This document shows positions 1-64,000 of a stretch of DNA of 64,000 nt, piece by piece. Below the pieces are notes generated by a model. That model was given only the letters and a program-made list of their open reading frames with translations, made no database searches and was not told the DNA's origin. The stretch is taken from the NCBI GenBank assembly GCA_001247695.2, contig LGRX02013659.1:53312-117311 (forward strand). Reading direction: 5' to 3'. Both the position numbers and the translations under genes were made by a program. How positions within the stretch are numbered: the first letter of the stretch is position 1; each line of letters starts with the position of its first letter. The stretch is from Cymbomonas tetramitiformis. Taxonomy: Eukaryota; Chlorophyta; Pyramimonadophyceae; Pyramimonadales; Pyramimonadaceae.

Positions 1-622
1 CTCCGGCGTCCCCTGCAGCGGCTCCTCAGACATTAACGCCCCGGCTGCCACTCCTGCGTCCCCTGCAGCGACCCGTCAGACAGTGCGCCCGGCTGCCACT
101 CCGCGTCCCCTGCAGCGGCTCACTCGAACAGTGCGCCCGGCTGCCACTCCTGCGTCCCCCTGCCGCGGCCCCGCGGAGCAGTGCGCCCCGGCTGCCACTC
201 CTGCGTCCCACTGCAGCGGCCCGTCAGACAGTGCGCCCGGCTGCCACTCCCGCGTCCCCTGCAGCGGCCCCGCGGACAGTGCGCCCCGGCTGCCACTCCC
301 GCGTCCCCTGCAGCGGCCCCTCGGACAGTGCGCCCCGGCTGCCACTCCTGCGTCCCCTGCAGCGGCTCCTCAGACAGTGTGCCCCGGCTGCCACTCCGGC
401 GTCCCCTGCAGCGGCTCCTCGGACAGTGCGCCCCGGCTGCCACTCCTGCGTCCCCTGCAGCGGCCCGTCAGACAGTGCGCCCCGGCTGCCACTCCTGCGT
501 CCCCTGCAGCGGCCCATCAGAGAGTGCGCCCCGGCTGCCACTCCTGCGTCCCCTGCAGCGGCCCCGCGGAGAATGCGCCCCGGCTGCCACTCCTGCGTCC
601 CCTGCAGCGGCCCCGACGCGAG
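1..622. repeat. 48-51 bp minisatellite, about 12-13 copies
   Basis: The stretch is a tandem array built on the core GGCTGCCACTCC...GCGTCCCCTGCAGCGG. Successive copies of the core start at 43, 91, 139, 190 and 239, so the period is 48-51 bp. All frames on both strands are open because of the composition, and the predicted peptides are low-complexity Pro/Ala/Arg. No gene is called. The array is cut by the window start. Confidence 0.9.
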
Positions 623-1548
623 ATGGCACGAGTGGTGAGGTGTCAGAGATCAGAATGCAGGCGGCGCGAGGTGGCATGCGCAGGTCCCAGCTCTGCAAGG
701 CCTGGTTGTGCCCGCTGACTGCTCGCACCGATTCTCTGGTGACGTCGTCGAGATCGTGCTTGCTAAGGCACCAGATGCCCGCGGCGCATGGTATCACCTC
801 CCACGTTTCTCGCATGAGATTAGGCGCAGTGCCACGTGTGTGGTGTATCGCTGTGCCTAGCTGAGCACGAGCGTAGACAGCACAAGCGGGATCCCCATAA
901 CAACGCAGCGCCGTCGCGTCAGATCCACGTACTTCAGACTTCGAATGTGCCGGATTCTGTCAGTCTGGATCGACAACTTGAGCGCTTGTGCATTGTGCGA
1001 ATCGGCACGAGGGTTTACAGAATTCACTTTGTCGGGACAGGGCCAGTTTACGCGGGATGGAGCCGGAGAAGACTGCCCCAAAGCTGCTTGAGAAGCCTGT
1101 GGCCCTGGATATGCAGGAGATGCGGAAACAGGCAATGATTGGCATATGCATATCCTGTTATCCATGCTACTTTGCATTTGGTTTGTGTGTGTCGGTGTCG
1201 GTCATCTTGTCTTGTCACGCCTCCGCCCTGTTCCCGCACTCACCACTTCCCCTCCCTCCAGTCTCTCCCCTGGCTCTCTCCCCCTTACCCGAATGATGCT
1301 TCCGATTAAAAATTCTCTATGCGGCCCGTGCAAGAGAGGCACAAAAAGTCCCCCAGGTCGGGTAGATTCCATCTGTCTGTTGTACAGCTGTAAGGTTCCT
1401 GAATGCTTCTCACTTCCAACGGGATGATGGTGGGCCGACTTTCGTCGGTGGACCTCATGCCGTTCAGCGTGGCATGCCACCTGTCACCTGTTTATAACCG
1501 CCGGTAGCATCAGACGGGAATGGCTGGACATTGGTGGCCGCGCAGGTC
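623..1548. other. Sequence upstream of the TPR gene, no gene supported
   Basis: I see no convincing coding signal here. A short open stretch from the ATG at 1057 reads MEPEKTAPKLLEKPVALD and could be a 5' exon of the TPR gene, but no good splice donor with a matching phase follows it. Nothing else is supported. Confidence 0.35.
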
Positions 1549-3404
1549 ATGCGGCAGCGGGAGGGGCGTCTGGCAGCGCGGCTCCCCGCAGTGATGTCGC
1601 CAGCGCAGCCTCTCCTATTGAAGGGGGGTGACGACACAGACAGGGGGAACGAGACTGAGGGCCCGCCACCACCAGCCGACATCGACAGCATCGGCGCACG
1701 GTAAGTGTGGGCAACAGTAGTCAGACCGATTTGCATGCGGAAATGTCGCCTACACCCCTGCGGTAGGACATGAGAGCAAGGCGGACGGGGCGCACCCCTC
1801 GCAGCACGCCATGGGAGCAAGGCTGATGCTTGGGGGATGGGATTGGGTTTGGTCTTGGATACGTCAGTGAGCGGGGTAATACCAAATATCGCGAGGGGCA
1901 GTACGAGGAGGCTGCGCAGTGGTACAGATGGGCGCTGCAGCTGCTCACGGAAGATCCCAGCGCCGAGGTACAGCGCAGCATCACAGACGCATCCTAGCCC
2001 TTGCCGCGCCTCCGCAGCCAGCCGGCAACACCACTTCCAAGGCAGCGCAACCCCGCAACGCCGTTGGCATTATCAGCGGACCGAGAGGAGTCGGTGGAAG
2101 AAGATTCGTTCCCCACGTTCACTTGACCTCTATCTGCCATTTGCCTCTTGCTGCAATCATCGGTGGCCAGGCAACCCGTGGGCAGCGCACCAGCCACTGC
2201 TGAGCCGGGAGTCCTGGGCAGGGGCCTCACATGATAGATGGCGCGCCGCATACGGATTTCATCTTCCCAAAGTGACGAGCTGCTAACAGAGAAGCGTGTG
2301 ACATTAGCCACAGGAGGTGGACGTTTTTACGTGAGACGGACAGGTCTTACGGATGTGGTACGGGAGACGTGTGGGGGGGTTGACCAGGAGACCGCAAGCG
2401 TGCTGTACACGAACCGGGCCATATGCTGGGCTCAGCACGGGGACCATTCACGGGTGGTAGAGGACTGCAACCGTGCCTTGAAGCTGCAATCCACCAATCA
2501 GAAGGCGCAGCTGCGGCGGGCCTTGGCATACGAGGTGAGAAATAAGACGAGCGCGCGTTTCGGCTTCATATTGACGTTTCTGGTTCAGGTTGCTCACAGT
2601 CGAAACCAATGACAATTTCGCGACGCTACGACAGCGATAGGTGTAACTGATATGACCCAGAGAAGTGATGCGCGTGATATAGAATACCTGTTGTTTAATG
2701 TTTTTGTTTCCTTCTGCTTCATCAGCTGTGTTCAGGAAACTGGAATGAATGTTTCTAGGTGAGAGGCACTTTCTGTATACTGCGAGCTGCTACTCCAGGG
2801 ATGACGAGCATCTGGGTTTTTCTGAAGGTCGTGGTGAGCAGCGGATCTACTGACTGATCCTACCGGCTTGGCAGAGCTTGGAGAAGTTGCAGGATGCTGT
2901 TGCCGATTATCGCCACGTGTTGTCAAATGACCCTTCTGTTAAGGTGGGCCTCTGAGCGAGCTGATGGGCACTCCCCGTTTTTCGGCCCTTTTTTCTCTGG
3001 TTCCATGGGAAGTGCTGTGAATAGAGGCAGAGATCTACAACTCTGCGGAAGTGCTAGCGCCAGCAAATACCTTCCGCATGGCATGTGAAATCTTGCCCTT
3101 CCATGCGCATATCTTGGATTAAATTTGTTGAATGTGCACGACCACGCATGTGCGCCGCGCACCCTTTGGCCTCCTGGGCTCCCGCTTTGGGAACATCTGA
3201 AAGAAAGTATCTCGGATGGCGATGCAGGCAGCGTCAGAGGGTCTGCTTCGATGCAGCCGTGGATTACGAGCAGAAGAGAACATCGCAAGGCATGCTCAAG
3301 AGATGATTGCTCGTATGCCTCCAGAGACCAGAGGCATGCCATCCATTCCAAAGCCCTGTCTTCCACAATTCGAAATCCGAGGGAAATCGGGAGCCGCCTT
3401 TTAA
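1549..3404 (+). CDS. SPAG1/TOM34-like tetratricopeptide (TPR) protein, five exons
   Basis: The proposed exons are 1549-1700, 1868-1967, 2388-2534, 2875-2943 and 3228-3404. All introns are GT-AG (first donor GTAAGT), phases match at every junction, and the sum is exactly 215 codons including the TAA. The residues show paired TPR helices: EGQYEEAAQWYRWAL, then LYTNRAICWAQHGD...VEDCNRALKL...LRRALAYE, then LEKLQDAVADYRHVL. This order, with the DCN-AL and LRR-A-AYE signatures, is that of the TPR block in SPAG1/TOM34/TTC-type co-chaperones that bind the EEVD tails of HSP70/HSP90. In SPAG1 this serves dynein-arm preassembly. The peptide-binding role is inferred from the family. The start at 1549 (MRQREGRL) is the first in-frame ATG after an in-frame stop at 1495-1497, but an additional 5' exon is possible. 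The protein would be about 214 residues, much shorter than animal SPAG1. Confidence 0.7.
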
Positions 3405-5577
3405 TAACAGGACACTTGGCGCTATCCATCAGTCTTAAAGAGAATGCACATTATGTGTGTGGTAAAATAGCTGCATGCTGCTCCTATTCGAGAATTCATC
3501 TTACTCACATGATAATGATCCGGGACCGAATTTAGCAGGGGGATATGTCATGAGCCTAGCGTGGTATATATGGGAATGTCATTATCAGTGATGTGCCATA
3601 CTCTTGCACATTTCAATGTATTGACAGGTATGCATGTAGCATCTTTGCTCTGCATGTATATAGTGCCATGGCATGGCCCCCACCTGCAAATCCAAATGTT
3701 TGTCCTTCACTGAGGCGTTGGTTGCGCTGATGACCTTGGCTGGAGTGCCTGATGCCCCATGATATGATATCATGTCACTCGAGACGTCGTGCATATCCAT
3801 GTGACCTGTGTCGAGTGATGAGAATATGACGTCGGTCGTTACACTCGTCGGTGCTCGCCTTCGGGTTGGGCAAGGCGCGCTTCGATGCATAGCGCCCATG
3901 TAGATGCTGCACACGCGCTCGCTTTTACCACCGCCAGTAGGTGGTTTGGTAAGACGTCTGTTAAAGAGTACAGCTTAACTGTATAAAGAAACTACTAGGC
4001 TTGAGTTTTATGGATGGGGCAGAGGGAATTCCCAGTATAGCGGTAAAATGCGTAGATGTGCTTTGGGTTGCTCATACTGCATGCATATGTGATATATGCC
4101 ACTGCAAAGCCCTTCATCCGCGGGAAAATTTCGACCGATGGGTCAACGTTGGTTTTAGTCGTGCATCATTATTAATCGACATCGTAAAACAATGGGTTCA
4201 CAACGTTGGACGATGATGTCGTATTGACACCTTCGTTGGGCCAATGCCGCGTTCTGGGACGACAGGAAGTGTTGTTGGTTAGCCGTTGGCGTTGCGCATC
4301 GTCGTCGGACGATGTCCCATTAGAGGCTACGCGTTGTCAAAACGACTGCCTACATGCATGTATGCATACCATGACATTGGTTATGCGTGTACGAACACAT
4401 CTCGTGATGCATGATACTATAATCTGGATATGAAGCGACCTTCGCGCATACCTATGTATGTTTCACATTTTGAATCGCATCGTGTATAGCCCTGAATGTC
4501 GCATGTGTGGAGTATTCGCCGTCCGTCGTGCTCAAATCGGCGTGCGACGCTCCTGCATTCGATATGTTTCCGCCTACGGTTTTACCGTGACATCAACTTC
4601 AACGACGATGATTCCCTGTTGTGGGAAGTGCAACAGGTGCAGGCTTCGGTACGCGCTACGGCGAGCGCTACGGCGAGCGCTACGGCGAGCGCTACGGCGT
4701 TCATTTTGGGCATGTAGCTTTTCCGCACGGGGCGGCCGGCGGGATCTCCGCTAGTGTCGTGCCAACAGGTGGTGTTGCGAGCAGTGCTGATGCTTCGGCA
4801 GGTGGTGATGCGGGAGTTGTTCCCGTTGTGCCGAAGGATGCGGTTGAGCCTGCCGCAGGCAGGTGATGATTGCGTGTTGCCGGCCGAGCCAGTAGTGTTC
4901 TACTCGGTCTCGACGGAGCAGAGCACCGGGCACGTGCGCATTGACGCGTCCACGGAGTCGCTCGATAGGTCCTCGGCACTTTATCAATAGCGCTCGATAA
5001 CGTTTGTTTGACCGACCGATGCGCGGGAACATTTTCGATACCGACCCTTGACGACAACGTCGCCGTGATTATGACACACACCATGATGCGAGATATCGTG
5101 GCCCAACCATTCCTACCAGGTACGCCCAATACGATAGAGGTATGCCCCCATTTATATCCTTGCGTAGGGGGGAAATTTGTGCTTTATACGGCACATCCCA
5201 TTCAGGAAAATAGTTCGTGGTACAATCCACATCAAATCGTAGCGGGGAATATCGCTGTTCATTTCATCGTTGTACATATCAAGGAACTACACCACCACCC
5301 TTACACCCAAACAAGGGATATCGGACCTAGCACAATCTCCAAGACCACGGGTCGCTGTATATTTCGGCTTGGCCTTTACGGATGGCGCAGCAAAACTGAA
5401 TCAATGGAAAGCTTTTAGGTTTATTGTTGTCGTCGCAACTTCAATCACGTTCACGGTAGTCACGTTCGCCTATCTCGTCTTTATGTATATGTGTATCACA
5501 GACCTCTCACCATCACAGTCCATCTCTAGTCACAGACCTCATCTCAATCATCACAGAACGATGCGCAAAGCAACGTT
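3405..5577. other. Intergenic, no gene supported
   Basis: About 2.2 kb between convergent genes. Only short ORFs with atypical composition occur, and none has a recognisable motif or splice pattern. A 12-bp tandem repeat lies inside and is listed separately. Confidence 0.5.
4652..4698. repeat. 12-bp tandem repeat, about 4 copies
   Basis: The unit CGCTACGGCGAG is repeated almost perfectly. Since 12 is a multiple of three the repeat keeps any reading frame (RYGE or ATAS units), but no surrounding coding signal was found. Confidence 0.85.
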
Positions 5578-6600
5578 TTATTTACGAAACGCCTTAATGT
5601 AGTCCAACATTTTTTTCTCCTTCTGTTTTTTCTCCTTCTGTTTGTTCTTGGATACCAGCGAAGGCACGTTGCGTGCGTTGTAGCGATACACGCTCTGTTG
5701 TGACTGATTAGAATGGACGATGCGCTCGAATTCCCGATTGCGTGCGACAGAAAGTGTGCTGATGACGCGATGTTGCCACCGGCACAGCGATTTACTGCCT
5801 GTCTGAACGCTCGAGTCAAGCTTTCCCACCAATCCCGGGAGCATCTCCATAGCGGAATATATCTCCCGCAGCGTCCCTTGCTGCTCCGGGAGGCTGAGCA
5901 TGGCCTTGGCCAGCAACCCGCGCCAACCAACCCGGTCATTCCTGCCTCCCTTCACGCCGGACAGCGCCGCATACGCTGGATTGAATATCTGTGTGTGTCT
6001 AGTAGTGATGGCAGAGCGGCTCCTTCCCAGTGACACGGCAACGCTTGCAGGTCTCTCGTTTCTTGATATCCGCGCCAACACACTGCTCTCGGACTCGGTC
6101 CAGAATCGCCCCGCTTTGTAGCCGCTCTCCGTCACCACGAACGGCACCTTCCCCAGTAGCTGCGTCATCCTTACATCGCCGTCGTCGAAGGTAATCTCAT
6201 ACACGCGCTTGCGGCCCAGAACCGCGCGCTGCGGTAGCCAGCGCACGACCCCCGTGAAATCCGACGAGGTCCCATCAACCAACGGCCAAGTTACTCGCAC
6301 ATGGTTGCCATCCACCAGCATTGGGTCACCACCAGCGTGTGGCCTCTCTTCCCCCGCAGGCTCTGCGGCTTTTACTCGCCGGCGTTTCTTTGGCTGCCCT
6401 ATCAAAGGGGTGGAGGGTGACATTAGATCAGAGGTGGTGCTAGTGGGCTGGGCAGCCTGTGCATAACGGTGTACGTCATCCACACCGATCCAATGTCTCA
6501 TCGGTATCACCTTGAGCAGGTCCACCCCAAGCTGCTCTGCTAACTTGATAGCACCGTTAGTGGCATTTAGGACGGAGCACGTTGTCGCAGTCGACGACAT
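5578..6600 (-). CDS. Tudor-like/SANT-like DNA- or chromatin-associated protein (340 aa)
   Basis: This is a single-exon ORF on the minus strand with ATG at 6600 and normal amino-acid composition. Residues 71-77 (KKRRRVK) form a classical monopartite nuclear localisation signal. Residues about 100-155 look like a Tudor/PWWP-type barrel, with VRVTWPLVDG, a GVVRWLP strand and YEITFDDGDVR. Residues about 165-205 resemble a SANT/Myb helix-turn-helix (RFWTESESSVLARI ... RSRSAITTRHTQIF). Residues about 225-300 (GWRGLLAKAM...LREIY...) could be a small winged-helix fold. The C-terminus is strongly basic (QKEKKQKEKK). The combination suggests a nuclear chromatin reader or transcription factor. A domesticated mobile-element protein is possible. 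The fold assignments come from pattern matching by eye. It is convergent with the TPR gene and divergent from the giant gene that follows. Confidence 0.6.
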   Translation of the reverse strand: MSSTATTCSVLNATNGAIKLAEQLGVDLLKVIPMRHWIGVDDVHRYAQAAQPTSTTSDLMSPSTPLIGQPKKRRRVKAAEPAGEERPHAGGDPMLVDGNHVRVTWPLVDGTSSDFTGVVRWLPQRAVLGRKRVYEITFDDGDVRMTQLLGKVPFVVTESGYKAGRFWTESESSVLARISRNERPASVAVSLGRSRSAITTRHTQIFNPAYAALSGVKGGRNDRVGWRGLLAKAMLSLPEQQGTLREIYSAMEMLPGLVGKLDSSVQTGSKSLCRWQHRVISTLSVARNREFERIVHSNQSQQSVYRYNARNVPSLVSKNKQKEKKQKEKKMLDYIKAFRK

Positions 6601-8162
6601 CAGCCCGTGCTAGACACGGCTGCAACGAATTGAAGGGTGCGTACTAGATCTGAAGTGCAGTAACGTGGTATCTAGATTATTTACGTTGCAAGGTTGATCG
6701 CAGTATCTTCACGCCACTGACTTTGTTATCTCGCTCGTACGAGTCCCAGTCACAGGACGGCAAGTGGAGCCTCGCTGCGTGAAGCGGGGCGTTGTGCTCA
6801 GGAGGAGTTTCGCGCTCACACGAAGCAACTAAGCTCCTCACCTGAGTCAAAAAGATGGCGTTCACAACAGTTTTTCATATGTTATATAACGGAAGACCTG
6901 GCTACAGGGAAAATCCTTTCACAAGTATCTAGTATGGACCCGAATAGGAGGCAAGACTTTCCGTGACTGCGCGTTTAAGTTTATACAGTTTCGCGCAGCT
7001 ACCTATTGCGTGTATTAGTACACACGTCCAGTCAAAGATTCGCTTTCGCTCACTACGAGCCCTACCATATGGCAGAAAACTCAGATTCGTTCGTCCGAGA
7101 AGTCAGAACGAGAAGAGAACGTCTCGGCGTGCTTGCCTTGCGTGCTTGCCTTGCGTTTGCGTGGGAGCTTGAGCGATCAGCTTATCAACGGATCGACTGA
7201 ACGATAGATCATTCCATCATATAAGCTTAAAGGTTAAAGCGACACTCACCACTGTCTCCGAAGCAACAAGCGAAGGGGAAACCCCTGCTCTTCATGCTTA
7301 ACTCTATGACAGAATTGTCGTGGCGACAGCGACAGGTAGGGTGCAGTTGCGAGTTGGCGTGCCCATGCCCTACTGTACGCTACTGTAGCGACGTGTGTCA
7401 CACTCGACTGGAGCTCGATGCCCAACGGCCAAGTCGAAGTGCAAGTCGAAGTCGCAACTCGCATACCAGCGCACGGCAGGAGTCTCCTTTCTCATTCTCG
7501 GATTCTGTCTCTCTTCTGATTCTGATTCTCGATTCTGCATTCTCGATTCCGATTCTCTCGTCTGATCGGTCTCGAGTCTCGGTCTCGAGTCTGGAGTGTG
7601 CAGTGTCAAGCGCGAAGCGGATCACATCGATTTCCCGATCGGCCGCGCAGCGGCCTCGACTCATGGCCCTGGTTTCCGAGAGTAAAATGAGACCATTTTC
7701 TTTCGGTCAGATTTAAACCAAAGGGTTTACTCAACGCCAAGCCTATGTGCGACTTTTATGTGCTGTGGTCGGGGCAGGTATGATGTATGGGATCACAACA
7801 CATGGTCATAGGATGTTTCATACGAATAATTGATAGACTTTAGATACGACTTAACTATTGGGGTTCTCAGGGAAGAACCTTGTGTTCTCACAACACCTTT
7901 TTTTCTTCCAAATTGAGCCCCGTTAATTCTGAACTGATACATGGTGTGTAAAGTAAATCGTCGTGGAAACTGAATACAGGCAAATTTACAAAGCCAGGCA
8001 TGCTTTTATAGTTGTCAATAATCACACTTGTGCTTGGAGCCCGAGTACGAGATGCTCCGTCCTCTTAAACGGAAACCTCATTGACCATTTTCGCAGAAGT
8101 TTGGGTTTAGCATGAATATTCGGTCTGGCCTGCAAGCAGTCCCTAGGGACAGAGGATTCCTT
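6601..8162. other. Intergenic/promoter region between divergent genes
   Basis: About 1.6 kb separates the minus-strand gene from the start of the giant gene, so it must hold both promoters. No TATA box or known motif can be assigned. A low-complexity GATTCTC-rich stretch lies at about 7494-7600, and a duplicated GTGCTTGCCTTGC motif near 7130-7155. No further gene is supported. Confidence 0.4.
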
Positions 8163-8226
8163 ATGACCGCTTCAAAATCTTTTCGTCTGGCTTTATTATT
8201 TTTTGCCATCGTTGAGAGTTGCAAAG
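8163..8226 (+). other. First coding exon with signal peptide of the giant gene
   Basis: The ATG at 8163 opens 21 codons plus one base, with a basic n-region and the hydrophobic core LALLFFAIV followed by ESCK, a typical cleavable signal peptide. The donor GTGACG at 8227 leaves one base over. The next exon starts CC-GCA-TCC, which completes an Ala codon in the right frame and leads straight into the first IPT domain (SFTFQPHVGSSEGGTQV). This fixes the start of the gene and predicts entry into the secretory pathway. Confidence 0.75.
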
Positions 8227-11200
8227 GTGACGTCTGATATCTGTGCTGAAGTTTTTTTTCCCTTTCATGTAAACGCCAACTTCTATTCCTAAACACGGCT
8301 TTCAGAGTCTGAGTATTTCCTCTTGTTGATTCGCAGCCGCATCCTTTACATTCCAGCCACATGTAGGATCCTCCGAGGGAGGAACACAAGTAGTAGCTCA
8401 CCTGAACGTCGAACTTCCTGAAGACGCATCAGTTTATTGTAGATTCGGGGTACGAACTTACCACTTCGCCTCTCCCCTAAAGTCCGCAGGATATGTACTC
8501 TGTGCCAGGGACTGCAAGCTAGCGGTCCATGGAGGTCTCCGTTAGAAGCCCGGTCTCAACCCATTGGACCTCTGCAGCCTCAGGGTGCAGTGAGCTACAT
8601 TGCAGGCACATCTAATCTTCTGTATCCCCCCCCGGAACTCCTCCAGGTTAAGCAAGATGCGCTCAATTACTGTTAGATAATCTTGTTAGCGAATCCACTG
8701 GTTTCAGCTAGGAAGCTAATGTTGTTGGCTATTTGCCCCGGAAGGATACACCGTCGCGCTTAAAAGTTTATTTCAGGATTTTTCTGAAGCGTTGGGGTTT
8801 GCCTTATATTCGTTTCTCTCGGAGAAACTTCTCCGGGGTCTTGGTGCCCGATATATTGCTGCAGCTCTAGGTGCAACTGCGACCGGAGCTTCATCGCTCA
8901 TATTCTTGTCTGTTTGCCGGTGGATATCTTGGAGCAGGGTGTTCTCTTTGCGGGGAACCTAGCATATGAACGCCAGGGACTGCATGGGACTTCAACAAAG
9001 ATATACTGCAAGTAAGGCAGCCTTCCGCGTGTCACTTTACGCACTCACGTTTCGCCAGGCACAGCTGCATCACTGAAATTGTTCTCTTGGGCTCACAGGG
9101 CTCCGATGGGAGTTCCAAAGACTTCGGTTTCGTTTAGCATTTCAACAGACGGAGGAAAATACTTCACACTGGGTGGCTCATACTACTATCATGAGCCTCT
9201 TTCTGTTCAGAGCACGTTGCCTTCAGAGGGCACATTGCAGGTGCGTGCCAGGTGTACGAACGACCAAAGTCATGATTCTGCTGGTCGGTTTCCTTGCAGT
9301 TTCTAGTTGCAGAGGACTGCATCGGCTTATGAAAGTTGCAGTGAACTGCAGCAGTTTGAATTTGCAGCTTGCAGTCCTGGTCTTTTTGCCCTTACTGCGC
9401 CCGGAGATAACACTTTCAAGGTTGCCTGTCACGACAGGGGGGCACTGCTGTAACAGTCACCCTTGAGAACTCCGATTTGTTCTCAGCGACATATAACATA
9501 AGCAAGGTACGCAAATCTTACTTATGTGCCCGCTGCCTTGGTATTAAGGGATTCTGTTTTAGTTTCCGTTTTACTTTTCGACGCTGGAATGGAGGTGAAA
9601 GTCGCTGAATTTAGACGAAGGCATGTGGCCCTGTCAACCTCGTGCGCCCTGTTTGGCTCAAACTCTAATGGAGTGTGGCGTATGCGCTGAGAAAACGTGT
9701 CTGTCTTCGAGAGCGCTCTCAGCACTGTAACCCCTGCTTCGGTTCGCTTCACCACTTCACTCTGAACTACGCAATGGGTGTTCGGTTTTATTTTCAGGTG
9801 AACACGCCAGCCGCTTGTAAGTTCGACCGTGTTGTCGTCAACGCACATTTTGTGCCCCCAAGCACTATCCTGTGCAACTCCCCACCCACAGATGCGGGGG
9901 TTGCTGACCTCTCAGTGTCACTCAATGGTCAGGATTACTCGCAGAAAACCCAGTTTACATACCTTTACTCGGTGTCCGAGATAACTGGAGGCTTCATAGA
10001 CACCCCTCAGATAGAGACGAAGCTCACAGGTGAATATGTCACCGAGGTAGACTTTTACACCAATCCATTTTACCAAACCGAGAATATTTTCTTCTACCAG
10101 CCATTTTACCAGGTGTGGAACTGTTTGTGCAAAGCCTGCAGCAAATCCCAACCTTTTATTTGCGGCACGGTAACTCAATATTGCATAAATCTGCTACCTG
10201 CACGCGAGTATCATGGACCCGGCACAAGATGCCTTCCGTGACAGCAGTCGAAGAGCACATTCACCCCCTTGGTCCAAGCGACTTAAACAGAAAGCAGCAC
10301 CGGTCTTTCTTGATAAGCTGCCAGCGAGCAAGTGGCGAGCAATATTGCCTCCACGTCGGTTTTACGATTTTAGGATAGCACTTAACGACCGATCGTCGCT
10401 CACGGCACACAAACTGCGAGGCGAGGCAAACCATCTCACCCAGAGAACTAACCGCGTGGCAGGGTTCCTAAGAGCAAAGTCGGCAATCTCAACCGCTTGC
10501 ATGTTCACCTCGTTGGGTCCATGGCGTTATTACACAAGCACTGAAGGGCTTGGCCTTGCGTTGCCTTCGTACTGTGCCTTGCGCGTTGCTTGCGTCGTAC
10601 TCTAACTTGTATCGCCGATCGTCTTTTGCAGCAATACCAAGACGCGACGCTGTGCCTAGTGGCGAGCACACCGCAGACAGGTCCCAAAACTGGTGGTACG
10701 GATGTGTTACTGAAACTATCAGGTAGGGTGCCAGATAATCATCAGTATCGTGACTTCTGGTGCAGATTTGGTGGAACCTACTCTTACACCACTGTTCGAG
10801 CCAAAGCTTTCTACTACGACGGCGACGACCCGATTGTCGTCTGCACATCTTCGCCTGGTTCCGGAGACGTCGAAGTTAAGTGGAGCTTCGATAACGTGCA
10901 TTATAGCGAGTAACGCCCGCATGATCCCCCCTCCCCACTCCAGCGGTCCTACTGTGTGAAAATTATCTTGTGTCCGTCTCCTCATTTAAACAAGATAGTC
11001 AGGGTTCGGCTGATTCTGAAACCGTTTTCACTGGTTCCCACACCGTCGACCATTGTAGACGCTCGCGGTTGAATGCGCTGGGGCGATGTGGTGCGTGGGT
11101 GCAGGTATGGCGCTCCGTTTAAGTATCACGACAATCTGTATCTGAGGGGTGTTGAGCCGGGCCATTCGGAAACCTCAGATGCGATATCAGTCCGTGTTGA

Positions 11201-14200
11201 TCTCGAAGGTTCCGGCTACAGCTATTCACCTGCACCGACGGATGCAGTAATTTCAACTTCTGCGCGCTGTAGGTTTGGTGACGTTGAAGTGCCGGCAACA
11301 TACTATTCTGCCGACTCTCTTAGAAACTGGCCCCGTATTGTATGTGACGCCACGGCGAAAGAATTCGGCAACGTTTCGCTCTCAGTGGCACTCGATGGCC
11401 AAAACTACATGGAAGACATGGAGGACTGGTCGTACGGGCGTCTGAGATTCGATTTTAGAGATCCCCGCACCCACCCTGACGTGCCTGACCCCGTTATCAC
11501 AGAGCACACTCGGGTCAACGATGAATTTTACGGTGCTATAGATTACTACGACACCTTTTACTTTTATGGACCGTATTACGACTTTGCAGTTGAAGGGGTC
11601 ACGTTTCCCACTGTTACTTTCACCACAACATACACCGCCCTTGATGACGTGGACGCTCTTTGTCTTGAGTATGCACTATTCCTCCCTTCAGACTCCGACC
11701 TCACCAGCCTCACTGCAGCCACCGCCTCTGGTGCAGAGCTACAGGTTGCTCTGTCTCCTCGATTTGAGAGGAAAATGCTCACCTATTATGCGGAAGAGTA
11801 CATCACAAACTCCCCTGTGACTATAACCGCCGTGCCTTCCATGGGACCCGCTAAGATCCGCATAAATGGCGGCTCTTATCAGACAGGTTACGAGGGTATT
11901 GAGGTTTGGAATGCGGTAAATTGGACGGCGACTTCCGCAGTCTCACTTACCTGCTGTGGGACGAACGCAATCGAAATCGAAGTTGTGTCCCCCGGCGGTG
12001 TCACAAAGAGCTATTACACGATCAATATCAACGTTTTGGGGGATACCCGTTTATCTGCCTTAGAACTTCTGCTGCACTCATTTCCAGCTAAAATCCAGAA
12101 TTTTGGCCTCCTTTCGCCAACTTTCGCTTCCTCCACGCGTGTATATGATATCACCGTTGAGCCTTCCGTCGGGTACATCAGCTTTCAGGCGACTCTCACA
12201 GATCCCTCAGCTACTCTCGAGGTGCGTGCTGCTGTCTTCAGCCTGCGAGCCTCTTGCGCTCGACTATGCTTGTTCTCAGCTTGTAGTTGCAAAGCAGCCC
12301 CAGCCTCGAGCCAAAGGTCCCTCCCTCCCTCCTCCGCCGACCTGCAGGGAGAGGTAACACCTGATGCACCAATGTGATGTCCCCTCGACCGTTTGACGCT
12401 GTCGCAGCTTGAGAGTTGCGATTCCTGCCTATGCGTACAGCTGAACAACCTTTCGGGAGTATTTAGTAGAACCTCCGGTGGTCGGAGCCGGGTGAAAGGG
12501 AGAATGCACAGGTTGTGGCCTGTGTCTGTTGCATCCTCGTCCTTGGCGGTGCTCAGGTTTTGCTGGTTCGACTGTTTTTGTCCGCAGGTACCAACCTTTA
12601 GTGGCGCGCCAGCGTCGAGTGGAGTGATGTCGGATCCTGTCCGTATCTATACGGAGAGCAATGCAATTCAAATCGGGGTTGCGACGATTTACGGTGTGAC
12701 AGAATACTATACCATAAATGTTTACCGCGGCAGCACAGGGACAGGGGTTACAACCCTTCAGGGCATCACCGTTAATAATGGAGCCACTCCCTTACATCAA
12801 CTAAACTCAAACAACCACAGCGTTGGCACAGGGTACACTGCAAGTGTTCGGAACTACTTTCTGTGGGTTTCGGGAGGGTCGGACATTTCAACTGACGCTC
12901 TAACTCTCACCGGAACATGCCCTTCCCAACCTTCCACCACAGACGTCTACTACTGTATCACATACAGCGGGTGGCAGCAGGTCGCCACGATCACACCCAC
13001 GCCCCTTGCATATGGTAACAACACCGTGATCCTCGAGGTCATCGCATCGGACTTCGTGACAACAGGTATTATCTAATCTCAAACCGTCAGTGCTTGAGGG
13101 TTGAACCTGTGACACTTGTGGAGTGTTCAGTTGAGGCTGGAAACTGTCAGTGCTTGAGGGTTGGACCTGTGACACTTGTCGAGTGTTCAGCTGAGGCTGG
13201 AGATTCTGCTTGGGCATCTGATCTGCAACAAGGGGGAACTTGCGGTCTGCGTAGATTACATCGTCGTGACTGTGTATCGATCGGATAGCACAGTCAAGGA
13301 TCTTCGTCTCGTGAAGAGCAATATCGCACCGTATCCAATCGCCACTTCATATGCTTTCGAGTATAACAAGTTCGATTATGACCTGACCGTAGGCGACGAC
13401 GATTATCAAATCTACTTAAACGTTATCACCTTCCAGACCTCTGGGGACAGTGGGGTCGTTACTCTCACGTTTTCTGGTGTGAACGCTACCGGAGATAAGT
13501 GTGCCTCGGAGACGTATTTTCAGACACTGACGGATGGGAGCCAACTGTATGGTCCCATCACTTTGGACTACCTTCAGTGCCGAACGTCGACTTTGACTGT
13601 GACGTCGCGAGGTTCCACAGAAGTTCCCCCTTCCGAGTCCATCTACACACTGGTTGTCACCCGGTCCATGGGTGGGGAGACCACTCTCGCTGCGCTTGAT
13701 GCGTACGCCCAGGTGATAATTGCTCACCGCCCCACCCAGGCTCCCATGCCCGGGATCGTGTGCCTGCTTTGGGCTCGAAGGGGTGTCCCTGACGATTTGG
13801 ATTATGTGTTGTAGGTGCGCACCACCTCTGTGACGGGTTACACATACAATGTGCCTCTGATATTCGATTCTACCTTCTACTCCAACTCCTTCTCCTTGGA
13901 CGTGGGCACCATCAGCTCCGAGGCGGAGTACGTCACTCTGGACTTCACGCTCACCAACACGCTCGCGAGCTACGCCGTGTCCATTAAGACCGGGAGCACC
14001 GCAATTGCCTGCACAACCACTGCGGATGCGGGGTATGCGACCTCTTTTGCAGGTGCCTCGTCCAGCCTTCCTGCAAAGCGCGCTTCCGTGTTTGTCCCCC
14101 TCTCCCCAATGGTGTATTCTCGCCCGCTTCCGCGATGCTGAGGCACCGAGTCCCCCAAATATCGACCCGTTTCTTGGCTGGTCCACCTCCAGTTGAGGGC

Positions 14201-17200
14201 CGCTTTGGATTCGTCCAGGATTCGCCAAGGGAGCGTGCCCTGCGGAAGCATGGTGCCTTCTCTGAGCGGATCTGTGCTGCCAGGTACCATCGCCTGCCCC
14301 ATCGGTAACCCGCCAATCCAGAGCTCCATCCTCTTCACGGTCACCTCTCAGGATGGGCAGCGCTCGGAGGAATACACCATCAAACTGAAGAAGCAGGCGA
14401 GCGAGAACAGGGAGTTAGCGAGCGCGGTCTTCCACTCCACCTACACCTACGGCACCGGTTACTTCCCCGCGGAGCAGCACTGCACCTTCAACTGCTCTGG
14501 CTGCACGCTGACGTGTACCGTCCAGAAGGAGACCGAGCAGGTGCAGATGGCGAGCAATGGCTTCGGCTACGGCTCGACGTCGGTCTGGTCTCAGTCGAGC
14601 CCGTACCTCATCGGCCAGACCGCCGCCACGTATCCCTCACAAAAGTGAGCCCCAGCCTCCTCAGTCTTGTTGTGGGTTTCCCGAGGGAGTGCCTCATGAG
14701 GGCCTCGTGGGCCGAGGCTGGATGACTGCGCCAGGCGCATGACGCCTCAGCCGCGCTTTGGATGACCGCGCCAGGCGCATGACACCTCTGCCGCGCTTTG
14801 GATGACCGCGCCAGGCGCATGACACCTCTGCTTCGCTTTGGATGACCGCGCCAGGCGCATGACGCCTCTGCCGCGCTTTGGATCTCCGAGGCAAAATGGC
14901 AGCGGCTTCATCGATTGGCTCTGAGGCACACCGGCTCTGCAGGCGTTCAATCTTTGTAGCCGGTGGAATGCAGCATAGAGTCCCCTCAGGAGGCCTCCCT
15001 CTCTCGCAGGCGAGGCGCCCCGGTGCATTTCAGCGCGCGGCCTTCGGCTGCATCGCGGGATGGCCGTGGATTTTTTTGCGCGCCTTCTTCAGAATCTTCG
15101 CAAGCCCTACGATGCATATGCGCAGATGGCCGCAGTTCCCCCTCACTCGCCTGCCGCCTCTGACGAGGGCCCCTGCTGCCTCGCGCTCATGCCCGGTCTA
15201 GCGAGGATGTGCAGTCCCGATGCACGGTGGCCTGGTCATAAGCAGGCGGTGACAGGCGTCGTCCATAGCTGCGCACCCTCGGGGAAGCGCAGCTGTGACC
15301 GCCATCGGGAAGATGAGGGATGGGAGGCATGCGGGCGGCGTGTTTGTGAGTCTGAGGCGTCCATGTGGTGTGGCGCCGCCCGTTCAGGTCGCAGATCATC
15401 GCGGTGGACATCGGCGTGACCTATGAGCAAAGCATCGTGGTGACCTCCCAGAGTGGCACGAAGACGAGCACGAACACGCTGCGGTTCTCTCGTGCGCTGG
15501 GAGCGAACACGACTCTGAGGGCAGAGAGCTTTTTCTCCGCAGTAAGCAATGGCACTCAGAGCGGTATTGTGGTGGTGGATGGCTTCGGTGCTTACAGCAC
15601 TGAGGCACCGTACGTGTTTGAGACCTTCTTCTCCACGGTGTACATGTACATGGGGGCGCTGGACTCGGACGCATCCATCGCCGCAGAGGTTTGCAAGTAC
15701 GACGAGAACTCCAAAATAGTCTCCGACTGCGTGCCCTACTCGGTGAGCAACGACGTGGCGCGGTCCACGCAGCTGGAGCTTCACAACAACTACGTGGCCA
15801 TCGAGATCACTGTGGTGGCGGAGAACGGGGTGGACACATCAAAATACCGCGTGCTGGCAACGGTGATCAACTCACTCGCTTCCCTTTCGGACATGATCCT
15901 GTCCACCGGGCTGGCAAAGACCACCTTCGTTTCCAATCACGACATGTCTGGGTGCGACATGAAGCTGCATGATCTCTCAGCGGAGACCAATTTCGTGCTG
16001 AACGAGGACGGTGACCTCGTGCCCTACCCGTACGCCTGCGGGCTGTTCACGGACTTCAACGACCACGGGTGCATGTGCGTGGAGGGGCACCTGAGCGAGA
16101 TGGAGGGCCTGATCCCGCTCTTCACCGAGAACTGCGAGGCAGTCTCTGCCGACACCCTCCTGATGCACGAGATGTGCCTGAGCGACATCTCTGGGTGCGA
16201 GGGCTTGGAGTGCACCCTCACTGCCTATGTCCCCCCCCTCTCCACCAAGGTGGATGTCATGATCTACGGGGATGCCACATCCAGCATCGCCGTAACCTTG
16301 GATGATGTAACAGTGAGCAAGCAGTCATGCGCGCCGCGGCTCGCGGGGCCGTTTGCGGACGAAACGAAGGTGGTCGGTGCTGGGCGCCGGTACGGTGTGG
16401 TGGAGGACTGCTATCTGATGACGCTCGGCGCGGTGGGCACCAGCAAGACCATGCTCGTCACGGTGAGCTCGACGGACAGCACAGTGACGCGAACCTACAC
16501 CTTGAGCGTGACTCGGGAGACCGAAGATGCGATGATTGGATGCTACGCCATGGAGCACCTCGCGAACGGCACCGCCGGTTACCACTTCGAGGCCACCTAC
16601 ATCGACGTGGACTACCCTCTGTGGGTGTCCAAGTACGGGAATGACACGATGTACAACGAGGACGGGTCCGTGGCGCTCCTCGGAAACGAGTTCGGGATCA
16701 GCACGCTTTCGCCGCCCTCGTTCACGCCGTACTGGTACCTCGTGAACGACATCACGGTGGGGGACGTGGGCAACGCGAGCATCGCCGTGGCGGCCACCAT
16801 GGACTCGAGCGCGCACCCGCCGTACCGCTTCGAGCAGTTCTATGGGGAGGTGGGGTTGAAGCTCACGCGGTCAGGCGACTACCTCATGAGCATGACCCCG
16901 GATGGGAGTGACATGACCCCAGCCTACCGCGAAGGCGGCTTCTCGGTCCAGCCCACTTCCATGGACTTCAGCCTGTCCGTGGTGCAGGCGCCGGTGAACG
17001 CGCTGGGTAACGGCATGGCGAGCTTCGACATTGAGGCGCGTGACATCTACGACAACCCGATGGGCTCCGACCCACACCACGGGTACTGGAGCCTCGCGGA
17101 GGAGGAGTACTTGAGTGCAGTGTACATCCACGTGGACGTGTGCGGGGGTACCGCTGAGACGAATGAGACGGCGTTCTGGGACTCCGTGTACGGGTTCGCG

Positions 17201-20200
17201 GCGGAGAGGCGGCGCGCGCTCCTGCAATCCACGACGGACAGCGCCCCGGACGCCACCCTCGAGGAGTGCATGGACATGGTGACCCTGCCGGTGTGGGAGC
17301 AAGAGGGGCTGCAGGCGGACGACCACTTCTGCGCCGTGTACGAGCCCTTCGCGAACCGCGGGTGCTTCTGCTACGAGGACATCCGCAGCGAGCTGGTGCG
17401 GCTGTACGGGCCGGACTACGTGGCGCGTCTCAACGAGCTGTCGCACGGCTGCGGCATCCCCAGCGTGCAGTGCGTCTCCGAGACCACCTTCTGCCCGGTG
17501 ATGGACCTCAACGCCGAGGTGGCGTTCAGCGTTGCCACCGGCCTGTACACCGCGTCGTACACCACCACCAAGCCGGGGACGTACAGCATCACCGTGGCTG
17601 CCGGGTCTTACTACGCCCCGGCGGGCGCCGGGGACCGCCGCCTTCTGGCCGCGGAGGTGCCCTACAAGACGTACGCCGCGAACTCCCCCACGGACCACAG
17701 CGCGCGCCCCGGGGAGCCGAAGGCGAGCGCCTCGCTGCTGCTCTCCCCGCAGTCCCCGCAGCAGGCCGCGGAGCAGAGCGCGATGCTGGAGGTGCAGATC
17801 ACGGACAAATACGGCAACCCGATGTATACGGGAGGCGACGCGTTCTATCTCATCCCCAAGACCGTGACGTCCCCTGACGGGTCGCAGGTGACAGACGGGT
17901 ACACCACGCCCCATTCAGCGATGGACGGGATGTATGACGCGGCGTACGGTGACGCCAACACCCGGACTCTCACGGCGTACTACAATGGTAGCGCAGTGGT
18001 GGATATGTTCACGGGAACTTACCAGGTGTACACCCCCTCCACCGTTCCTGGGCTCTACACCATCAACCTGTTCGCCTCCGTGGACGCCTGCGACTACCGT
18101 ACGTACGAGGAGGAGCTCGCCGTGGCGGTGGGGGCAAACGTGTCTTACGACGGTGAGGTGTGCGGCATCGAGCGCATCGGCACCGGGACCATCGAGATCA
18201 TCCCTGCGGACATGTCATACCTCTCCCTGTTCACGCCGCAGTGTGACTTCGAGGACTGCGAGGTGTACCTGCTGGACAGCCACACCTTCACGGTGCAGGC
18301 GGTGGACCGCTTCGGCAATGACCTGCAGAACGGCGGCGAGTGGCGCCAGCTCTCCCTCTCGGTGTCGGAGGCCACCGGGCAGCTGCGGTGCTTGGAGGAC
18401 CCCTACCGCATCATCGACTGGCCGACGCAGATTCCTAACTACGATTGCATCATGAAGCTTGATGCGGCCGTCACGAGCTGCGGTGACGAGTCGAGCTCCC
18501 TCGAGCAGTGCTGCAGCGCCATTGCGCAGATGTGGGTGACGTACGCGGATGACGGGAACCTGTGCATCTGCTCCCCTGAGGTCAGGGTGGAGTCTGACCT
18601 GCTCGTGCTGCTCCAGTGGTATGAGTCCATCTGCGTAGGCACGGTGCAGCAGTGCGACAACCTCGATGGGGACGGGAACCTCCTGTTGGGGAGGAAGCTC
18701 ACCGCCGCCACCGGCGGCCCCCCCCGCCGCCGCCTGCTTCAAGAGTTTGCCCACTGCCCCTCGTACCCTGTCGAGGTGACTGACCTACACAACGGCCAGT
18801 ACACGGTGACCTTCACCATGCCAGTGCAGCCCCAGGAGTATCGCATCCAGCTGGTGGTGAACGGCACTCTCACCATGCAGGACCTGGTGGCTCAGGTGGG
18901 TCAGGGGGTGGTCAACGCAACCATGTCCACCTTCACGGTTGAGTCGAGGTTCCTCCCCGGAGAAGCCGTGGTGTATGTGCAGGGCAATGACGAGTACGGC
19001 CAGCCGGCGGTGGGTGGGGAGCAGCTGATTGTGGCGCTGCTGGACAGCAAGACGTACAACGCGGTGGAGGAGTGCGAGATGGCGGGGTGCGGCGTGTACA
19101 CGATATCCTTTGCGGACAAGGTGACGGTCGGAGTGGACAAGTTCTTCCTGTTTGTGGTGAACGGGGACTACCAGGAAGAGTTTGGGCAGGGCCAGTACAC
19201 CATCATTGCGGCCGCCGCCTCCGTGGCCTCCACCGTGGAGTCCATGTCCTCCACCTACACGGCCGGTGCCCACTCTGCATTCATGGTCCAGGCGCGGGAC
19301 ACCTTCAACAACCCTCTCTCCCTGGGGGGCGACACCTTCAAGGTGGAGATCATCCCGGATGGTGCCGCCACCCTGATTGGCCTCGTCACGGACCAGCAGA
19401 GCGGGCAGTACCAGGTCACCTTCGAGACGCTGCAGCAGCCCAACGTGGAGTACGAGGTGTACGTCTACCTTCAGACGGAGACCGTGAGATTCACATACGC
19501 CTTGGATGGCACGGGCAACACGGTCCAGACCGCGGTGACGGAGTACGGCTGGGACGTGCTGGACAGCATGCCTCGCCGCTTCATCGCGGTGTCGGGCAAC
19601 GTGGTGGCCGACTGCTACAAGGTCTCGGGGGGGATTACCGAGAAGCCGATGATTGAGGCCAAGAGTAACAACCTGTATGTGAGTATCTATTTTGTGCCGG
19701 GGGGGGAGTGTGGGAACTCCCCGAGTCAGGTGGAGACCTTCACCATGTGGTGGCAGAGTGCGGCGGACTCATCGCAGGTCGCCGCGAGCCTCTACTGCGA
19801 CGGCGACTTCTTCAACTCCGACGGGTCGCAGTGCACCGTGCGCCACACCGAGTTCAACGCCGGGATGTACCATCTGCGCCTGGAGCTGGACTCGGTGCTG
19901 ATTGGCTGCTCCGATGACTACTACAACTGTGCGAACCCCTACGAGGTGCAGGTGTACTCCAGCGTCCCTGTGGCGGACCGGTCTGTGTTGACCCTGCCTG
20001 CCACTTACCGCCTCGTTGCGGGGACCCCCACTGACTACGAATTTGACATCACGATTGTGCTCCGCGACACATATGGCAACGCCGTGTCTCCGCTGACGCA
20101 GCTCGAGTCGAAGTGGTATGGCCCGGAGGTGGTATTCACCAGCTCCGTCACCGATCCGATTTACGCTGACGTGGAGTTCACGGGGCGTGCGGGCGAGTAT

Positions 20201-23200
20201 AAAGCGCGGAGTGAGGACCTCCTGACGGCAGGGATCTACTCCATCACGACGTCGTTCTATCTTGTGGACACCTCGTCCACGATTGTGATCGAGCCGCAGC
20301 ACAACCAGGGCACCTCGCAGTTGGAAGTGGAGCCCTCCCTCCCGGACCCCAACTTCTTCCTCTTCTCGGGCTCCGGGACCACCGACTTTGCCACAGCGGA
20401 CGACGAGCTGGCGGTGTGGGTGGACCTGCGGGACTCGTACGGCAACGCTGTGCTGGCTTCTGATGTCCTGGACCTGGTGACGATTAACAGCATCTTTAAC
20501 GTGGAGGGCACCACGGTGGAGCTCCAGGGGTACAACCAACTGGAGCTCAGGGGCGAGGTGGTGGGTGACCACATGGAGGTGAGATTCAACATAACCAAGA
20601 CGGGAACGTACAACGTGCGCTACGCGTACGCGGAGGTGCAATACGAGTACTACTACAGCAGCCCGATCAACGTGGTGGCAGGCGCAGTGGTGATCATGAA
20701 CACGCAGGTGTACTCGCTGCCGGCATACGCGCAGGCCGGAGCTCCGATGCAGTTCAAGATGCTGTTGCGCGACCGGTATGACAACGGCGCGTCTGCCCTG
20801 TCACAGGAGTACGAGCTCATCATGTCAGACAGCTCGCTTGTCGGGGCGGCCACCGGGAATACGGTGCCCGGGACGGCAATGCGGATGAGGAGCGCGGGCG
20901 ATGGGGACGCTGCGTATGCGGTGGAGTTCACGACGTCGGCGGTGGACACGTATCAGGTGAGGCTGGTGATCAACGCGGTGGCCGTGGACCACAAGCCCAC
21001 CTTCGCGGTGCACGCGCAGGCGGCAGCTGTGGCCGAGACACGAGTCGACGCAAGTGCGCTGACAGGGGCGGTGGCGGGACAACGGTTGACCGTGGCGGTG
21101 TACCCGCGTGACCGATACGGCAACGAGCGGACCGAGGCGGATGATGACATCTCCGTGGAGCTGTATCTCACGCAGTCCACGGGCGAGACGGTGGTGCAGC
21201 CTGCGCGGATCAACGACTTCATCGACGGCACCGGCGAGTACCGCATCATCTACGAGCCCACCGTGACGGGGAGTGCGCAGCTCTTCGTGCGGGTGAATAC
21301 CTTCGAAGGCGTGAACAATGTTGCGCCTGGGGCCCCTTTTGACGGACAGATTGTCGCTGGCCCCATTCACCAGGACTACTGCCAGATGCACGGTAGCGGC
21401 CTACGTGGCGCCGTGAAGAATGTTCCGGGCCGCTTCCAGATCACGGCCAAGGACGCATACGGCAACACGAACCTGGAGGGCGGCGCAGCCTTCCTCGTGC
21501 AGGTGCTGGAGTATACCGGGGGGTCGGACGTCACCAGCGTCGCCGAAGAGATCCTCGATGGGAAACACACGGGAAAGTACCTGGTGGAGTATACAATCTC
21601 GACGAAGGGATCCTACACAATGACGGTGGACCTCATCGTGGCTCCTGGGGTGTACGAGTCTCTGGGCAATGCAGCCATCCTGGACGGGACTGGCAGCTAC
21701 TCGAGCCCGATCAGCGACTTGCGCGTGGAGCATGGAAATTCCGACTTCGATGAGACACGGTGCACCGTCAGCACCGACGGGTCGGAGATGACGCACGGGT
21801 ACGCGGCGTCGCCGAACACATTCCACCTGCAGACGTATGACGCGAACGGCATTCCGCTGGCGGCCGGCGGGCTGGTGTTCGCGGTGAAGCTTGATGGTCG
21901 GGAGGTGGAGACGGACGAGGCCGGCAGCTTCTCAACAGCGGTGGACCATGAAGACGGCACGTACACTCTCACATATCAGGTGGTGCACGCGGGCACTTTC
22001 GCTCTGACGGTGACCACGCTTCTCGGCGAGGAGGGTAACAAGGTCGAAGTGGTGGTTGGGCCGTCCGGGCTGTTTCCAATGACCACGAAAATCTCTCCTG
22101 CCCCCACCTCCATGGACGACACCTCATTAGACGATACCAGGCTCACTGGGTTCAGCGCGGCGCACCGCGGGGAAAGTCTCGATGGTCGGCTGGAGGTCCG
22201 CGTTGGGGAGACCTTCAGCGTGGGCATCAGCTCGTTTGACGCGTACCAGAACCTCCAGGAGTACGGGGAGTGGTACCCCACGGACTACTTCCAGTCCTTC
22301 GCTGTGGAGAAGGACACCGGGCTGTTTCAGATGGTCCAGTCGGTGCTGGAGCAGCACGAAAGCGGTTCCTACTACAATGTGGTGGGCAACCTCACCGTCC
22401 GCGGGCACTTTGACATCGTGGTGCTCCTCTCCACGTCAGCCATCTCGCAGGGCCAGTATATCAGCTCCAAGGTGCAGTTCGACTTCCACGTCATTGCGGG
22501 GCCCATTGACTTCTCCCAGGCGTACGCGTACGGCCCAGGTCTCGCGGGCTCTGTGGCCGGTGTCCCTGGGAACATGTCTGTTGTGGCGAAGGACATCTAC
22601 TCGAACCTCATCCCGGCCTCGCAGATGCTGTGCGAGGCGAAGCTGGACCACAGCACCTACCTGGTTTGCGCCGACGCGGGGGACCGTTTCGATGTGAGCT
22701 ACCTGCTGCAGCGGAAGGGGGAATACCGCGTGTCCCTGCGTATTGGTGACACCGAGGAGGGCATGCAGGACGTCACGGATTCGCGACAGCTGCTGACGAT
22801 TGTGGCAGAGCCGGTGGCGGTGCCAGAGCAGAGCGTGGCCCTTAGCAACACGCAGCAAGGTGTGTTTGTGACCCAGGCGGGGGACGAGGCGCTGATCACC
22901 GTGCAGTCCAAGGACCAATACAGCAACCTGCTGGACACCGGTGGGTACCTCTTCTTCGGCAATATCGTGGGGGACAACGCAGCACGCATCCCCCTCGACT
23001 TCTCGGAGCACCTCTCTGGGACGTACTATGCGACGTACACAATGACCGTGAGCGGCGAGTATGACATCGAGATTACACTCGGTAACGAGCCCATCTTTGG
23101 CAGCCCGTACGCGCTCACGGTGTCTCCCGCCTCCACGGACCCCTCGCTCAGCTTCGTCACGCTGGAGGGCTCCAGCACCGCCCTGTCAGATGAGGTGACG

Positions 23201-26200
23201 CTCATCGCGGACCAGCCGGTGAGCCTGCTGATCTACACCTTCGACCGCTTCGGGAACCCCCAGGTGGATGGGCAGGGCAGGCTGTCCAAGGAGGACTCCT
23301 TCTTCCTGCAGCTGCTGGCAACTGTGGAGGTGGAGGACGAGGAGCTCGTCCCGGTGTTCAGCAATGTCTTTGCAGACGTCGCGAACGGGCGCTACGAGCT
23401 GTCCGTCACTGGGTACTCGGTGAACGGCAAGTATCAACTCGTGATCCAGCTCGCCGAGGGCTATTACCATCACCTCCAGGGGACCCCCCTGGACCTCCAT
23501 GTGAAGTCCGGGACACCCAGGATGACCTACAGCACCTCCTCGGACGTGGAGCCTGTGGATTACCCGACGGACGCCCCCGTGGACAAGCTGTACAACTACT
23601 TCCGCTTAACCCTGAGGGACCAGTTCTCGAACGTTGTTACATATGACCCCATGGTGTACATTGATGTCCAGCTGACGGCGGAGGGCGACCCTGCGGTGCC
23701 GGTGGAGGTGATCAAGCAGCGGCAGAGTGACCCCGTCACCCGCGAGCCGACCAACGTGTTCTACTTCACGGTGGCAAGCACCTGGGCCGGGTTCTACCAG
23801 CTAGACTTCCTGGTGAATGGGCAGCGCCCCACAAACTTAATCGAGAACCCGTACGTCTCGGCAGGTCCTGCAGAGGTGACAATGTCGCGCGCGTATGGCA
23901 CGGGCGTGGGAGGCGTGGCGGCGGTGGCAGGGGCGGAGGCTCACTACAAGGTGCTCGGCCGTGACCGCTTCGGCAATGACCAGGTGTTCACAGAGAGCTT
24001 CGTAGAGGCTTACACCTTCGTGCCAAAGTATGAGGTGCGCGTCGGCAGCAACATCAGTTTCGTGTCCAACACCTCAGAGGGGGCGTTCATTACGAGCGTT
24101 GGGTCAACCGGGCTGAACAACGCCGGAGAGGTGGACTTCATGTACACGTGCACCAAGGCGGGGGCCCTCGCTGTGCACCTCACCGCCGTGGATGCAGACT
24201 TCAACATCGTGTATCTGCTCGACTCGCCCTTCCTCGGAGAGGTGGCGCCCGCTGAAGTGGACAAGTACCGCACTCTCATCCACGGCCCAGGCGCGACCGC
24301 CGCGCACTCGCACCAGCCCGCGGACGTCCACGTCAGCTTCTTTGACAGCTTCGGCAACCCCACCACGGAGCCCTGCACGGACTCCTGGGCGCTCCTCACG
24401 CCCGCAGACTACGTGGAGTGGACCAACCGTGTGGAATATGACCACTGCGTCAAGACTTTCACTGCAAGCCTGCCGTACAGCATCGAGGAGGAGTATGACT
24501 ACGGTCTCCACGTGTATCTCTACGGTCAGGAGGTGGGTGAGTACGACCGTGCGCGTGGGATCGTGGTGACGGTGAAGCGGACCATGCTGGAGATAGATGC
24601 GGCCAAGTCCATCTTGCTGGGGGAGGGCCTGGAAGGGACCCTGCAGGCGGGCGCCGAGGCCACCTTCAAGCTCACGCTCCTGGACCGCGCGGGTGCGATG
24701 TCCAACTCTCTTAAGGGGGACGTCACCGTGGAGGTGTACCGCGGCCACACCCCTTCCTCCCCTCCGCCGCTTGCCCCACCCCCCATTCCTCCAGTGTTCA
24801 ATGAGAGCATCGCGGATGGCAATCTGCGGCGCCGGCTGCAGCAGGATGCTGACAACGCCACCGGGACCACGGAAGAGGATGTCCCGAGCAGCCCCCCTCC
24901 GGATGACTCGAGCAGCCCCCCTCCGGTGGCAGACGAGACGCTGGCGAGCCCCCCTCAACAAAATCGCCCCCCCTCTGTGAGCAGCTCAGACGCCCTGGTC
25001 ATCGACATGAACGATGGGTCGTACACGGTGACATACTCCGTTGGGGTGTCGGAGCCGAGCACCGCAGCAGTGTACGTTGACGGCGCCCTGGCGGCCCAGC
25101 TCGAGGTGTCTGTACAGCCGGGACCCACAGACGCCGCAGCGAGTGAAATCTCCATAGCGAGCGGTGTGGTGACACACGTCGCCAGTTCTGTGCTCCCCGT
25201 AAGTGTCACCCCACGCGATGCCCATGGGAACCGCCAGGACTACACGCTCGTCTCCCTTGACACATTCACCCTCGAGGTGGTTGGCCCGCAGTACCCAGAG
25301 GGTGAGGTGACCTCGATGCCGCTCGTGCATGACGAGGCGTCCGACACCTACAATGCGTACGTCACGCTGGACCTGGTGGGAACCTACACGCTGCGTGCCC
25401 TGCTCGGCGGCGACGCGGCCCAGGTAGTCACAGGCGCGGCGCACGAGGTGGTGATCACCCGCGGCGCCGTGGATCCCTCCCGGTGCCGCGTGTATGGCAC
25501 CGGCACGGAGCTGGCCTTTGCCGGCGCCACCACCTTCATCTACGTCATGCTCAAGGACGCCGGCGGAAACGTGGTGGAGGACCCAGCGGAGTACAAGGCC
25601 ATCCTGCCGAGCGTGTCCGGGGAGGCGCTCAACCAGGACGACGTGGAGTACGCCCCGAGCATCGAGTTCACCTTCAGCGAGCAGGACGGCGTCGGCAGCC
25701 TGCGCGGCGCGTACCTCGCAACGCTCAGCGGGTTCTATGATCTGGTGGTGAAGTTCACGGGCTCGTCTGCAGCAAACCTGTACGTGCATGACACGCACGT
25801 CCTGCCCGCTGACCTCAACGTTCCCAAGAGCAGCGCGGACGTGCCGGAGCGCGCGGTTGTGGGCGACGTCGTGTTTGACATCTTTGCTCGCGACCTGTAC
25901 GGCAACGTTAAGACCTCCGGCGATGACACGTTCAAGGTGACTGCGCACGGGCCGGTGATGCTGAACGCCGCGGACATCACCCCGGACGTGGCTTCGGCCG
26001 CGTACACCGTCACCCTGGCGATCACTGTGGCAGGCGCGTACACGGTGTCCGTTGAGAGCGCGGGTGAGACGTTCGGCACGGAGTTCCCCATCTCAGTGGA
26101 CCCGGGACCGACGTCGGTTGCCAATACGGAGGTGGTGGGACTGAGCAGCTTCGTGGTGGGGGAGATCGTCACAGCGATGGTCACCGCGCGTGACGCCTTC

Positions 26201-29200
26201 GGCAACCAAAAGACGACCCAGCTCGATGCGTTCAAAATCACGTACAGCATCGTCGGCGGGGAGGCGGGCCCGCAGGACCCAGCAATGGTTGGCACCGGCC
26301 CTGGGACATACATTAAGGAGTTTGTGCCGATGACGTCGACCACCCACGGGCTCACCGTGACCATCAAGCTGGGAGACGAGCGGGTGTTCCACAACAGCAG
26401 TCTCATGGTGTTGCCGGCAGCGATGTCCCCGGCGGCCACGGAGGCGAAGCCGGTGCCGTCGGAGGTTGTGCCGCAGGCCTTCATCACCTCGGTGAGCAGC
26501 CAGGTGGAGGCGGGGGGGATGTACGTGATGGACCTCCTGGTGAAGGATGCCTTCGGGAACCCCGCCTCTGGGAACGGCAGCGCCTTCATTCTCACGGTGG
26601 ATGACGGGTTGTCCGGAGAGTATCCCGGCTCCGGCGAGCACGTTGCGCGGGTGAAGACAGAGGGCGACCCGACCATGTTCACCGCGAGCTTCACGCTCAC
26701 CGTGGCCAGCAACTACATGCTCACCATCAGCGCGAACGGGGTGCGATTTTACGGCTCCAAGGACAACCTTGTGGTGGTGAGCGCCGCCCCTGACCTCGGG
26801 ATGACCGTGGTGCAGTTCGCCTCAAACTACACAGCAATGCTGACGGGGCAGTTCGAGATGACGCTGCGTGACAGACACGGCAATGCCGTGAAGGAGCGCA
26901 AGGTGATGGACCAGGAGGGGCTCGGCGTCACCACTTTCCGCATTGTCTCTGTGACCTCCGACCAGCAAGTGGTGACGGTGACGAGGGTACAGGAGCTGCC
27001 AGACCACATCTCCTCCGGGGACGTCACCTTCGATGACACCACCGGGTTGTACACCGTGCAGGTGACGCCATTCTACGTGGGCACGTTCTCTCTCGGCTTC
27101 TCCCTGGGGGGCGTGGAGCAGCTCGCTCCAGAGGGGATCCCCTTCATCGCTGCGGTGGACGCGGGCCCCGCAGTGCCCACGGAGTGCCTCGTAGCAGGCG
27201 CCGGTGCCGAGGCAGGTGGCATCGTGGGCTCCCCAGCGGTGTTTTACATCCAGGCCAAGGACCAGTTCCAGTACAACCTGACCGGGGAGGCGGGCGCGGC
27301 CTTCACGACGCAGTTCTCCCGCGATGCGGTGAACCCCGCAGATGTGGTGGTGGAGTACACCGCCACGGGTGGGCTCTACAAGGTGACCTACACCCCGTTG
27401 GTGGCCGGCTACGTCAACCTCTGGGTGTATTACGACGGGGAGTACATCAAGTCCACCCCAACCTCCCAGGAGCCCAAGAGCCTGCTGTTCACGGTGGAGA
27501 GCGACGAGCCCATCGGCAGCGCCTCGCAGCTGCTGGCGCCTGAGGGGTACCCTGCGCGGGGGGTGCTGCGCGGGCTCGCCTTAGGGCTGGCCCACTCTTT
27601 TGAGGTGCAGCTCGCGGACACCAACAGCGTGCCGATGCCGCAAAGCAAGGAGGCGGACTACTCCTCCCGTATCGTGGTGGAGTCGCGGCCAGAACCGACC
27701 CTCCTCGGCGCGGTGCGCAAGGATGTGGACGGGCAGAGGTACACGTTCGACTTCACGGCGGAAGTGGCCGGGGAGTACTTTCTCTCGGTGTACTTGGAGA
27801 GCACGGATGTGCAGGGGGTGACGACGCGCGAGGAGGTGCGGGGGTCGGGGCTCGAGGTGGCCATGGCTCCCGGGAACACGGCGCCGACCGCCAGCGAGGC
27901 GAAGATGCGCCACGGCATTGAGGACCTGCAGGGCGTCCCCTTGAACGGGCTCGTGGGGCAGGAGGTTTACATCTACGTGCAGTCCAAGGACTTCTATGGC
28001 AACGACCAGGTTTACCACAGCGAGCAGAACAGGGACCCCTGGACAGTCGCGCTCTACCAGCAGAGTGTTAAGGTGGAGGGGGTGAGGGTGCGTTTGGAGG
28101 ACCTCGGCACGGGAGTGTACCACGTGATCTTCGCGTATGATCGGATTGGCAGCTTCGATGCGGATATTACATTGTACGGCGTGTCGGTGGCGACAGTGGC
28201 GGTGACCATCGCGGGGGCGCACCTGGACGCGGGGCGGTCCGTGTTGACACCAGGCCCGGAGATGACGATGGCGGGTCACACCTACTCTTTCCAGATCGAC
28301 ACGGTGGATGTATATGGCAACGCCATGGCGTCCTATCAGACGCCCATGGACGTGACTGGCACGGGCTTGGAGAAGGTGACGGGTGCTGTGGAGGAGCTAG
28401 AGGGAAGCGTGTTCCGAGGGAACATCACGTTCACCGTTGCAGGACAGTACTTAGTGGCCGTGCACACCTCAGCCGGTCAGATTGGAGGGTCCAATGCTGA
28501 GATCCCTGTGGTGGTGACGCCTGCTGAGGTGGACGTGGCGAAGAGCTCGGCGCACGGGGGTGGGCTGACGGCGGTGGAGGTGGCGAAGACTGCCATTTTC
28601 ACCATCGTCCCCCGCGACCGATTCGGCAACCTCGTGCTCGAAGTGGGGCGCATTTACATGTCGCCCTTCGTCGAGCGCGAGGTGGTGGTGACTGAGAGTG
28701 GGATTGACGTCACGTACGTGCCCAGCGACTGGCGCATCCAAGACAGCCAGTACCTCATCACGCTCGGGTACAACGGGGAGGACATAGGCACCTACATGGC
28801 GAAGGTGTTCCCAGCTGCGGCGCCCAAGCTGGCCTCGGCGGTGCTCGAGGACACCCTTACGCGGTTGCGCATCACCTTCGACATGGTGACGAACAACGCG
28901 GACATGGGTAACTCGACGGACTGCACCCAGGTGCTCACGCAGGAATGTGTGGACATCCTCGGGGAGTCGCCTGCGTGCACCTTCGTGCCCACCAATGCCA
29001 CCTACTCTTACTCCGAGACCCTGCTCGTGACGCTCGGCGCCCGGGCCACCATCCTGCCTGCTGGTACCACCACCCCCAGCTACATCGCGGTGAAACCGGA
29101 GGCCTTAGGCACACCCGGAGGCTACAGCTACAACGCCACGGGCCGGGTGCTCGTGCAGGCGCCAATGGCAGCGGTGCCCCGGGTGAGCATCTCGGCGCCG

Positions 29201-32200
29201 CGGGTGGTGGGCGTGTGCGAGGAGCTGGTGCTGGACGCGCGCGGCACCACTGGGCACGGCGGGCGCAACCTCACCTACACGTACATGGTGCAGTCTGCGA
29301 CGGACGGCCACCAGCTGGATGCACTCGTGGAGCAGCTGTCGGAGCCCTCGCAAGACCCCGTGCTGACCATCGCGCGCGACGCCCTCGTGCCCGGGGCGGA
29401 GTACGTGTTCACGCTGACGGCGACCAACTTCCTGGAGCTCTCGGGGAGCACAACCCTGACGGTGACCAAGGCGACGTATGCCCTCCCCACTGTGAGCATC
29501 CTGGGGCCGCAGGTGCAGGACGTGGACCGGGCCAGCGACGTGGTGGTCACAGGTGTCGTCCACCTCGGAGGGTCTCATGTGTTCAGCGCGGCGCTCGGGC
29601 GGTGTGTTTCGAACACGGGGGAGGCGCAGGCGGCGATTCCTGAGGTGAACCTGACCTGGACCACCATGGTGGCCCCAAGCACGGAGGGCAGCCTGGCGGT
29701 GCATGCAGAGCTTGGCTGGACAACCCCTGCGATGGCGGCGTACAACGGGAGTGCGTACGGCGCCGTGCTGACCATTCCCGCGGGCCGGCTCCGCAGCGGC
29801 AGGACCTACCGTGTGGTGCTGACTGGGGCCCCGAACGGAGAGGAGGAGCGCGCGGCATCGGCGCACACCGAGCTCGTGGTGGGCACGGGGCCGGTGCAGG
29901 TGAGGGTGCTCGGGGGATCGCGACGGGTGCATGATAATCAAACGGTGGTGGTGGAGGCGCTGGTGCACGACCCGCAAGCGTCCGTGGACGCGGCTGGGTC
30001 GGAGTACCAGTTTCAATACACGTGGTCGCTCACCGCGGCGGAAGGCAACGGGTACGTCACGCCCTCGGCGTGGGAAGCAACGTTCAAGGAGCCCTCCGCA
30101 GAGAACGCCTTCGGCCAGAAGCTGGTGCTGGAGCCGGGCGCGCTTCTCCCGGGGAGCTACGAGGTGACGGTGCGCGCGGAGCGAGGCCCGCTCCTGCAGC
30201 CTGTGCGGGGCTCCGAGTACGCCACCGCGGTGCTGACTGTGGCGAGCGCGGAGACCACAGCGGTGCAGATCATCCCGGTGAACGACCCTGCGCGCCTGGC
30301 GCTGCTGGGGCCGGCGGACACCACCAAGGAGCTCAAGTTCCTGTGCCAAGTGGAGGTGCGCTCCCCTCGCCGCCCCCGCGCGCCTTCGGGAGCGTGCTCC
30401 CAGGCTCGCACCCAGCTTGTGACGTAGCCAAAACAAGACGGTCGGTGAGCTCAAGCCTCAAGAACCTGCGTGATGCGCCCTAGCCATGGATGAAGTGCGC
30501 CTACATGTTCAGGATTGATGGTTGTGCTTCCAACTGTTGAGACGTACTCGCAGTTGGATCCCCGCTCTTCACTGTGCTAGGGGCGCCAGGTCGATGGGTA
30601 GGAGCTGTGCTTGCATGCGGGCTCATGCTAGGGGGGTGGCGCACTCTCGATGACGCTCTCTGCACCGAGGTCAGGGAGGGTTGCCCGGGAGCACTTTTTC
30701 CAGGAAGGGTGCTGAGGGGGGAGGCGTCCGCAGGGTGATCCCCTAGCGCACACGTATGAGTGGAGCGTGGAGGGCAGCAACGGCGCTACCTTGACAGCTC
30801 TTGCGCCGGCATACAACACAACCAAGCCCAGCTCGATGCTGGTGGTGGCTCCGGGGCGGCTGGCGCCCGCGCAGCACTACATGGTGCGGTGTGCGGCGCG
30901 GCGCGGGGTGGCAACTGGGGAGGCAGAGGTGACCTTGACGGCGGAGACCTTCGCTTCAAGCGGGCGGCTCTCTGTGAGCTCACGGAATGCGGTGGCTGGG
31001 GAAGTAGTGACGCTTGAGGTGGTAGATTTCGTCGGCCCGGCGAATGGCAACTTGATGTACGAATATAGGTGCGAACGTGCAAGAATCCCACCTACCTCTC
31101 ATTGACACCCCCCTCCCCCTCATCACCCCTCCGGAGGTGCCTCAATACCTGCCCTCAACTTTTCAAAAGTTTCTGGCGCGCTCCTTGGCACCTGCTCCTT
31201 GCCTGGCGCCCGCAATGTACGCTTTCATGGACAAGTTGTTCCAAAGTGCTGTTGCTGACGTGGCACGTGCTGCGTGGCTCTCCAGGTATATCCGAAATGG
31301 CAACGGGGTGGAACTCCTACTGGCGGAGCGCACTTCGGCCAGCTACCTGCAAGCCCTCTTCCCCCATGGGACCATTACCCCGTTGGTGTACATCACGCAG
31401 ATAACCAATCACGGGTCGTCGATGGCGAGCACGGAGCAGGACCTGCCGGCGGGATTGCGAATGGTCTTCCAGGACGTAGCGGTGCAGGACTACTCGGGCG
31501 TGGTGCTGCAGGCGCACCGCACCCGCAGGCTGTCACAGACATTTCAGGCAGAGACGGCGGGAATGCTGAAGGCGGCCACCTTCGACCCGGAGTACAAGGC
31601 TGGGGATGTGTTTGGCGCGCTGATGGCAGCCACCGTGTTCGGCGCTGAATTTGGTGATGCAGAGGGCGACGATACATGCCGCGATGGGGACGGGGTGCAT
31701 ATGGCGGCGTTGAAGTCGGAGCTAGCGGCACAGCTATATGCGCTTGACGGCGCAGCCGCAGTGTCCAACGCGTACATCGAGCAGAGCGCATGTGCGGTGG
31801 CGGCGGTGGCGCGGGAGCCCAGTGAGCTGCTGCCAAGTGCCGCAAATGCCTTTGTGCAGATGATGTATGATAAAGCGGAGTTCATGACCAAGGAGGGCCG
31901 CCAGTCCCCCTTCACCGTGCCCGCGGTCCCCGGGACGGACCCTTTTGAGTGCCCCCTAGATGCGGTGGATCTGAGCCTGCGGGCGCTTCACCTCAACTGC
32001 AGCGGAGCGTCCAACCAGACTGTGGAGGGGATCTACCAGGACGCCGTGAACACGCTGCTGCAGCTGAGCTCCTCGATATCGTACAGGATGGACCCCGGAG
32101 ACGCCCCGCGCACCTACAACAAGAACACATTCTCAATGACAGTGCTCTCCTCACAGGGGTCACTCGCAGGGTCGGCCGGGGACGTCAGCTTCACCGTGGC

Positions 32201-32805
32201 ACTGCCGTTACTGTCGGAGCTGACACCTATGACGGGGATGATCACAACAATTTACATCGACATGATGTACTGGACCGACGATAATGTGGCAGGGTCCCCC
32301 GCAGCGGTGTTCATCGAACCTGTCTCAGCACAGGGAGGAGGCGCCGTGGGCACCATCAAGTTTGTCAACACCCCGAGCATCCCCGCCGGCAAGTCCCTCG
32401 GGATCCGCTTCATAAGCCTCGCGGGGACCGGGTCCAATGGGGAGATCCAGCAGCTGAACGGGGAGTACTTTGACCCGGAGGCGCGCACGATCGAGGTAGA
32501 CATTGACGACTTCAACGGCTTCTACATGATGTACCACGAGGATGCCAAATCGCCCCCGCCCCCACCTAGCCCGCCGAGCCCCCAAGCCCGCCTCCCCTCC
32601 CCTCACTGCGCGCCCACCACCACCCGAGTCAGCAGATTCCGGCGACGGGTCAAGCTCGGATGGTCCAAACATCACGCTCATTGCTCTCCCGGTGGTGGGC
32701 GCCATTGCCTTGTGCGCCGCCGTCGGCTGCCTGTACATCCGGCGCCGCCGGAGCCGAATGCAGGAGATTGTACCACGGGAGCTTGAGAGCTTGCGTGACA
32801 CCTAA
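8163..32805 (+). CDS. Giant surface protein: signal peptide, IPT/TIG, cadherin-like, about 30 filamin-type repeats, REJ-like, TM anchor
   Basis: The proposed exons are 8163-8226, 8337-8449, 8606-8646, 9099-9240, 9438-9506, 9798-10112, 10632-10909, 11105-12221, 12588-13065, 13255-13712, 13815-14032, 14219-14644, 15388-30355, 30734-31068 and 31286-32805. All introns are GT-AG and every phase matches across the fifteen exons, which is strong support. The product is about 6,850 residues. The order is signal peptide, several IPT/TIG domains, cadherin-like beta-sandwich domains, an array of about 30 filamin/ABP280-type Ig repeats, REJ-like domains, a Ser-Pro-rich stalk, one membrane helix and a short basic tail. 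No channel or enzyme domain is seen. Cell adhesion, gamete or surface recognition, or flagellar coat are possible roles, all inferred. One oddity is a frame change of one base in the Pro-rich stalk at about 32580-32600, most likely a C-run indel. A further micro-exon between 8449 and 8606 is possible, because the IPT domain is slightly short there. Confidence 0.82.
8337..11580 (+). other. IPT/TIG (Ig-like, plexin/transcription-factor type) domain region of the giant protein
   Basis: Several consecutive exons carry the IPT pattern P-x-x-G-x-x-x-GGT, then CRF(G), then a C-x-x-P strand, then V-S-x-S-x-(N/D)G. Examples are SEGGTQV...VYCRFG...FCIPP...VSFSISTDGGKYF, then PSEGTLQGGTAVTV...CKFDR...VSLNGQDYS, and PKTGGTDV...WCRFG...VVCTSSPGSGDVEV. 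A further domain, CRFGDVEVPATYY...SVALDGQNY, lies in exon 11105-12221. Such repeats form beta-sandwiches in extracellular receptors. Cys residues recur at the same positions, consistent with disulphides in a secreted protein. Confidence 0.7.
13081..13200. repeat. Tandem duplication of a 60-bp unit inside an intron
   Basis: Bases 13081-13140 and 13141-13200 are two adjacent 60-bp copies that differ at about four positions. They lie wholly within the intron 13066-13254 of the giant gene and account for most of its length. Confidence 0.95.
14720..14879. repeat. 40-bp tandem repeat, four copies, in intron
   Basis: Four near-identical 40-bp copies (core GGATGACCGCGCCAGGCGC) sit inside the intron 14645-15387 of the giant gene. 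Each contains the palindrome GCGCC-A-GGCGC. The rest of that 743-bp intron shows nothing recognisable. Confidence 0.93.
15953..18655 (+). other. Three cysteine-rich inserts in the giant protein
   Basis: Three segments (15953-16213, 17267-17473 and 18446-18655) share a Cys pattern ending in G-C-(M/F/I)-C followed by an L-rich helix and two more Cys. The core motifs are HGCMCVEGHL, RGCFCYEDI and NLCICSPEV. The third has C...C...CC...CxC...C...C, which is the eight-cysteine order of plant lipid-transfer-type domains. Relation to that fold is inferred from spacing only. RR-A/L-LLQ-like dibasic motifs follow closely (about 17206-17228, 17636-17650 and 18724-18742). Confidence 0.45.
17037..28810 (+). 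other. Array of about 30 filamin/ABP280-type Ig repeats
   Basis: About 30 units of roughly 100-140 residues carry the filamin signature: a strand ending in (R/K)D-x-(Y/F)-G-N-x-x, then GG-x-x-F-x-V, then D-x-x-(S/T)-G-x-Y, and finally a G-x-Y-x-(V/L)-x-V strand. Visible signatures include DKYGNPMYTGG, DRFGNDLQNGG, DTYGNAVS, DRYGNER, DAYGNTNLEGG, DRFGNPQ, DLYGNVK, DAFGNQK, DRHGNAV, DFYGNDQ and DRFGNLV. Several later units are degenerate (DAGGNV, DTNSVP). Filamin repeats are cytosolic in animals, but in algae they occur in secreted proteins. The signal peptide and disulphide-rich inserts place this array outside the cell. Confidence 0.75.
24751..24990 (+). other. Hydroxyproline-rich (Ser-Pro) linker between filamin repeats
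   Basis: The segment encodes SSPPPLAPPPIPP, a RRLQQ-like dibasic site, then SSPPP repeats and SPPQQNRPPSV. Such Ser-Pro blocks are extended and arabinosylated in volvocine and other green-algal extracellular-matrix proteins. Here it would act as a rigid spacer in the ectodomain. Confidence 0.6.
29176..31068 (+). other. REJ-like (receptor for egg jelly) region of the giant protein
   Basis: From PRVSISAPRVVGVCEELVLD onward the sequence follows the REJ/PKD pattern. A leading P-x-V-x-I is followed by C-x-x-L-x-LDA-x-x-(S/T)-x-GHGGR-x-L-x-Y, then a second unit (VSILGPQVQDVDRASD) and a third (VRVLGGSRRVHDNQT). The exon 30734-31068 adds TYEWSVEGS...LAPAQHYMVRC. REJ modules occur in polycystin-1 and sea urchin sperm receptors. 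No polycystin channel follows here. Confidence 0.55.
32530..32805 (+). other. Pro-rich stalk, membrane anchor and tail, with a one-base frame change
   Basis: Up to about 32590 the frame that includes GFYMMYHEDAK and SPPPPPSPPSP is the continuation of the exon. The sensible C-terminus (PPPPESADSGDGSSSDG, then a hydrophobic helix ALPVVGAIALCAAVGCLYI at about 32683-32739, then RRRRSRMQ and TAA at 32803) lies one frame over. There is no usable intron that restores phase. The shift lies in a C-rich tract, so an assembly or sequencing indel is the simplest reading. A real frameshift allele would remove the membrane anchor. Confidence 0.65.
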
Positions 32806-33712
32806 GTGGCTGAGGCATGCCCGTGCCGTTCCACCTCACAGCGCCTTTGAGGCCTCAGAGCGGCCTTGCAGTCCGTCGAAAAGCTTGTGAAGGCTTTGCA
32901 TGGAATGCGCAAGGCTCGGGAAGAAACCTGTCAGATTGTGTGCGTTGGCCCTCCAAAGAGCTTAGAAAGAAGAACACCGCAGAATGTGGCATAAACGCGC
33001 GAATGAAGACTGGCAACTTGCTACGCCCGGCGTATGCAATTAAAAGGAGAAGAATGTTCAGCAACAAATAGAATGCACAGCAGAACACTGGAACAGACGA
33101 ATGTGGTGGCAGTGAGGTTTTACACTAATACGCAACTCGCTGATTGTGATTGACGCTATAGATGTTCCAGTAAAGCTGTCACACGCTGATTAGTTGCATG
33201 TCACTTGTAATCACATATACTTTGTATGTGGGATAGACATTTTGCAAGATTAAAAAGTTGTGTCACAATCATCACACAGTCTGTCTGCCCCATCACTCCA
33301 GCTTGCTGCTATGTATGCACGACTGGTTGTCTCTCTTTTGTGGTGCGAAACGGTCATTTCATTCATGCAAAACCCGGAAATGTAGGTTATATAGGTGTCT
33401 GTTTGTATGTAGTTAATCTACCGTGTCAACATTATTGATTTTAGAATTAAATAATTATTTTGCCCCAAAACGACCTATGTAAAAAAAAAACTAACAATTA
33501 ATTGGTTTGCTCGATTCCCGGTGGTGAAAAAAAAAGTCGATTAATTAATCGACAGCCCCGCCACTAAAAGAACAGACAACAAGAACGTGATTAATTCGAA
33601 TCCTGCCAACAATGACAAACTGCCAAAATAATGCTCGACCCGTCAAAATCGCTCTCACTGCACACCACCACACGCCGGCGGACTCCGGATCGTATCAATG
33701 TCATAATTTAAT
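32806..33712. other. 3' flank of the giant gene, AT-rich, no gene
   Basis: About 900 bp without coding signal. It marks the switch from GC-rich coding DNA to an AT-rich block. It contains A-runs and the perfect 16-bp palindrome TCGATTAATTAATCGA near 33537-33552. Confidence 0.5.
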
Positions 33713-34075
33713 GTGTGTATCGTATGTAAATGCAGCCCTGTCACTTGTAAATGTGGGAAGCCGACCCTGGGTGACATGGCCAAGCTGCGCCGTTCGTTAG
33801 ACAAGCGTCAACAGGCGTCACTCATGAGCTTCGGTGGGAAGCGCGGTGTCGCTCCCACAACAGTGAACAGCGACCCTGTGGTAACTCGACCCGAGCCCAA
33901 GCTCTCCATTGAGGACAGACTTTTACTTTTCTTAGAGAAAGTTTTGCGCCACCTCAACAAGAAGCGCGCCGGCCGCCCTAAAAAGTTGGCATTCGTTGAT
34001 AGCCGCAATCTCCGTTTGGCCGAATGCGATGTGGAGTTGGGTGTCCTCTGCCAACGACTAGCCCATCGGCCTTAA
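33713..34075 (+). CDS. Hypothetical small basic protein with N-terminal Cys cluster (120 aa)
   Basis: The ORF starts MCIVCKCSPVTCKCG, a CxxCxC-x4-CxC cluster that could bind zinc. It continues into a basic, helix-prone region with NKKRAGRPKK, an AT-hook-like GRP core. No family is recognised. It stands alone just upstream of the LSU rRNA relic. Similar short sequences (GACAGCCCCGCCACTAAAA near 33552 and GCAGCCTCCGCACTAAAA near 34151) flank it on both sides, so it may be the cargo of a small mobile element. The N-terminal start is uncertain. Confidence 0.35.
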   Translation: MCIVCKCSPVTCKCGKPTLGDMAKLRRSLDKRQQASLMSFGGKRGVAPTTVNSDPVVTRPEPKLSIEDRLLLFLEKVLRHLNKKRAGRPKKLAFVDSRNLRLAECDVELGVLCQRLAHRP

Positions 34076-34265
34076 AAGTGAAAATGATTAAATATTTTAA
34101 CAGAATGGCCAGTATTTACCAAAAAAATCCATTAATCAAATAATTGGTAAGCAGCCTCCGCACTAAAAAAAACAAAGAAAACCTTTTAAATATTCAATTG
34201 TTATAATATGCAAGACTAGACTTGTCATATGCAAGATTACAGACAGGGCAGCCCGCTGTTTCTAG

Positions 34266-34556
34266 GCTACCATGCGTCGGATTATGACTGAACGCCTCTA
34301 AGTCAGAATCCGGACTAGTTATGGGATGCTATCTACCCTCCTGATCGTCAATCGACTACTGATAGGCCTCTGGCCCAGGAGCATAACTCATCAGCTCGTC
34401 TTCGCTTCGGTGAAGACGCTGTGCATCGCAATTCCGAACGCTCAGGAGGATGAATCCTTTGCAGACGACTTAAATAAGAAACGGGGTATGGCAAGGAGCA
34501 GAGTAGCCTTGCTGCTACGATTTCCTGAGATTCAGCCCGCTGTTTCTAAGATTCGT
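34266..34556 (+). rRNA. 3'-terminal fragment of large-subunit (25S/28S) rRNA
   Basis: The sequence GGATTATGACTGAACG followed by CCTCTAAGTCAGAATCC is the near-universal sequence close to the 3' end of eukaryotic LSU rRNA. Further on, CCTTTGCAGACGACTTAAAT, GTAGCCTTGCTGCTACGA and TGAGATTCAGCCC follow in the native order and spacing, up to CTAAGATTCG at the mature 3' end. Only about the last 290 nt of the gene is present. The upstream 3 kb and the SSU and 5.8S genes are missing, so this is an orphan relic or the broken edge of an rDNA array. The last 16 bases of its core (CAGCCCGCTGTTTCTA, 34533-34548) also occur immediately before it at 34249-34264. Confidence 0.85.
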
Positions 34557-35835
34557 GCGCCGCGCGCCCTCCCCCTCTACCCCCACCCCTCCACCCCCCC
34601 CCCCCCCCTCCTCCCCCTAAGTCGAGTACGCCGGCGGCCTCCGTGCGTGTAGGCAAAGCATGCCGTTGGTGGGGGGGGGTAGATAGAGATGGGTGGTAGA
34701 GATCGATACGCACACCACCACCACCTTCTTAGTGCGCATCGTTTACCGGACTACTACTAGGAACAAACGGGATAAGGTACCTAAGATGCCTTATCCCATC
34801 TGCTATATTATACCTATTCATTTGCTTGTGAAGTACCCAACCCAAGTACCCAACCCAAGTACCGAACCCAAGTACCCAGCCGAATTAACCCACCCCAAGT
34901 ACCCAACCAAAGTACCCACCCCAAGTACCGAACCCAGTTGACCCAACCCAAGCACCACTACCGAAGTACCTAACCGAAGTACCCAACCCAAGTACCCAAC
35001 CCAAGTACCACTACCCAAGTACCCAACCCAAGTACCCAACCCAAGTACCACTGCCTAAGTACCTCTACCGAAGTACCTCTACCGAAGTACCTCTACCCAA
35101 GTACCTCTACCAAAGTACCTCTACCCAAGTACCTCTACCCAAGTACCTCTACCCAAGTCACCCAAGTACCTTGACCGAATTAACCCAATTGACCCAACCN
35201 NNNNNNNNNNNNNNNNNNNCGTTCAGTGCGTGGGGGGTACTAGATAGAGATAGGTGGTAGAGATCGATACGCTCACCACCATCTTCTTAGTACGCATCGT
35301 TTACCGGACTACTACTAGAAACAAACGGGATAAGGTTCCTAAGATGCCTTATCCCATCTGCTATTATACCTATTTGCTTGTAAAGTACCCAACCCAAGTA
35401 CCCAACCCAAGTACCCAACTCAAATTGCCCAACCGTACCAACCAAACTTGGCAAATTTGCCCAACCCAGTACCCAACCCAGGAAGCACCCAACCCGAAGT
35501 ACCCAACCCAGAATTGCCCAGCCCAGTGCCAACCCAGAGTGCTGACCCAAGTACCACTACCCACCCCATCAGGGGCTTAGAGCCCCAATTGACCGAACCG
35601 ACCCAGCGGACCCAACCGACCGACCCAACCGACCGACCCAATCGACCACCACTACCCACCACCCCATCGAACCGACCCCAATTGACTGACCGACCCAACC
35701 GACCCAACCGACCCAGCCGACAAACCCAATCCTGGTACACCACACCCCACCCCATCGAACCGACCCAATTGACCCAACCGACCCAGTGCCGGGTCCGACT
35801 AGACTAGTGACCGACCGACTAACCGACTAGACTAG
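34557..35835. repeat. rDNA-spacer-like block of short tandem repeats with a larger duplication
   Basis: A poly-C-rich stretch (34565-34620) follows the rRNA end. Then comes a segment of about 160 bp present twice (about 34677-34850 and 35233-35395), each copy carrying the 9-bp hairpin GGGATAAGG...CCTTATCCC and each followed by degenerate arrays of AAGTACCCAACCC. The second array ends in GACCCAACCG units (35580-35800). Organisation right behind an LSU 3' end matches an rDNA intergenic spacer. ORFs in this block are composition artefacts. Confidence 0.75.
35200..35219. other. Assembly gap (20 N)
   Basis: Twenty N bases interrupt the AAGTACC repeat array. The true gap length is unknown and copies of the larger repeat may be collapsed here. 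Confidence 1.
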
Positions 35836-36472
35836 TGTAGTAACCATGTCTGCCCATCCATTGCTCCTAGGGGAGGGGGCAGCAAGTCACACTGAATTTG
35901 CCACCCCTAGACTCGTTTTTAAGGTCTTGGGGGGGCTGGAGAGGCAGCCCCCACCCCCACTGTGTTTTAGCTTTCATGCATGTGCAAGCAAGGCTTCCGG
36001 CGTTGATTCGGCGCTCGGCGCTCTTATATTGAGTTGATAAAAGCTTGTGGCATAAAGTTTCCTTCCGAGTTTTCGCGATTGCCGTCAAGAATCAAGGAGA
36101 GCAGGTCCTGGATACAACGATGGGAGTTGACTTCGAACGCGGAAGTGGGCGAAAGCTCAAGGCATTAAAGACAGCTGGTGGAAAACCGGTCTGCACCCCC
36201 TTACACACACACACACACACCCGATGTAAACCTTGGGCAAGATATGGCCACATCTCAGCAGGGTGCGGGAATTGCCGTAGTTGTGCAGGTTTAGTAATGG
36301 ATAGCGTCATGTATAACCTTTAACTTGTAAACCATGGATGCACATGGGCCGCCCACGCTTTGTTCCTGGGGGCCGAGGGAGGGAGAGGGAGGAATAGATT
36401 GGTGTAAAATGGGGAATATAAATTATGTCCTGTTTTCGGGAATAAAGTGGTGATAGATGCACATGCGTGCAA
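35836..36472. other. No gene supported
   Basis: A stretch without coding signal. A short (CA)n run lies at about 36203-36221. Confidence 0.5.
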
Positions 36473-37395
36473 TTGTCGCAAACCCGTGCACAACGTGGCC
36501 CTACGAATAAGAATATATCGTCTCAGTTGTAACACAGCTTCTCTCACTGTGACTATCTCCGAAGTGCTCACTTAGCACCACACATATTGGCACTATGGCA
36601 CCGTATAAGAGGACAGCAACACTTTCAACACTCAACTGACTAGTATCACAGCGGTATCTCCAAAAGTTCAAAATTTTGACAAGTTTATGTAGCATCACAT
36701 AATCGTATGCAAGCTCTTTTTCTCAACATGAAAAAGACTACAAGAAGGTAGTTCTGACAACTGAAAGTAAACAGTAAAACTTCAGACAAACACCAGCATT
36801 CGCACACGACGAAATATCATATCATAAATTACTTTAACATTAAACACTACTGTTTTCGCGGTCTGAGTGAGAGTTCTTGATTTTCTCAACCTCTGCGAAG
36901 GCAAAACAAAAATGAGCGTCTGCTCACACTTGGTAGCGCCGCCCTATATCTCTTGTCGCTATCTCCAGAATAGTGTAACACCAACTGTCTTGTCATTATG
37001 ACGAACTGTCAAGTTACTGTCACCAACTGTCGCGTCACGATCGCGACCTGCGCTGCGTTTGGCGCGCGTTCGTCACCAGGACTACTGTCCCAGGTGTCAC
37101 AACCCGGCTATGGTACACGACACGCCGCGGTTTGTGACAGCTGTCGCGAACCCGTGCACAACGTGGCCCTGCGAATAAGATTATATTGTCTCACGCAGTT
37201 GTAACACAACTTCTCTCACTGTGACTATCTCCGAAGTGCTCACTTAGCACCACACATATTATCACTGTGGCACTGTATAAGAAGACAGCAACACTTCCAA
37301 CACTCAACTGACTAGTGTGACAGCTGTATCTCCAAAAGTTTAAAATTTTGACAAGTTTATGTAGCTTCACATATGCAAGCTCGTTTCTCAACATC
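36473..37395. repeat. Pair of about 255-bp direct repeats, TRIM-like
   Basis: Bases about 36473-36729 and 37142-37394 are direct repeats of roughly 90% identity by eye. Both begin TGTCGC(A/G)AACCC and end CTCAACA, so both run TG...CA as LTRs do, with about 410 bp between them. No primer-binding site, polypurine tract or matching target duplication is visible, so a miniature LTR element is only one explanation. A plain segmental duplication is the other. Confidence 0.6.
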
Positions 37396-38627
37396 CGCCA
37401 TCTGTAGCTGCCACCAGTAGCACAGACATTAGATAATAAGAGCTTCGTTCTGCATCTTCAGTGGTAACACCATTTAAAGCAAACCTGCTCATAGTGAAGG
37501 TAAACATACCCACACCAGTGGACTCACCACCGCGTAACATCCTTGCACGCGTTAGAGGGTTACGAAAAACCATCACCCACATACATCTTCTTCCAATGGG
37601 TCCATGTTCCAGGTGTACAATCACGTGTGAACGACCTGCATAACAAAGCTTGCGGAAATACTGCGCTCTGCTCTCGGTCATATATGTCATATAATGTGAT
37701 GGCACATGAATGCACGCTACCACCCTGCTGGCCAGTACTGCCAATGGCAGCGCGATGTCCAGCACAGCGAACCACGGTGAAGTAACCACTGCGTCACACA
37801 CCCCGTACCTCTGTTTCCACGCACGATAGTTGCCTGGTTGCAGAGCTTTTAGGGCCTCGGGTCATTTCAACTGTGGGTTCCAATATCATTATTCATAACT
37901 TCGAAGTGAGGCCATTCCAATAGCATCACCTTGCTGATCACCCCTATACAACGACCATATCCCAAAAATAAGACACGCGGGCGCAAATGAGAAAAAAATG
38001 AGAAAGCATTAAATTGTATACCAAATTGGTTATTGGGGTTCTGAATGACAAATATGAGGGTTAATTTGAATAGTCCTTGAAGGAATTTCGAAAAATCTGG
38101 TTTTTGACTCTTCAAAGTAGCCACGCGAGTCACGCGTGCGGCAAGAAAACGGGAAATGTGGAAGTATCGTGCTAGGTGTGGAAAGTTATGATATTGCCTT
38201 ATGTTTGTGATCGAAATGTTAGACTTTTGCACTATTATAATATGTAATATTTTGACATTTCCAAAAATGCAACTATTTGCTTACATGGGAGAGATCCAGC
38301 AGATTTATGGCCCATTTTAGGGTGTTTGGAGGGTCACGTAGTAAAATACTTCTCATCGGGCGAAAGTGAGCAGCAAGGAACATATTTTCAAAAGCTAGTC
38401 TATTATGCTGCAAAAGTTGTTCAGGACTGAAAACAACCAGTGGTGATGCTCCCCCAGGCTTCATGTGACCCAACATGGGCGTTCAGCGGGTCAGGTTGCC
38501 CTGAAAAGGCTATTCCAGGACGATTCTCGGCAGCTATCAAGACCGGTCGGTAAACAGTATTATTTCGCGGGGAAAATAAACATATGTTAGAAGAAAAATA
38601 TCCCGCGGCAGGTGTTCGTTCCTACAG
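37396..38627. other. No gene supported
   Basis: AT-rich sequence with only short ORFs of atypical composition. Nothing recognisable is seen. Confidence 0.5.
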
Positions 38628-38771
38628 GTGTGCTGCACATGGATATATCGGGGCATCCAAGGTTCAGGGTTCATTGGTATATCTTGGAGGAGTCATAACC
38701 GGAGGTCGTTTGCACACACCTGCGTTCGTGACATAAAACCACAACCCGCACCTCAGACTACCTACACCAGT

Positions 38772-39263
38772 ATGGCAAATATTGAGATATTGCAGTATTG
38801 GATGTGGCCTTACGATACTTTCACGTTTCACGACTGCCGGTCACAACAAGCCCATTGGGTGCCTGACGATCCTATAATTCTCCGCTTGTGGCTGCAAGCG
38901 CGGGGACAAGCCGAAGCAGACTGGGAGGACTTCGGGCAAAATGCAGTAGGTGTCAACTCCTGGAACTACTTGAGATGGCCGATGTACGTCCACGGCCGTA
39001 GATCCAGCGAAAGGTGTGGTGTGAGGCATCTCGTGTACTGGTACGAGGGCGGGTGGATCTACCACCGATACTCAGGGCGGGAGTGGCAGCAGTGGCTTGA
39101 TCGAAACCGCTACAGCGAGACGACGCATGGCGCCCTGATAGAGCTCCGGAGCGGCCTGCTGGAGGACGATGAAGGGAGATGCGACTTTTGTGGGCGTATG
39201 TTCAGAGTCTGTACCCTGGCGAGCACAATGGATGCTAACGCTTGCCCTCTAGGACCTCTATAG
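38772..39263 (+). CDS. Hypothetical protein (163 aa) with C-terminal Cys cluster
   Basis: The ORF starts MANIEILQYWMWPYD and has natural composition rich in Trp and Tyr. It ends with CDFCGRMFRVC, a CxxC...C cluster that may bind a metal. The same frame is open upstream to 38628, but that part looks less protein-like, so the ATG at 38772 is preferred. An AATAAA lies about 50 bases after the stop (near 39316), where a polyadenylation site would be expected. No family is recognised. Confidence 0.4.
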   Translation: MANIEILQYWMWPYDTFTFHDCRSQQAHWVPDDPIILRLWLQARGQAEADWEDFGQNAVGVNSWNYLRWPMYVHGRRSSERCGVRHLVYWYEGGWIYHRYSGREWQQWLDRNRYSETTHGALIELRSGLLEDDEGRCDFCGRMFRVCTLASTMDANACPLGPL

Positions 39264-39412
39264 AAGCCAGTGAACCTAGCTGACACCTATCTCACGTGAT
39301 TGTACATAAAACGTAAATAAACGAGTATGTAAACCAATATTTTTCACGTCGTGTGGCCTTTATATTCTTGTGTGCGTGCCACGAGGAATGAATGAGGCTG
39401 TGTCGCTTACCT

Positions 39413-40096
39413 TCACCGCTCCGACGCGTCGGAGGCCAAGTTTTCCCTAGCCACCTTCAGAAGTTCTGCCTTTTCAGGTCCTCCTGGAACTCCGCCGACA
39501 TCAGGTTTGCCAGGAGTTTCGTCCCAGCAAGTCAGGATCTCACTCGCATCGAAGTCGTACCAACCTGTCACTTTCGGACAGGCTCTCCGGAAGGCGTTCT
39601 CCGCGAACAAGCTGTTCAAGTCTTTGAAGGTTTAAGTTTTTCTCCTCGTTGCCGGCATAAGCAAAGTGTCTATTACCCGACACTAAGTTGGGTGCACCCA
39701 ACCTAAGAACCATATTTCAAACGTCAATAACCCCTCGAATATCAGACTTATAGTGCCAAAACAATGCTAGGCCATGGGCTACTATGTTCCCTTTGAACAA
39801 TGGGTATGCATTATACCTCTATAATCCAAGATTGCGGGATATAATGAGGCCGTTTCAATAGGGTATGTGCTGAAATAATCCGGATTTCTCTTAGGTTGGG
39901 TGCACAATACCTAAGAACTTGGGCAATATAAGGGACTCCCCGTGACACTCGAAGGTCCTTTGGAAATTCGGAGGAAACCCAGTGAGTATACGTCTGAAGA
40001 TTTGCTTTTCCTGAACCCTTGTGCTGTCTCAGGCGCAATCCAATAAGCGCGTTTCAATCTTGCCAACTTCTCCTGCTCGGTTAGACGAGAATACAC
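39413..40096 (-). pseudogene. Relic of a protein kinase C-lobe (tyrosine-kinase-like type)
   Basis: Read on the minus strand, 40096-39911 gives AYWIAPETAQGF and KSSDVYSLGF, the APE and DVYS-G motifs of kinase subdomains VIII and IX. Further along, 39619-39413 gives ILTCWDETPGKPDVGG and EKAELLKVA, matching the CW...P...RP motif of subdomain XI. The pieces lie in different frames with the linking part degraded, and the N-lobe, Lys and HRD motifs are absent. The 5' side is taken over by the adjacent 28-bp minisatellite. I read it as a dead, truncated kinase copy. Confidence 0.55.
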
Positions 40097-40635
40097 AGCG
40101 GGTGCACTCAGGCGTGCGAGTCAAAGCGAGTGCACTCATGCGTGCGAGTCACAGCGGGTGCACTCGGCGGGCGTGCGAGTCACAGCGGGTGCACTCGGGC
40201 GTGCGAGTCTCAGCGGGTGCACTCAGGCGTGCGAGTCACAGCGGGTGCACTCGGGCGTGCGAATCACAGCGGGTGCACTCAGGCGCGCGAGTCGCAGCGG
40301 GTGCACTCGGGCGTGCGAGTCACAGCGGGTGCACTCGGGCGTGCGAGTCTCAGCGGGTGCACTCGGACGTGCGAGTCTCAGCGGGTGCACTCGGGCGTGC
40401 GAGTCACAACGGGTGCACTCGGGCGTGCGAGTCTCAGCGGGCGCACCAGAGCGTGCGAGTCACAACGGGTGACTCGGGCGTGCGAGTCACAGCGGGTGCA
40501 CCCGGGCGTGCGAGTCACAGCGGGTGCACTCAAGCGAGCGAGTCACAGCGGGTGCACTCAGGCGTGCGAGTCACAGCGGGTGCACTCAGGCGTGCGAGTC
40601 ACAGCGGGCGCATACGGGCGTGCGAGTCACAGCGG
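40095..40635. repeat. 28-bp minisatellite, about 19 copies
   Basis: The unit GTGCACTCGGGCGTGCGAGT-CACAGCGG (28 bp) is repeated with few changes. One or two copies are shortened or extended by a few bases. As 28 is not a multiple of three, all frames are open and the ORFs across it are artefacts. It separates the kinase relic from the Rep-like fragment. Confidence 0.92.
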
Positions 40636-40945
40636 TATTCTGAACTTGGTATACAAGTTTCAAGGCAGGAAGCTATACATGTTTAATCTTACGAGGACGA
40701 AGCCCGCAGTATTCTCATCCCAGGATATTTACAGTTGCCTCGAGAGCATTAAGGATGGTATGTTTATTAATACCAAGTACGAGACATGCTTTGTTCTCAT
40801 GGACAGCCCACATGTGGTGGTATTTGCTAACCAGGATCTCGACTTGGAGAATTGTACTGGGGACAGATGGAAGGTGCACCAGCTGGACTGTGGAGTATTA
40901 CGACCTCCATTACATGTCGGTGAAGCTAGTGGTTCCGCGGAGTGA
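40634..40945 (+). pseudogene. C-terminal helicase fragment of a CRESS-DNA-type Rep protein (endogenous viral or plasmid relic)
   Basis: The frame emerging from the minisatellite encodes about 85 residues with the layout of the end of the superfamily-3 helicase domain in Rep proteins of circular ssDNA viruses and related plasmids. A short strand with a T-R motif is followed by CLESIKDG, a KYE motif, then PHVVVFAN (motif C, with the Asn sensor) and DRWKV with the conserved Arg. The N-terminal HUH nuclease domain and the Walker A motif are absent. Frame homology is lost after HQLD, so it is a broken copy. The virus group and the original host cannot be told from this fragment. Confidence 0.6.
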
Positions 40946-43693
40946 GGCTTCGTACGAATTGGCGGGCACGCCGGACCTTCCAAGAGTATGACCGTAAATG
41001 ATTACAGTGTACCGAGTATCGAGGTCATCTGGGGTTAGTGATCCAGAATTAGGAAAGTGCGCTTTTCCTTAATGCGGCATCGTGAGTAGCACGTCTCTAG
41101 CAGCCGGATAGTGATTGTATATAATATCACCAGTAGCCAAGCTATTGTACGGCTGTAATATGAATTTCGTATCTTTGTAGATTACCCATTGTCGTTTGTT
41201 AGTGACTGACTGCATCAGGGCGAGACCGCTGCCACTGTCAAGTTATCTCATGATTTGTGCCAGGAGAAGTCAGCATGGAGTCAGGGAGTTGGCTTACCGC
41301 AGGTGCCGGGCCGCTGCCACCACCACGCCGACCGCCACCACCACGCCCGGCACCATCATCACCACCACCACCAGCAGCATCAGCCGTCGCCTATACCAAA
41401 CAGAGCACATGCGTGTCAGACCCACTTCAGCTGTCAAGTACGAGAAACAAACAAACTAGCGCAAACCTATGAATTGAAAGAAATTGGCAAAACACGCAAT
41501 TACATACCGGCTGCGGATAAGTGCGGCGCACACGAGTAGCACGGGTACCAGTGAGAATTTCCGCTGTCCGCTTTGCCATATCGTCTGGTATACGTACTGC
41601 CCCCACAAAAGCAATAAAAATCTATCATGGCAGACCTAGCGGTTACCACAATTGGGTTTCCAAAGGGTAATTTTGAAACAAAAAATCTAGCGGGGTGCGC
41701 CCCCACCCCTCCTTGACTGCACGTCGCTAATGCGTACATGTGTACAGGGTACTGTAGGTGGGCGCTTTTAGGCCCTAAAAGCGCCCGAATTTGAAAATCC
41801 AGTACAAACATGGATTGCACGCCTAGCAGTTACCAAATTTGTTCATCCCAGGGGTAATTGAAACAATAAAACTAGTGGGTTGCGCCCCCCACGCTGTATG
41901 TGACCACGGAAAATGGGCTGCGCAACGTAAATCACGTAACGTGATTTCATACCTGAGCATACTCTACCATCGCCCCTATTCACATTCACTACTCAACCTC
42001 GTGCACCGTGGAACCATTCGAGGTGCGAACACCTAATTTCCCGGTAGCTCCTACATCGATACACATCCAGGGTGAAAAACACTGCGTGGGTTGGTGAAGG
42101 CTGGGTTACGCACGTTACTCTACAAACGCTGCTTCTTTGCTTCCGTCTCTTTAAAACTTTAAAACTACTTTAAAACTTTACAACTTCCTGCTCAACGAAA
42201 TGTATTACGAATACAAACCTGTAGTTTCACAGTAAATATATCTTACATACAGGCGGGTATTCCACTCGCTGGATAGGCGAGACAGACGAACGAACGAAGG
42301 GGTTTGTGAGAGAGCGAGAGTATCAGGTTTCGCGGCGTGCATACGAATACTATGCGAAGTACCTGTACTCGGTGCATAGTATGTACTGGCGAGGTGTCTC
42401 ACAAACATTCCGCATGAAGGACAACACACATCCGTCTCTCGTCAGTGTCATGTCACACCATTCACCAAAGGGCTCCTGCACCGTGTCGAAACCCCGCATG
42501 GTGTGACCCCTGTATTTATGTGGCTAAAATACGCTTGCGAGAGTTCGTCAGCAGAGAACGCAATTCATCAAGTCTTCATGATTTATATGATTTGTGTATA
42601 AATTGCTCAGATTTCATGTTTTGTCAATTTCCCGTGTCTCGTGCGTGCGCCGTATTCTGATGTGGATATCCACAATCTGCGAAAATTTAGTACAGTGACT
42701 CAAGCAAGGATCATGTGCCGTCCAACGTGCAGCATCAAATTCCGCTTTATACACGATCTCCACCGATTGGATATCATTCCCGTAATTTATAATAATACCG
42801 TAAACGTGACACCTCCTGTCAGTCAGCGTACTCGTGTGTCTTCCATAATTAGTTTGAATACATCACGGGTAACGTTAACGTGGTGCATGATACATTCACT
42901 GTATTGCTGTACGAAAAATGCCGCCTGCAATGATTATGCGACTGATCGCGAATCTTGTCAACTGGTTCAGAAAAATAATGCACTCTGTACCATTTATATT
43001 ATATTTACACACCCTTTTGGTCTGCGTCCAATATGCTGAAGTGGACCGATCTATGTGATTATATAAAATATTTTCGCATTAAAAACCCCCGGATGCCGGG
43101 TGGAAATTCAGTCAGGACTTGAAGTTTGGTAGGCTCCGTCCTACAATGTCAAGTGGCATGCATGTTGACCGCCACAGTTGAGGTTTCCCATGGGGGTACG
43201 CGTTTTGTTCTCCATGTTTTCTTGTCATTCGCCGGAATATAATTTATTCGTCATTCATGCTACTTCAACCGATATTTTGAAGACCGAGGTGACCTCGGAT
43301 CAGAATTTTGAGAAGACACTGCAGAAAGAGCCGCTCGAGAACTTGACAACATGGGTCTCCGAATTTTCATGAGACCTTTAAGGAATTAGGTAGCACAGCA
43401 AATAGCTTAGTCCTTGTGAAAGGACTGGGATTTTTTCATCGAAAACTGCAGAAATACACCCCAAAAGCGTCGCATTTAAAAGTAACACTATACTCACTTG
43501 AGGCGTGTACCAATGTATTTTGATATTGCTTTGACCCATAAATATGACGTGGGAACACACTTTGGGACCCATTGGCCACAAACGATGCCCAATATTGATT
43601 GTCGACTCTTAGTCCTTGTGAAAGGACTGTTAATTTGGATAGTAGCCACAAGGGAGCCCAACGGAAAATAGAAGCAACGAGCCATGAAGTATC
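40946..43693. other. No gene supported; simple and degenerate repeats
   Basis: A CCA/CAC-rich microsatellite lies at about 41318-41390. A degenerate direct repeat of about 75 bp occurs at about 41626-41706 and 41818-41892 (shared core GGGTAATT...TAGYGGGKTGCGCCCCC). The rest contains only short, unconvincing ORFs. Confidence 0.5.
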
Positions 43694-44557
43694 GTGAGCT
43701 GCAGGTGTAGGTTAAAGAAATGCTGTTTCTCACCAAATGATGAAGATAAATTTCGCTCACTTCGGGGGAACGATACGGACTTTGGGGAACTGGTTGCTCT
43801 CAATCTCGCCGAGGAGATTACGGACGAGCCGGACTATGCTTTGTGTGTTGTTTCTCGTATGGAGATAAAAGACGAGAAGAAAGTGCATATGGTCCAATAT
43901 CTCGACGCAGATAGCCATCTTGTGGAGTCTGCTTTAGATGTGGACACCGACACATACCTCATCGTGCAGCCTGAAGGTCGCGAGGCTTTCAATCTGGGGC
44001 AGCGGGATGTTGTGCCTGCATAAGGAAGCCCACAGTCGAAAGTTGAGTGAGTCTGAACGGCATCAACTTGACAGTTATTTCGACGAAATGACTTACGAGG
44101 ACGAGATGTTTGCTGTATATATGGGGAAACAGTTGCCTGACGATGAGGTACCGGAAAACGTGGACCTCCCGGACATCCTGTTAACTGGGTTGGAGGAGGA
44201 GACCGATCAAGGGTGGGATTCGGCGTAGCGCTGGCACACATGATACTTCAAGACAGCCCCAATGCCAGCAAAGAACAAGAGACGAGGCGTGCGGTGGAGG
44301 GCCAGGCCGTGCAGGTAACTGACAATTGGACGTTGGAGTCGCCATACGTCTACGCTGACCTGGCCCAGATGTTGCAGACCAGTGGCTGTGAAGTCAGCGA
44401 GCCAGCTGATTTTAACGAAGAACATACCCTGGAGATGGAAGAAGCGCTTAAAGGTTCTGCAGCCTGCACGGGCGCCACCGACCCTTCGACCTGGGACCCC
44501 GAAGAGCAGACGCCGCAACGATGGATGGGGGTTTCTTGTGTCCTTCAAGGCGAATAA
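43694..44557 (+). pseudogene. Unrecognised acidic protein split over frames
   Basis: Three overlapping open stretches (43694-44023, 43938-44228 and 44213-44557) each read as an acidic, protein-like sequence. The first has ALCVVSRMEIKDEKK and DTDTYLIVQPEG, the second ERHQLDSYFDEMTYEDEMF, the third YVYADLAQMLQTSGCEV. The first and third are in one frame and the second is one base away. A single gene of about 280 residues broken by two compensating indels, or a spliced gene whose introns I cannot place, would explain this. No family is recognised. Confidence 0.35.
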
Positions 44558-44576
44558 CAAAAGGCAGCAACCCGAG

Positions 44577-44840
44577 ATACCCTAAAATTTCAAATTTTGA
44601 AATAACGTGTCATTATCTACTCTCCAAATGCTATTCAGTCATATAAAAAAAAACCTCATTATCATAACTTCCGCCAATTGACACCTGAGCACCGCCCGAA
44701 ACTGGGCGAAAAATCGCCCGGAAACCCCGAATTTCGGGCTATACCCTAAAATTTCAAATTTTGAAATAACGTGTCATTATCTACTCTCCAAATGCGATTC
44801 GGTCATATATATATATATAAAAAACCCTCATTATCATAAC
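44577..44840. repeat. Direct repeat of about 90 bp, 164 bp apart
   Basis: The segment starting TACCCTAAAATTTCAAATTT occurs at 44577 and again at 44741, nearly identical over about 90 bp up to CTCATTATCATAACTT, with a variable A or TA run inside. The spacer contains CGCCCGAAACTGGGCG and related short palindromes. Confidence 0.9.
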
Positions 44841-45183
44841 TTTTCAAAAAATGAAAAATAATGAGACACCCGCGTGTCTCATTTTTGCGATATGGTCGTT
44901 GTACCTGCCCAAGGGTCCCATATTCGCTTGATCTTCTTCCAAACTACAGTAATCACTCACCTTTAAGAAAACCGGAGATTTGGGGTCAGCCAGCTAAGTC
45001 CCCCAACTGCTGCACATACCCCCACCACGGCTGACATCTAGAATCGGTAAAATTAGCAAGTATTTTTCAATCAGCCCCATACAGCAATTCTCTTAAAGTC
45101 AATATGATAAACACTTAAAGCGACATTTTCATTTTCCACTTTGTGCAGCTCTTATTTCTTATTTCGAGTTCCATAGCTCAAAA

Positions 45184-45236
45184 AAACCAGCCAGCTTTTC
45201 TCGACAACTTCAGTACCCAAAAAAGCTGGCTGGTTT
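45184..45236. repeat. Perfect 16-bp inverted repeat (hairpin)
   Basis: AAACCAGCCAGCTTTT at 45184-45199 is exactly complementary to AAAAGCTGGCTGGTTT at 45221-45236, with 21 bases between. It could be a transcript hairpin or the palindromic end of a mobile element. No gene is directly attached. Confidence 0.9.
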
Positions 45237-45412
45237 CTTATCGCCGGGTTTTCTTAAGTGCTGATGATTACTGTACTTCACTCGCGAGGCGCTTCACTCG
45301 TGTGGCACGGTCATGACCAACTCCAGGCCCCAATCCAACTGACTGGCCACTTTCACTTGGGTTCTGGTCAACTGTGTGGCGTCCCCCCTCGTCTGCACCT
45401 CCCCCATGCTCA

Positions 45413-45675
45413 TCATGGCCTGTACAGTACTGTGGGTGCTTTACGTAAGCTCCTCGCTCGTGCTTGCTGCTCTGAGCACTTTCTGCTCAAGATGGTGCGA
45501 TGACCATCATGCCAGTGCCCCGGCATCAGCTCCCTAATCACTTTGCTCAGCATCTCCTGGCCCCCCCACTCCACGCGGTCTGGAAGGTCACCCATAGTGT
45601 TGTTCATCTTCGCTACCTGATCGTAGCGCAGGTCACATTGTGCCTTATACCATCTGAGGAAATCTATTACTCATC
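45413..45675 (-). other. Possible short coding fragment, unrecognised
   Basis: The minus strand is open from about 45675 and reads WYKAQCDLRYDQVAKM and further DLPDRVEWGGQEMLSKVI, which looks like real protein, before ending at 45413. There is no complete gene around it and no family is recognised, so it may be a remnant. Confidence 0.25.
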
Positions 45676-48600
45676 TTTGTGAGTTTAGACAGCGTTGCAC
45701 TGATTGCAACGCTTTTTCTGACGATTTATATATCACAGATTATACCAAATGTGGTGATCAGTCCAGTGCAAAAATTTGTCACCGGAATGTACAGGGATTG
45801 TGAATGATTGCAATCCAGCCGGAGGAATAATCTCAGCAGCTGTTCTGTACTAATGAATTCATCGGAGTTATACTCATTTCGACGATTCGAACCCTGTGTC
45901 ATTTTCAGTGATGCCAACTCATATGAATATTCAGGGGATTCCTCAGAATGCTTTTATGTGATGTCAACATATTGTATGAACAGTTCACTTGTATCCGAGG
46001 ACGAAGGAGTTACGCCTGGAAGGTTTTGCATGGTGGTCACCCAACAGTTATCAGCTATTATTCGGATGCCACATCCTGCCTTCGGTACTGGGATTATATC
46101 AACCAGTCCTACAGCGATGCACCTGTCCTTCCCACTCTTATGTATGTATGGCTATAGTGTATCAGGCGGGATATTATATAACTATCATCTTCTGATCCAA
46201 TGATGTGCAATTAAGCATGGTATCAGGTTATATGTTATACATATAGTTCAGCATTCCGCCCTAACTCGAAAATGTAAACGCTGAGCAATAGTCAACTTAT
46301 ATTCATCGGGATGTAGTTTCCCATCCGAGATTACACTTTATTAGTGACGGTGGGTTTAACGTTGTACAGATTTCAACGTTACTTGTGGATGCAGTGGTCT
46401 TATCAAAAGCAATCCATCAGAAATCACCATATCGGTATCATCACACATCAATCCTGAATCTATATAAGTTATAAATAACTTCTCGGATATGTGTGTATAT
46501 CTCATCAGCATTTCACTTCACTTCCCCCTTTGAGGAAGAGTGAACTATTAGGCAGTTGTTAAGTGCCTTGAATATATTCCATTAGGCAGTATGCAACCTT
46601 ATAGGAAGCAGCCTTACAGTCCTGGGGATGTTGCCCGAAAATATTAGTCATGATTGTGCTGATTTCAGCATGACTACAATGCCAAATACAGTGTAATTCA
46701 CTAATATATTGTGGCATTTTAGGCTGTGTGGGTTACAGTGACCCTAATCGCCTGCATTGACTTTAGGGTGTTACAATGTATCAGTAACACTTAGATATAT
46801 CAAAAATGAGTAGTATACATCTGTCTTTGAAGGAAAGAAGCAATATTGTACTCAGTACGTCACTGTTTATTATGTAAACTCTGAGGTGTGTGTTACACCC
46901 CTAGATGTTACACACAAGATATTTAGGGTGTTACACGAGATGTGAAATGTGGCATTATTTTTCCTGGGTACCTTAATAGGTATAAAATGGGATTCCGCGA
47001 AAAAATTGGATCCAAAATTTATTTTTAAAATCTTCCGCACAACATTTTCACCCATTTTTGCCATTTCGAGCTTATATATATATATATAAGTCTCAGTATA
47101 TACTGTGATGTATACACCTTTCACAACTCTGTAAGATATCTCACTATCACACATGAAATCGAAATTGATCTTTTTCATGGTGTTTCTGTGAAGATATGTA
47201 CATGGTCAATATCTGGGGTTTTACTGATTGAAACCCATGACCTAAATATATAGTATCATCAATAGTGACTTAAAGACACTAAGTGATATGTCAGATAATT
47301 TATTATTTACTTAGGCATATGGCAGTGCACTGGAAGGTTATCAAAATGATACCTTCCAGTTACTAAGTAAATCAGAACAATGCTTGTATAATCAGAGCAA
47401 TGCCTGTTTAGTAATCTCTATCAGCTACATCAGTGTCAAGATGAGTTCTGAATCTGTGAGATTTACTGAGATATGCATTGAAGTGATCAAGTTTCTGAAT
47501 CAATTGTCAAATGCATAAGTAGGAGATGAAGTTGCTCCAGCGATATGTGAGAGTGGATGGACTGTGCTCAACAGTTACCAGCTGTTATAATGAGCACAAT
47601 ATCCTGCCTTCGGGTCTGGAGATATCTCCATCCAGCCCTACAGCATGTTGTCTTATCCTGCTCCCATATCTATCGCCATCTCTGACATTCCACACGCACA
47701 TGTGTTTGTGGAATGGTATCTATGCATTATACATGAGATATATTGTCACTTACATTGATCATGTACACTTGCTGATTTAGTGTAATGTCAATATATCTAG
47801 AACATGTACTGACATAAATATTGGTGTAAGTACTGTGATAAGTACTATTATATATAGTTACTGTGTATACTATATATTGTGTAAACTTTATGTACACTGT
47901 ATATTGTGTATGTACTTACTGATTGAGTACACTGAAGTAAATTGATATAAGTTAATCATGCAGGTGTGTCTGTATACCAATAGACAGCATATAACAAGCA
48001 TGATGTATATCAATATATTTAGTATACTGTAATCCTGTACATCTCATCATGATGGATGATGAGTTAAATGGTGAATTTTCACAAGTAGCTCCGATGAATA
48101 TCCAACCTCTGATTAACAGGAGAACATACGTCCAATCCCGAATCCTCCGTCATGGAACAACTGTGCTAATTCCTGTTTTAACAATCGAGGTTGGCATCTT
48201 ACACTATTTGGGTTTTCAATATAGCACTGGACTTGCAAGATCTAGCATGTTACACATGTGAATTGCAATATGTCACAATAAATCATAGGCATGTATAACA
48301 GTAATGCACAGCTGCTATCGTGATCAGGTTGTATGCGTGCATGCCAAGCAATAATGCATGGATGTATGTATACCAAGCACAACCGTTATCGTGATCAGGC
48401 TTGTATTTATGCATGTATGCATGTATGCATGTATTTATACATGTGTGCATGTATACTGGATTTATACATGTGATCAAGCTGATTTTTATCACAGTATAAC
48501 TCGTGCACACAATCACAGTATGCTATGTGATAGTGATATGTGATAAGTGATCTGTGATAAGTGATTTGTGATAAGTGATTTTTGCCACGCACTTACAATC

Positions 48601-48776
48601 ATAGCATGTTGTTATTTAACAGGCTGTCACTCGCACACTATCACAGCATTTATGTGTATAACGATGATGATGTCGCACACACGATCTGTGCATAGCATGT
48701 GTGTGTATAGTTGGGCCTTATTTTAGCATGCGTCGATCTGTCGCTGTATGCGCCCATTTGGTGCGATTTACGAACA

Positions 48777-48940
48777 TCGCGATTTTACACACTGTATATG
48801 TCGCGTGATACGAATTGTGGATGTCGCATGTCAATCTGCATACTGATGTATGCGTCGCACGGTACGAATTATGATCATCGCACATCATTATGTATACTGT
48901 ACGTGTCGCGCGGTACGAATTGCGAAGATCGCTGTCGCAG
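48777..48940. repeat. Tandem repeat of about 54 bp, three diverged copies
   Basis: Each copy holds the order TCGC...ATACTGTA...GTCGC(G/A)(T/C)G(A/G)TACGAATT. The array lies in the AT-rich region and has no coding potential. Confidence 0.7.
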
Positions 48941-49821
48941 TTGATGAGATTATGTGCATCTCTGACGCTGTTGATGAGATTATGTGCACTGACGCTCATT
49001 TTTCATGTACGCGCTTAATTCTCGCACATCGTACCATAACCTGCGATTATTGACAGCATACATGTACGATATTTATGTACGAATCGTACATCGTGCGCAC
49101 ACCTCGTCGCAGTATATATATCCTTTACTGGAATGCTGCTGAATGCGATTATGTCGCGCCGATGATTTTATGCACAACTCCGCTGATCGCTGACGATGTA
49201 TATCGCTGGCGACGTATTGAAGCAAAAGCTGTCGCGTATGTGCAGATATTCGACGGCATGTGCGAACTCAGTCGCGCTGCATACAAATCAATATATATAT
49301 ATGTGTGTGCGTGTGTGTCTAGTCTGCTACACACGTGTTCTCGTTCTTCGCCTGAGCGGAGGATACCAATGTCACGGTTCTATGCGAACAATATGTGTGA
49401 CGCTGCTGTTATTGAACGGTAACAGCAAACCGCAATAGTCTGGTGGGTTATGAGTGCAGCAGTCTGTTGACCAGAAGTGCTTGCTTGAGCCCAATGCTCC
49501 TCATATCTCTAATGCTCTCACGCATCTCATGCGTTACCACCATCGGGTTGTGAACCCGAGAGCACTAGGTGAACTTCCCGCATCGGCTGGTCGATATAGC
49601 CATTGATGCTCGCATGCTGTTCAGTGCATGCTTGAAGCGAAGACGCGTCTTATCAGGACACTTCGGTTCTTCAAGACTTGTCTTGCTTCGCCATCTCGAT
49701 GCCATATACTTGGCCTCTCGATGACAGATGTCACTCACCTTAGGTGGATGACAGACATTATGACTGTACATGTCATAGTCGACCGTACTGACAATACTTG
49801 ACGACTGTATGTCATTATGAC

Positions 49822-49880
49822 ACATGACATGACATGACATGACATGACATGACATGGTATGACATGGTATGACATGTATG
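49822..49880. repeat. ATGAC pentanucleotide microsatellite
   Basis: Several perfect CATGA units are followed by two GGTATGACAT variants. It lies just before the putative start of the LTR retrotransposon. Confidence 0.9.
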
Positions 49881-50002
49881 ACACATATGTCATCGGTCAT
49901 ATCCCTGACACAACCGCGTGGTCGTAAGCCTAGAAAGTGGTCATCCACCTTACCTGAACTTTCCCATTTCACTTTTTCATGAATATGGCATACTTTGTAT
50001 AT

Positions 50003-50590
50003 TGTAACAAACGCCGGCTTCTTATGGTACCGCGCCGGGTTTGTTCAGCTGGTGACACGCATGACAGTGGTGAAAGCATGACAGGCTTTGCTAAGATGAC
50101 CATCTGAGAGATGCAGACCTGCCAGAAAAGATATGGTCACTATCGAATGACCAGGGAATGATAAGATGAAGATGGCAGTGACTCCTTTGCCACTGACGTG
50201 TCAATCAGAATGTGGTAAACGGTAACATTGTTAGAGCTGGCATGGAATAATGACTTTCCATTGGCCAGATGAAGATTTAAGGGCTAGAACCCGTTACAGT
50301 TTTGGGAAATGTGACAGAGCATTGAGATATAAGTCAGCTCTGACCGTAGGTCAGGCTAGTGGACTCATTATTGTTTTGCTTCGCAAGTACTAGGTGACTG
50401 TTCGCGTGCCAGTGCTAGAGTGCTAAGACAGTTCTGCTCACAGCTTTTGTACACAATAATTCGTATTTTGTGGTTGTTATATCAATTTTGACGGATATGT
50501 TTTACTGCTGTTTTCATACTTTTTCAAAACAATAATGTCCTGCGCGGAGCGGCTTTTTATTTCAGTGTTAATCCAGAAGTAAAGACCCTT
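50003..50590 (+). promoter_or_regulatory. Candidate 5' LTR of the retrotransposon
   Basis: TGTAACAAACGCCGG at 50003 resembles the TGTAAC-type start of many Ty3/gypsy LTRs, and it contains an imperfect inverted repeat with CGCCGGGTTTGTT about 30 bp on. A TATA-like GATATAAG sits at about 50327. I could not find a clear CA end followed by a tRNA-complementary primer site (TGGCGAGAAG at 50590 is only a weak candidate), and the 3' LTR is outside the window. The boundary is therefore a guess. Confidence 0.25.
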
Positions 50591-50642
50591 TGGCGAGAAG
50601 TCAGCAGCAGTTTGTAAGAGCGGATTCGGAAGTCAGGCGACT

Positions 50643-52251
50643 CCAGGGGCACCCACGGTGCACTGGCGGACCCTTCTTCTTCCCTGAACTTGGTGGTACT
50701 TGCACTGAAAGAGGCTACCAGCGACGGCGGCAATGGATCAGCTCTGAATTCACTAGTGATGAGCGGCCTTCTTCTATCCGGTGATATGCTCAGCACCTTG
50801 TTCTGCAGTGAATCCAGGGGCACCCCTGGTGCACTGGCCTAACTGCTAACAGGTGTTCTTCAGTTTAGAGCTAATCAGCACGGCATGAGCTTGGGCGGCG
50901 GCGGCGACAGAGTCGATCAGCAGTGAATGTGCACCTTGATGAGCACTTCATCTCAGTGGTTTCTCCAGCTGGCCACCTGGTTTGAAGTGAATCCAGGGGC
51001 ACCCCTGGTGCACTGGTTTAACTAAAAGGCAAGTGTGCGTGACCTGGAAGCTAATTAGCGGCGACATCTGCCTGGACTTACCAGCTAAGAGTGGATCAGC
51101 AGTGAATGTGCACCTTGATGAGCCACTTCTCAGTGGTTTCTCCAGCTGGCCACCTTGTCTGAAGTGAATCCAGGGACACCCCTGGTGTACTGGCCTAACT
51201 GAAAGGCAAGTGTGCTTGACCTGGGAGCTAATTAGCGGCGGCATCTGCCTGGACTTACTAGTTAGAAGCAGATCAGCAGTGAGTTGCTGCTCTATGTCTG
51301 GAACTTCACCTTACGGTTTCTCGGGCAGCTCCACCCTGTCTGACGGTTAATCCAGGGACACCCCTGGTGTACTGGCCTAAGCCTGAAGTAGTAAAGAGCT
51401 TGCCAGAGGACTAGCAGCGACATTAGCTCTGAAGGCGACAAGTGAGTGGTCTTTTTAAGCAATATTCACTGGTGTGATACAGCTATTTGGTGGATTCAGA
51501 GTTAATTACTTGCCCAGCCTGGAGTGCTGCTTACCACTGGAGGGACTTTCTAGTTCTTTATCAGAAATGTGTGGGAGAATTCTTTTATCTTTTCTACAGT
51601 ATTGGTCAGCTGGTGAGGCCCTCATATCACCGGTGACCTTCTGAATTAGCAGTGGTGTTGCGAATCCAGGGGTGCTCAGCACACTGGCTTAGCTCCCAAC
51701 TCTGTGTAGCGACCTTGTTCTTGCTTACTGGACTGGGGAGTGAACTTCCATGCCAGCTACGGTACCCTTGATTAGCAGTGGTGTTGTGAATCCAGGGGTG
51801 CTCAGCACACTGGCCTAGCTCACACCGCTGCGTATTGGTGCTATTCTTGGTGCCGTGGTGGAAGAGGAGTTGTCCTCATGTTCGCTGTGCTCTTGGTGAA
51901 CTCTGGCTCAGCTAATCCAGGGGTGCTCAGCACACTGGCCCAGCTTTAAGCCCTCCTTGCACGAATATTCTGCATCTGCTGCGGATTTAGAGCGTTTAGA
52001 CACAGTGCTGGACCTTTCGAGGCTTTCGCTGGCTGCACGCGTTTCGTTCTTCCGCTTGTTCAGTACGGTGCTAATCCAGGGGCACTCAGTGCACTGGCCC
52101 AAGCCAGTCTGAATCACGCTTCCGTCCTACATCTGCTGCTGATTCGGAGCGCTTACACGTGGTGCTGGACCTCTGGGCTTGCGCTGGCTGCACGCACCGC
52201 GTATTTTGTCTGGTCAGCGCGAGGTGAATCCAGGGGCACTCAGTGCACTGG
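50643..52251 (+). repeat. Ten-copy hairpin repeat array in the retrotransposon leader
   Basis: Ten 22-24 nt hairpins lie at 50643, 50814, 50993, 51170, 51352, 51666, 51792, 51917, 52076 and 52230. All have outer stem CCAG/CTGG, a GG/A internal loop and an inner stem that changes in a compensated way: GCACC/GGTGC, ACACC/GGTGT, GTGC/GCAC and GCAC/GTGC. Most are preceded by AATC and several are followed by CCTA. The spacing drifts from about 177 to about 125-159 bp because each hairpin sits in a larger, diverged tandem unit. The array lies between the candidate LTR and gag. Confidence 0.85.
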
Positions 52252-52465
52252 CCTAAACCAGCCTGAATCAGGCCTCCAGTCTGCTGGCGAACGAGCTTTG
52301 CGCTGAGAGAGGGGACTCTTCCTTGGTCCCACTTGCTGAGCATTAACGCAGTACTTTACCACGGAGGGTGAGGCGGAGCCAAGCGCTGCCTCTGCCCAGT
52401 CCAGAGATCGTGAGGCACGACGACTGGCGCGAGAGAGGGTCAGTCAGGACCTTGACACGGGATAT

Positions 52466-53422
52466 ATGAGCACAGAGGGGTCGGGTCCAGAATCCATCCC
52501 CTCCGCACCGGCATCACCAGCAGCAACAGCGCTCGCAGCAACAGCACTCGCAGCAGCAGTAGCAGCCTCGGCGCCTGCAGCCAATCAGTTCCTCTTTGCG
52601 TTTGACGACGTAGACGAGATGGATCACTATGACAAGGATAGTCACGCACTTGACAAGGAAGATGTCAAGCTCCACTACACTGGTGGCAAGAACGAGGATA
52701 GGGCGCTCTTTATCAGGCGTTTCGTTGACATGGTAGCGAAAGTACAGCGGGCTTACGAGGCTAGGAAGCGCAGGCACATGAGGACAGCGGCTTTTCACGC
52801 GCTCAGTCAGCAGGCGAAGAAGGCTTTCGTTGACTCCAAGCCAGACTACAGATCGTTGTGGGACAGCCTGCCCTCGTTCCTAGCAGGGGACGATCATTCA
52901 ACCTCAGTCGCCTATGACTGGTGGTGCGCTGCATATCTGAAGAATGGCATCATGGCCTCACACGCGTGTCATGTCTTGAAGGATCTCACCATGAGAGACG
53001 CTTTTCAGGGTTCAGTGCGCTGCGCACAACCTCCTTTCCATGAGCTGGCGCCAGGATCGACATGGGCAGTCTGCAAGGTGTTCGAGGAAGGCGATGCCGA
53101 TGGCGAAGAGTCTGATGAGTGGGAGAGCGAGGGAACCTCCACTAATAAGGGTCTCACGGGGACAGATGGCACGGAGGATTCTCACTATTTTTGGGCCTTG
53201 AGGGCTTTCATTGCAGAGCTCGAAGCCAAGTTCCTGATGAAGGGCACCAAGGAGAAGGAGGATCTGTTGATAGCCAAGTCGCAGACCACCGAGCAGGACG
53301 GCCTCGCTTACGTGAAGAGCTGTCGCCGCAGGGAGGCAGCGCTCAACGTCGGCAAGATGGTGGAGGACCCCATTGTCAGGCAGAACATCGAGGAGTGCAT
53401 CAAGGGTCTGCGCATCAAATAG
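52466..53422 (+). CDS. Retrotransposon Gag, N-terminal part (318 aa, ends at in-frame TAG)
   Basis: The ATG at 52466 follows the hairpin leader. After an Ala/Pro-rich start, the sequence has the helical pattern of a Ty3/gypsy capsid domain: FIRRFVDMVAKVQRAYEARK, an aromatic YDWWCAAYLK, FWALRAFIAELEAKF and an EDPIVRQNIEECIKGLRIK end resembling the ...F-x-x-GL-x... end of retrotransposon gag. The frame stops at TAG (53420-53422), and the same frame continues immediately with YRDRVSEQLRV, which looks like the next part of the same domain. Capsid assembly is the expected role. Confidence 0.75.
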   Translation: MSTEGSGPESIPSAPASPAATALAATALAAAVAASAPAANQFLFAFDDVDEMDHYDKDSHALDKEDVKLHYTGGKNEDRALFIRRFVDMVAKVQRAYEARKRRHMRTAAFHALSQQAKKAFVDSKPDYRSLWDSLPSFLAGDDHSTSVAYDWWCAAYLKNGIMASHACHVLKDLTMRDAFQGSVRCAQPPFHELAPGSTWAVCKVFEEGDADGEESDEWESEGTSTNKGLTGTDGTEDSHYFWALRAFIAELEAKFLMKGTKEKEDLLIAKSQTTEQDGLAYVKSCRRREAALNVGKMVEDPIVRQNIEECIKGLRIK

Positions 53423-56400
53423 TACCGGGATCGCGTGTCCGAGCAGTTACGCGTCAGTCATCCTGCCCCCAACAAGGTCACATGGGAGGACCTGGAGGTC
53501 ATCGTGGAGGTGCAGGACAAGCTGAAGAACGATGCGGAGTCTTGGGCTCTCACACTGCAGCAGGAGCTGGTTCGTAGACTCACCTGCGTGTACTCTTGCT
53601 ACGAGGCCAGGCAGCTGGGGCTTGACCTGGCTGCACTAGTGTCCGCCATGAGGCGCTCTGGTTCTGCCCCCAAGACTGGAGACAGACGCAGGGACTCCAG
53701 GAAGAAGGAGCAAACACAGCATGGTGGCGATGACGCCAAGAAGCCTTCGAGGGAGGTGAACAATGCAGAGCGCCAGAAGCCTACCTACGGCAAGGTGCCA
53801 CCACCTGACGCTTCAAAGAAATTCCAGTGTGATTGGTGCTTCACACGCTTGCCCCACGCTCCAGAGCGTTGCTACACGGGGTGCCGTGATGCCCGCGTGC
53901 CTCCGAACTTCCACAAGGACAGGCAGAATTCGAGGTGGCCGGATGAGGTCAAGAATGCCCAGATGCGTGCTTACAACATCGCGCACCGCTTCGACAACCA
54001 CAAGATGGGGATCACCACCAAGGAGTGGCTTAAGCTCCCAGAGGCCAAGCAGAAGCAACCGCAGCAGCAGCAGCAGCAGCAGCAGGTGGCGGCCAGCGCT
54101 GAGGTCAAGGAGAAGCTCGCTGCAGAATTGACAGGCCTTCAGACAGGGACACCTCCAAAGGGGGACAAGGGCGCCGATGCACAGGCCCGGTCAGAGGACA
54201 GCGATGCTGAGACTGAGTACGACTCCCACTTCAACCAGCAGGCTGAGTATGAGGAGGATGACAAGGACTGCCCTGCTGATGATGGGCTGGGAGATAGTCA
54301 TGATGTTGGCATCAGTCACGCACCAGGTCTCCAGGCCAGGGCCGCAGTCGCCCTGGGCAGCACTCAGAAGATGCAGAGCTTCCAGGTCAAGACGCCGGAG
54401 GAGTTCGACAAGGCCGCTCAGGTGCCCAGAGCCGTTCCTCCCAACGTCCTCAGCAGGAAATTTCACCTGCTTGCGTCCAACCTTCGCAGTTCCGTGCGCA
54501 CTTGCTCGCAGATTGCGGCCATCCTGATATCCCAGCACGCCATCGACCTCCCAAAGGACATCGAGAACCTCCTGGCGCTGGAGGAGCTCATGGGCAACGA
54601 GCCGAATAATGCGACAGAGCAACCCACCGAGGTCAACGAGCATGAACTTGAGGACACGCACGCCACAGTGGTGCAGGGGGTAAGAGAGGGGGCAGATAGT
54701 GCAGAACACCGCACGATCGAGGAGGTGCCACTGGACCAGATGCCCAACGGTGTGGTCGACAGCGCCGCCGCCCGGTGTGCAGCCGCTGCCTGTGTGAACG
54801 ACCTGGGGGTGGTTGACTTCAGCGACCATGGACATGTACGAGCTGGCACCATCAAGACCCTCGCCTACGACGTGCTGAGGGCAAAGATGAAGCAGCACCT
54901 GACCGACGAGCAGGTGTTGCTGATGACTCAGGTGCAGCCCATCTGCAAGTTGCAGAATGCCACCCTGCATGAGGGTCTGGCGTTGGTGTCGTCTGGTGGT
55001 GAGCTTATGCTGTACCGGGCGATCCTCATGGACACCGGCGCCAACTGCAACATCATCTCCATCGCGGTCGTGAGGCGGCTGGGCCTCACGGTGTACGAGG
55101 CCAGCACCGGCGCCAAGGTCACCAGGTGTGACAACAGCCCTACGAAGTTCACGCATTACTGCTATGTGGACGTCATACTGGCTGCGGGCACACCGCACAT
55201 GACGCTTCACCGGTTATACGCCTTCGTGACCTTCGAGCCCGAGAACTCTTGGGATCTGCTGATAGGCACCGGGCCACTGAAGAACTCCTTGATGATCGAC
55301 ATCAAGCCTGGAAGTTGCGTGGCCGTGTCACATGCGCCAACGATTTTGGGCATGGATGCTCAGGTGGTGCTTCCGTTGGTTGACATGACGCCACCCAGGC
55401 GTCCCCACCTGCCCAGGCGGGTGGACCCAGTGGTGTGTTTGAAGTCGGAAATCTTTGGGCAGGGAATGGAGGGTGAGTGGCTAAAGCACCCACCTCTGAG
55501 CACAAGGGAGGAGAGATTTGCTGCCTCTGGGATTCGGCCTGAGCACATCCATGACATTGACGAGTCACCATTGGGGTCACCAGCGCCTTCGCCAAGGCCT
55601 CCTGCTGAGCCCCCACGACCCCGAGTCATCACGCGAGCGGAGCTCGAGGAGAGGTGTCGCCATCGGACGTGTTCCCTTGAAGGTGGCCGCAGGAGTGACC
55701 TGGCGTCACTGGCGCCCGCCGTACAGGCAGCGTCGGAGCGCATGCTCGAACAATTCTACGAAGAGCCGAACCCCTGGAAGGGTGGACACGCGAGGTGGGT
55801 CACTGAGGACCAGGTTGCTGGGGATCGTCCGTCTCTGGATGCCCCTCTCGACTGCAACTGGGCGGATCAGAGACTGTACCTGGACCGGCACCATGTCGCG
55901 CGTCTCTGCCGCATCCTTCGGGACCCAGCCCAGGACATGCCGGCCAGACCTTCCCAAGAACATGTCTGCGTGGAATTCGTTCGCTGTCTCGAGCAGAAGT
56001 GGGTGACGGTGGACCAGCTGATGCCCCCTAACTGGCTGTACGTGGACCAGAAGCTGGATCACGATGAGGAAAAGGACCGCTGGGTGCTCAATGGTAGCTA
56101 CATGACGCACGTGCCGTCCTCTGCCAGCAAGCAGGATGTCGTCAAGCCAAGGGAGGGAGGCAGATCGCGCGACGACCTCAACCCGATCCAGAGACTGCAG
56201 GACACGCTCCAGGCGTTGTTCAAGTACCCCAGTGGTGAGGTCACTGGCACCCTTATGTGGGACCTGAAGGAGCGTGTCCTCTGTGTCCAACCGAGCACAG
56301 CCACGCAGTACCTCGAACTGATGCGCTGCACGTTGGATCATGCGCTCGTGTACAATAGTGAGGAGTTGCTGGACGAGCTCCAACTCCCTCACTGGTACGA

Positions 56401-58252
56401 GAGCACTGGTGTCTGGACATACCAGCTGCTCAGGTACCTCTGCCCAGTGGACATGGAATCCCTCTCGGATGGCATACTCCGGCGATATAATCGGCATGGC
56501 AGCAAGGGGCCACCTCTAGAGCTCGTCTCGCTGGGTTCGAACACCAAGTACTACCCGGTGGGGGATGGTCTTGGGGGGCCTGGCAGGGTGTTCTCCGAGA
56601 ATGCCGCTGCCCAGGAGTACGTGCGCCTGGGGGAGATGAGGAAGATGCTCAAGTCAGTCAACACCAGACAGCAGGGCTACGATGCGCTCGATGCAGATGC
56701 AGTGCGTAGGCCACCACCGCCCAACAACATGGTCAACACGAGGCTCACGAAGCGAGCCCCTACGCAGCCACCCGCTCCTGCCGCAGGCGCAGTACCATCT
56801 CAGGCTGCCGCAGGACCATCTCAGGCTGTCGCAGGACCATCTCGGGCCAGGTCCATCAGCCGCTCGCCACCGCGCTTGTCACACATCGCATATCGCCCCA
56901 CGCCGTCGCCAGCATCCAGCGACGTTGGGCCCGTGGACAATTCTCGTGAGTTGTCACCTCGATTCGTTTGCGCCACCGCGGCTTGGCCGTCAGATCCTGC
57001 TGATAGCCCTTCTCGAGGGAGGTCACCCCCTGCATCGCCTGCGATGACCAACGTTGGCTCATGGGCGGACTCGATCCGTGTCCCACGTGATTCCCGATCA
57101 CTTTCCCCGGGAGGCCCGCCTCCTACGCCTCCGAGTCCACCACGGGCGAATCATCTGTCTCAGTCCCCTGCGAGGGCGCCTCCATCTCCAGCGGGGTCAG
57201 ATTGGGATGCCGTACGAATGGCCACCACATCCGACAGTTCAGTGTGCAGATTTCTGTCCGTGGAGGAGGTGAGAGCCTTGAAGGATCGCCGCAACCTTAC
57301 CGTCTTTATGGTGAGGTTTGGCGTGACATTCGTTGACCGTTTCAGGGGCCGACGAGTCGTGTATGAGCTTGGCGTGTGCAACCGGGAGCGAGGTCTCAGG
57401 CTGCGGAAGTATCCGGGTATCACCAGCAAGGTCGCCAAGAAGCATGACAAAACCATCGCGTGCGGAGACCGGGGCTGGCGCCTCCCTCTTGGGGGACAGA
57501 CAACGTCTTCCAACCTGCTGGAGGCTATCATGTCGGCCTACGCTGATCTGTCGCATCATAGCTCAGGGCACAGGCGCGCAGGGGGTCATGCGAGGAACAT
57601 TGAGTTCTCGCTGTGCGCCTACGTGGAGCTTGGGTCAGCACACGTGCTGCGCTGCATGGCGCACCCGAATGCCACACCAGTGTACTACATCTTCATGGAG
57701 GACCAGCTATGTCGTACTTGGCACGCTGAGTTCACGAACGAGTACTTCATGCGAGACGACCGGAAGTTCACATGCTTGCAGTGGGGAACCAGGGAGGTGG
57801 CCGCGCCATGGTTGCTGCCAGCCCTGGGGGCCTTGGAGGCGCGTCGTCTTCCGCCGCCGCCGCCCGCCCATCAGGCTCGAGTGGCCGAAAGGTCCGAACA
57901 CGTGGATACGGCCCGGCGAAGGAATGTGTACGAGGTTCGCGACCCCCCTGCGCGTCATCAGTGCCGGCCTTCTGTCCGAACGTCTGAGCATCAACCGGGC
58001 GCGGGCGGTGCTGCGCGCTCGTCCGCTCCTTCCGTCGACCGCCATGGGACTGCTACCCATGTCGTCCATGCGTCGAGGGCGTCCAGGATGCCGGCCAATC
58101 ATGACTCACGACGTCTTCCTTCTCCGACTGTTTCGGTACGCAGCGAGGTGACGGAGGCGTTTGAGCGCCACACAGACGAACAACGTGAGGCGCAGAGACA
58201 GCAAGCGCATTTTCATCAGGGCTCCCCGGGCACAGCGGGCGGGTGGCCCTGA
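53423..58252 (+). CDS. Gag C-terminal part, aspartic protease and unassigned region (about 1,609 codons)
   Basis: This is the same frame as gag after the TAG. Order: the rest of the capsid domain, a basic region, a Cys/His cluster (CDWCF...CYTGC) that may act as nucleocapsid zinc binding, and poly-Gln (about 54058-54084). Then comes a retropepsin-type aspartic protease with active site DTGA at 55031-55042 and a following LLIGTGPL flap-strand pattern. After that come about 950 residues I cannot assign, including a Ser-Arg/Ser-Pro-rich stretch (about 56750-57220) and a Cys/His-bearing compact segment (about 57240-57830). The frame ends CCC-TGA at 58250 and overlaps the RT frame. The lack of an ATG after the TAG argues for expression as a Gag fusion. 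Confidence 0.75.
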   Translation, partial: YRDRVSEQLRVSHPAPNKVTWEDLEVIVEVQDKLKNDAESWALTLQQELVRRLTCVYSCYEARQLGLDLAALVSAMRRSGSAPKTGDRRRDSRKKEQTQHGGDDAKKPSREVNNAERQKPTYGKVPPPDASKKFQCDWCFTRLPHAPERCYTGCRDARVPPNFHKDRQNSRWPDEVKNAQMRAYNIAHRFDNHKMGITTKEWLKLPEAKQKQPQQQQQQQQVAASAEVKEKLAAELTGLQTGTPPKGDKGADAQARSEDSDAETEYDSHFNQQAEYEEDDKDCPADDGLGDSHDVGISHAPGLQARAAVALGSTQKMQSFQVKTPEEFDKAAQVPRAVPPNVLSRKFHLLASNLRSSVRTCSQIAAILISQHAIDLPKDIENLLALEELMGNEPNNATEQPTEVNEHELEDTHATVVQGVREGADSAEHRTIEEVPLDQMPNGVVDSAAARCAAAACVNDLGVVDFSDHGHVRAGTIKTLAYDVLRAKMKQHLTDEQVLLMTQVQPICKLQNATLHEGLALVSSGGELMLYRAILMDTGANCNIISIAVVRRLGLTVYEASTGAKVTRCDNSPTKFTHYCYVDVILAAGTPHMTLHRLYAFVTFEPENSWDLLIGTGPLKNSLMIDIKPGSCVAVSHAPTILGMDAQVVLPLVDMTPPRRPHLPRRVDPVVCLKSEIFGQGMEGEWLKHPPLSTREERFAASGIRPEHIHDIDESPLGSPAPSPRPPAEPPRPRVITRAELEERCRHRTCSLEGGRRSDLASLAPAVQAASERMLEQFYEEPNPWKGGHARWVTEDQVAGDRPSLDAPLDCNWADQRLYLDRHHVARLCRILRDPAQDMPARPSQEHVCVEFVRCLEQKWVTVDQLMPPNWLYVDQKLDHDEEKDRWVLNGSYMTHVPSSASKQDVVKPREGGRSRDDLNPIQRLQDTLQALFKYPSGEVTGTLMWDLKERVLCVQPSTATQYLELMRCTLDHALVYNSEELLDELQLPHWYESTGVWTYQLLRYLCPVDMESLSDGILRRYNRHGSKGPPLELVSLGSNTKYYPVGDGLGGPGRVFSENAAAQEYVRLGEMRKMLKSVNTRQQGYDALDADAVRRPPPPNNMVNTRLTKRAPTQPPAPAAGAVPSQAAAGPSQAVAGPSRARSISRSPPRLSHIAYRPTPSPASSDVGPVDNSRELSPRFVCATAAWPSDPADSPSRGRSPPASPAMTNVGSWADSIRVPRDSRSLSPGGPPPTPPSPPRANHLSQSPARAPPSPAGSDWDAVRMATTSDSSVCRFLSVEEVRALKDRRNLTVFMVRFGVTFVDRFRGRRVVYELGVCNRERGLRLRKYPGITSKVAKKHDKTIACGDRGWRLPLGGQTTSSNLLEAIMSAYADLSHHSSGHRRAGGHARNIEFSLCAYVELGSAHVLRCMAHPNATPVYYIFMEDQLCRTWHAEFTNEYFMRDDRKFTCLQWGTREVAAPWLLPALGALEARRLPPPPPAHQARVAERSEHVDTARRRNVYEVRDPPARHQCRPSVRTSEHQPGAGGAARSSAPSVDRHGTATHVVHASRASRMPANHDSRRLPSPTVSVRSEVTEAFERHTDEQREAQRQQAHFHQGSPGTAGGWP

Positions 58253-61200
58253 TGCACAACCAACGCTGTGGCCGTGGGCCGCCTGCACAGGCAGTCCACT
58301 TGAGGCCAGGTGTCCTGCGGGCGTGTATCTCGTTTGCGGGCAGTGCAGTGGTTTGGTGGTGGCTGGGACGCGGTCCCATTCCCATGGCCGCCGTGTGGGC
58401 GATGTGGGAGGCAATGGCATGGCACTTGTCATGGTGCCCTTTTCAAGATTGGTGGAGGCGCTGCGTGGCCTCGTTTTTGGACCAGCTGCCAGTATGGTGG
58501 TCGTCTGCTCGACGTTATCCCCGTCGTGCATGTTACGACATTTGGGTCTTATGGGCTCTCGCCTGCGTTTGGTACGTTGGATTGCTTATCGTGCGCGCCA
58601 CGGGCATCTACTGTATGCTGGCGTGCACCGTGTTCGTGCAGAAGGTTGGATGGTGGTGCCCCTTCGGGGGGTGGTCGTTTCCTTGGCGTGCTGGTCGCAG
58701 TGTGCAGCCGCCCTCCTCCTCGTGGTCCTCGCCTGGCTTTGGGTTTGTACCAGCATTTACGCTGAGGACGTGGCGTGCCATGCCTCCTGTATCGTGCACG
58801 ACCCTCTGGACGCAGGTCACATTCAACGTGGCCGTGGATGGACTATTTCGTCCCTGCGTTGGTCCCAAGTTTTCTTGTTGGGCCGCGTGTGCCTGCCCAC
58901 TTTGCCGGCCAGGTTGGACAAGCCTCGCTTCGCGGCGCGCTGGGCGCAGCTTCGGCGCAATCTCCGACTTCATCGCATCGCGCAGGCCGCCTACATGGCG
59001 CTTGTCCTCGCAGTCGTGGTCTCCACCGCCGCTGGTGGGAGTACTCGCTTGGCGCACGGGGGGTGGAGAGTAATGGCGTGCTTCTTCGCTTCGAACTCGC
59101 CGGCAGCCGCAGTGCATTTCAACCGAATTTTGCGATTTTTTCTGCTTTTGTGCGGAATCTTGTGGGTCGCTGGCAAGCTGACCGAGAGTATGCCTACGTA
59201 TGATGTCATGTCACCCACGCGCAGTGCCTGGGGTTCGTCCCCCTGCACTTCTTGGGAGGCTCAGCAATCCTCAAGGCAATGGGAGCCGGGCTGGGAGGCC
59301 AACGTCGCGGAGCAGGATGAGGTCTTGCCGTACACCGTGCTGGACGAGCTTCAACCTCTGGGTGACACGACTGTGACCAAGGACGAGGCAGCGTGGCTCG
59401 ACACTGAGCTCAATGCCACGTTTGGAGGACATCCTGACTTCAAGGAGGAGCACTGGGAGGAAATGCGGAATGTTCTTCGCAGGTGCAAGACCACTTTTGC
59501 CAACAGTCCTCACGATCTGACAGGCTACAAGGGCAAGGCGGAGCACAACACGTTCTCCATTCCTTTTGTAGACGAATCCAAGGCCGCCTATCAGAGACCC
59601 AGGAAGTACAGTCCGGGCGAGCAGGAAATCATCGATATTCATTGCAAGGAACTTTTGGAGTATGGCTTCATAGAGCCTGCAGCCAAGCACTGCAGGCATG
59701 CGAGTAACGTCGTCGTGGCTGGCAAGAAGGATCATGAGACTGGCCTGTGGACCCAGACGAGATTCTGCGTGGACCTCAGGGGTGTCAACCGGCACTCCCT
59801 CAAAGACAATACGCTGCCACATCGACCAGAGGAGATCTATCAGAAAGTGGCGAAGGCCAAGTTCAAGACCACGCTGGATGCCACCAAAGCCTTCCACCAG
59901 ATTCTCATGGCCACGGAAGAGGACAGGAGCAAGACGGCGTTTTGGTGGAAGAATCAGCTGTACCAGTACACCTCGATGCCTTTTGGTGCAGCTGGAGCTA
60001 CTTCTGCGTTTGTGAGAATCATGGACTACGAGTTACGTCACTTGCAGCATTGTACGGTGGCATACGTCGACGACGTAGTGGTCTACACGGATTCCACGCC
60101 TGAGCAGCATCTGAAGGACGTTGAGGACGTATTGCGCACCTTGGGGGACGCTGGCATCCGATTGCATGCAGGCAAGAGTACCTTTGGTGCAGCCACGGTG
60201 GACTTTCTGGGCTACCGCATTGGTCACAACTCCATTGGCGCGCAAGAAGCCAAATGTAAGGCCATCCAGGAGCTTCCAAGCCCCCAGGACAAGACTGGGC
60301 TCCGCTCGATCTTGGGCATGATGAACTACTACAAGGGCCTGGTGGGTGAGCCAGGGGGGCGAAACTACTCTGAGATGGCCCGCCCTCTCAATGACCTGCT
60401 CAAGAAGGAGGTCACTGACATCAAGGGAGCCTGGGGGAAGGAGCAAGATCAAGCACTTCAAGACCTGAAGGATGCTCTCTGTTCTGGGAGATGCCTGAGG
60501 CCTATCGATTATGACAGACCCCTCATATTGTACACCGATTGGAGCACCTATGGCATTGGCGCAGTGTTGGGCCAGAAGGACGATGATGGGAAGGAGTACA
60601 TATGTATGGCAATCAGCCGATCCCTGAGTAAAACGGAGAGACAGTACGCCAGCTTCAAGGGGGAGATGCTCGCAGTGGTATGGGCAGTGCGCACACTGAG
60701 GCAGTACTTGCATGGAGTTCACTTCACGTTGGTGACCGACCACTCACCGCTCACCACCCTGATGGAGAAGGCCGATCTCCAAGGGCAACACCTACGCTGG
60801 GCAATCAGTTTGCAGGAGTTCGACTTCACGGTGCAGTATCGTCCAGGAGCCAAGAACAGCAACGCTGACGCGCCGTCTCGCTACCCACTGCCGTCCACGA
60901 CAGATGAGACTGGAGCGAGGCATGAGAGGGAGAAGGTGACTGCGTTTCACGCAGGCGTGGGGTGTGTTCACACGAAGGACTTCTGTGACTACTTGTGCTT
61001 TATGTTGGCTGGGGATGCGTCCCCAGGGGAAGAGGCCACGCCAGAGGTGCAGGTTGCCAACTACTGCAGGATGGCTGCCATGGAGCAGCTGGGCACGGGA
61101 CCAGTGCATCGTTTATTCGACTTGCACTACCGCGAGGAATTGGAGTGCAATCATGGGGACATGTTTGACACTGACTTACCCAAGCTGGTGACCGACTCTG

Positions 61201-61397
61201 GAAGGCTAGCCAGGGCAGCTTGGAAGGCGCTGAGCCTGGTGAGGCCTACGCGAGGCACGTATGGCGAGGGAAGCCCCGCTGTGTACAGCAATGAGTACTT
61301 TGAAGGCGAGCGCATCTTAAAGCCTGAGAAGGTGGACACCAGGGTGCTGGGCAGGGTTCTTCTCGCAAGCTCGGGAGGAAGGTGTGGTGTGCTATGA
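58161..61397 (+). CDS. Pol: hydrophobic N-terminal region, reverse transcriptase and RNase H
   Basis: The frame is +1 to the protease frame. The first 330 residues are hydrophobic with about four potential membrane helices. RT follows from about 59300: a YQRPRKYSPGEQEIID entry, motif A LDATKAF (about 59874), SMPFGAAGA, and motif C YVDD at 60063-60074. The gypsy-type RNase H comes next with LYTDWSTYGIGAVLG (about 60528), an E in FKGEMLAVVWAV and VTDHSPL. These residues are the polymerase and nuclease metal ligands and are intact. The frame ends CTA-TGA at 61395, where the methyltransferase frame (+1) takes over. It converts element RNA to DNA in cytoplasmic particles. Confidence 0.88.
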   Translation: MSATQTNNVRRRDSKRIFIRAPRAQRAGGPDAQPTLWPWAACTGSPLEARCPAGVYLVCGQCSGLVVAGTRSHSHGRRVGDVGGNGMALVMVPFSRLVEALRGLVFGPAASMVVVCSTLSPSCMLRHLGLMGSRLRLVRWIAYRARHGHLLYAGVHRVRAEGWMVVPLRGVVVSLACWSQCAAALLLVVLAWLWVCTSIYAEDVACHASCIVHDPLDAGHIQRGRGWTISSLRWSQVFLLGRVCLPTLPARLDKPRFAARWAQLRRNLRLHRIAQAAYMALVLAVVVSTAAGGSTRLAHGGWRVMACFFASNSPAAAVHFNRILRFFLLLCGILWVAGKLTESMPTYDVMSPTRSAWGSSPCTSWEAQQSSRQWEPGWEANVAEQDEVLPYTVLDELQPLGDTTVTKDEAAWLDTELNATFGGHPDFKEEHWEEMRNVLRRCKTTFANSPHDLTGYKGKAEHNTFSIPFVDESKAAYQRPRKYSPGEQEIIDIHCKELLEYGFIEPAAKHCRHASNVVVAGKKDHETGLWTQTRFCVDLRGVNRHSLKDNTLPHRPEEIYQKVAKAKFKTTLDATKAFHQILMATEEDRSKTAFWWKNQLYQYTSMPFGAAGATSAFVRIMDYELRHLQHCTVAYVDDVVVYTDSTPEQHLKDVEDVLRTLGDAGIRLHAGKSTFGAATVDFLGYRIGHNSIGAQEAKCKAIQELPSPQDKTGLRSILGMMNYYKGLVGEPGGRNYSEMARPLNDLLKKEVTDIKGAWGKEQDQALQDLKDALCSGRCLRPIDYDRPLILYTDWSTYGIGAVLGQKDDDGKEYICMAISRSLSKTERQYASFKGEMLAVVWAVRTLRQYLHGVHFTLVTDHSPLTTLMEKADLQGQHLRWAISLQEFDFTVQYRPGAKNSNADAPSRYPLPSTTDETGARHEREKVTAFHAGVGCVHTKDFCDYLCFMLAGDASPGEEATPEVQVANYCRMAAMEQLGTGPVHRLFDLHYREELECNHGDMFDTDLPKLVTDSGRLARAAWKALSLVRPTRGTYGEGSPAVYSNEYFEGERILKPEKVDTRVLGRVLLASSGGRCGVL

Positions 61398-64000
61398 GCC
61401 ATGTGGAGGCCTCTGTGCTGGCCTAGAGATGTTGCTCCGCAGTGGGATGAAGGTGGATCGCTACCTGTATCAGGACATATCCCCGAGCATTCGGACAGTT
61501 GCCAGGGCCAGGTGCACGGCGTTGCTAAGACGATATCCTGACCTCATTTCGCCCCGTGCAATAGAATTTGGGGCTCTACTCTAAGACCTGCACGACACCA
61601 CCAGTGCCGACTTCATACGAGCAGGAGCTCTTCAAGGACGCCGGTGGGTTATGGTATGTGGGTTCCCATGCCAGGATCTCTCTCCTGCTGGAACACTCAC
61701 AGGCCTGGATGGCAGGCACAGCAAATTTTTTTATGAAGTGGTTAGGCTTCTGTCCACACTCCAGCAGCTGCAGCAGCAGAGGCCTCCAGGCTATATCCTG
61801 GAGAACGTTTCCCCGTTGTCACACAGACCCGGAACCAAGATCAGGGACGAGGTGTTCCCGTACATTGCCAGCGTCATTGGTCGACCAGTGTCCTTTGATG
61901 CAGCACAAGCAGGCGCTTACGCACACCGACTACGGGCGTATTGGAGCAACTTGTTCCAGATCCACCAGTTTCGCTCCGTTATGAGCAAGGTGGCGAGACC
62001 AGAAGGACGAATTGTATCGTCAATCCTATGCAAGGGCTGGCATCCCAGGCCAGTGATAAGGACAGACCGCTCGCCTCACTACGTGGTGAACGTGGTGGGA
62101 GAACCGTTGAGGGCACTTCCGACCATCATGGCGACGCAAGGGTCGAGAGCGTTCAGAAGAGCGAGGATGGGCACCGTGGTGCGCAACCAGGACGATGAAG
62201 ACGCCGAGGAAGAATCTCGAGAAGTGAACCTCGACGAGAAGGCGCGAGCCATGGGCTACAGCGCTAGTGAGCTACGCATGGCCGATGGCCTGAACGACGT
62301 AGAATTGGCAAGCATTCTGGGCCTGGCCATGGATCGCAGGGCAATGGAGCTGCTGATGGCAGTCGCAGAAGCAAGCAGAAAGGGGCTCCCTCACAGCAAG
62401 GAATCCCCAGAGGCGGAGAATTCCCCAGGACAGCCCATCGTTGTAGACAACAACTGGGCAGACCACGAGAGGTCGGACCTTCAGCAGAGGCAAGCTTTGC
62501 TGGCGGAATGGGTTGAGAATTCGAATGCATATACTCAGCAGGTGGCGAAGACTATGACTCACCGTGACTGGGAGGAGAAGCTGCAGGTAATGTGCTCGCA
62601 AGGGCAGAAAGGTGCAGAAGGAATTGGGGCTCAGCGACAGAAGGCTGGAACCAAGAAGAAGAAGAAGAAGAAGAAGAAGAAGGAGTGGCAGCTCTACACT
62701 ATGGAGCAGTATCGTCAGAGGCATGAGAGCCACTTCGTGAAGGAGGGCGCAACTCCAGCAGCGCGCGTGGATGTGCCTGCTTGGAGTCCGCCTGCCAAAG
62801 ATTCAGAGAGGAGACTCCCCAGGTTGGCGTGCACCACCAGATTCGAGGACTTGATGGCCAGCGTGGCCGAGCAGCAGGTAGACCGTGACAAGCATCGAGA
62901 TGTACACGACGATGCATGGTGCCTCAGATGGTTGAAGTCCAATGGCAGCGTGAGGTTGCCAGAGGAGGAAGTTCGTCGTGTGAGGAGACGCGCAGCACGA
63001 CATCGATGGGATGAGGCTACGGACGAGATCTACATGATCACGCTGTCGGGCAAGGAGGTGAGAATACCTAAGCCTGCTGACCGTCTTGCGTTGGTCAAGG
63101 AATACCACTCCAGAACTGGACATTGGGGCATAAGGCGTACGCAGCATCTTTTGTGGCAGCGCCATTGGTGGGCCGATTTGAAGAAGGACGTGGAGGCTGT
63201 GGTCACTCAGTGTGAGACCTGTCAGCGTGTAAAAACTCATTATGCGAGAGAGGAGGCATGTTTATCCCCCCTCGAGATCGTGTCGTTCATGTATCGCTGG
63301 TCGCTGGATTTGGCATGGCCTTCGAGGAGACATACCAAGACTGGCAACAACAGAGTGCTCATCATGACCGAGCACTACACCAGGTTCATAGTCTGTGTAC
63401 CCATTCCCGACAAGGAGGCAAGGACCATCGCAGCGGCATTTCGCAGTCATGTCCTGGCTGTGTTTGGTGCGCCAGCAGAGTGCTTGGTGGATGGAGGTAA
63501 GGAGTTCGAGGGCGAGTTCAAGCAGCTGTGCAGAGACTGCCTGATTGACCGACGAGTCACCTCACCAGACTCACCAGAAGGCAATGGGCTGACCGAGCGA
63601 GTGGTGCGCACTATGAAGTATTACTTCAAGAAGCTTGCCTTGGAGAAGGGTCTCGATTATGAGTGGGATGAGCAGCTCTGGCCGCTAGTGCTGAGTTATA
63701 ATGCAGCACGCCAGGAGTCCACGGGGGTGGCGCCGTTCACCATGTTGTTTGCCCAAGAGGCAGTAGTGCCGCCAGATTTGAAGCAGGCACCCAGCATGGA
63801 TTTCGGTGCTGAGGTCGAAGATGAGAAGGATGCCAGAGTCAAGGACCTCCTCCGGAGAGCACAGGTGGTGAGACGACTGATGGTGCACGCTGGTTGCAGC
63901 CTGGAGGTCGCACAGCATCGTGATACATTACATTATGAAGGGAGAAGGGGTGGGGGCTATGAGCCTAGGCCACACCAGTTTAAGATGGGCGATTTCGTCT
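61321..64000 (+). CDS. C5 cytosine DNA methyltransferase fused to DDE integrase, 3' end outside window
   Basis: This frame is open from 61321 to the window end except for one TAA (61582-61584). Methyltransferase motifs occur in order: motif I VVCYEPCGGLCAGLE (61384), a VDRYLYQDI motif II, motif IV GFPCQDLSPAG with catalytic Cys codon 61669-61671, motif VI ENV (61801-61809), motif VIII AHRLRAYWSNL (61921), motif IX LPTIMATQGSRAF (62116) and motif X-like ILGLAMDRRAMELLM (62314). The VDRY, FFYEVVRLL and AHR-R-YW spellings resemble the DNMT3/DRM group. A Lys10 run (62653-62682) links to the integrase: HHCC zinc motif (YHSRTGHWG ... CETC, about 63103-63219), then a DDE core with D in SLDLAW (about 63307), D in LVDGG (about 63490) and E in GLTERV (about 63595), spaced D-x34-E. 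The element would methylate CpG or other cytosines in its own cDNA or at targets. That role is inferred. Confidence 0.87.
61582..61584 (+). other. In-frame TAA inside the methyltransferase domain
   Basis: The frame on both sides encodes one continuous methyltransferase domain (motifs I-II before, IV-X after). A single TAA separates them without a frame change. It is either an inactivating mutation of this copy or a readthrough site. Host genes in the window end in TAA, so the codon is a normal stop in this organism. Confidence 0.9.

Follow-up and report, generated by a model that had tools for sequence, protein, structure and literature searches.

A DNMT3-like methyltransferase inside the pol of a high-copy, split-repeat Gypsy-type retrotransposon of Cymbomonas tetramitiformis

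Introduction

DNA methylation is normally directed against transposons. Retrotransposons that bear a DNMT of their own have been published from dinoflagellates and from the charophyte Klebsormidium, the two groups from which the preliminary description of the present locus had correctly named precedents (de Mendoza et al., 2018, PMC5890265). In yeast, both SymbioDIRS-Dnmt3 domains tested methylate CpG, and the DNMT of the Klebsormidium Gypsy element gave no activity, a result that its authors call inconclusive (PMC5890265).

The closest described system is KnitGypsy-Dnmt3 of Klebsormidium nitens, which is described as combining Gypsy domains, a Dnmt3-type domain in Pol and DIRS-type repeats, as the Cymbomonas element does (de Mendoza et al., 2018, PMC5890265). 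The likeness is one of description, and the host belongs to another deep branch of green plants than Cymbomonas. KnitGypsy-Dnmt3 has fewer copies than the Symbiodinium elements according to its authors, whereas Cymbomonas yields about a thousand motif-IV matches; the text on KnitGypsy-Dnmt3, in its account of that element, mentions neither a PHD finger nor a second methyltransferase (PMC5890265), whereas fuller Cymbomonas copies have a PHD finger and a second, methyltransferase-like domain. SymbioDIRS-Dnmt3 and SymbioLINE-Dnmt of dinoflagellates also carry a DNMT within a retrotransposon, of Dnmt3 type and in Pol in the case of DIRS, and CpG depletion is reported for SymbioLINE as we find it here; however, these are tyrosine-recombinase or LINE elements, whereas a DDE integrase and target duplications of 4 bp characterise the Cymbomonas element (PMC5890265).

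Chromoviruses, Gypsy elements with a chromodomain, share with the Cymbomonas element the order RT-RNase H-integrase and a chromatin reader after the integrase, but they have a chromodomain and an ordinary LTR pair where our element has a PHD finger and no such pair. Goodwin and Poulter reportedly described DIRS elements with Dam-like N6-adenine methylases. These resemble the Cymbomonas element in their DIRS-type terminal repeats and polyprotein methylase; the latter differs in having no tyrosine recombinase in the frames scanned and a 5mC enzyme placed after RNase H. Dam-bearing DIRS elements are also named in two papers (PMC5890265; PMC6338049). Against this background, the Cymbomonas element is a variant of the known DNMT retrotransposons, and is itself new.

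A broken copy at a contig end

The window, that is, the whole 64,000-nucleotide stretch analysed here (on contig C10625, which is 117,311 bases long), contains one copy from a high-copy family of Gypsy-type retrotransposons; this copy is truncated and broken, being disabled by a frameshift and a stop. The element starts at 50003, the DNA before it being unique, and the last base of the window is the contig end and lies inside the integrase; everything that follows the integrase in the element (PHD finger, C-terminal domain, 3' repeats) falls beyond that end and was read from other copies. The parts present are as follows.

50003..50526, + strand: A1, the 5' split direct repeat, which forms the element's 5' end and starts TGTAAC; 524/524 bases aligned, 96.8% identity to A1 of a complete copy on C25055
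50527..52339, + strand: 5' leader with degenerate tandem repeats (direct-repeat families D1-D5); aligns with the C25055 5' leader
52340..53422, + strand: first long open frame, 360 aa stop-free, presumed gag-like from its position only
53423..58249, + strand: long open frame (1609 aa) in which a candidate aspartyl protease is weakly matched near 55022-55111 (Asp_protease_2, under its cut-off at E 0.043)
59793..60221, + strand: reverse transcriptase core (RVT_1 E 7e-22)
60432..60821, + strand: RNase H (RT_RNaseH E 4e-33, RT_RNaseH_2 E 1e-30)
61384..61584, + strand: N-terminal part of the DNMT3-like domain, bearing motif I, in a frame differing from that of RNase H and closed by TAA 61582-61584; uninterrupted in copy P0047
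61585..62390, + strand: DNMT3-like domain, main piece with motifs IV, VI, VIII, IX-like and X-like (PF00145 E 4e-9; family profile against DNMT3A E 5e-15)
62653..62682, + strand: Lys10 run within the DNMT-integrase linker; six Lys in copy P0047
63073..63237, + strand: integrase H2C2 zinc-binding domain (PF17921, Integrase_H2C2, E 1.5e-16)
63295..63576, + strand: DDE integrase core (rve E 2.7e-7, 31.2 bits, just under the 32.6 cut-off)

Frame 58152-61394 contains RVT_1 and RNase H, and DNA_methylase, Integrase_H2C2 and rve all lie within frame 61585-63999, which has no stops. The pol of a fuller copy gave RVT_1, RNase H and H2C2 above cut-off and rve at 29.0 bits, again just below 32.6; on the C25055 frame corresponding to the 1609-aa frame, Asp_protease_2 (E 0.014) was also below cut-off.

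The DNMT3-like domain

The Pfam DNA_methylase profile (PF00145) matches frame 61585-63999 with 36.8 bits against a cut-off of 22, which bears out the earlier reading of a C5 methyltransferase in a retrotransposon, and the domain places and the Lys10 run agree with its proposed position between RNase H and integrase. We take its motifs to be I ('EPCGG', 61396), IV ('PCQDLS', 61666-61683), VI ('ENV', from 61801) and VIII ('AHRLRAYW', 61921-61944), as had been claimed, together with two others that were found only as IX-like (62110) and X-like (62242). The preliminary description had placed the domain in one intact ORF at 61321..62400. The domain is indeed there, with limits of about 61340 to about 62390, but the single ORF is not: RNase H is read in frame 3 and the DNMT in frame 1, and the TAA at 61582-61584 separates motif I from motif IV, so that the window copy is disabled. 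The N-terminal piece alone (61384..61584) has no Pfam match.

By profile, the element's enzyme is a DNMT3-like C5 cytosine methyltransferase. Against PDB sequences the family profile scored E 5e-15 with DNMT3A, 1e-11 with DNMT3B, and 2e-7 with both DRM2 and M.HhaI; the best 27 of the 56 PDB sequences listed are DNMT3A, 3B or 3C, with DRM2 and M.HhaI next at about 2e-7. The alignment with DNMT3A falls into three collinear stretches, of which the first and the last score low (8.3 and 6.7 bits). Since the motifs stand in linear order, the enzyme is not DRM-rearranged.

A high-copy family inherited with its methyltransferase

A search of the assembly for further copies with a motif-IV 29-mer returned 1021 matches (at most 3 mismatches, fragments counted), and the reversed control returned 0. 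Among 56 scored copies, 45 are stop-free over the 805 aa compared, a span running from just past the window's stop TAA to the window end; the window copy is among the 45, though broken upstream. The longest open frame, of 2414 aa, contains in one order RT, RNase H, the DNMT3-like domain, the H2C2/DDE integrase, a PHD finger and, at the C-terminus, a methyltransferase fold. A chimeric assembly, the artefact for which the preliminary description had allowed, or a one-off host-gene insertion, has the frameshift and stop of the window copy as its only pointer and was rejected as having a negligible probability, the fusion recurring in full-length frames of several contigs, in Cymbomonas NCBI proteins and in proteins from other sources.

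The linkage of RT and DNMT was judged from protein rows and trees. Neither outcome that the preliminary description had set as refuting its reading, a missing DNA_methylase match or copies free of the domain beside a chimeric assembly here, came about. In the RT tree, which took 34 of the 39 RT-holding rows (omitting P0012, P0035, P0041, P0042 and P0053), 22 DNMT-bearing RTs stand together on one side of a branch (100/99), rows P0043, P0067, P0068, P0069 and P0078 being labelled DNMT with only part of the domain. RT and DNMT trees of 14 of the 21 rows holding both domains have 10 of 11 splits in common, which argues for one capture followed by joint inheritance.

As for its origin, protein matches named Cymbomonas fit the chlorophyte/prasinophyte element first supposed. 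The DNMT-domain protein search (E <= 1e-5) matched Cymbomonas proteins, EukProt rows and other database rows, with no host or bacterial donor among them; the matches of the protein searches included no Klebsormidium protein, and no relatives were confirmed in viral contigs or prokaryotic genome contigs at the sensitivity of the peptide patterns used. The DNMT may be an independent capture, but the three odd features in common with the Klebsormidium element point at least equally to a common lineage of elements (PMC5890265).

Split repeats with a DDE integrase

The element has several Gypsy traits, namely a single pol in which RT-RNase H precedes a DDE integrase, ends of the TG...CA type (TGTAAC...GCGACA) and a short target duplication. 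It is, however, no plain LTR element: DIRS-like split repeats are combined with a DDE integrase, and the plain Ty3/gypsy LTR structure formerly assumed has to be given up. In the two copies with both ends, the direct repeats are split in the order A1...B1-A2-B2, 4-bp target duplications (AACA and GTTT) flank both copies (2/2), and identical LTRs at each end were not found. In the B-GC-A segment both element termini lie 2 bp apart. Both ends were sought in ten more copies and found in none; scanning of 21 further stretches placed A or B in 7 and neither in 14. Four scanned frames of a complete copy gave no Pfam match to a tyrosine recombinase, the DDE integrase being present instead, and nothing obvious as a tRNA primer site was seen by eye after A1.

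The PHD finger and the C-terminal fold

In fuller copies the integrase is followed by a PHD finger and then by a C-terminal methyltransferase fold. The sequence of this last domain gave only sub-threshold MethyltransfD12 matches (E 0.026-0.26) in three of four slices and none in the Cymbomonas slice, no match in PHROGs and one chance-level row among PDB sequences. By structural modelling its fold is nearest to N6-adenine methyltransferases, a reading that follows from the Foldseek scores of M.TaqI and HsdM (0.54-0.58, with O-methyltransferases in the first rows at TMq of about 0.4) and from the order in VIA-align, where O-methyltransferases come within about 1.6 Z units of the N6-adenine enzymes and differences below 1 count as ties. 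The C-terminal domain has SPWF in place of the usual motif (N/D/S)PP(Y/F/W), and several relatives show a degraded motif I; this domain may therefore be a remnant without catalytic function.

CpG depletion and the role of the methyltransferase

The reading that we prefer, with a probability of roughly 0.55 that includes PHD targeting and the B-GC-A junction, is that the element methylates its own cDNA in cis, as its anatomy, CpG depletion and the published precedents suggest. Because the DNMT belongs to the same polyprotein as RT and integrase, it would act in cis on newly made double-stranded cDNA, methylating its CpGs either ahead of integration or in the course of it; a new copy would then arrive already methylated, and the host would tolerate it like its own ordinary silent DNA. 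The PHD finger may help to choose chromatin, like the chromodomains of chromoviruses. The B-GC-A segment could keep the two termini joined end to end, so that both ends can be rebuilt from it, probably via a circular intermediate, with cutting and insertion by the integrase to follow.

CpG observed/expected is 0.73 in the element, 0.95 in the rest of the window and 0.90-1.05 in the flanks, and CpG transitions between copies occur at 2.1 times the non-CpG rate. The depletion is equally expected under host silencing, and the 2.1-fold excess is expected of any methylated repeat. The deficit might thus be a host silencing mark, with the DNMT serving another role such as RNA binding or methylation or as a polyprotein scaffold, an explanation that we consider unlikely. 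It would accord with the further PF00145 matches in the genome outside the elements and with the dN/dS of the DNMT (0.137), which is low but not much lower than that of the preceding spacer (0.188) and the following linker (0.165) in 11 copies chosen by protein score to the window, a choice that lowers dN; on both counts these copies do not reveal selection directed at the DNMT. (A PHD value of 0.079 from 8 copies was set aside, as its pS of 0.28 was out of line with its neighbours.) The motif IV proline points the same way, being kept in 6 of 18 relatives, probably environmental and 35-45% identical, and replaced by Glu, Asp or Ser in the other 12, which is unusual for C5 enzymes. Yet all 18 of these relatives keep the Cys of motif IV, the Glu of motif VI and the two Arg of motif VIII, and the window copy likewise has the Cys, Glu and motif VIII Arg. 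On the same contig, a Gypsy element lacking DNMT3 has a CpG observed/expected of 0.93 in its ORF part, which also speaks against host silencing, although this control is one element only and itself has a C5-methylase-like domain.

The two methyltransferases might instead act as a paired device, in which 5mC from the DNMT and N6-adenine-type marks from the C-terminal domain shield the cDNA from nucleases or label it as self. This seems improbable to us in view of the SPWF motif, the degraded motif I, the small lead over O-methyltransferases and the lack of any sequence match above cut-off described above.

Less probable still is action in trans, whereby many copies would methylate host CpGs genome-wide until methylation became an uninformative default and silencing by it was weakened. 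The thousand or so motif-IV matches would suit it, and de Mendoza et al. speculate similarly, in their remarks on Symbiodinium (PMC5890265). Also in its favour, Burns et al. (2015) report that three scaffolds with >10,000x coverage show homology to a chromodomain peptide, an RNase H and a cytosine methyltransferase, and that one or more retrotransposons are expressed (PMC5741210). The CpG deficit is nevertheless deeper in the element than in the rest of the window, which local methylation fits better.

Implications and a Dam-bearing second family

A very successful transposon carries a putative methylation writer of its own, whose catalytic residues are kept across relatives differing at 55-65% of positions. 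As the genome yields about a thousand motif matches and others have already made nanopore reads of this alga (PMC10675990), self-methylation is directly testable. Split repeats with integrase-type target duplications challenge the rule that pairs split repeats with tyrosine recombinases, and the pairing of a 5mC with an N6A-type domain suggests that algal retroelements may, as a general strategy, mark the DNA of which they consist. Taken furthest, green-algal and marine Gypsy elements would hold an epigenetic toolkit in one polyprotein (5mC writer, chromatin reader and N6-adenine-type methyltransferase), would swap the Dam and C5 places in a second family, would place two base modifications on their own DNA as a matter of routine and, where repeats are split, would integrate by DDE integrase from an end-to-end circle; this broad picture is tentative and, as a whole, doubtful. 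The second Gypsy family shows no LTRs within the stretch examined for its Dam element. It carries Dam in the slot where the first family has the DNMT, and one copy, at a single locus, ends with a C5-methylase-like domain.

The element and its copies

The window copy of the DNMT3-like element carries C5 motifs I, IV, VI, VIII, IX-like and X-like and the Lys10 linker, all at the positions assigned to them in the preliminary description, and the suggested comparison with the Pfam DNA_methylase profile gave a match (E 4e-9). The single uninterrupted ORF proposed there did not hold up: because RNase H and the DNMT lie in different frames and a TAA interrupts the coding sequence at 61582-61584, the window's own copy is disabled. 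It is also truncated at 64000, the end of contig C10625.

Features of the window copy
50003: 5' end of the element, opening with a 524-base repeat
58152-61394: frame with RVT_1 and RNase H (Pfam)
61585-63999: one frame with DNA_methylase (E 4e-9), Integrase_H2C2 and rve (Pfam)

The element is nevertheless real and multi-copy. A six-frame protein search of the window's assembly (25,745 contigs, 851.7 Mb) with the window's 805-aa frame yielded 11,925 first-look candidates, and all of the 56 that were scored span the whole query at 96-100% identity. No internal stop interrupts 45/56, a count that leaves motif I outside and includes the broken window copy because the query starts after the window's stop. 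The search for other copies envisaged at the outset also used a 29-base motif IV pattern (at most three mismatches), which occurred 528 + 493 times in the assembly, 1021 matches with fragments counted, against 0 for its reversed control. The family is probably functional as a whole.

Protein matches 92-97% identical bear the name Cymbomonas tetramitiformis. In three scaffolds covered >10,000x, Burns et al. (2015) reported homology to a chromodomain peptide, to an RNase H and to a cytosine methyltransferase; their passages on those scaffolds do not describe the element itself (PMC5741210). The 2023 genome paper mentions Ty3/Gypsy chromoviral elements; its searched text holds no word starting with "methyl" (PMC10675990).

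Class, relatives and conservation of the DNMT

A profile built from nine natural sequences best matched DNMT3A (E 5e-15), followed by DNMT3B (1e-11), entry 4onj, whose title reads simply "DNA methyltransferase" (1e-8), and DRM2 and M.HhaI (about 2e-7); the matched stretches follow one another in linear order. We take 4onj to be DRM-type.

Protein searches, which required shared 5-residue words and scored the best ~8,000 candidates and can thus miss distant relatives, returned Cymbomonas-named elements, EukProt rows and probably environmental rows, along with Gypsy and PHD proteins that lack a DNMT; none of the rows bore the name of a stand-alone host DNMT3, of a bacterial enzyme, or of a protein from Klebsormidium or a dinoflagellate. 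Several relatives share the RT-DNMT-integrase-PHD layout. In an RT tree of 34/39 available rows, the 22 DNMT-labelled rows form one side of a branch (support 100/99), although DNMT-less members are possible inside this clade because the rows were found through the DNMT-containing part. RT and DNMT trees have 10/11 splits in common (14 of the 21 rows having both domains).

Residues were counted in 56 DNMT rows, comprising 18 probably environmental relatives and 38 others (Cymbomonas-named, EukProt and one locus). The catalytic Cys, the Glu and both Arg are each present in 18/18 of the former; among the latter, where the letter is present, the figures are 15/16, 21/23, 24/25 and 23/25, respectively. 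The near-universal motif IV Pro before the catalytic Cys is retained in 6/18 of the probably environmental relatives and replaced by Glu, Asp or Ser in 12/18, including protein rows P0054, P0056, P0059 and P0026. Pooled dN/dS was 0.078 for RT-RNase H (6 copies), 0.131 for integrase (10 copies), 0.137 for the DNMT, 0.188 for the spacer before it and 0.165 for the linker after it (11 copies each), and 0.203 for the C-terminal region (8 copies); because protein score, by which the copies were selected, depresses these values, and the flanking spacers come out almost as low, selection on the DNMT does not follow from this sample alone. Better evidence for it comes from the catalytic residues kept across distant relatives.

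Split repeats and ends

The complete copy on C25055 measures 16.6 kb and has the order A - coding - B - GC - A - B, where A (524 bases; A1/A2 99.8% identical) and B (219 bases; B1/B2 99.1%) are split direct repeats. The full B-GC-A-B was found at five 3' ends (C25055, C25243, C25015, C17760 and C2144), and a lone A follows unique DNA at 5/5 observed 5' ends (window, C25055, C25243, C9924 and C24219). The C5559 3' end (L033:90-1485) holds an extra A-B unit, B-GC-A-B-GC-A-B, an arrangement that tandem or circular intermediates or unequal recombination would be expected to leave; roughly 43 bases are missing from the start of its later B copies. Elsewhere, C8322 ends in GC-A-B with B lacking its last 4 bases, the C14073 stretch begins inside a B followed by unique DNA, and the C10195 and C20882 3' ends are cut inside A and B.

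This repeat order is that of DIRS/PAT-type elements, whereas the ends and target duplication are of the kind seen in DDE-integrase elements: the termini are TG...CA, and both copies with two ends have a 4-base flanking repeat (AACA, GTTT). Both ends were sought for ten more copies (21 stretches), and none gave both. The purine run AGATGGGGGA lies before B1, and the sequence after A1 shows no obvious tRNA primer site. Window 37373-37944 is an inverted stretch with 71% identity to the pol 3' part (C-terminal domain) and B1 start of the complete copy and probably represents an old, related fragment.

A second Gypsy family with Dam

On C20882, a Gypsy element of a second family interrupts repeat B of a DNMT3 element.

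Dam-family copies
C20882, L011:35-5772 (-) and L010:8605-9999 (-): Dam-family copy, Pfam matches
L032:164-751 (-): locus with RT and Dam
L015:8195-8632 (-): locus with RT and Dam

The C20882 copy, itself possibly broken because its parts are spread over three overlapping frames, has the order aspartyl protease, RT, RNase H, the N6-adenine methyltransferase Dam (PF05869, 37.7 bits, cut-off 28.1), H2C2, rve (22.8 bits, below cut-off), chromodomain (30.2 bits, cut-off 25.1) and a C-terminal PF00145 (27.1 bits, cut-off 22), the last also matching a phage DNA methyltransferase family (E 1e-12). RT and Dam of this kind recur at the two further loci (54-61% identity; Dam profile E 6e-13 and 2e-10), which makes Dam in the RNase H-integrase slot a trait of the second family. 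The C-terminal C5 part was matched at C20882 only: the C5559 stretch ends before that position, and the C10195 locus, with a stretch long enough, matched neither integrase nor C5 part. The apparent exchanged methyltransferase pair (Dam and C5, relative to the DNMT3 element) thus comes from one locus, C20882.

Signs of methylation and possible role

CpG observed/expected is 0.73 in three element copies and 0.43 in the 5' leader; the remainder of the window has 0.95 and flanks have 0.90-1.05. A Gypsy element lacking DNMT3 has 0.93 in its ORF part, and the DNMT3 element adjoining it on the same contig 0.74. C/T and G/A differences between copies are 2.1x as frequent at CpG as elsewhere (1048/38,324 vs 2146/164,012 pairwise site comparisons, which are non-independent). 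The deficit and raised transitions indicate present or past CpG methylation of the element, and are silent on the methylating agent.

The most likely role is that the DNMT would methylate the element's own cDNA in cis, the reading preferred for SymbioDIRS by de Mendoza et al.; two SymbioDIRS domains gave CpG methylation in yeast, and a Klebsormidium Gypsy domain gave none, a result they consider inconclusive (PMC5890265). Morozov et al. propose antiviral defence, and name green algae among the groups in which Gypsy and DIRS elements encode DAM and DCM (PMC6338049); a methylase in an algal Gypsy element is therefore no novelty in itself. Retrotransposon DNMT3s receive mention for streptophytes and dinoflagellates in PMC12344493, in whose searched text the word Cymbomonas is absent. 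Among the open-access matches listed, mostly judged by listing, none was recognised as an account of this element, of a Gypsy pol combining a PHD finger and a DNMT, or of a single pol with two methyltransferase domains. What surprises is the surroundings of the DNMT, where an integrase is combined with split repeats and a PHD reader and a second methyltransferase fold are present, and further that a second Gypsy family has a methyltransferase in the same slot.

Other genes

A LINE-like element at C10195:108258-111572 (-) has a second frame ending with a VYGNPPF stretch reminiscent of N6-adenine methyltransferases, for which Pfam gave no match. In the window, a 5023-aa open frame (15356-30427) with filamin and GEX2-type Ig repeats and a REJ-domain match encodes a probable large surface protein, and the open frame at 11073-12374 has a cadherin-like beta-sandwich domain (E 2e-13). 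Elsewhere in the genome, open frames of 383-401 aa form a group that matches PF00145 over nearly the full length of the profile, unlike the element DNMT, and that may be viral or derive from other mobile DNA.

Open frames of the PF00145 group
C25294:282358-283398
C20845:223118-224164
C8:99148-100191
C6:106542-107585
C2041:2511-3554
C154:15526-16569
C16883:10882-11925
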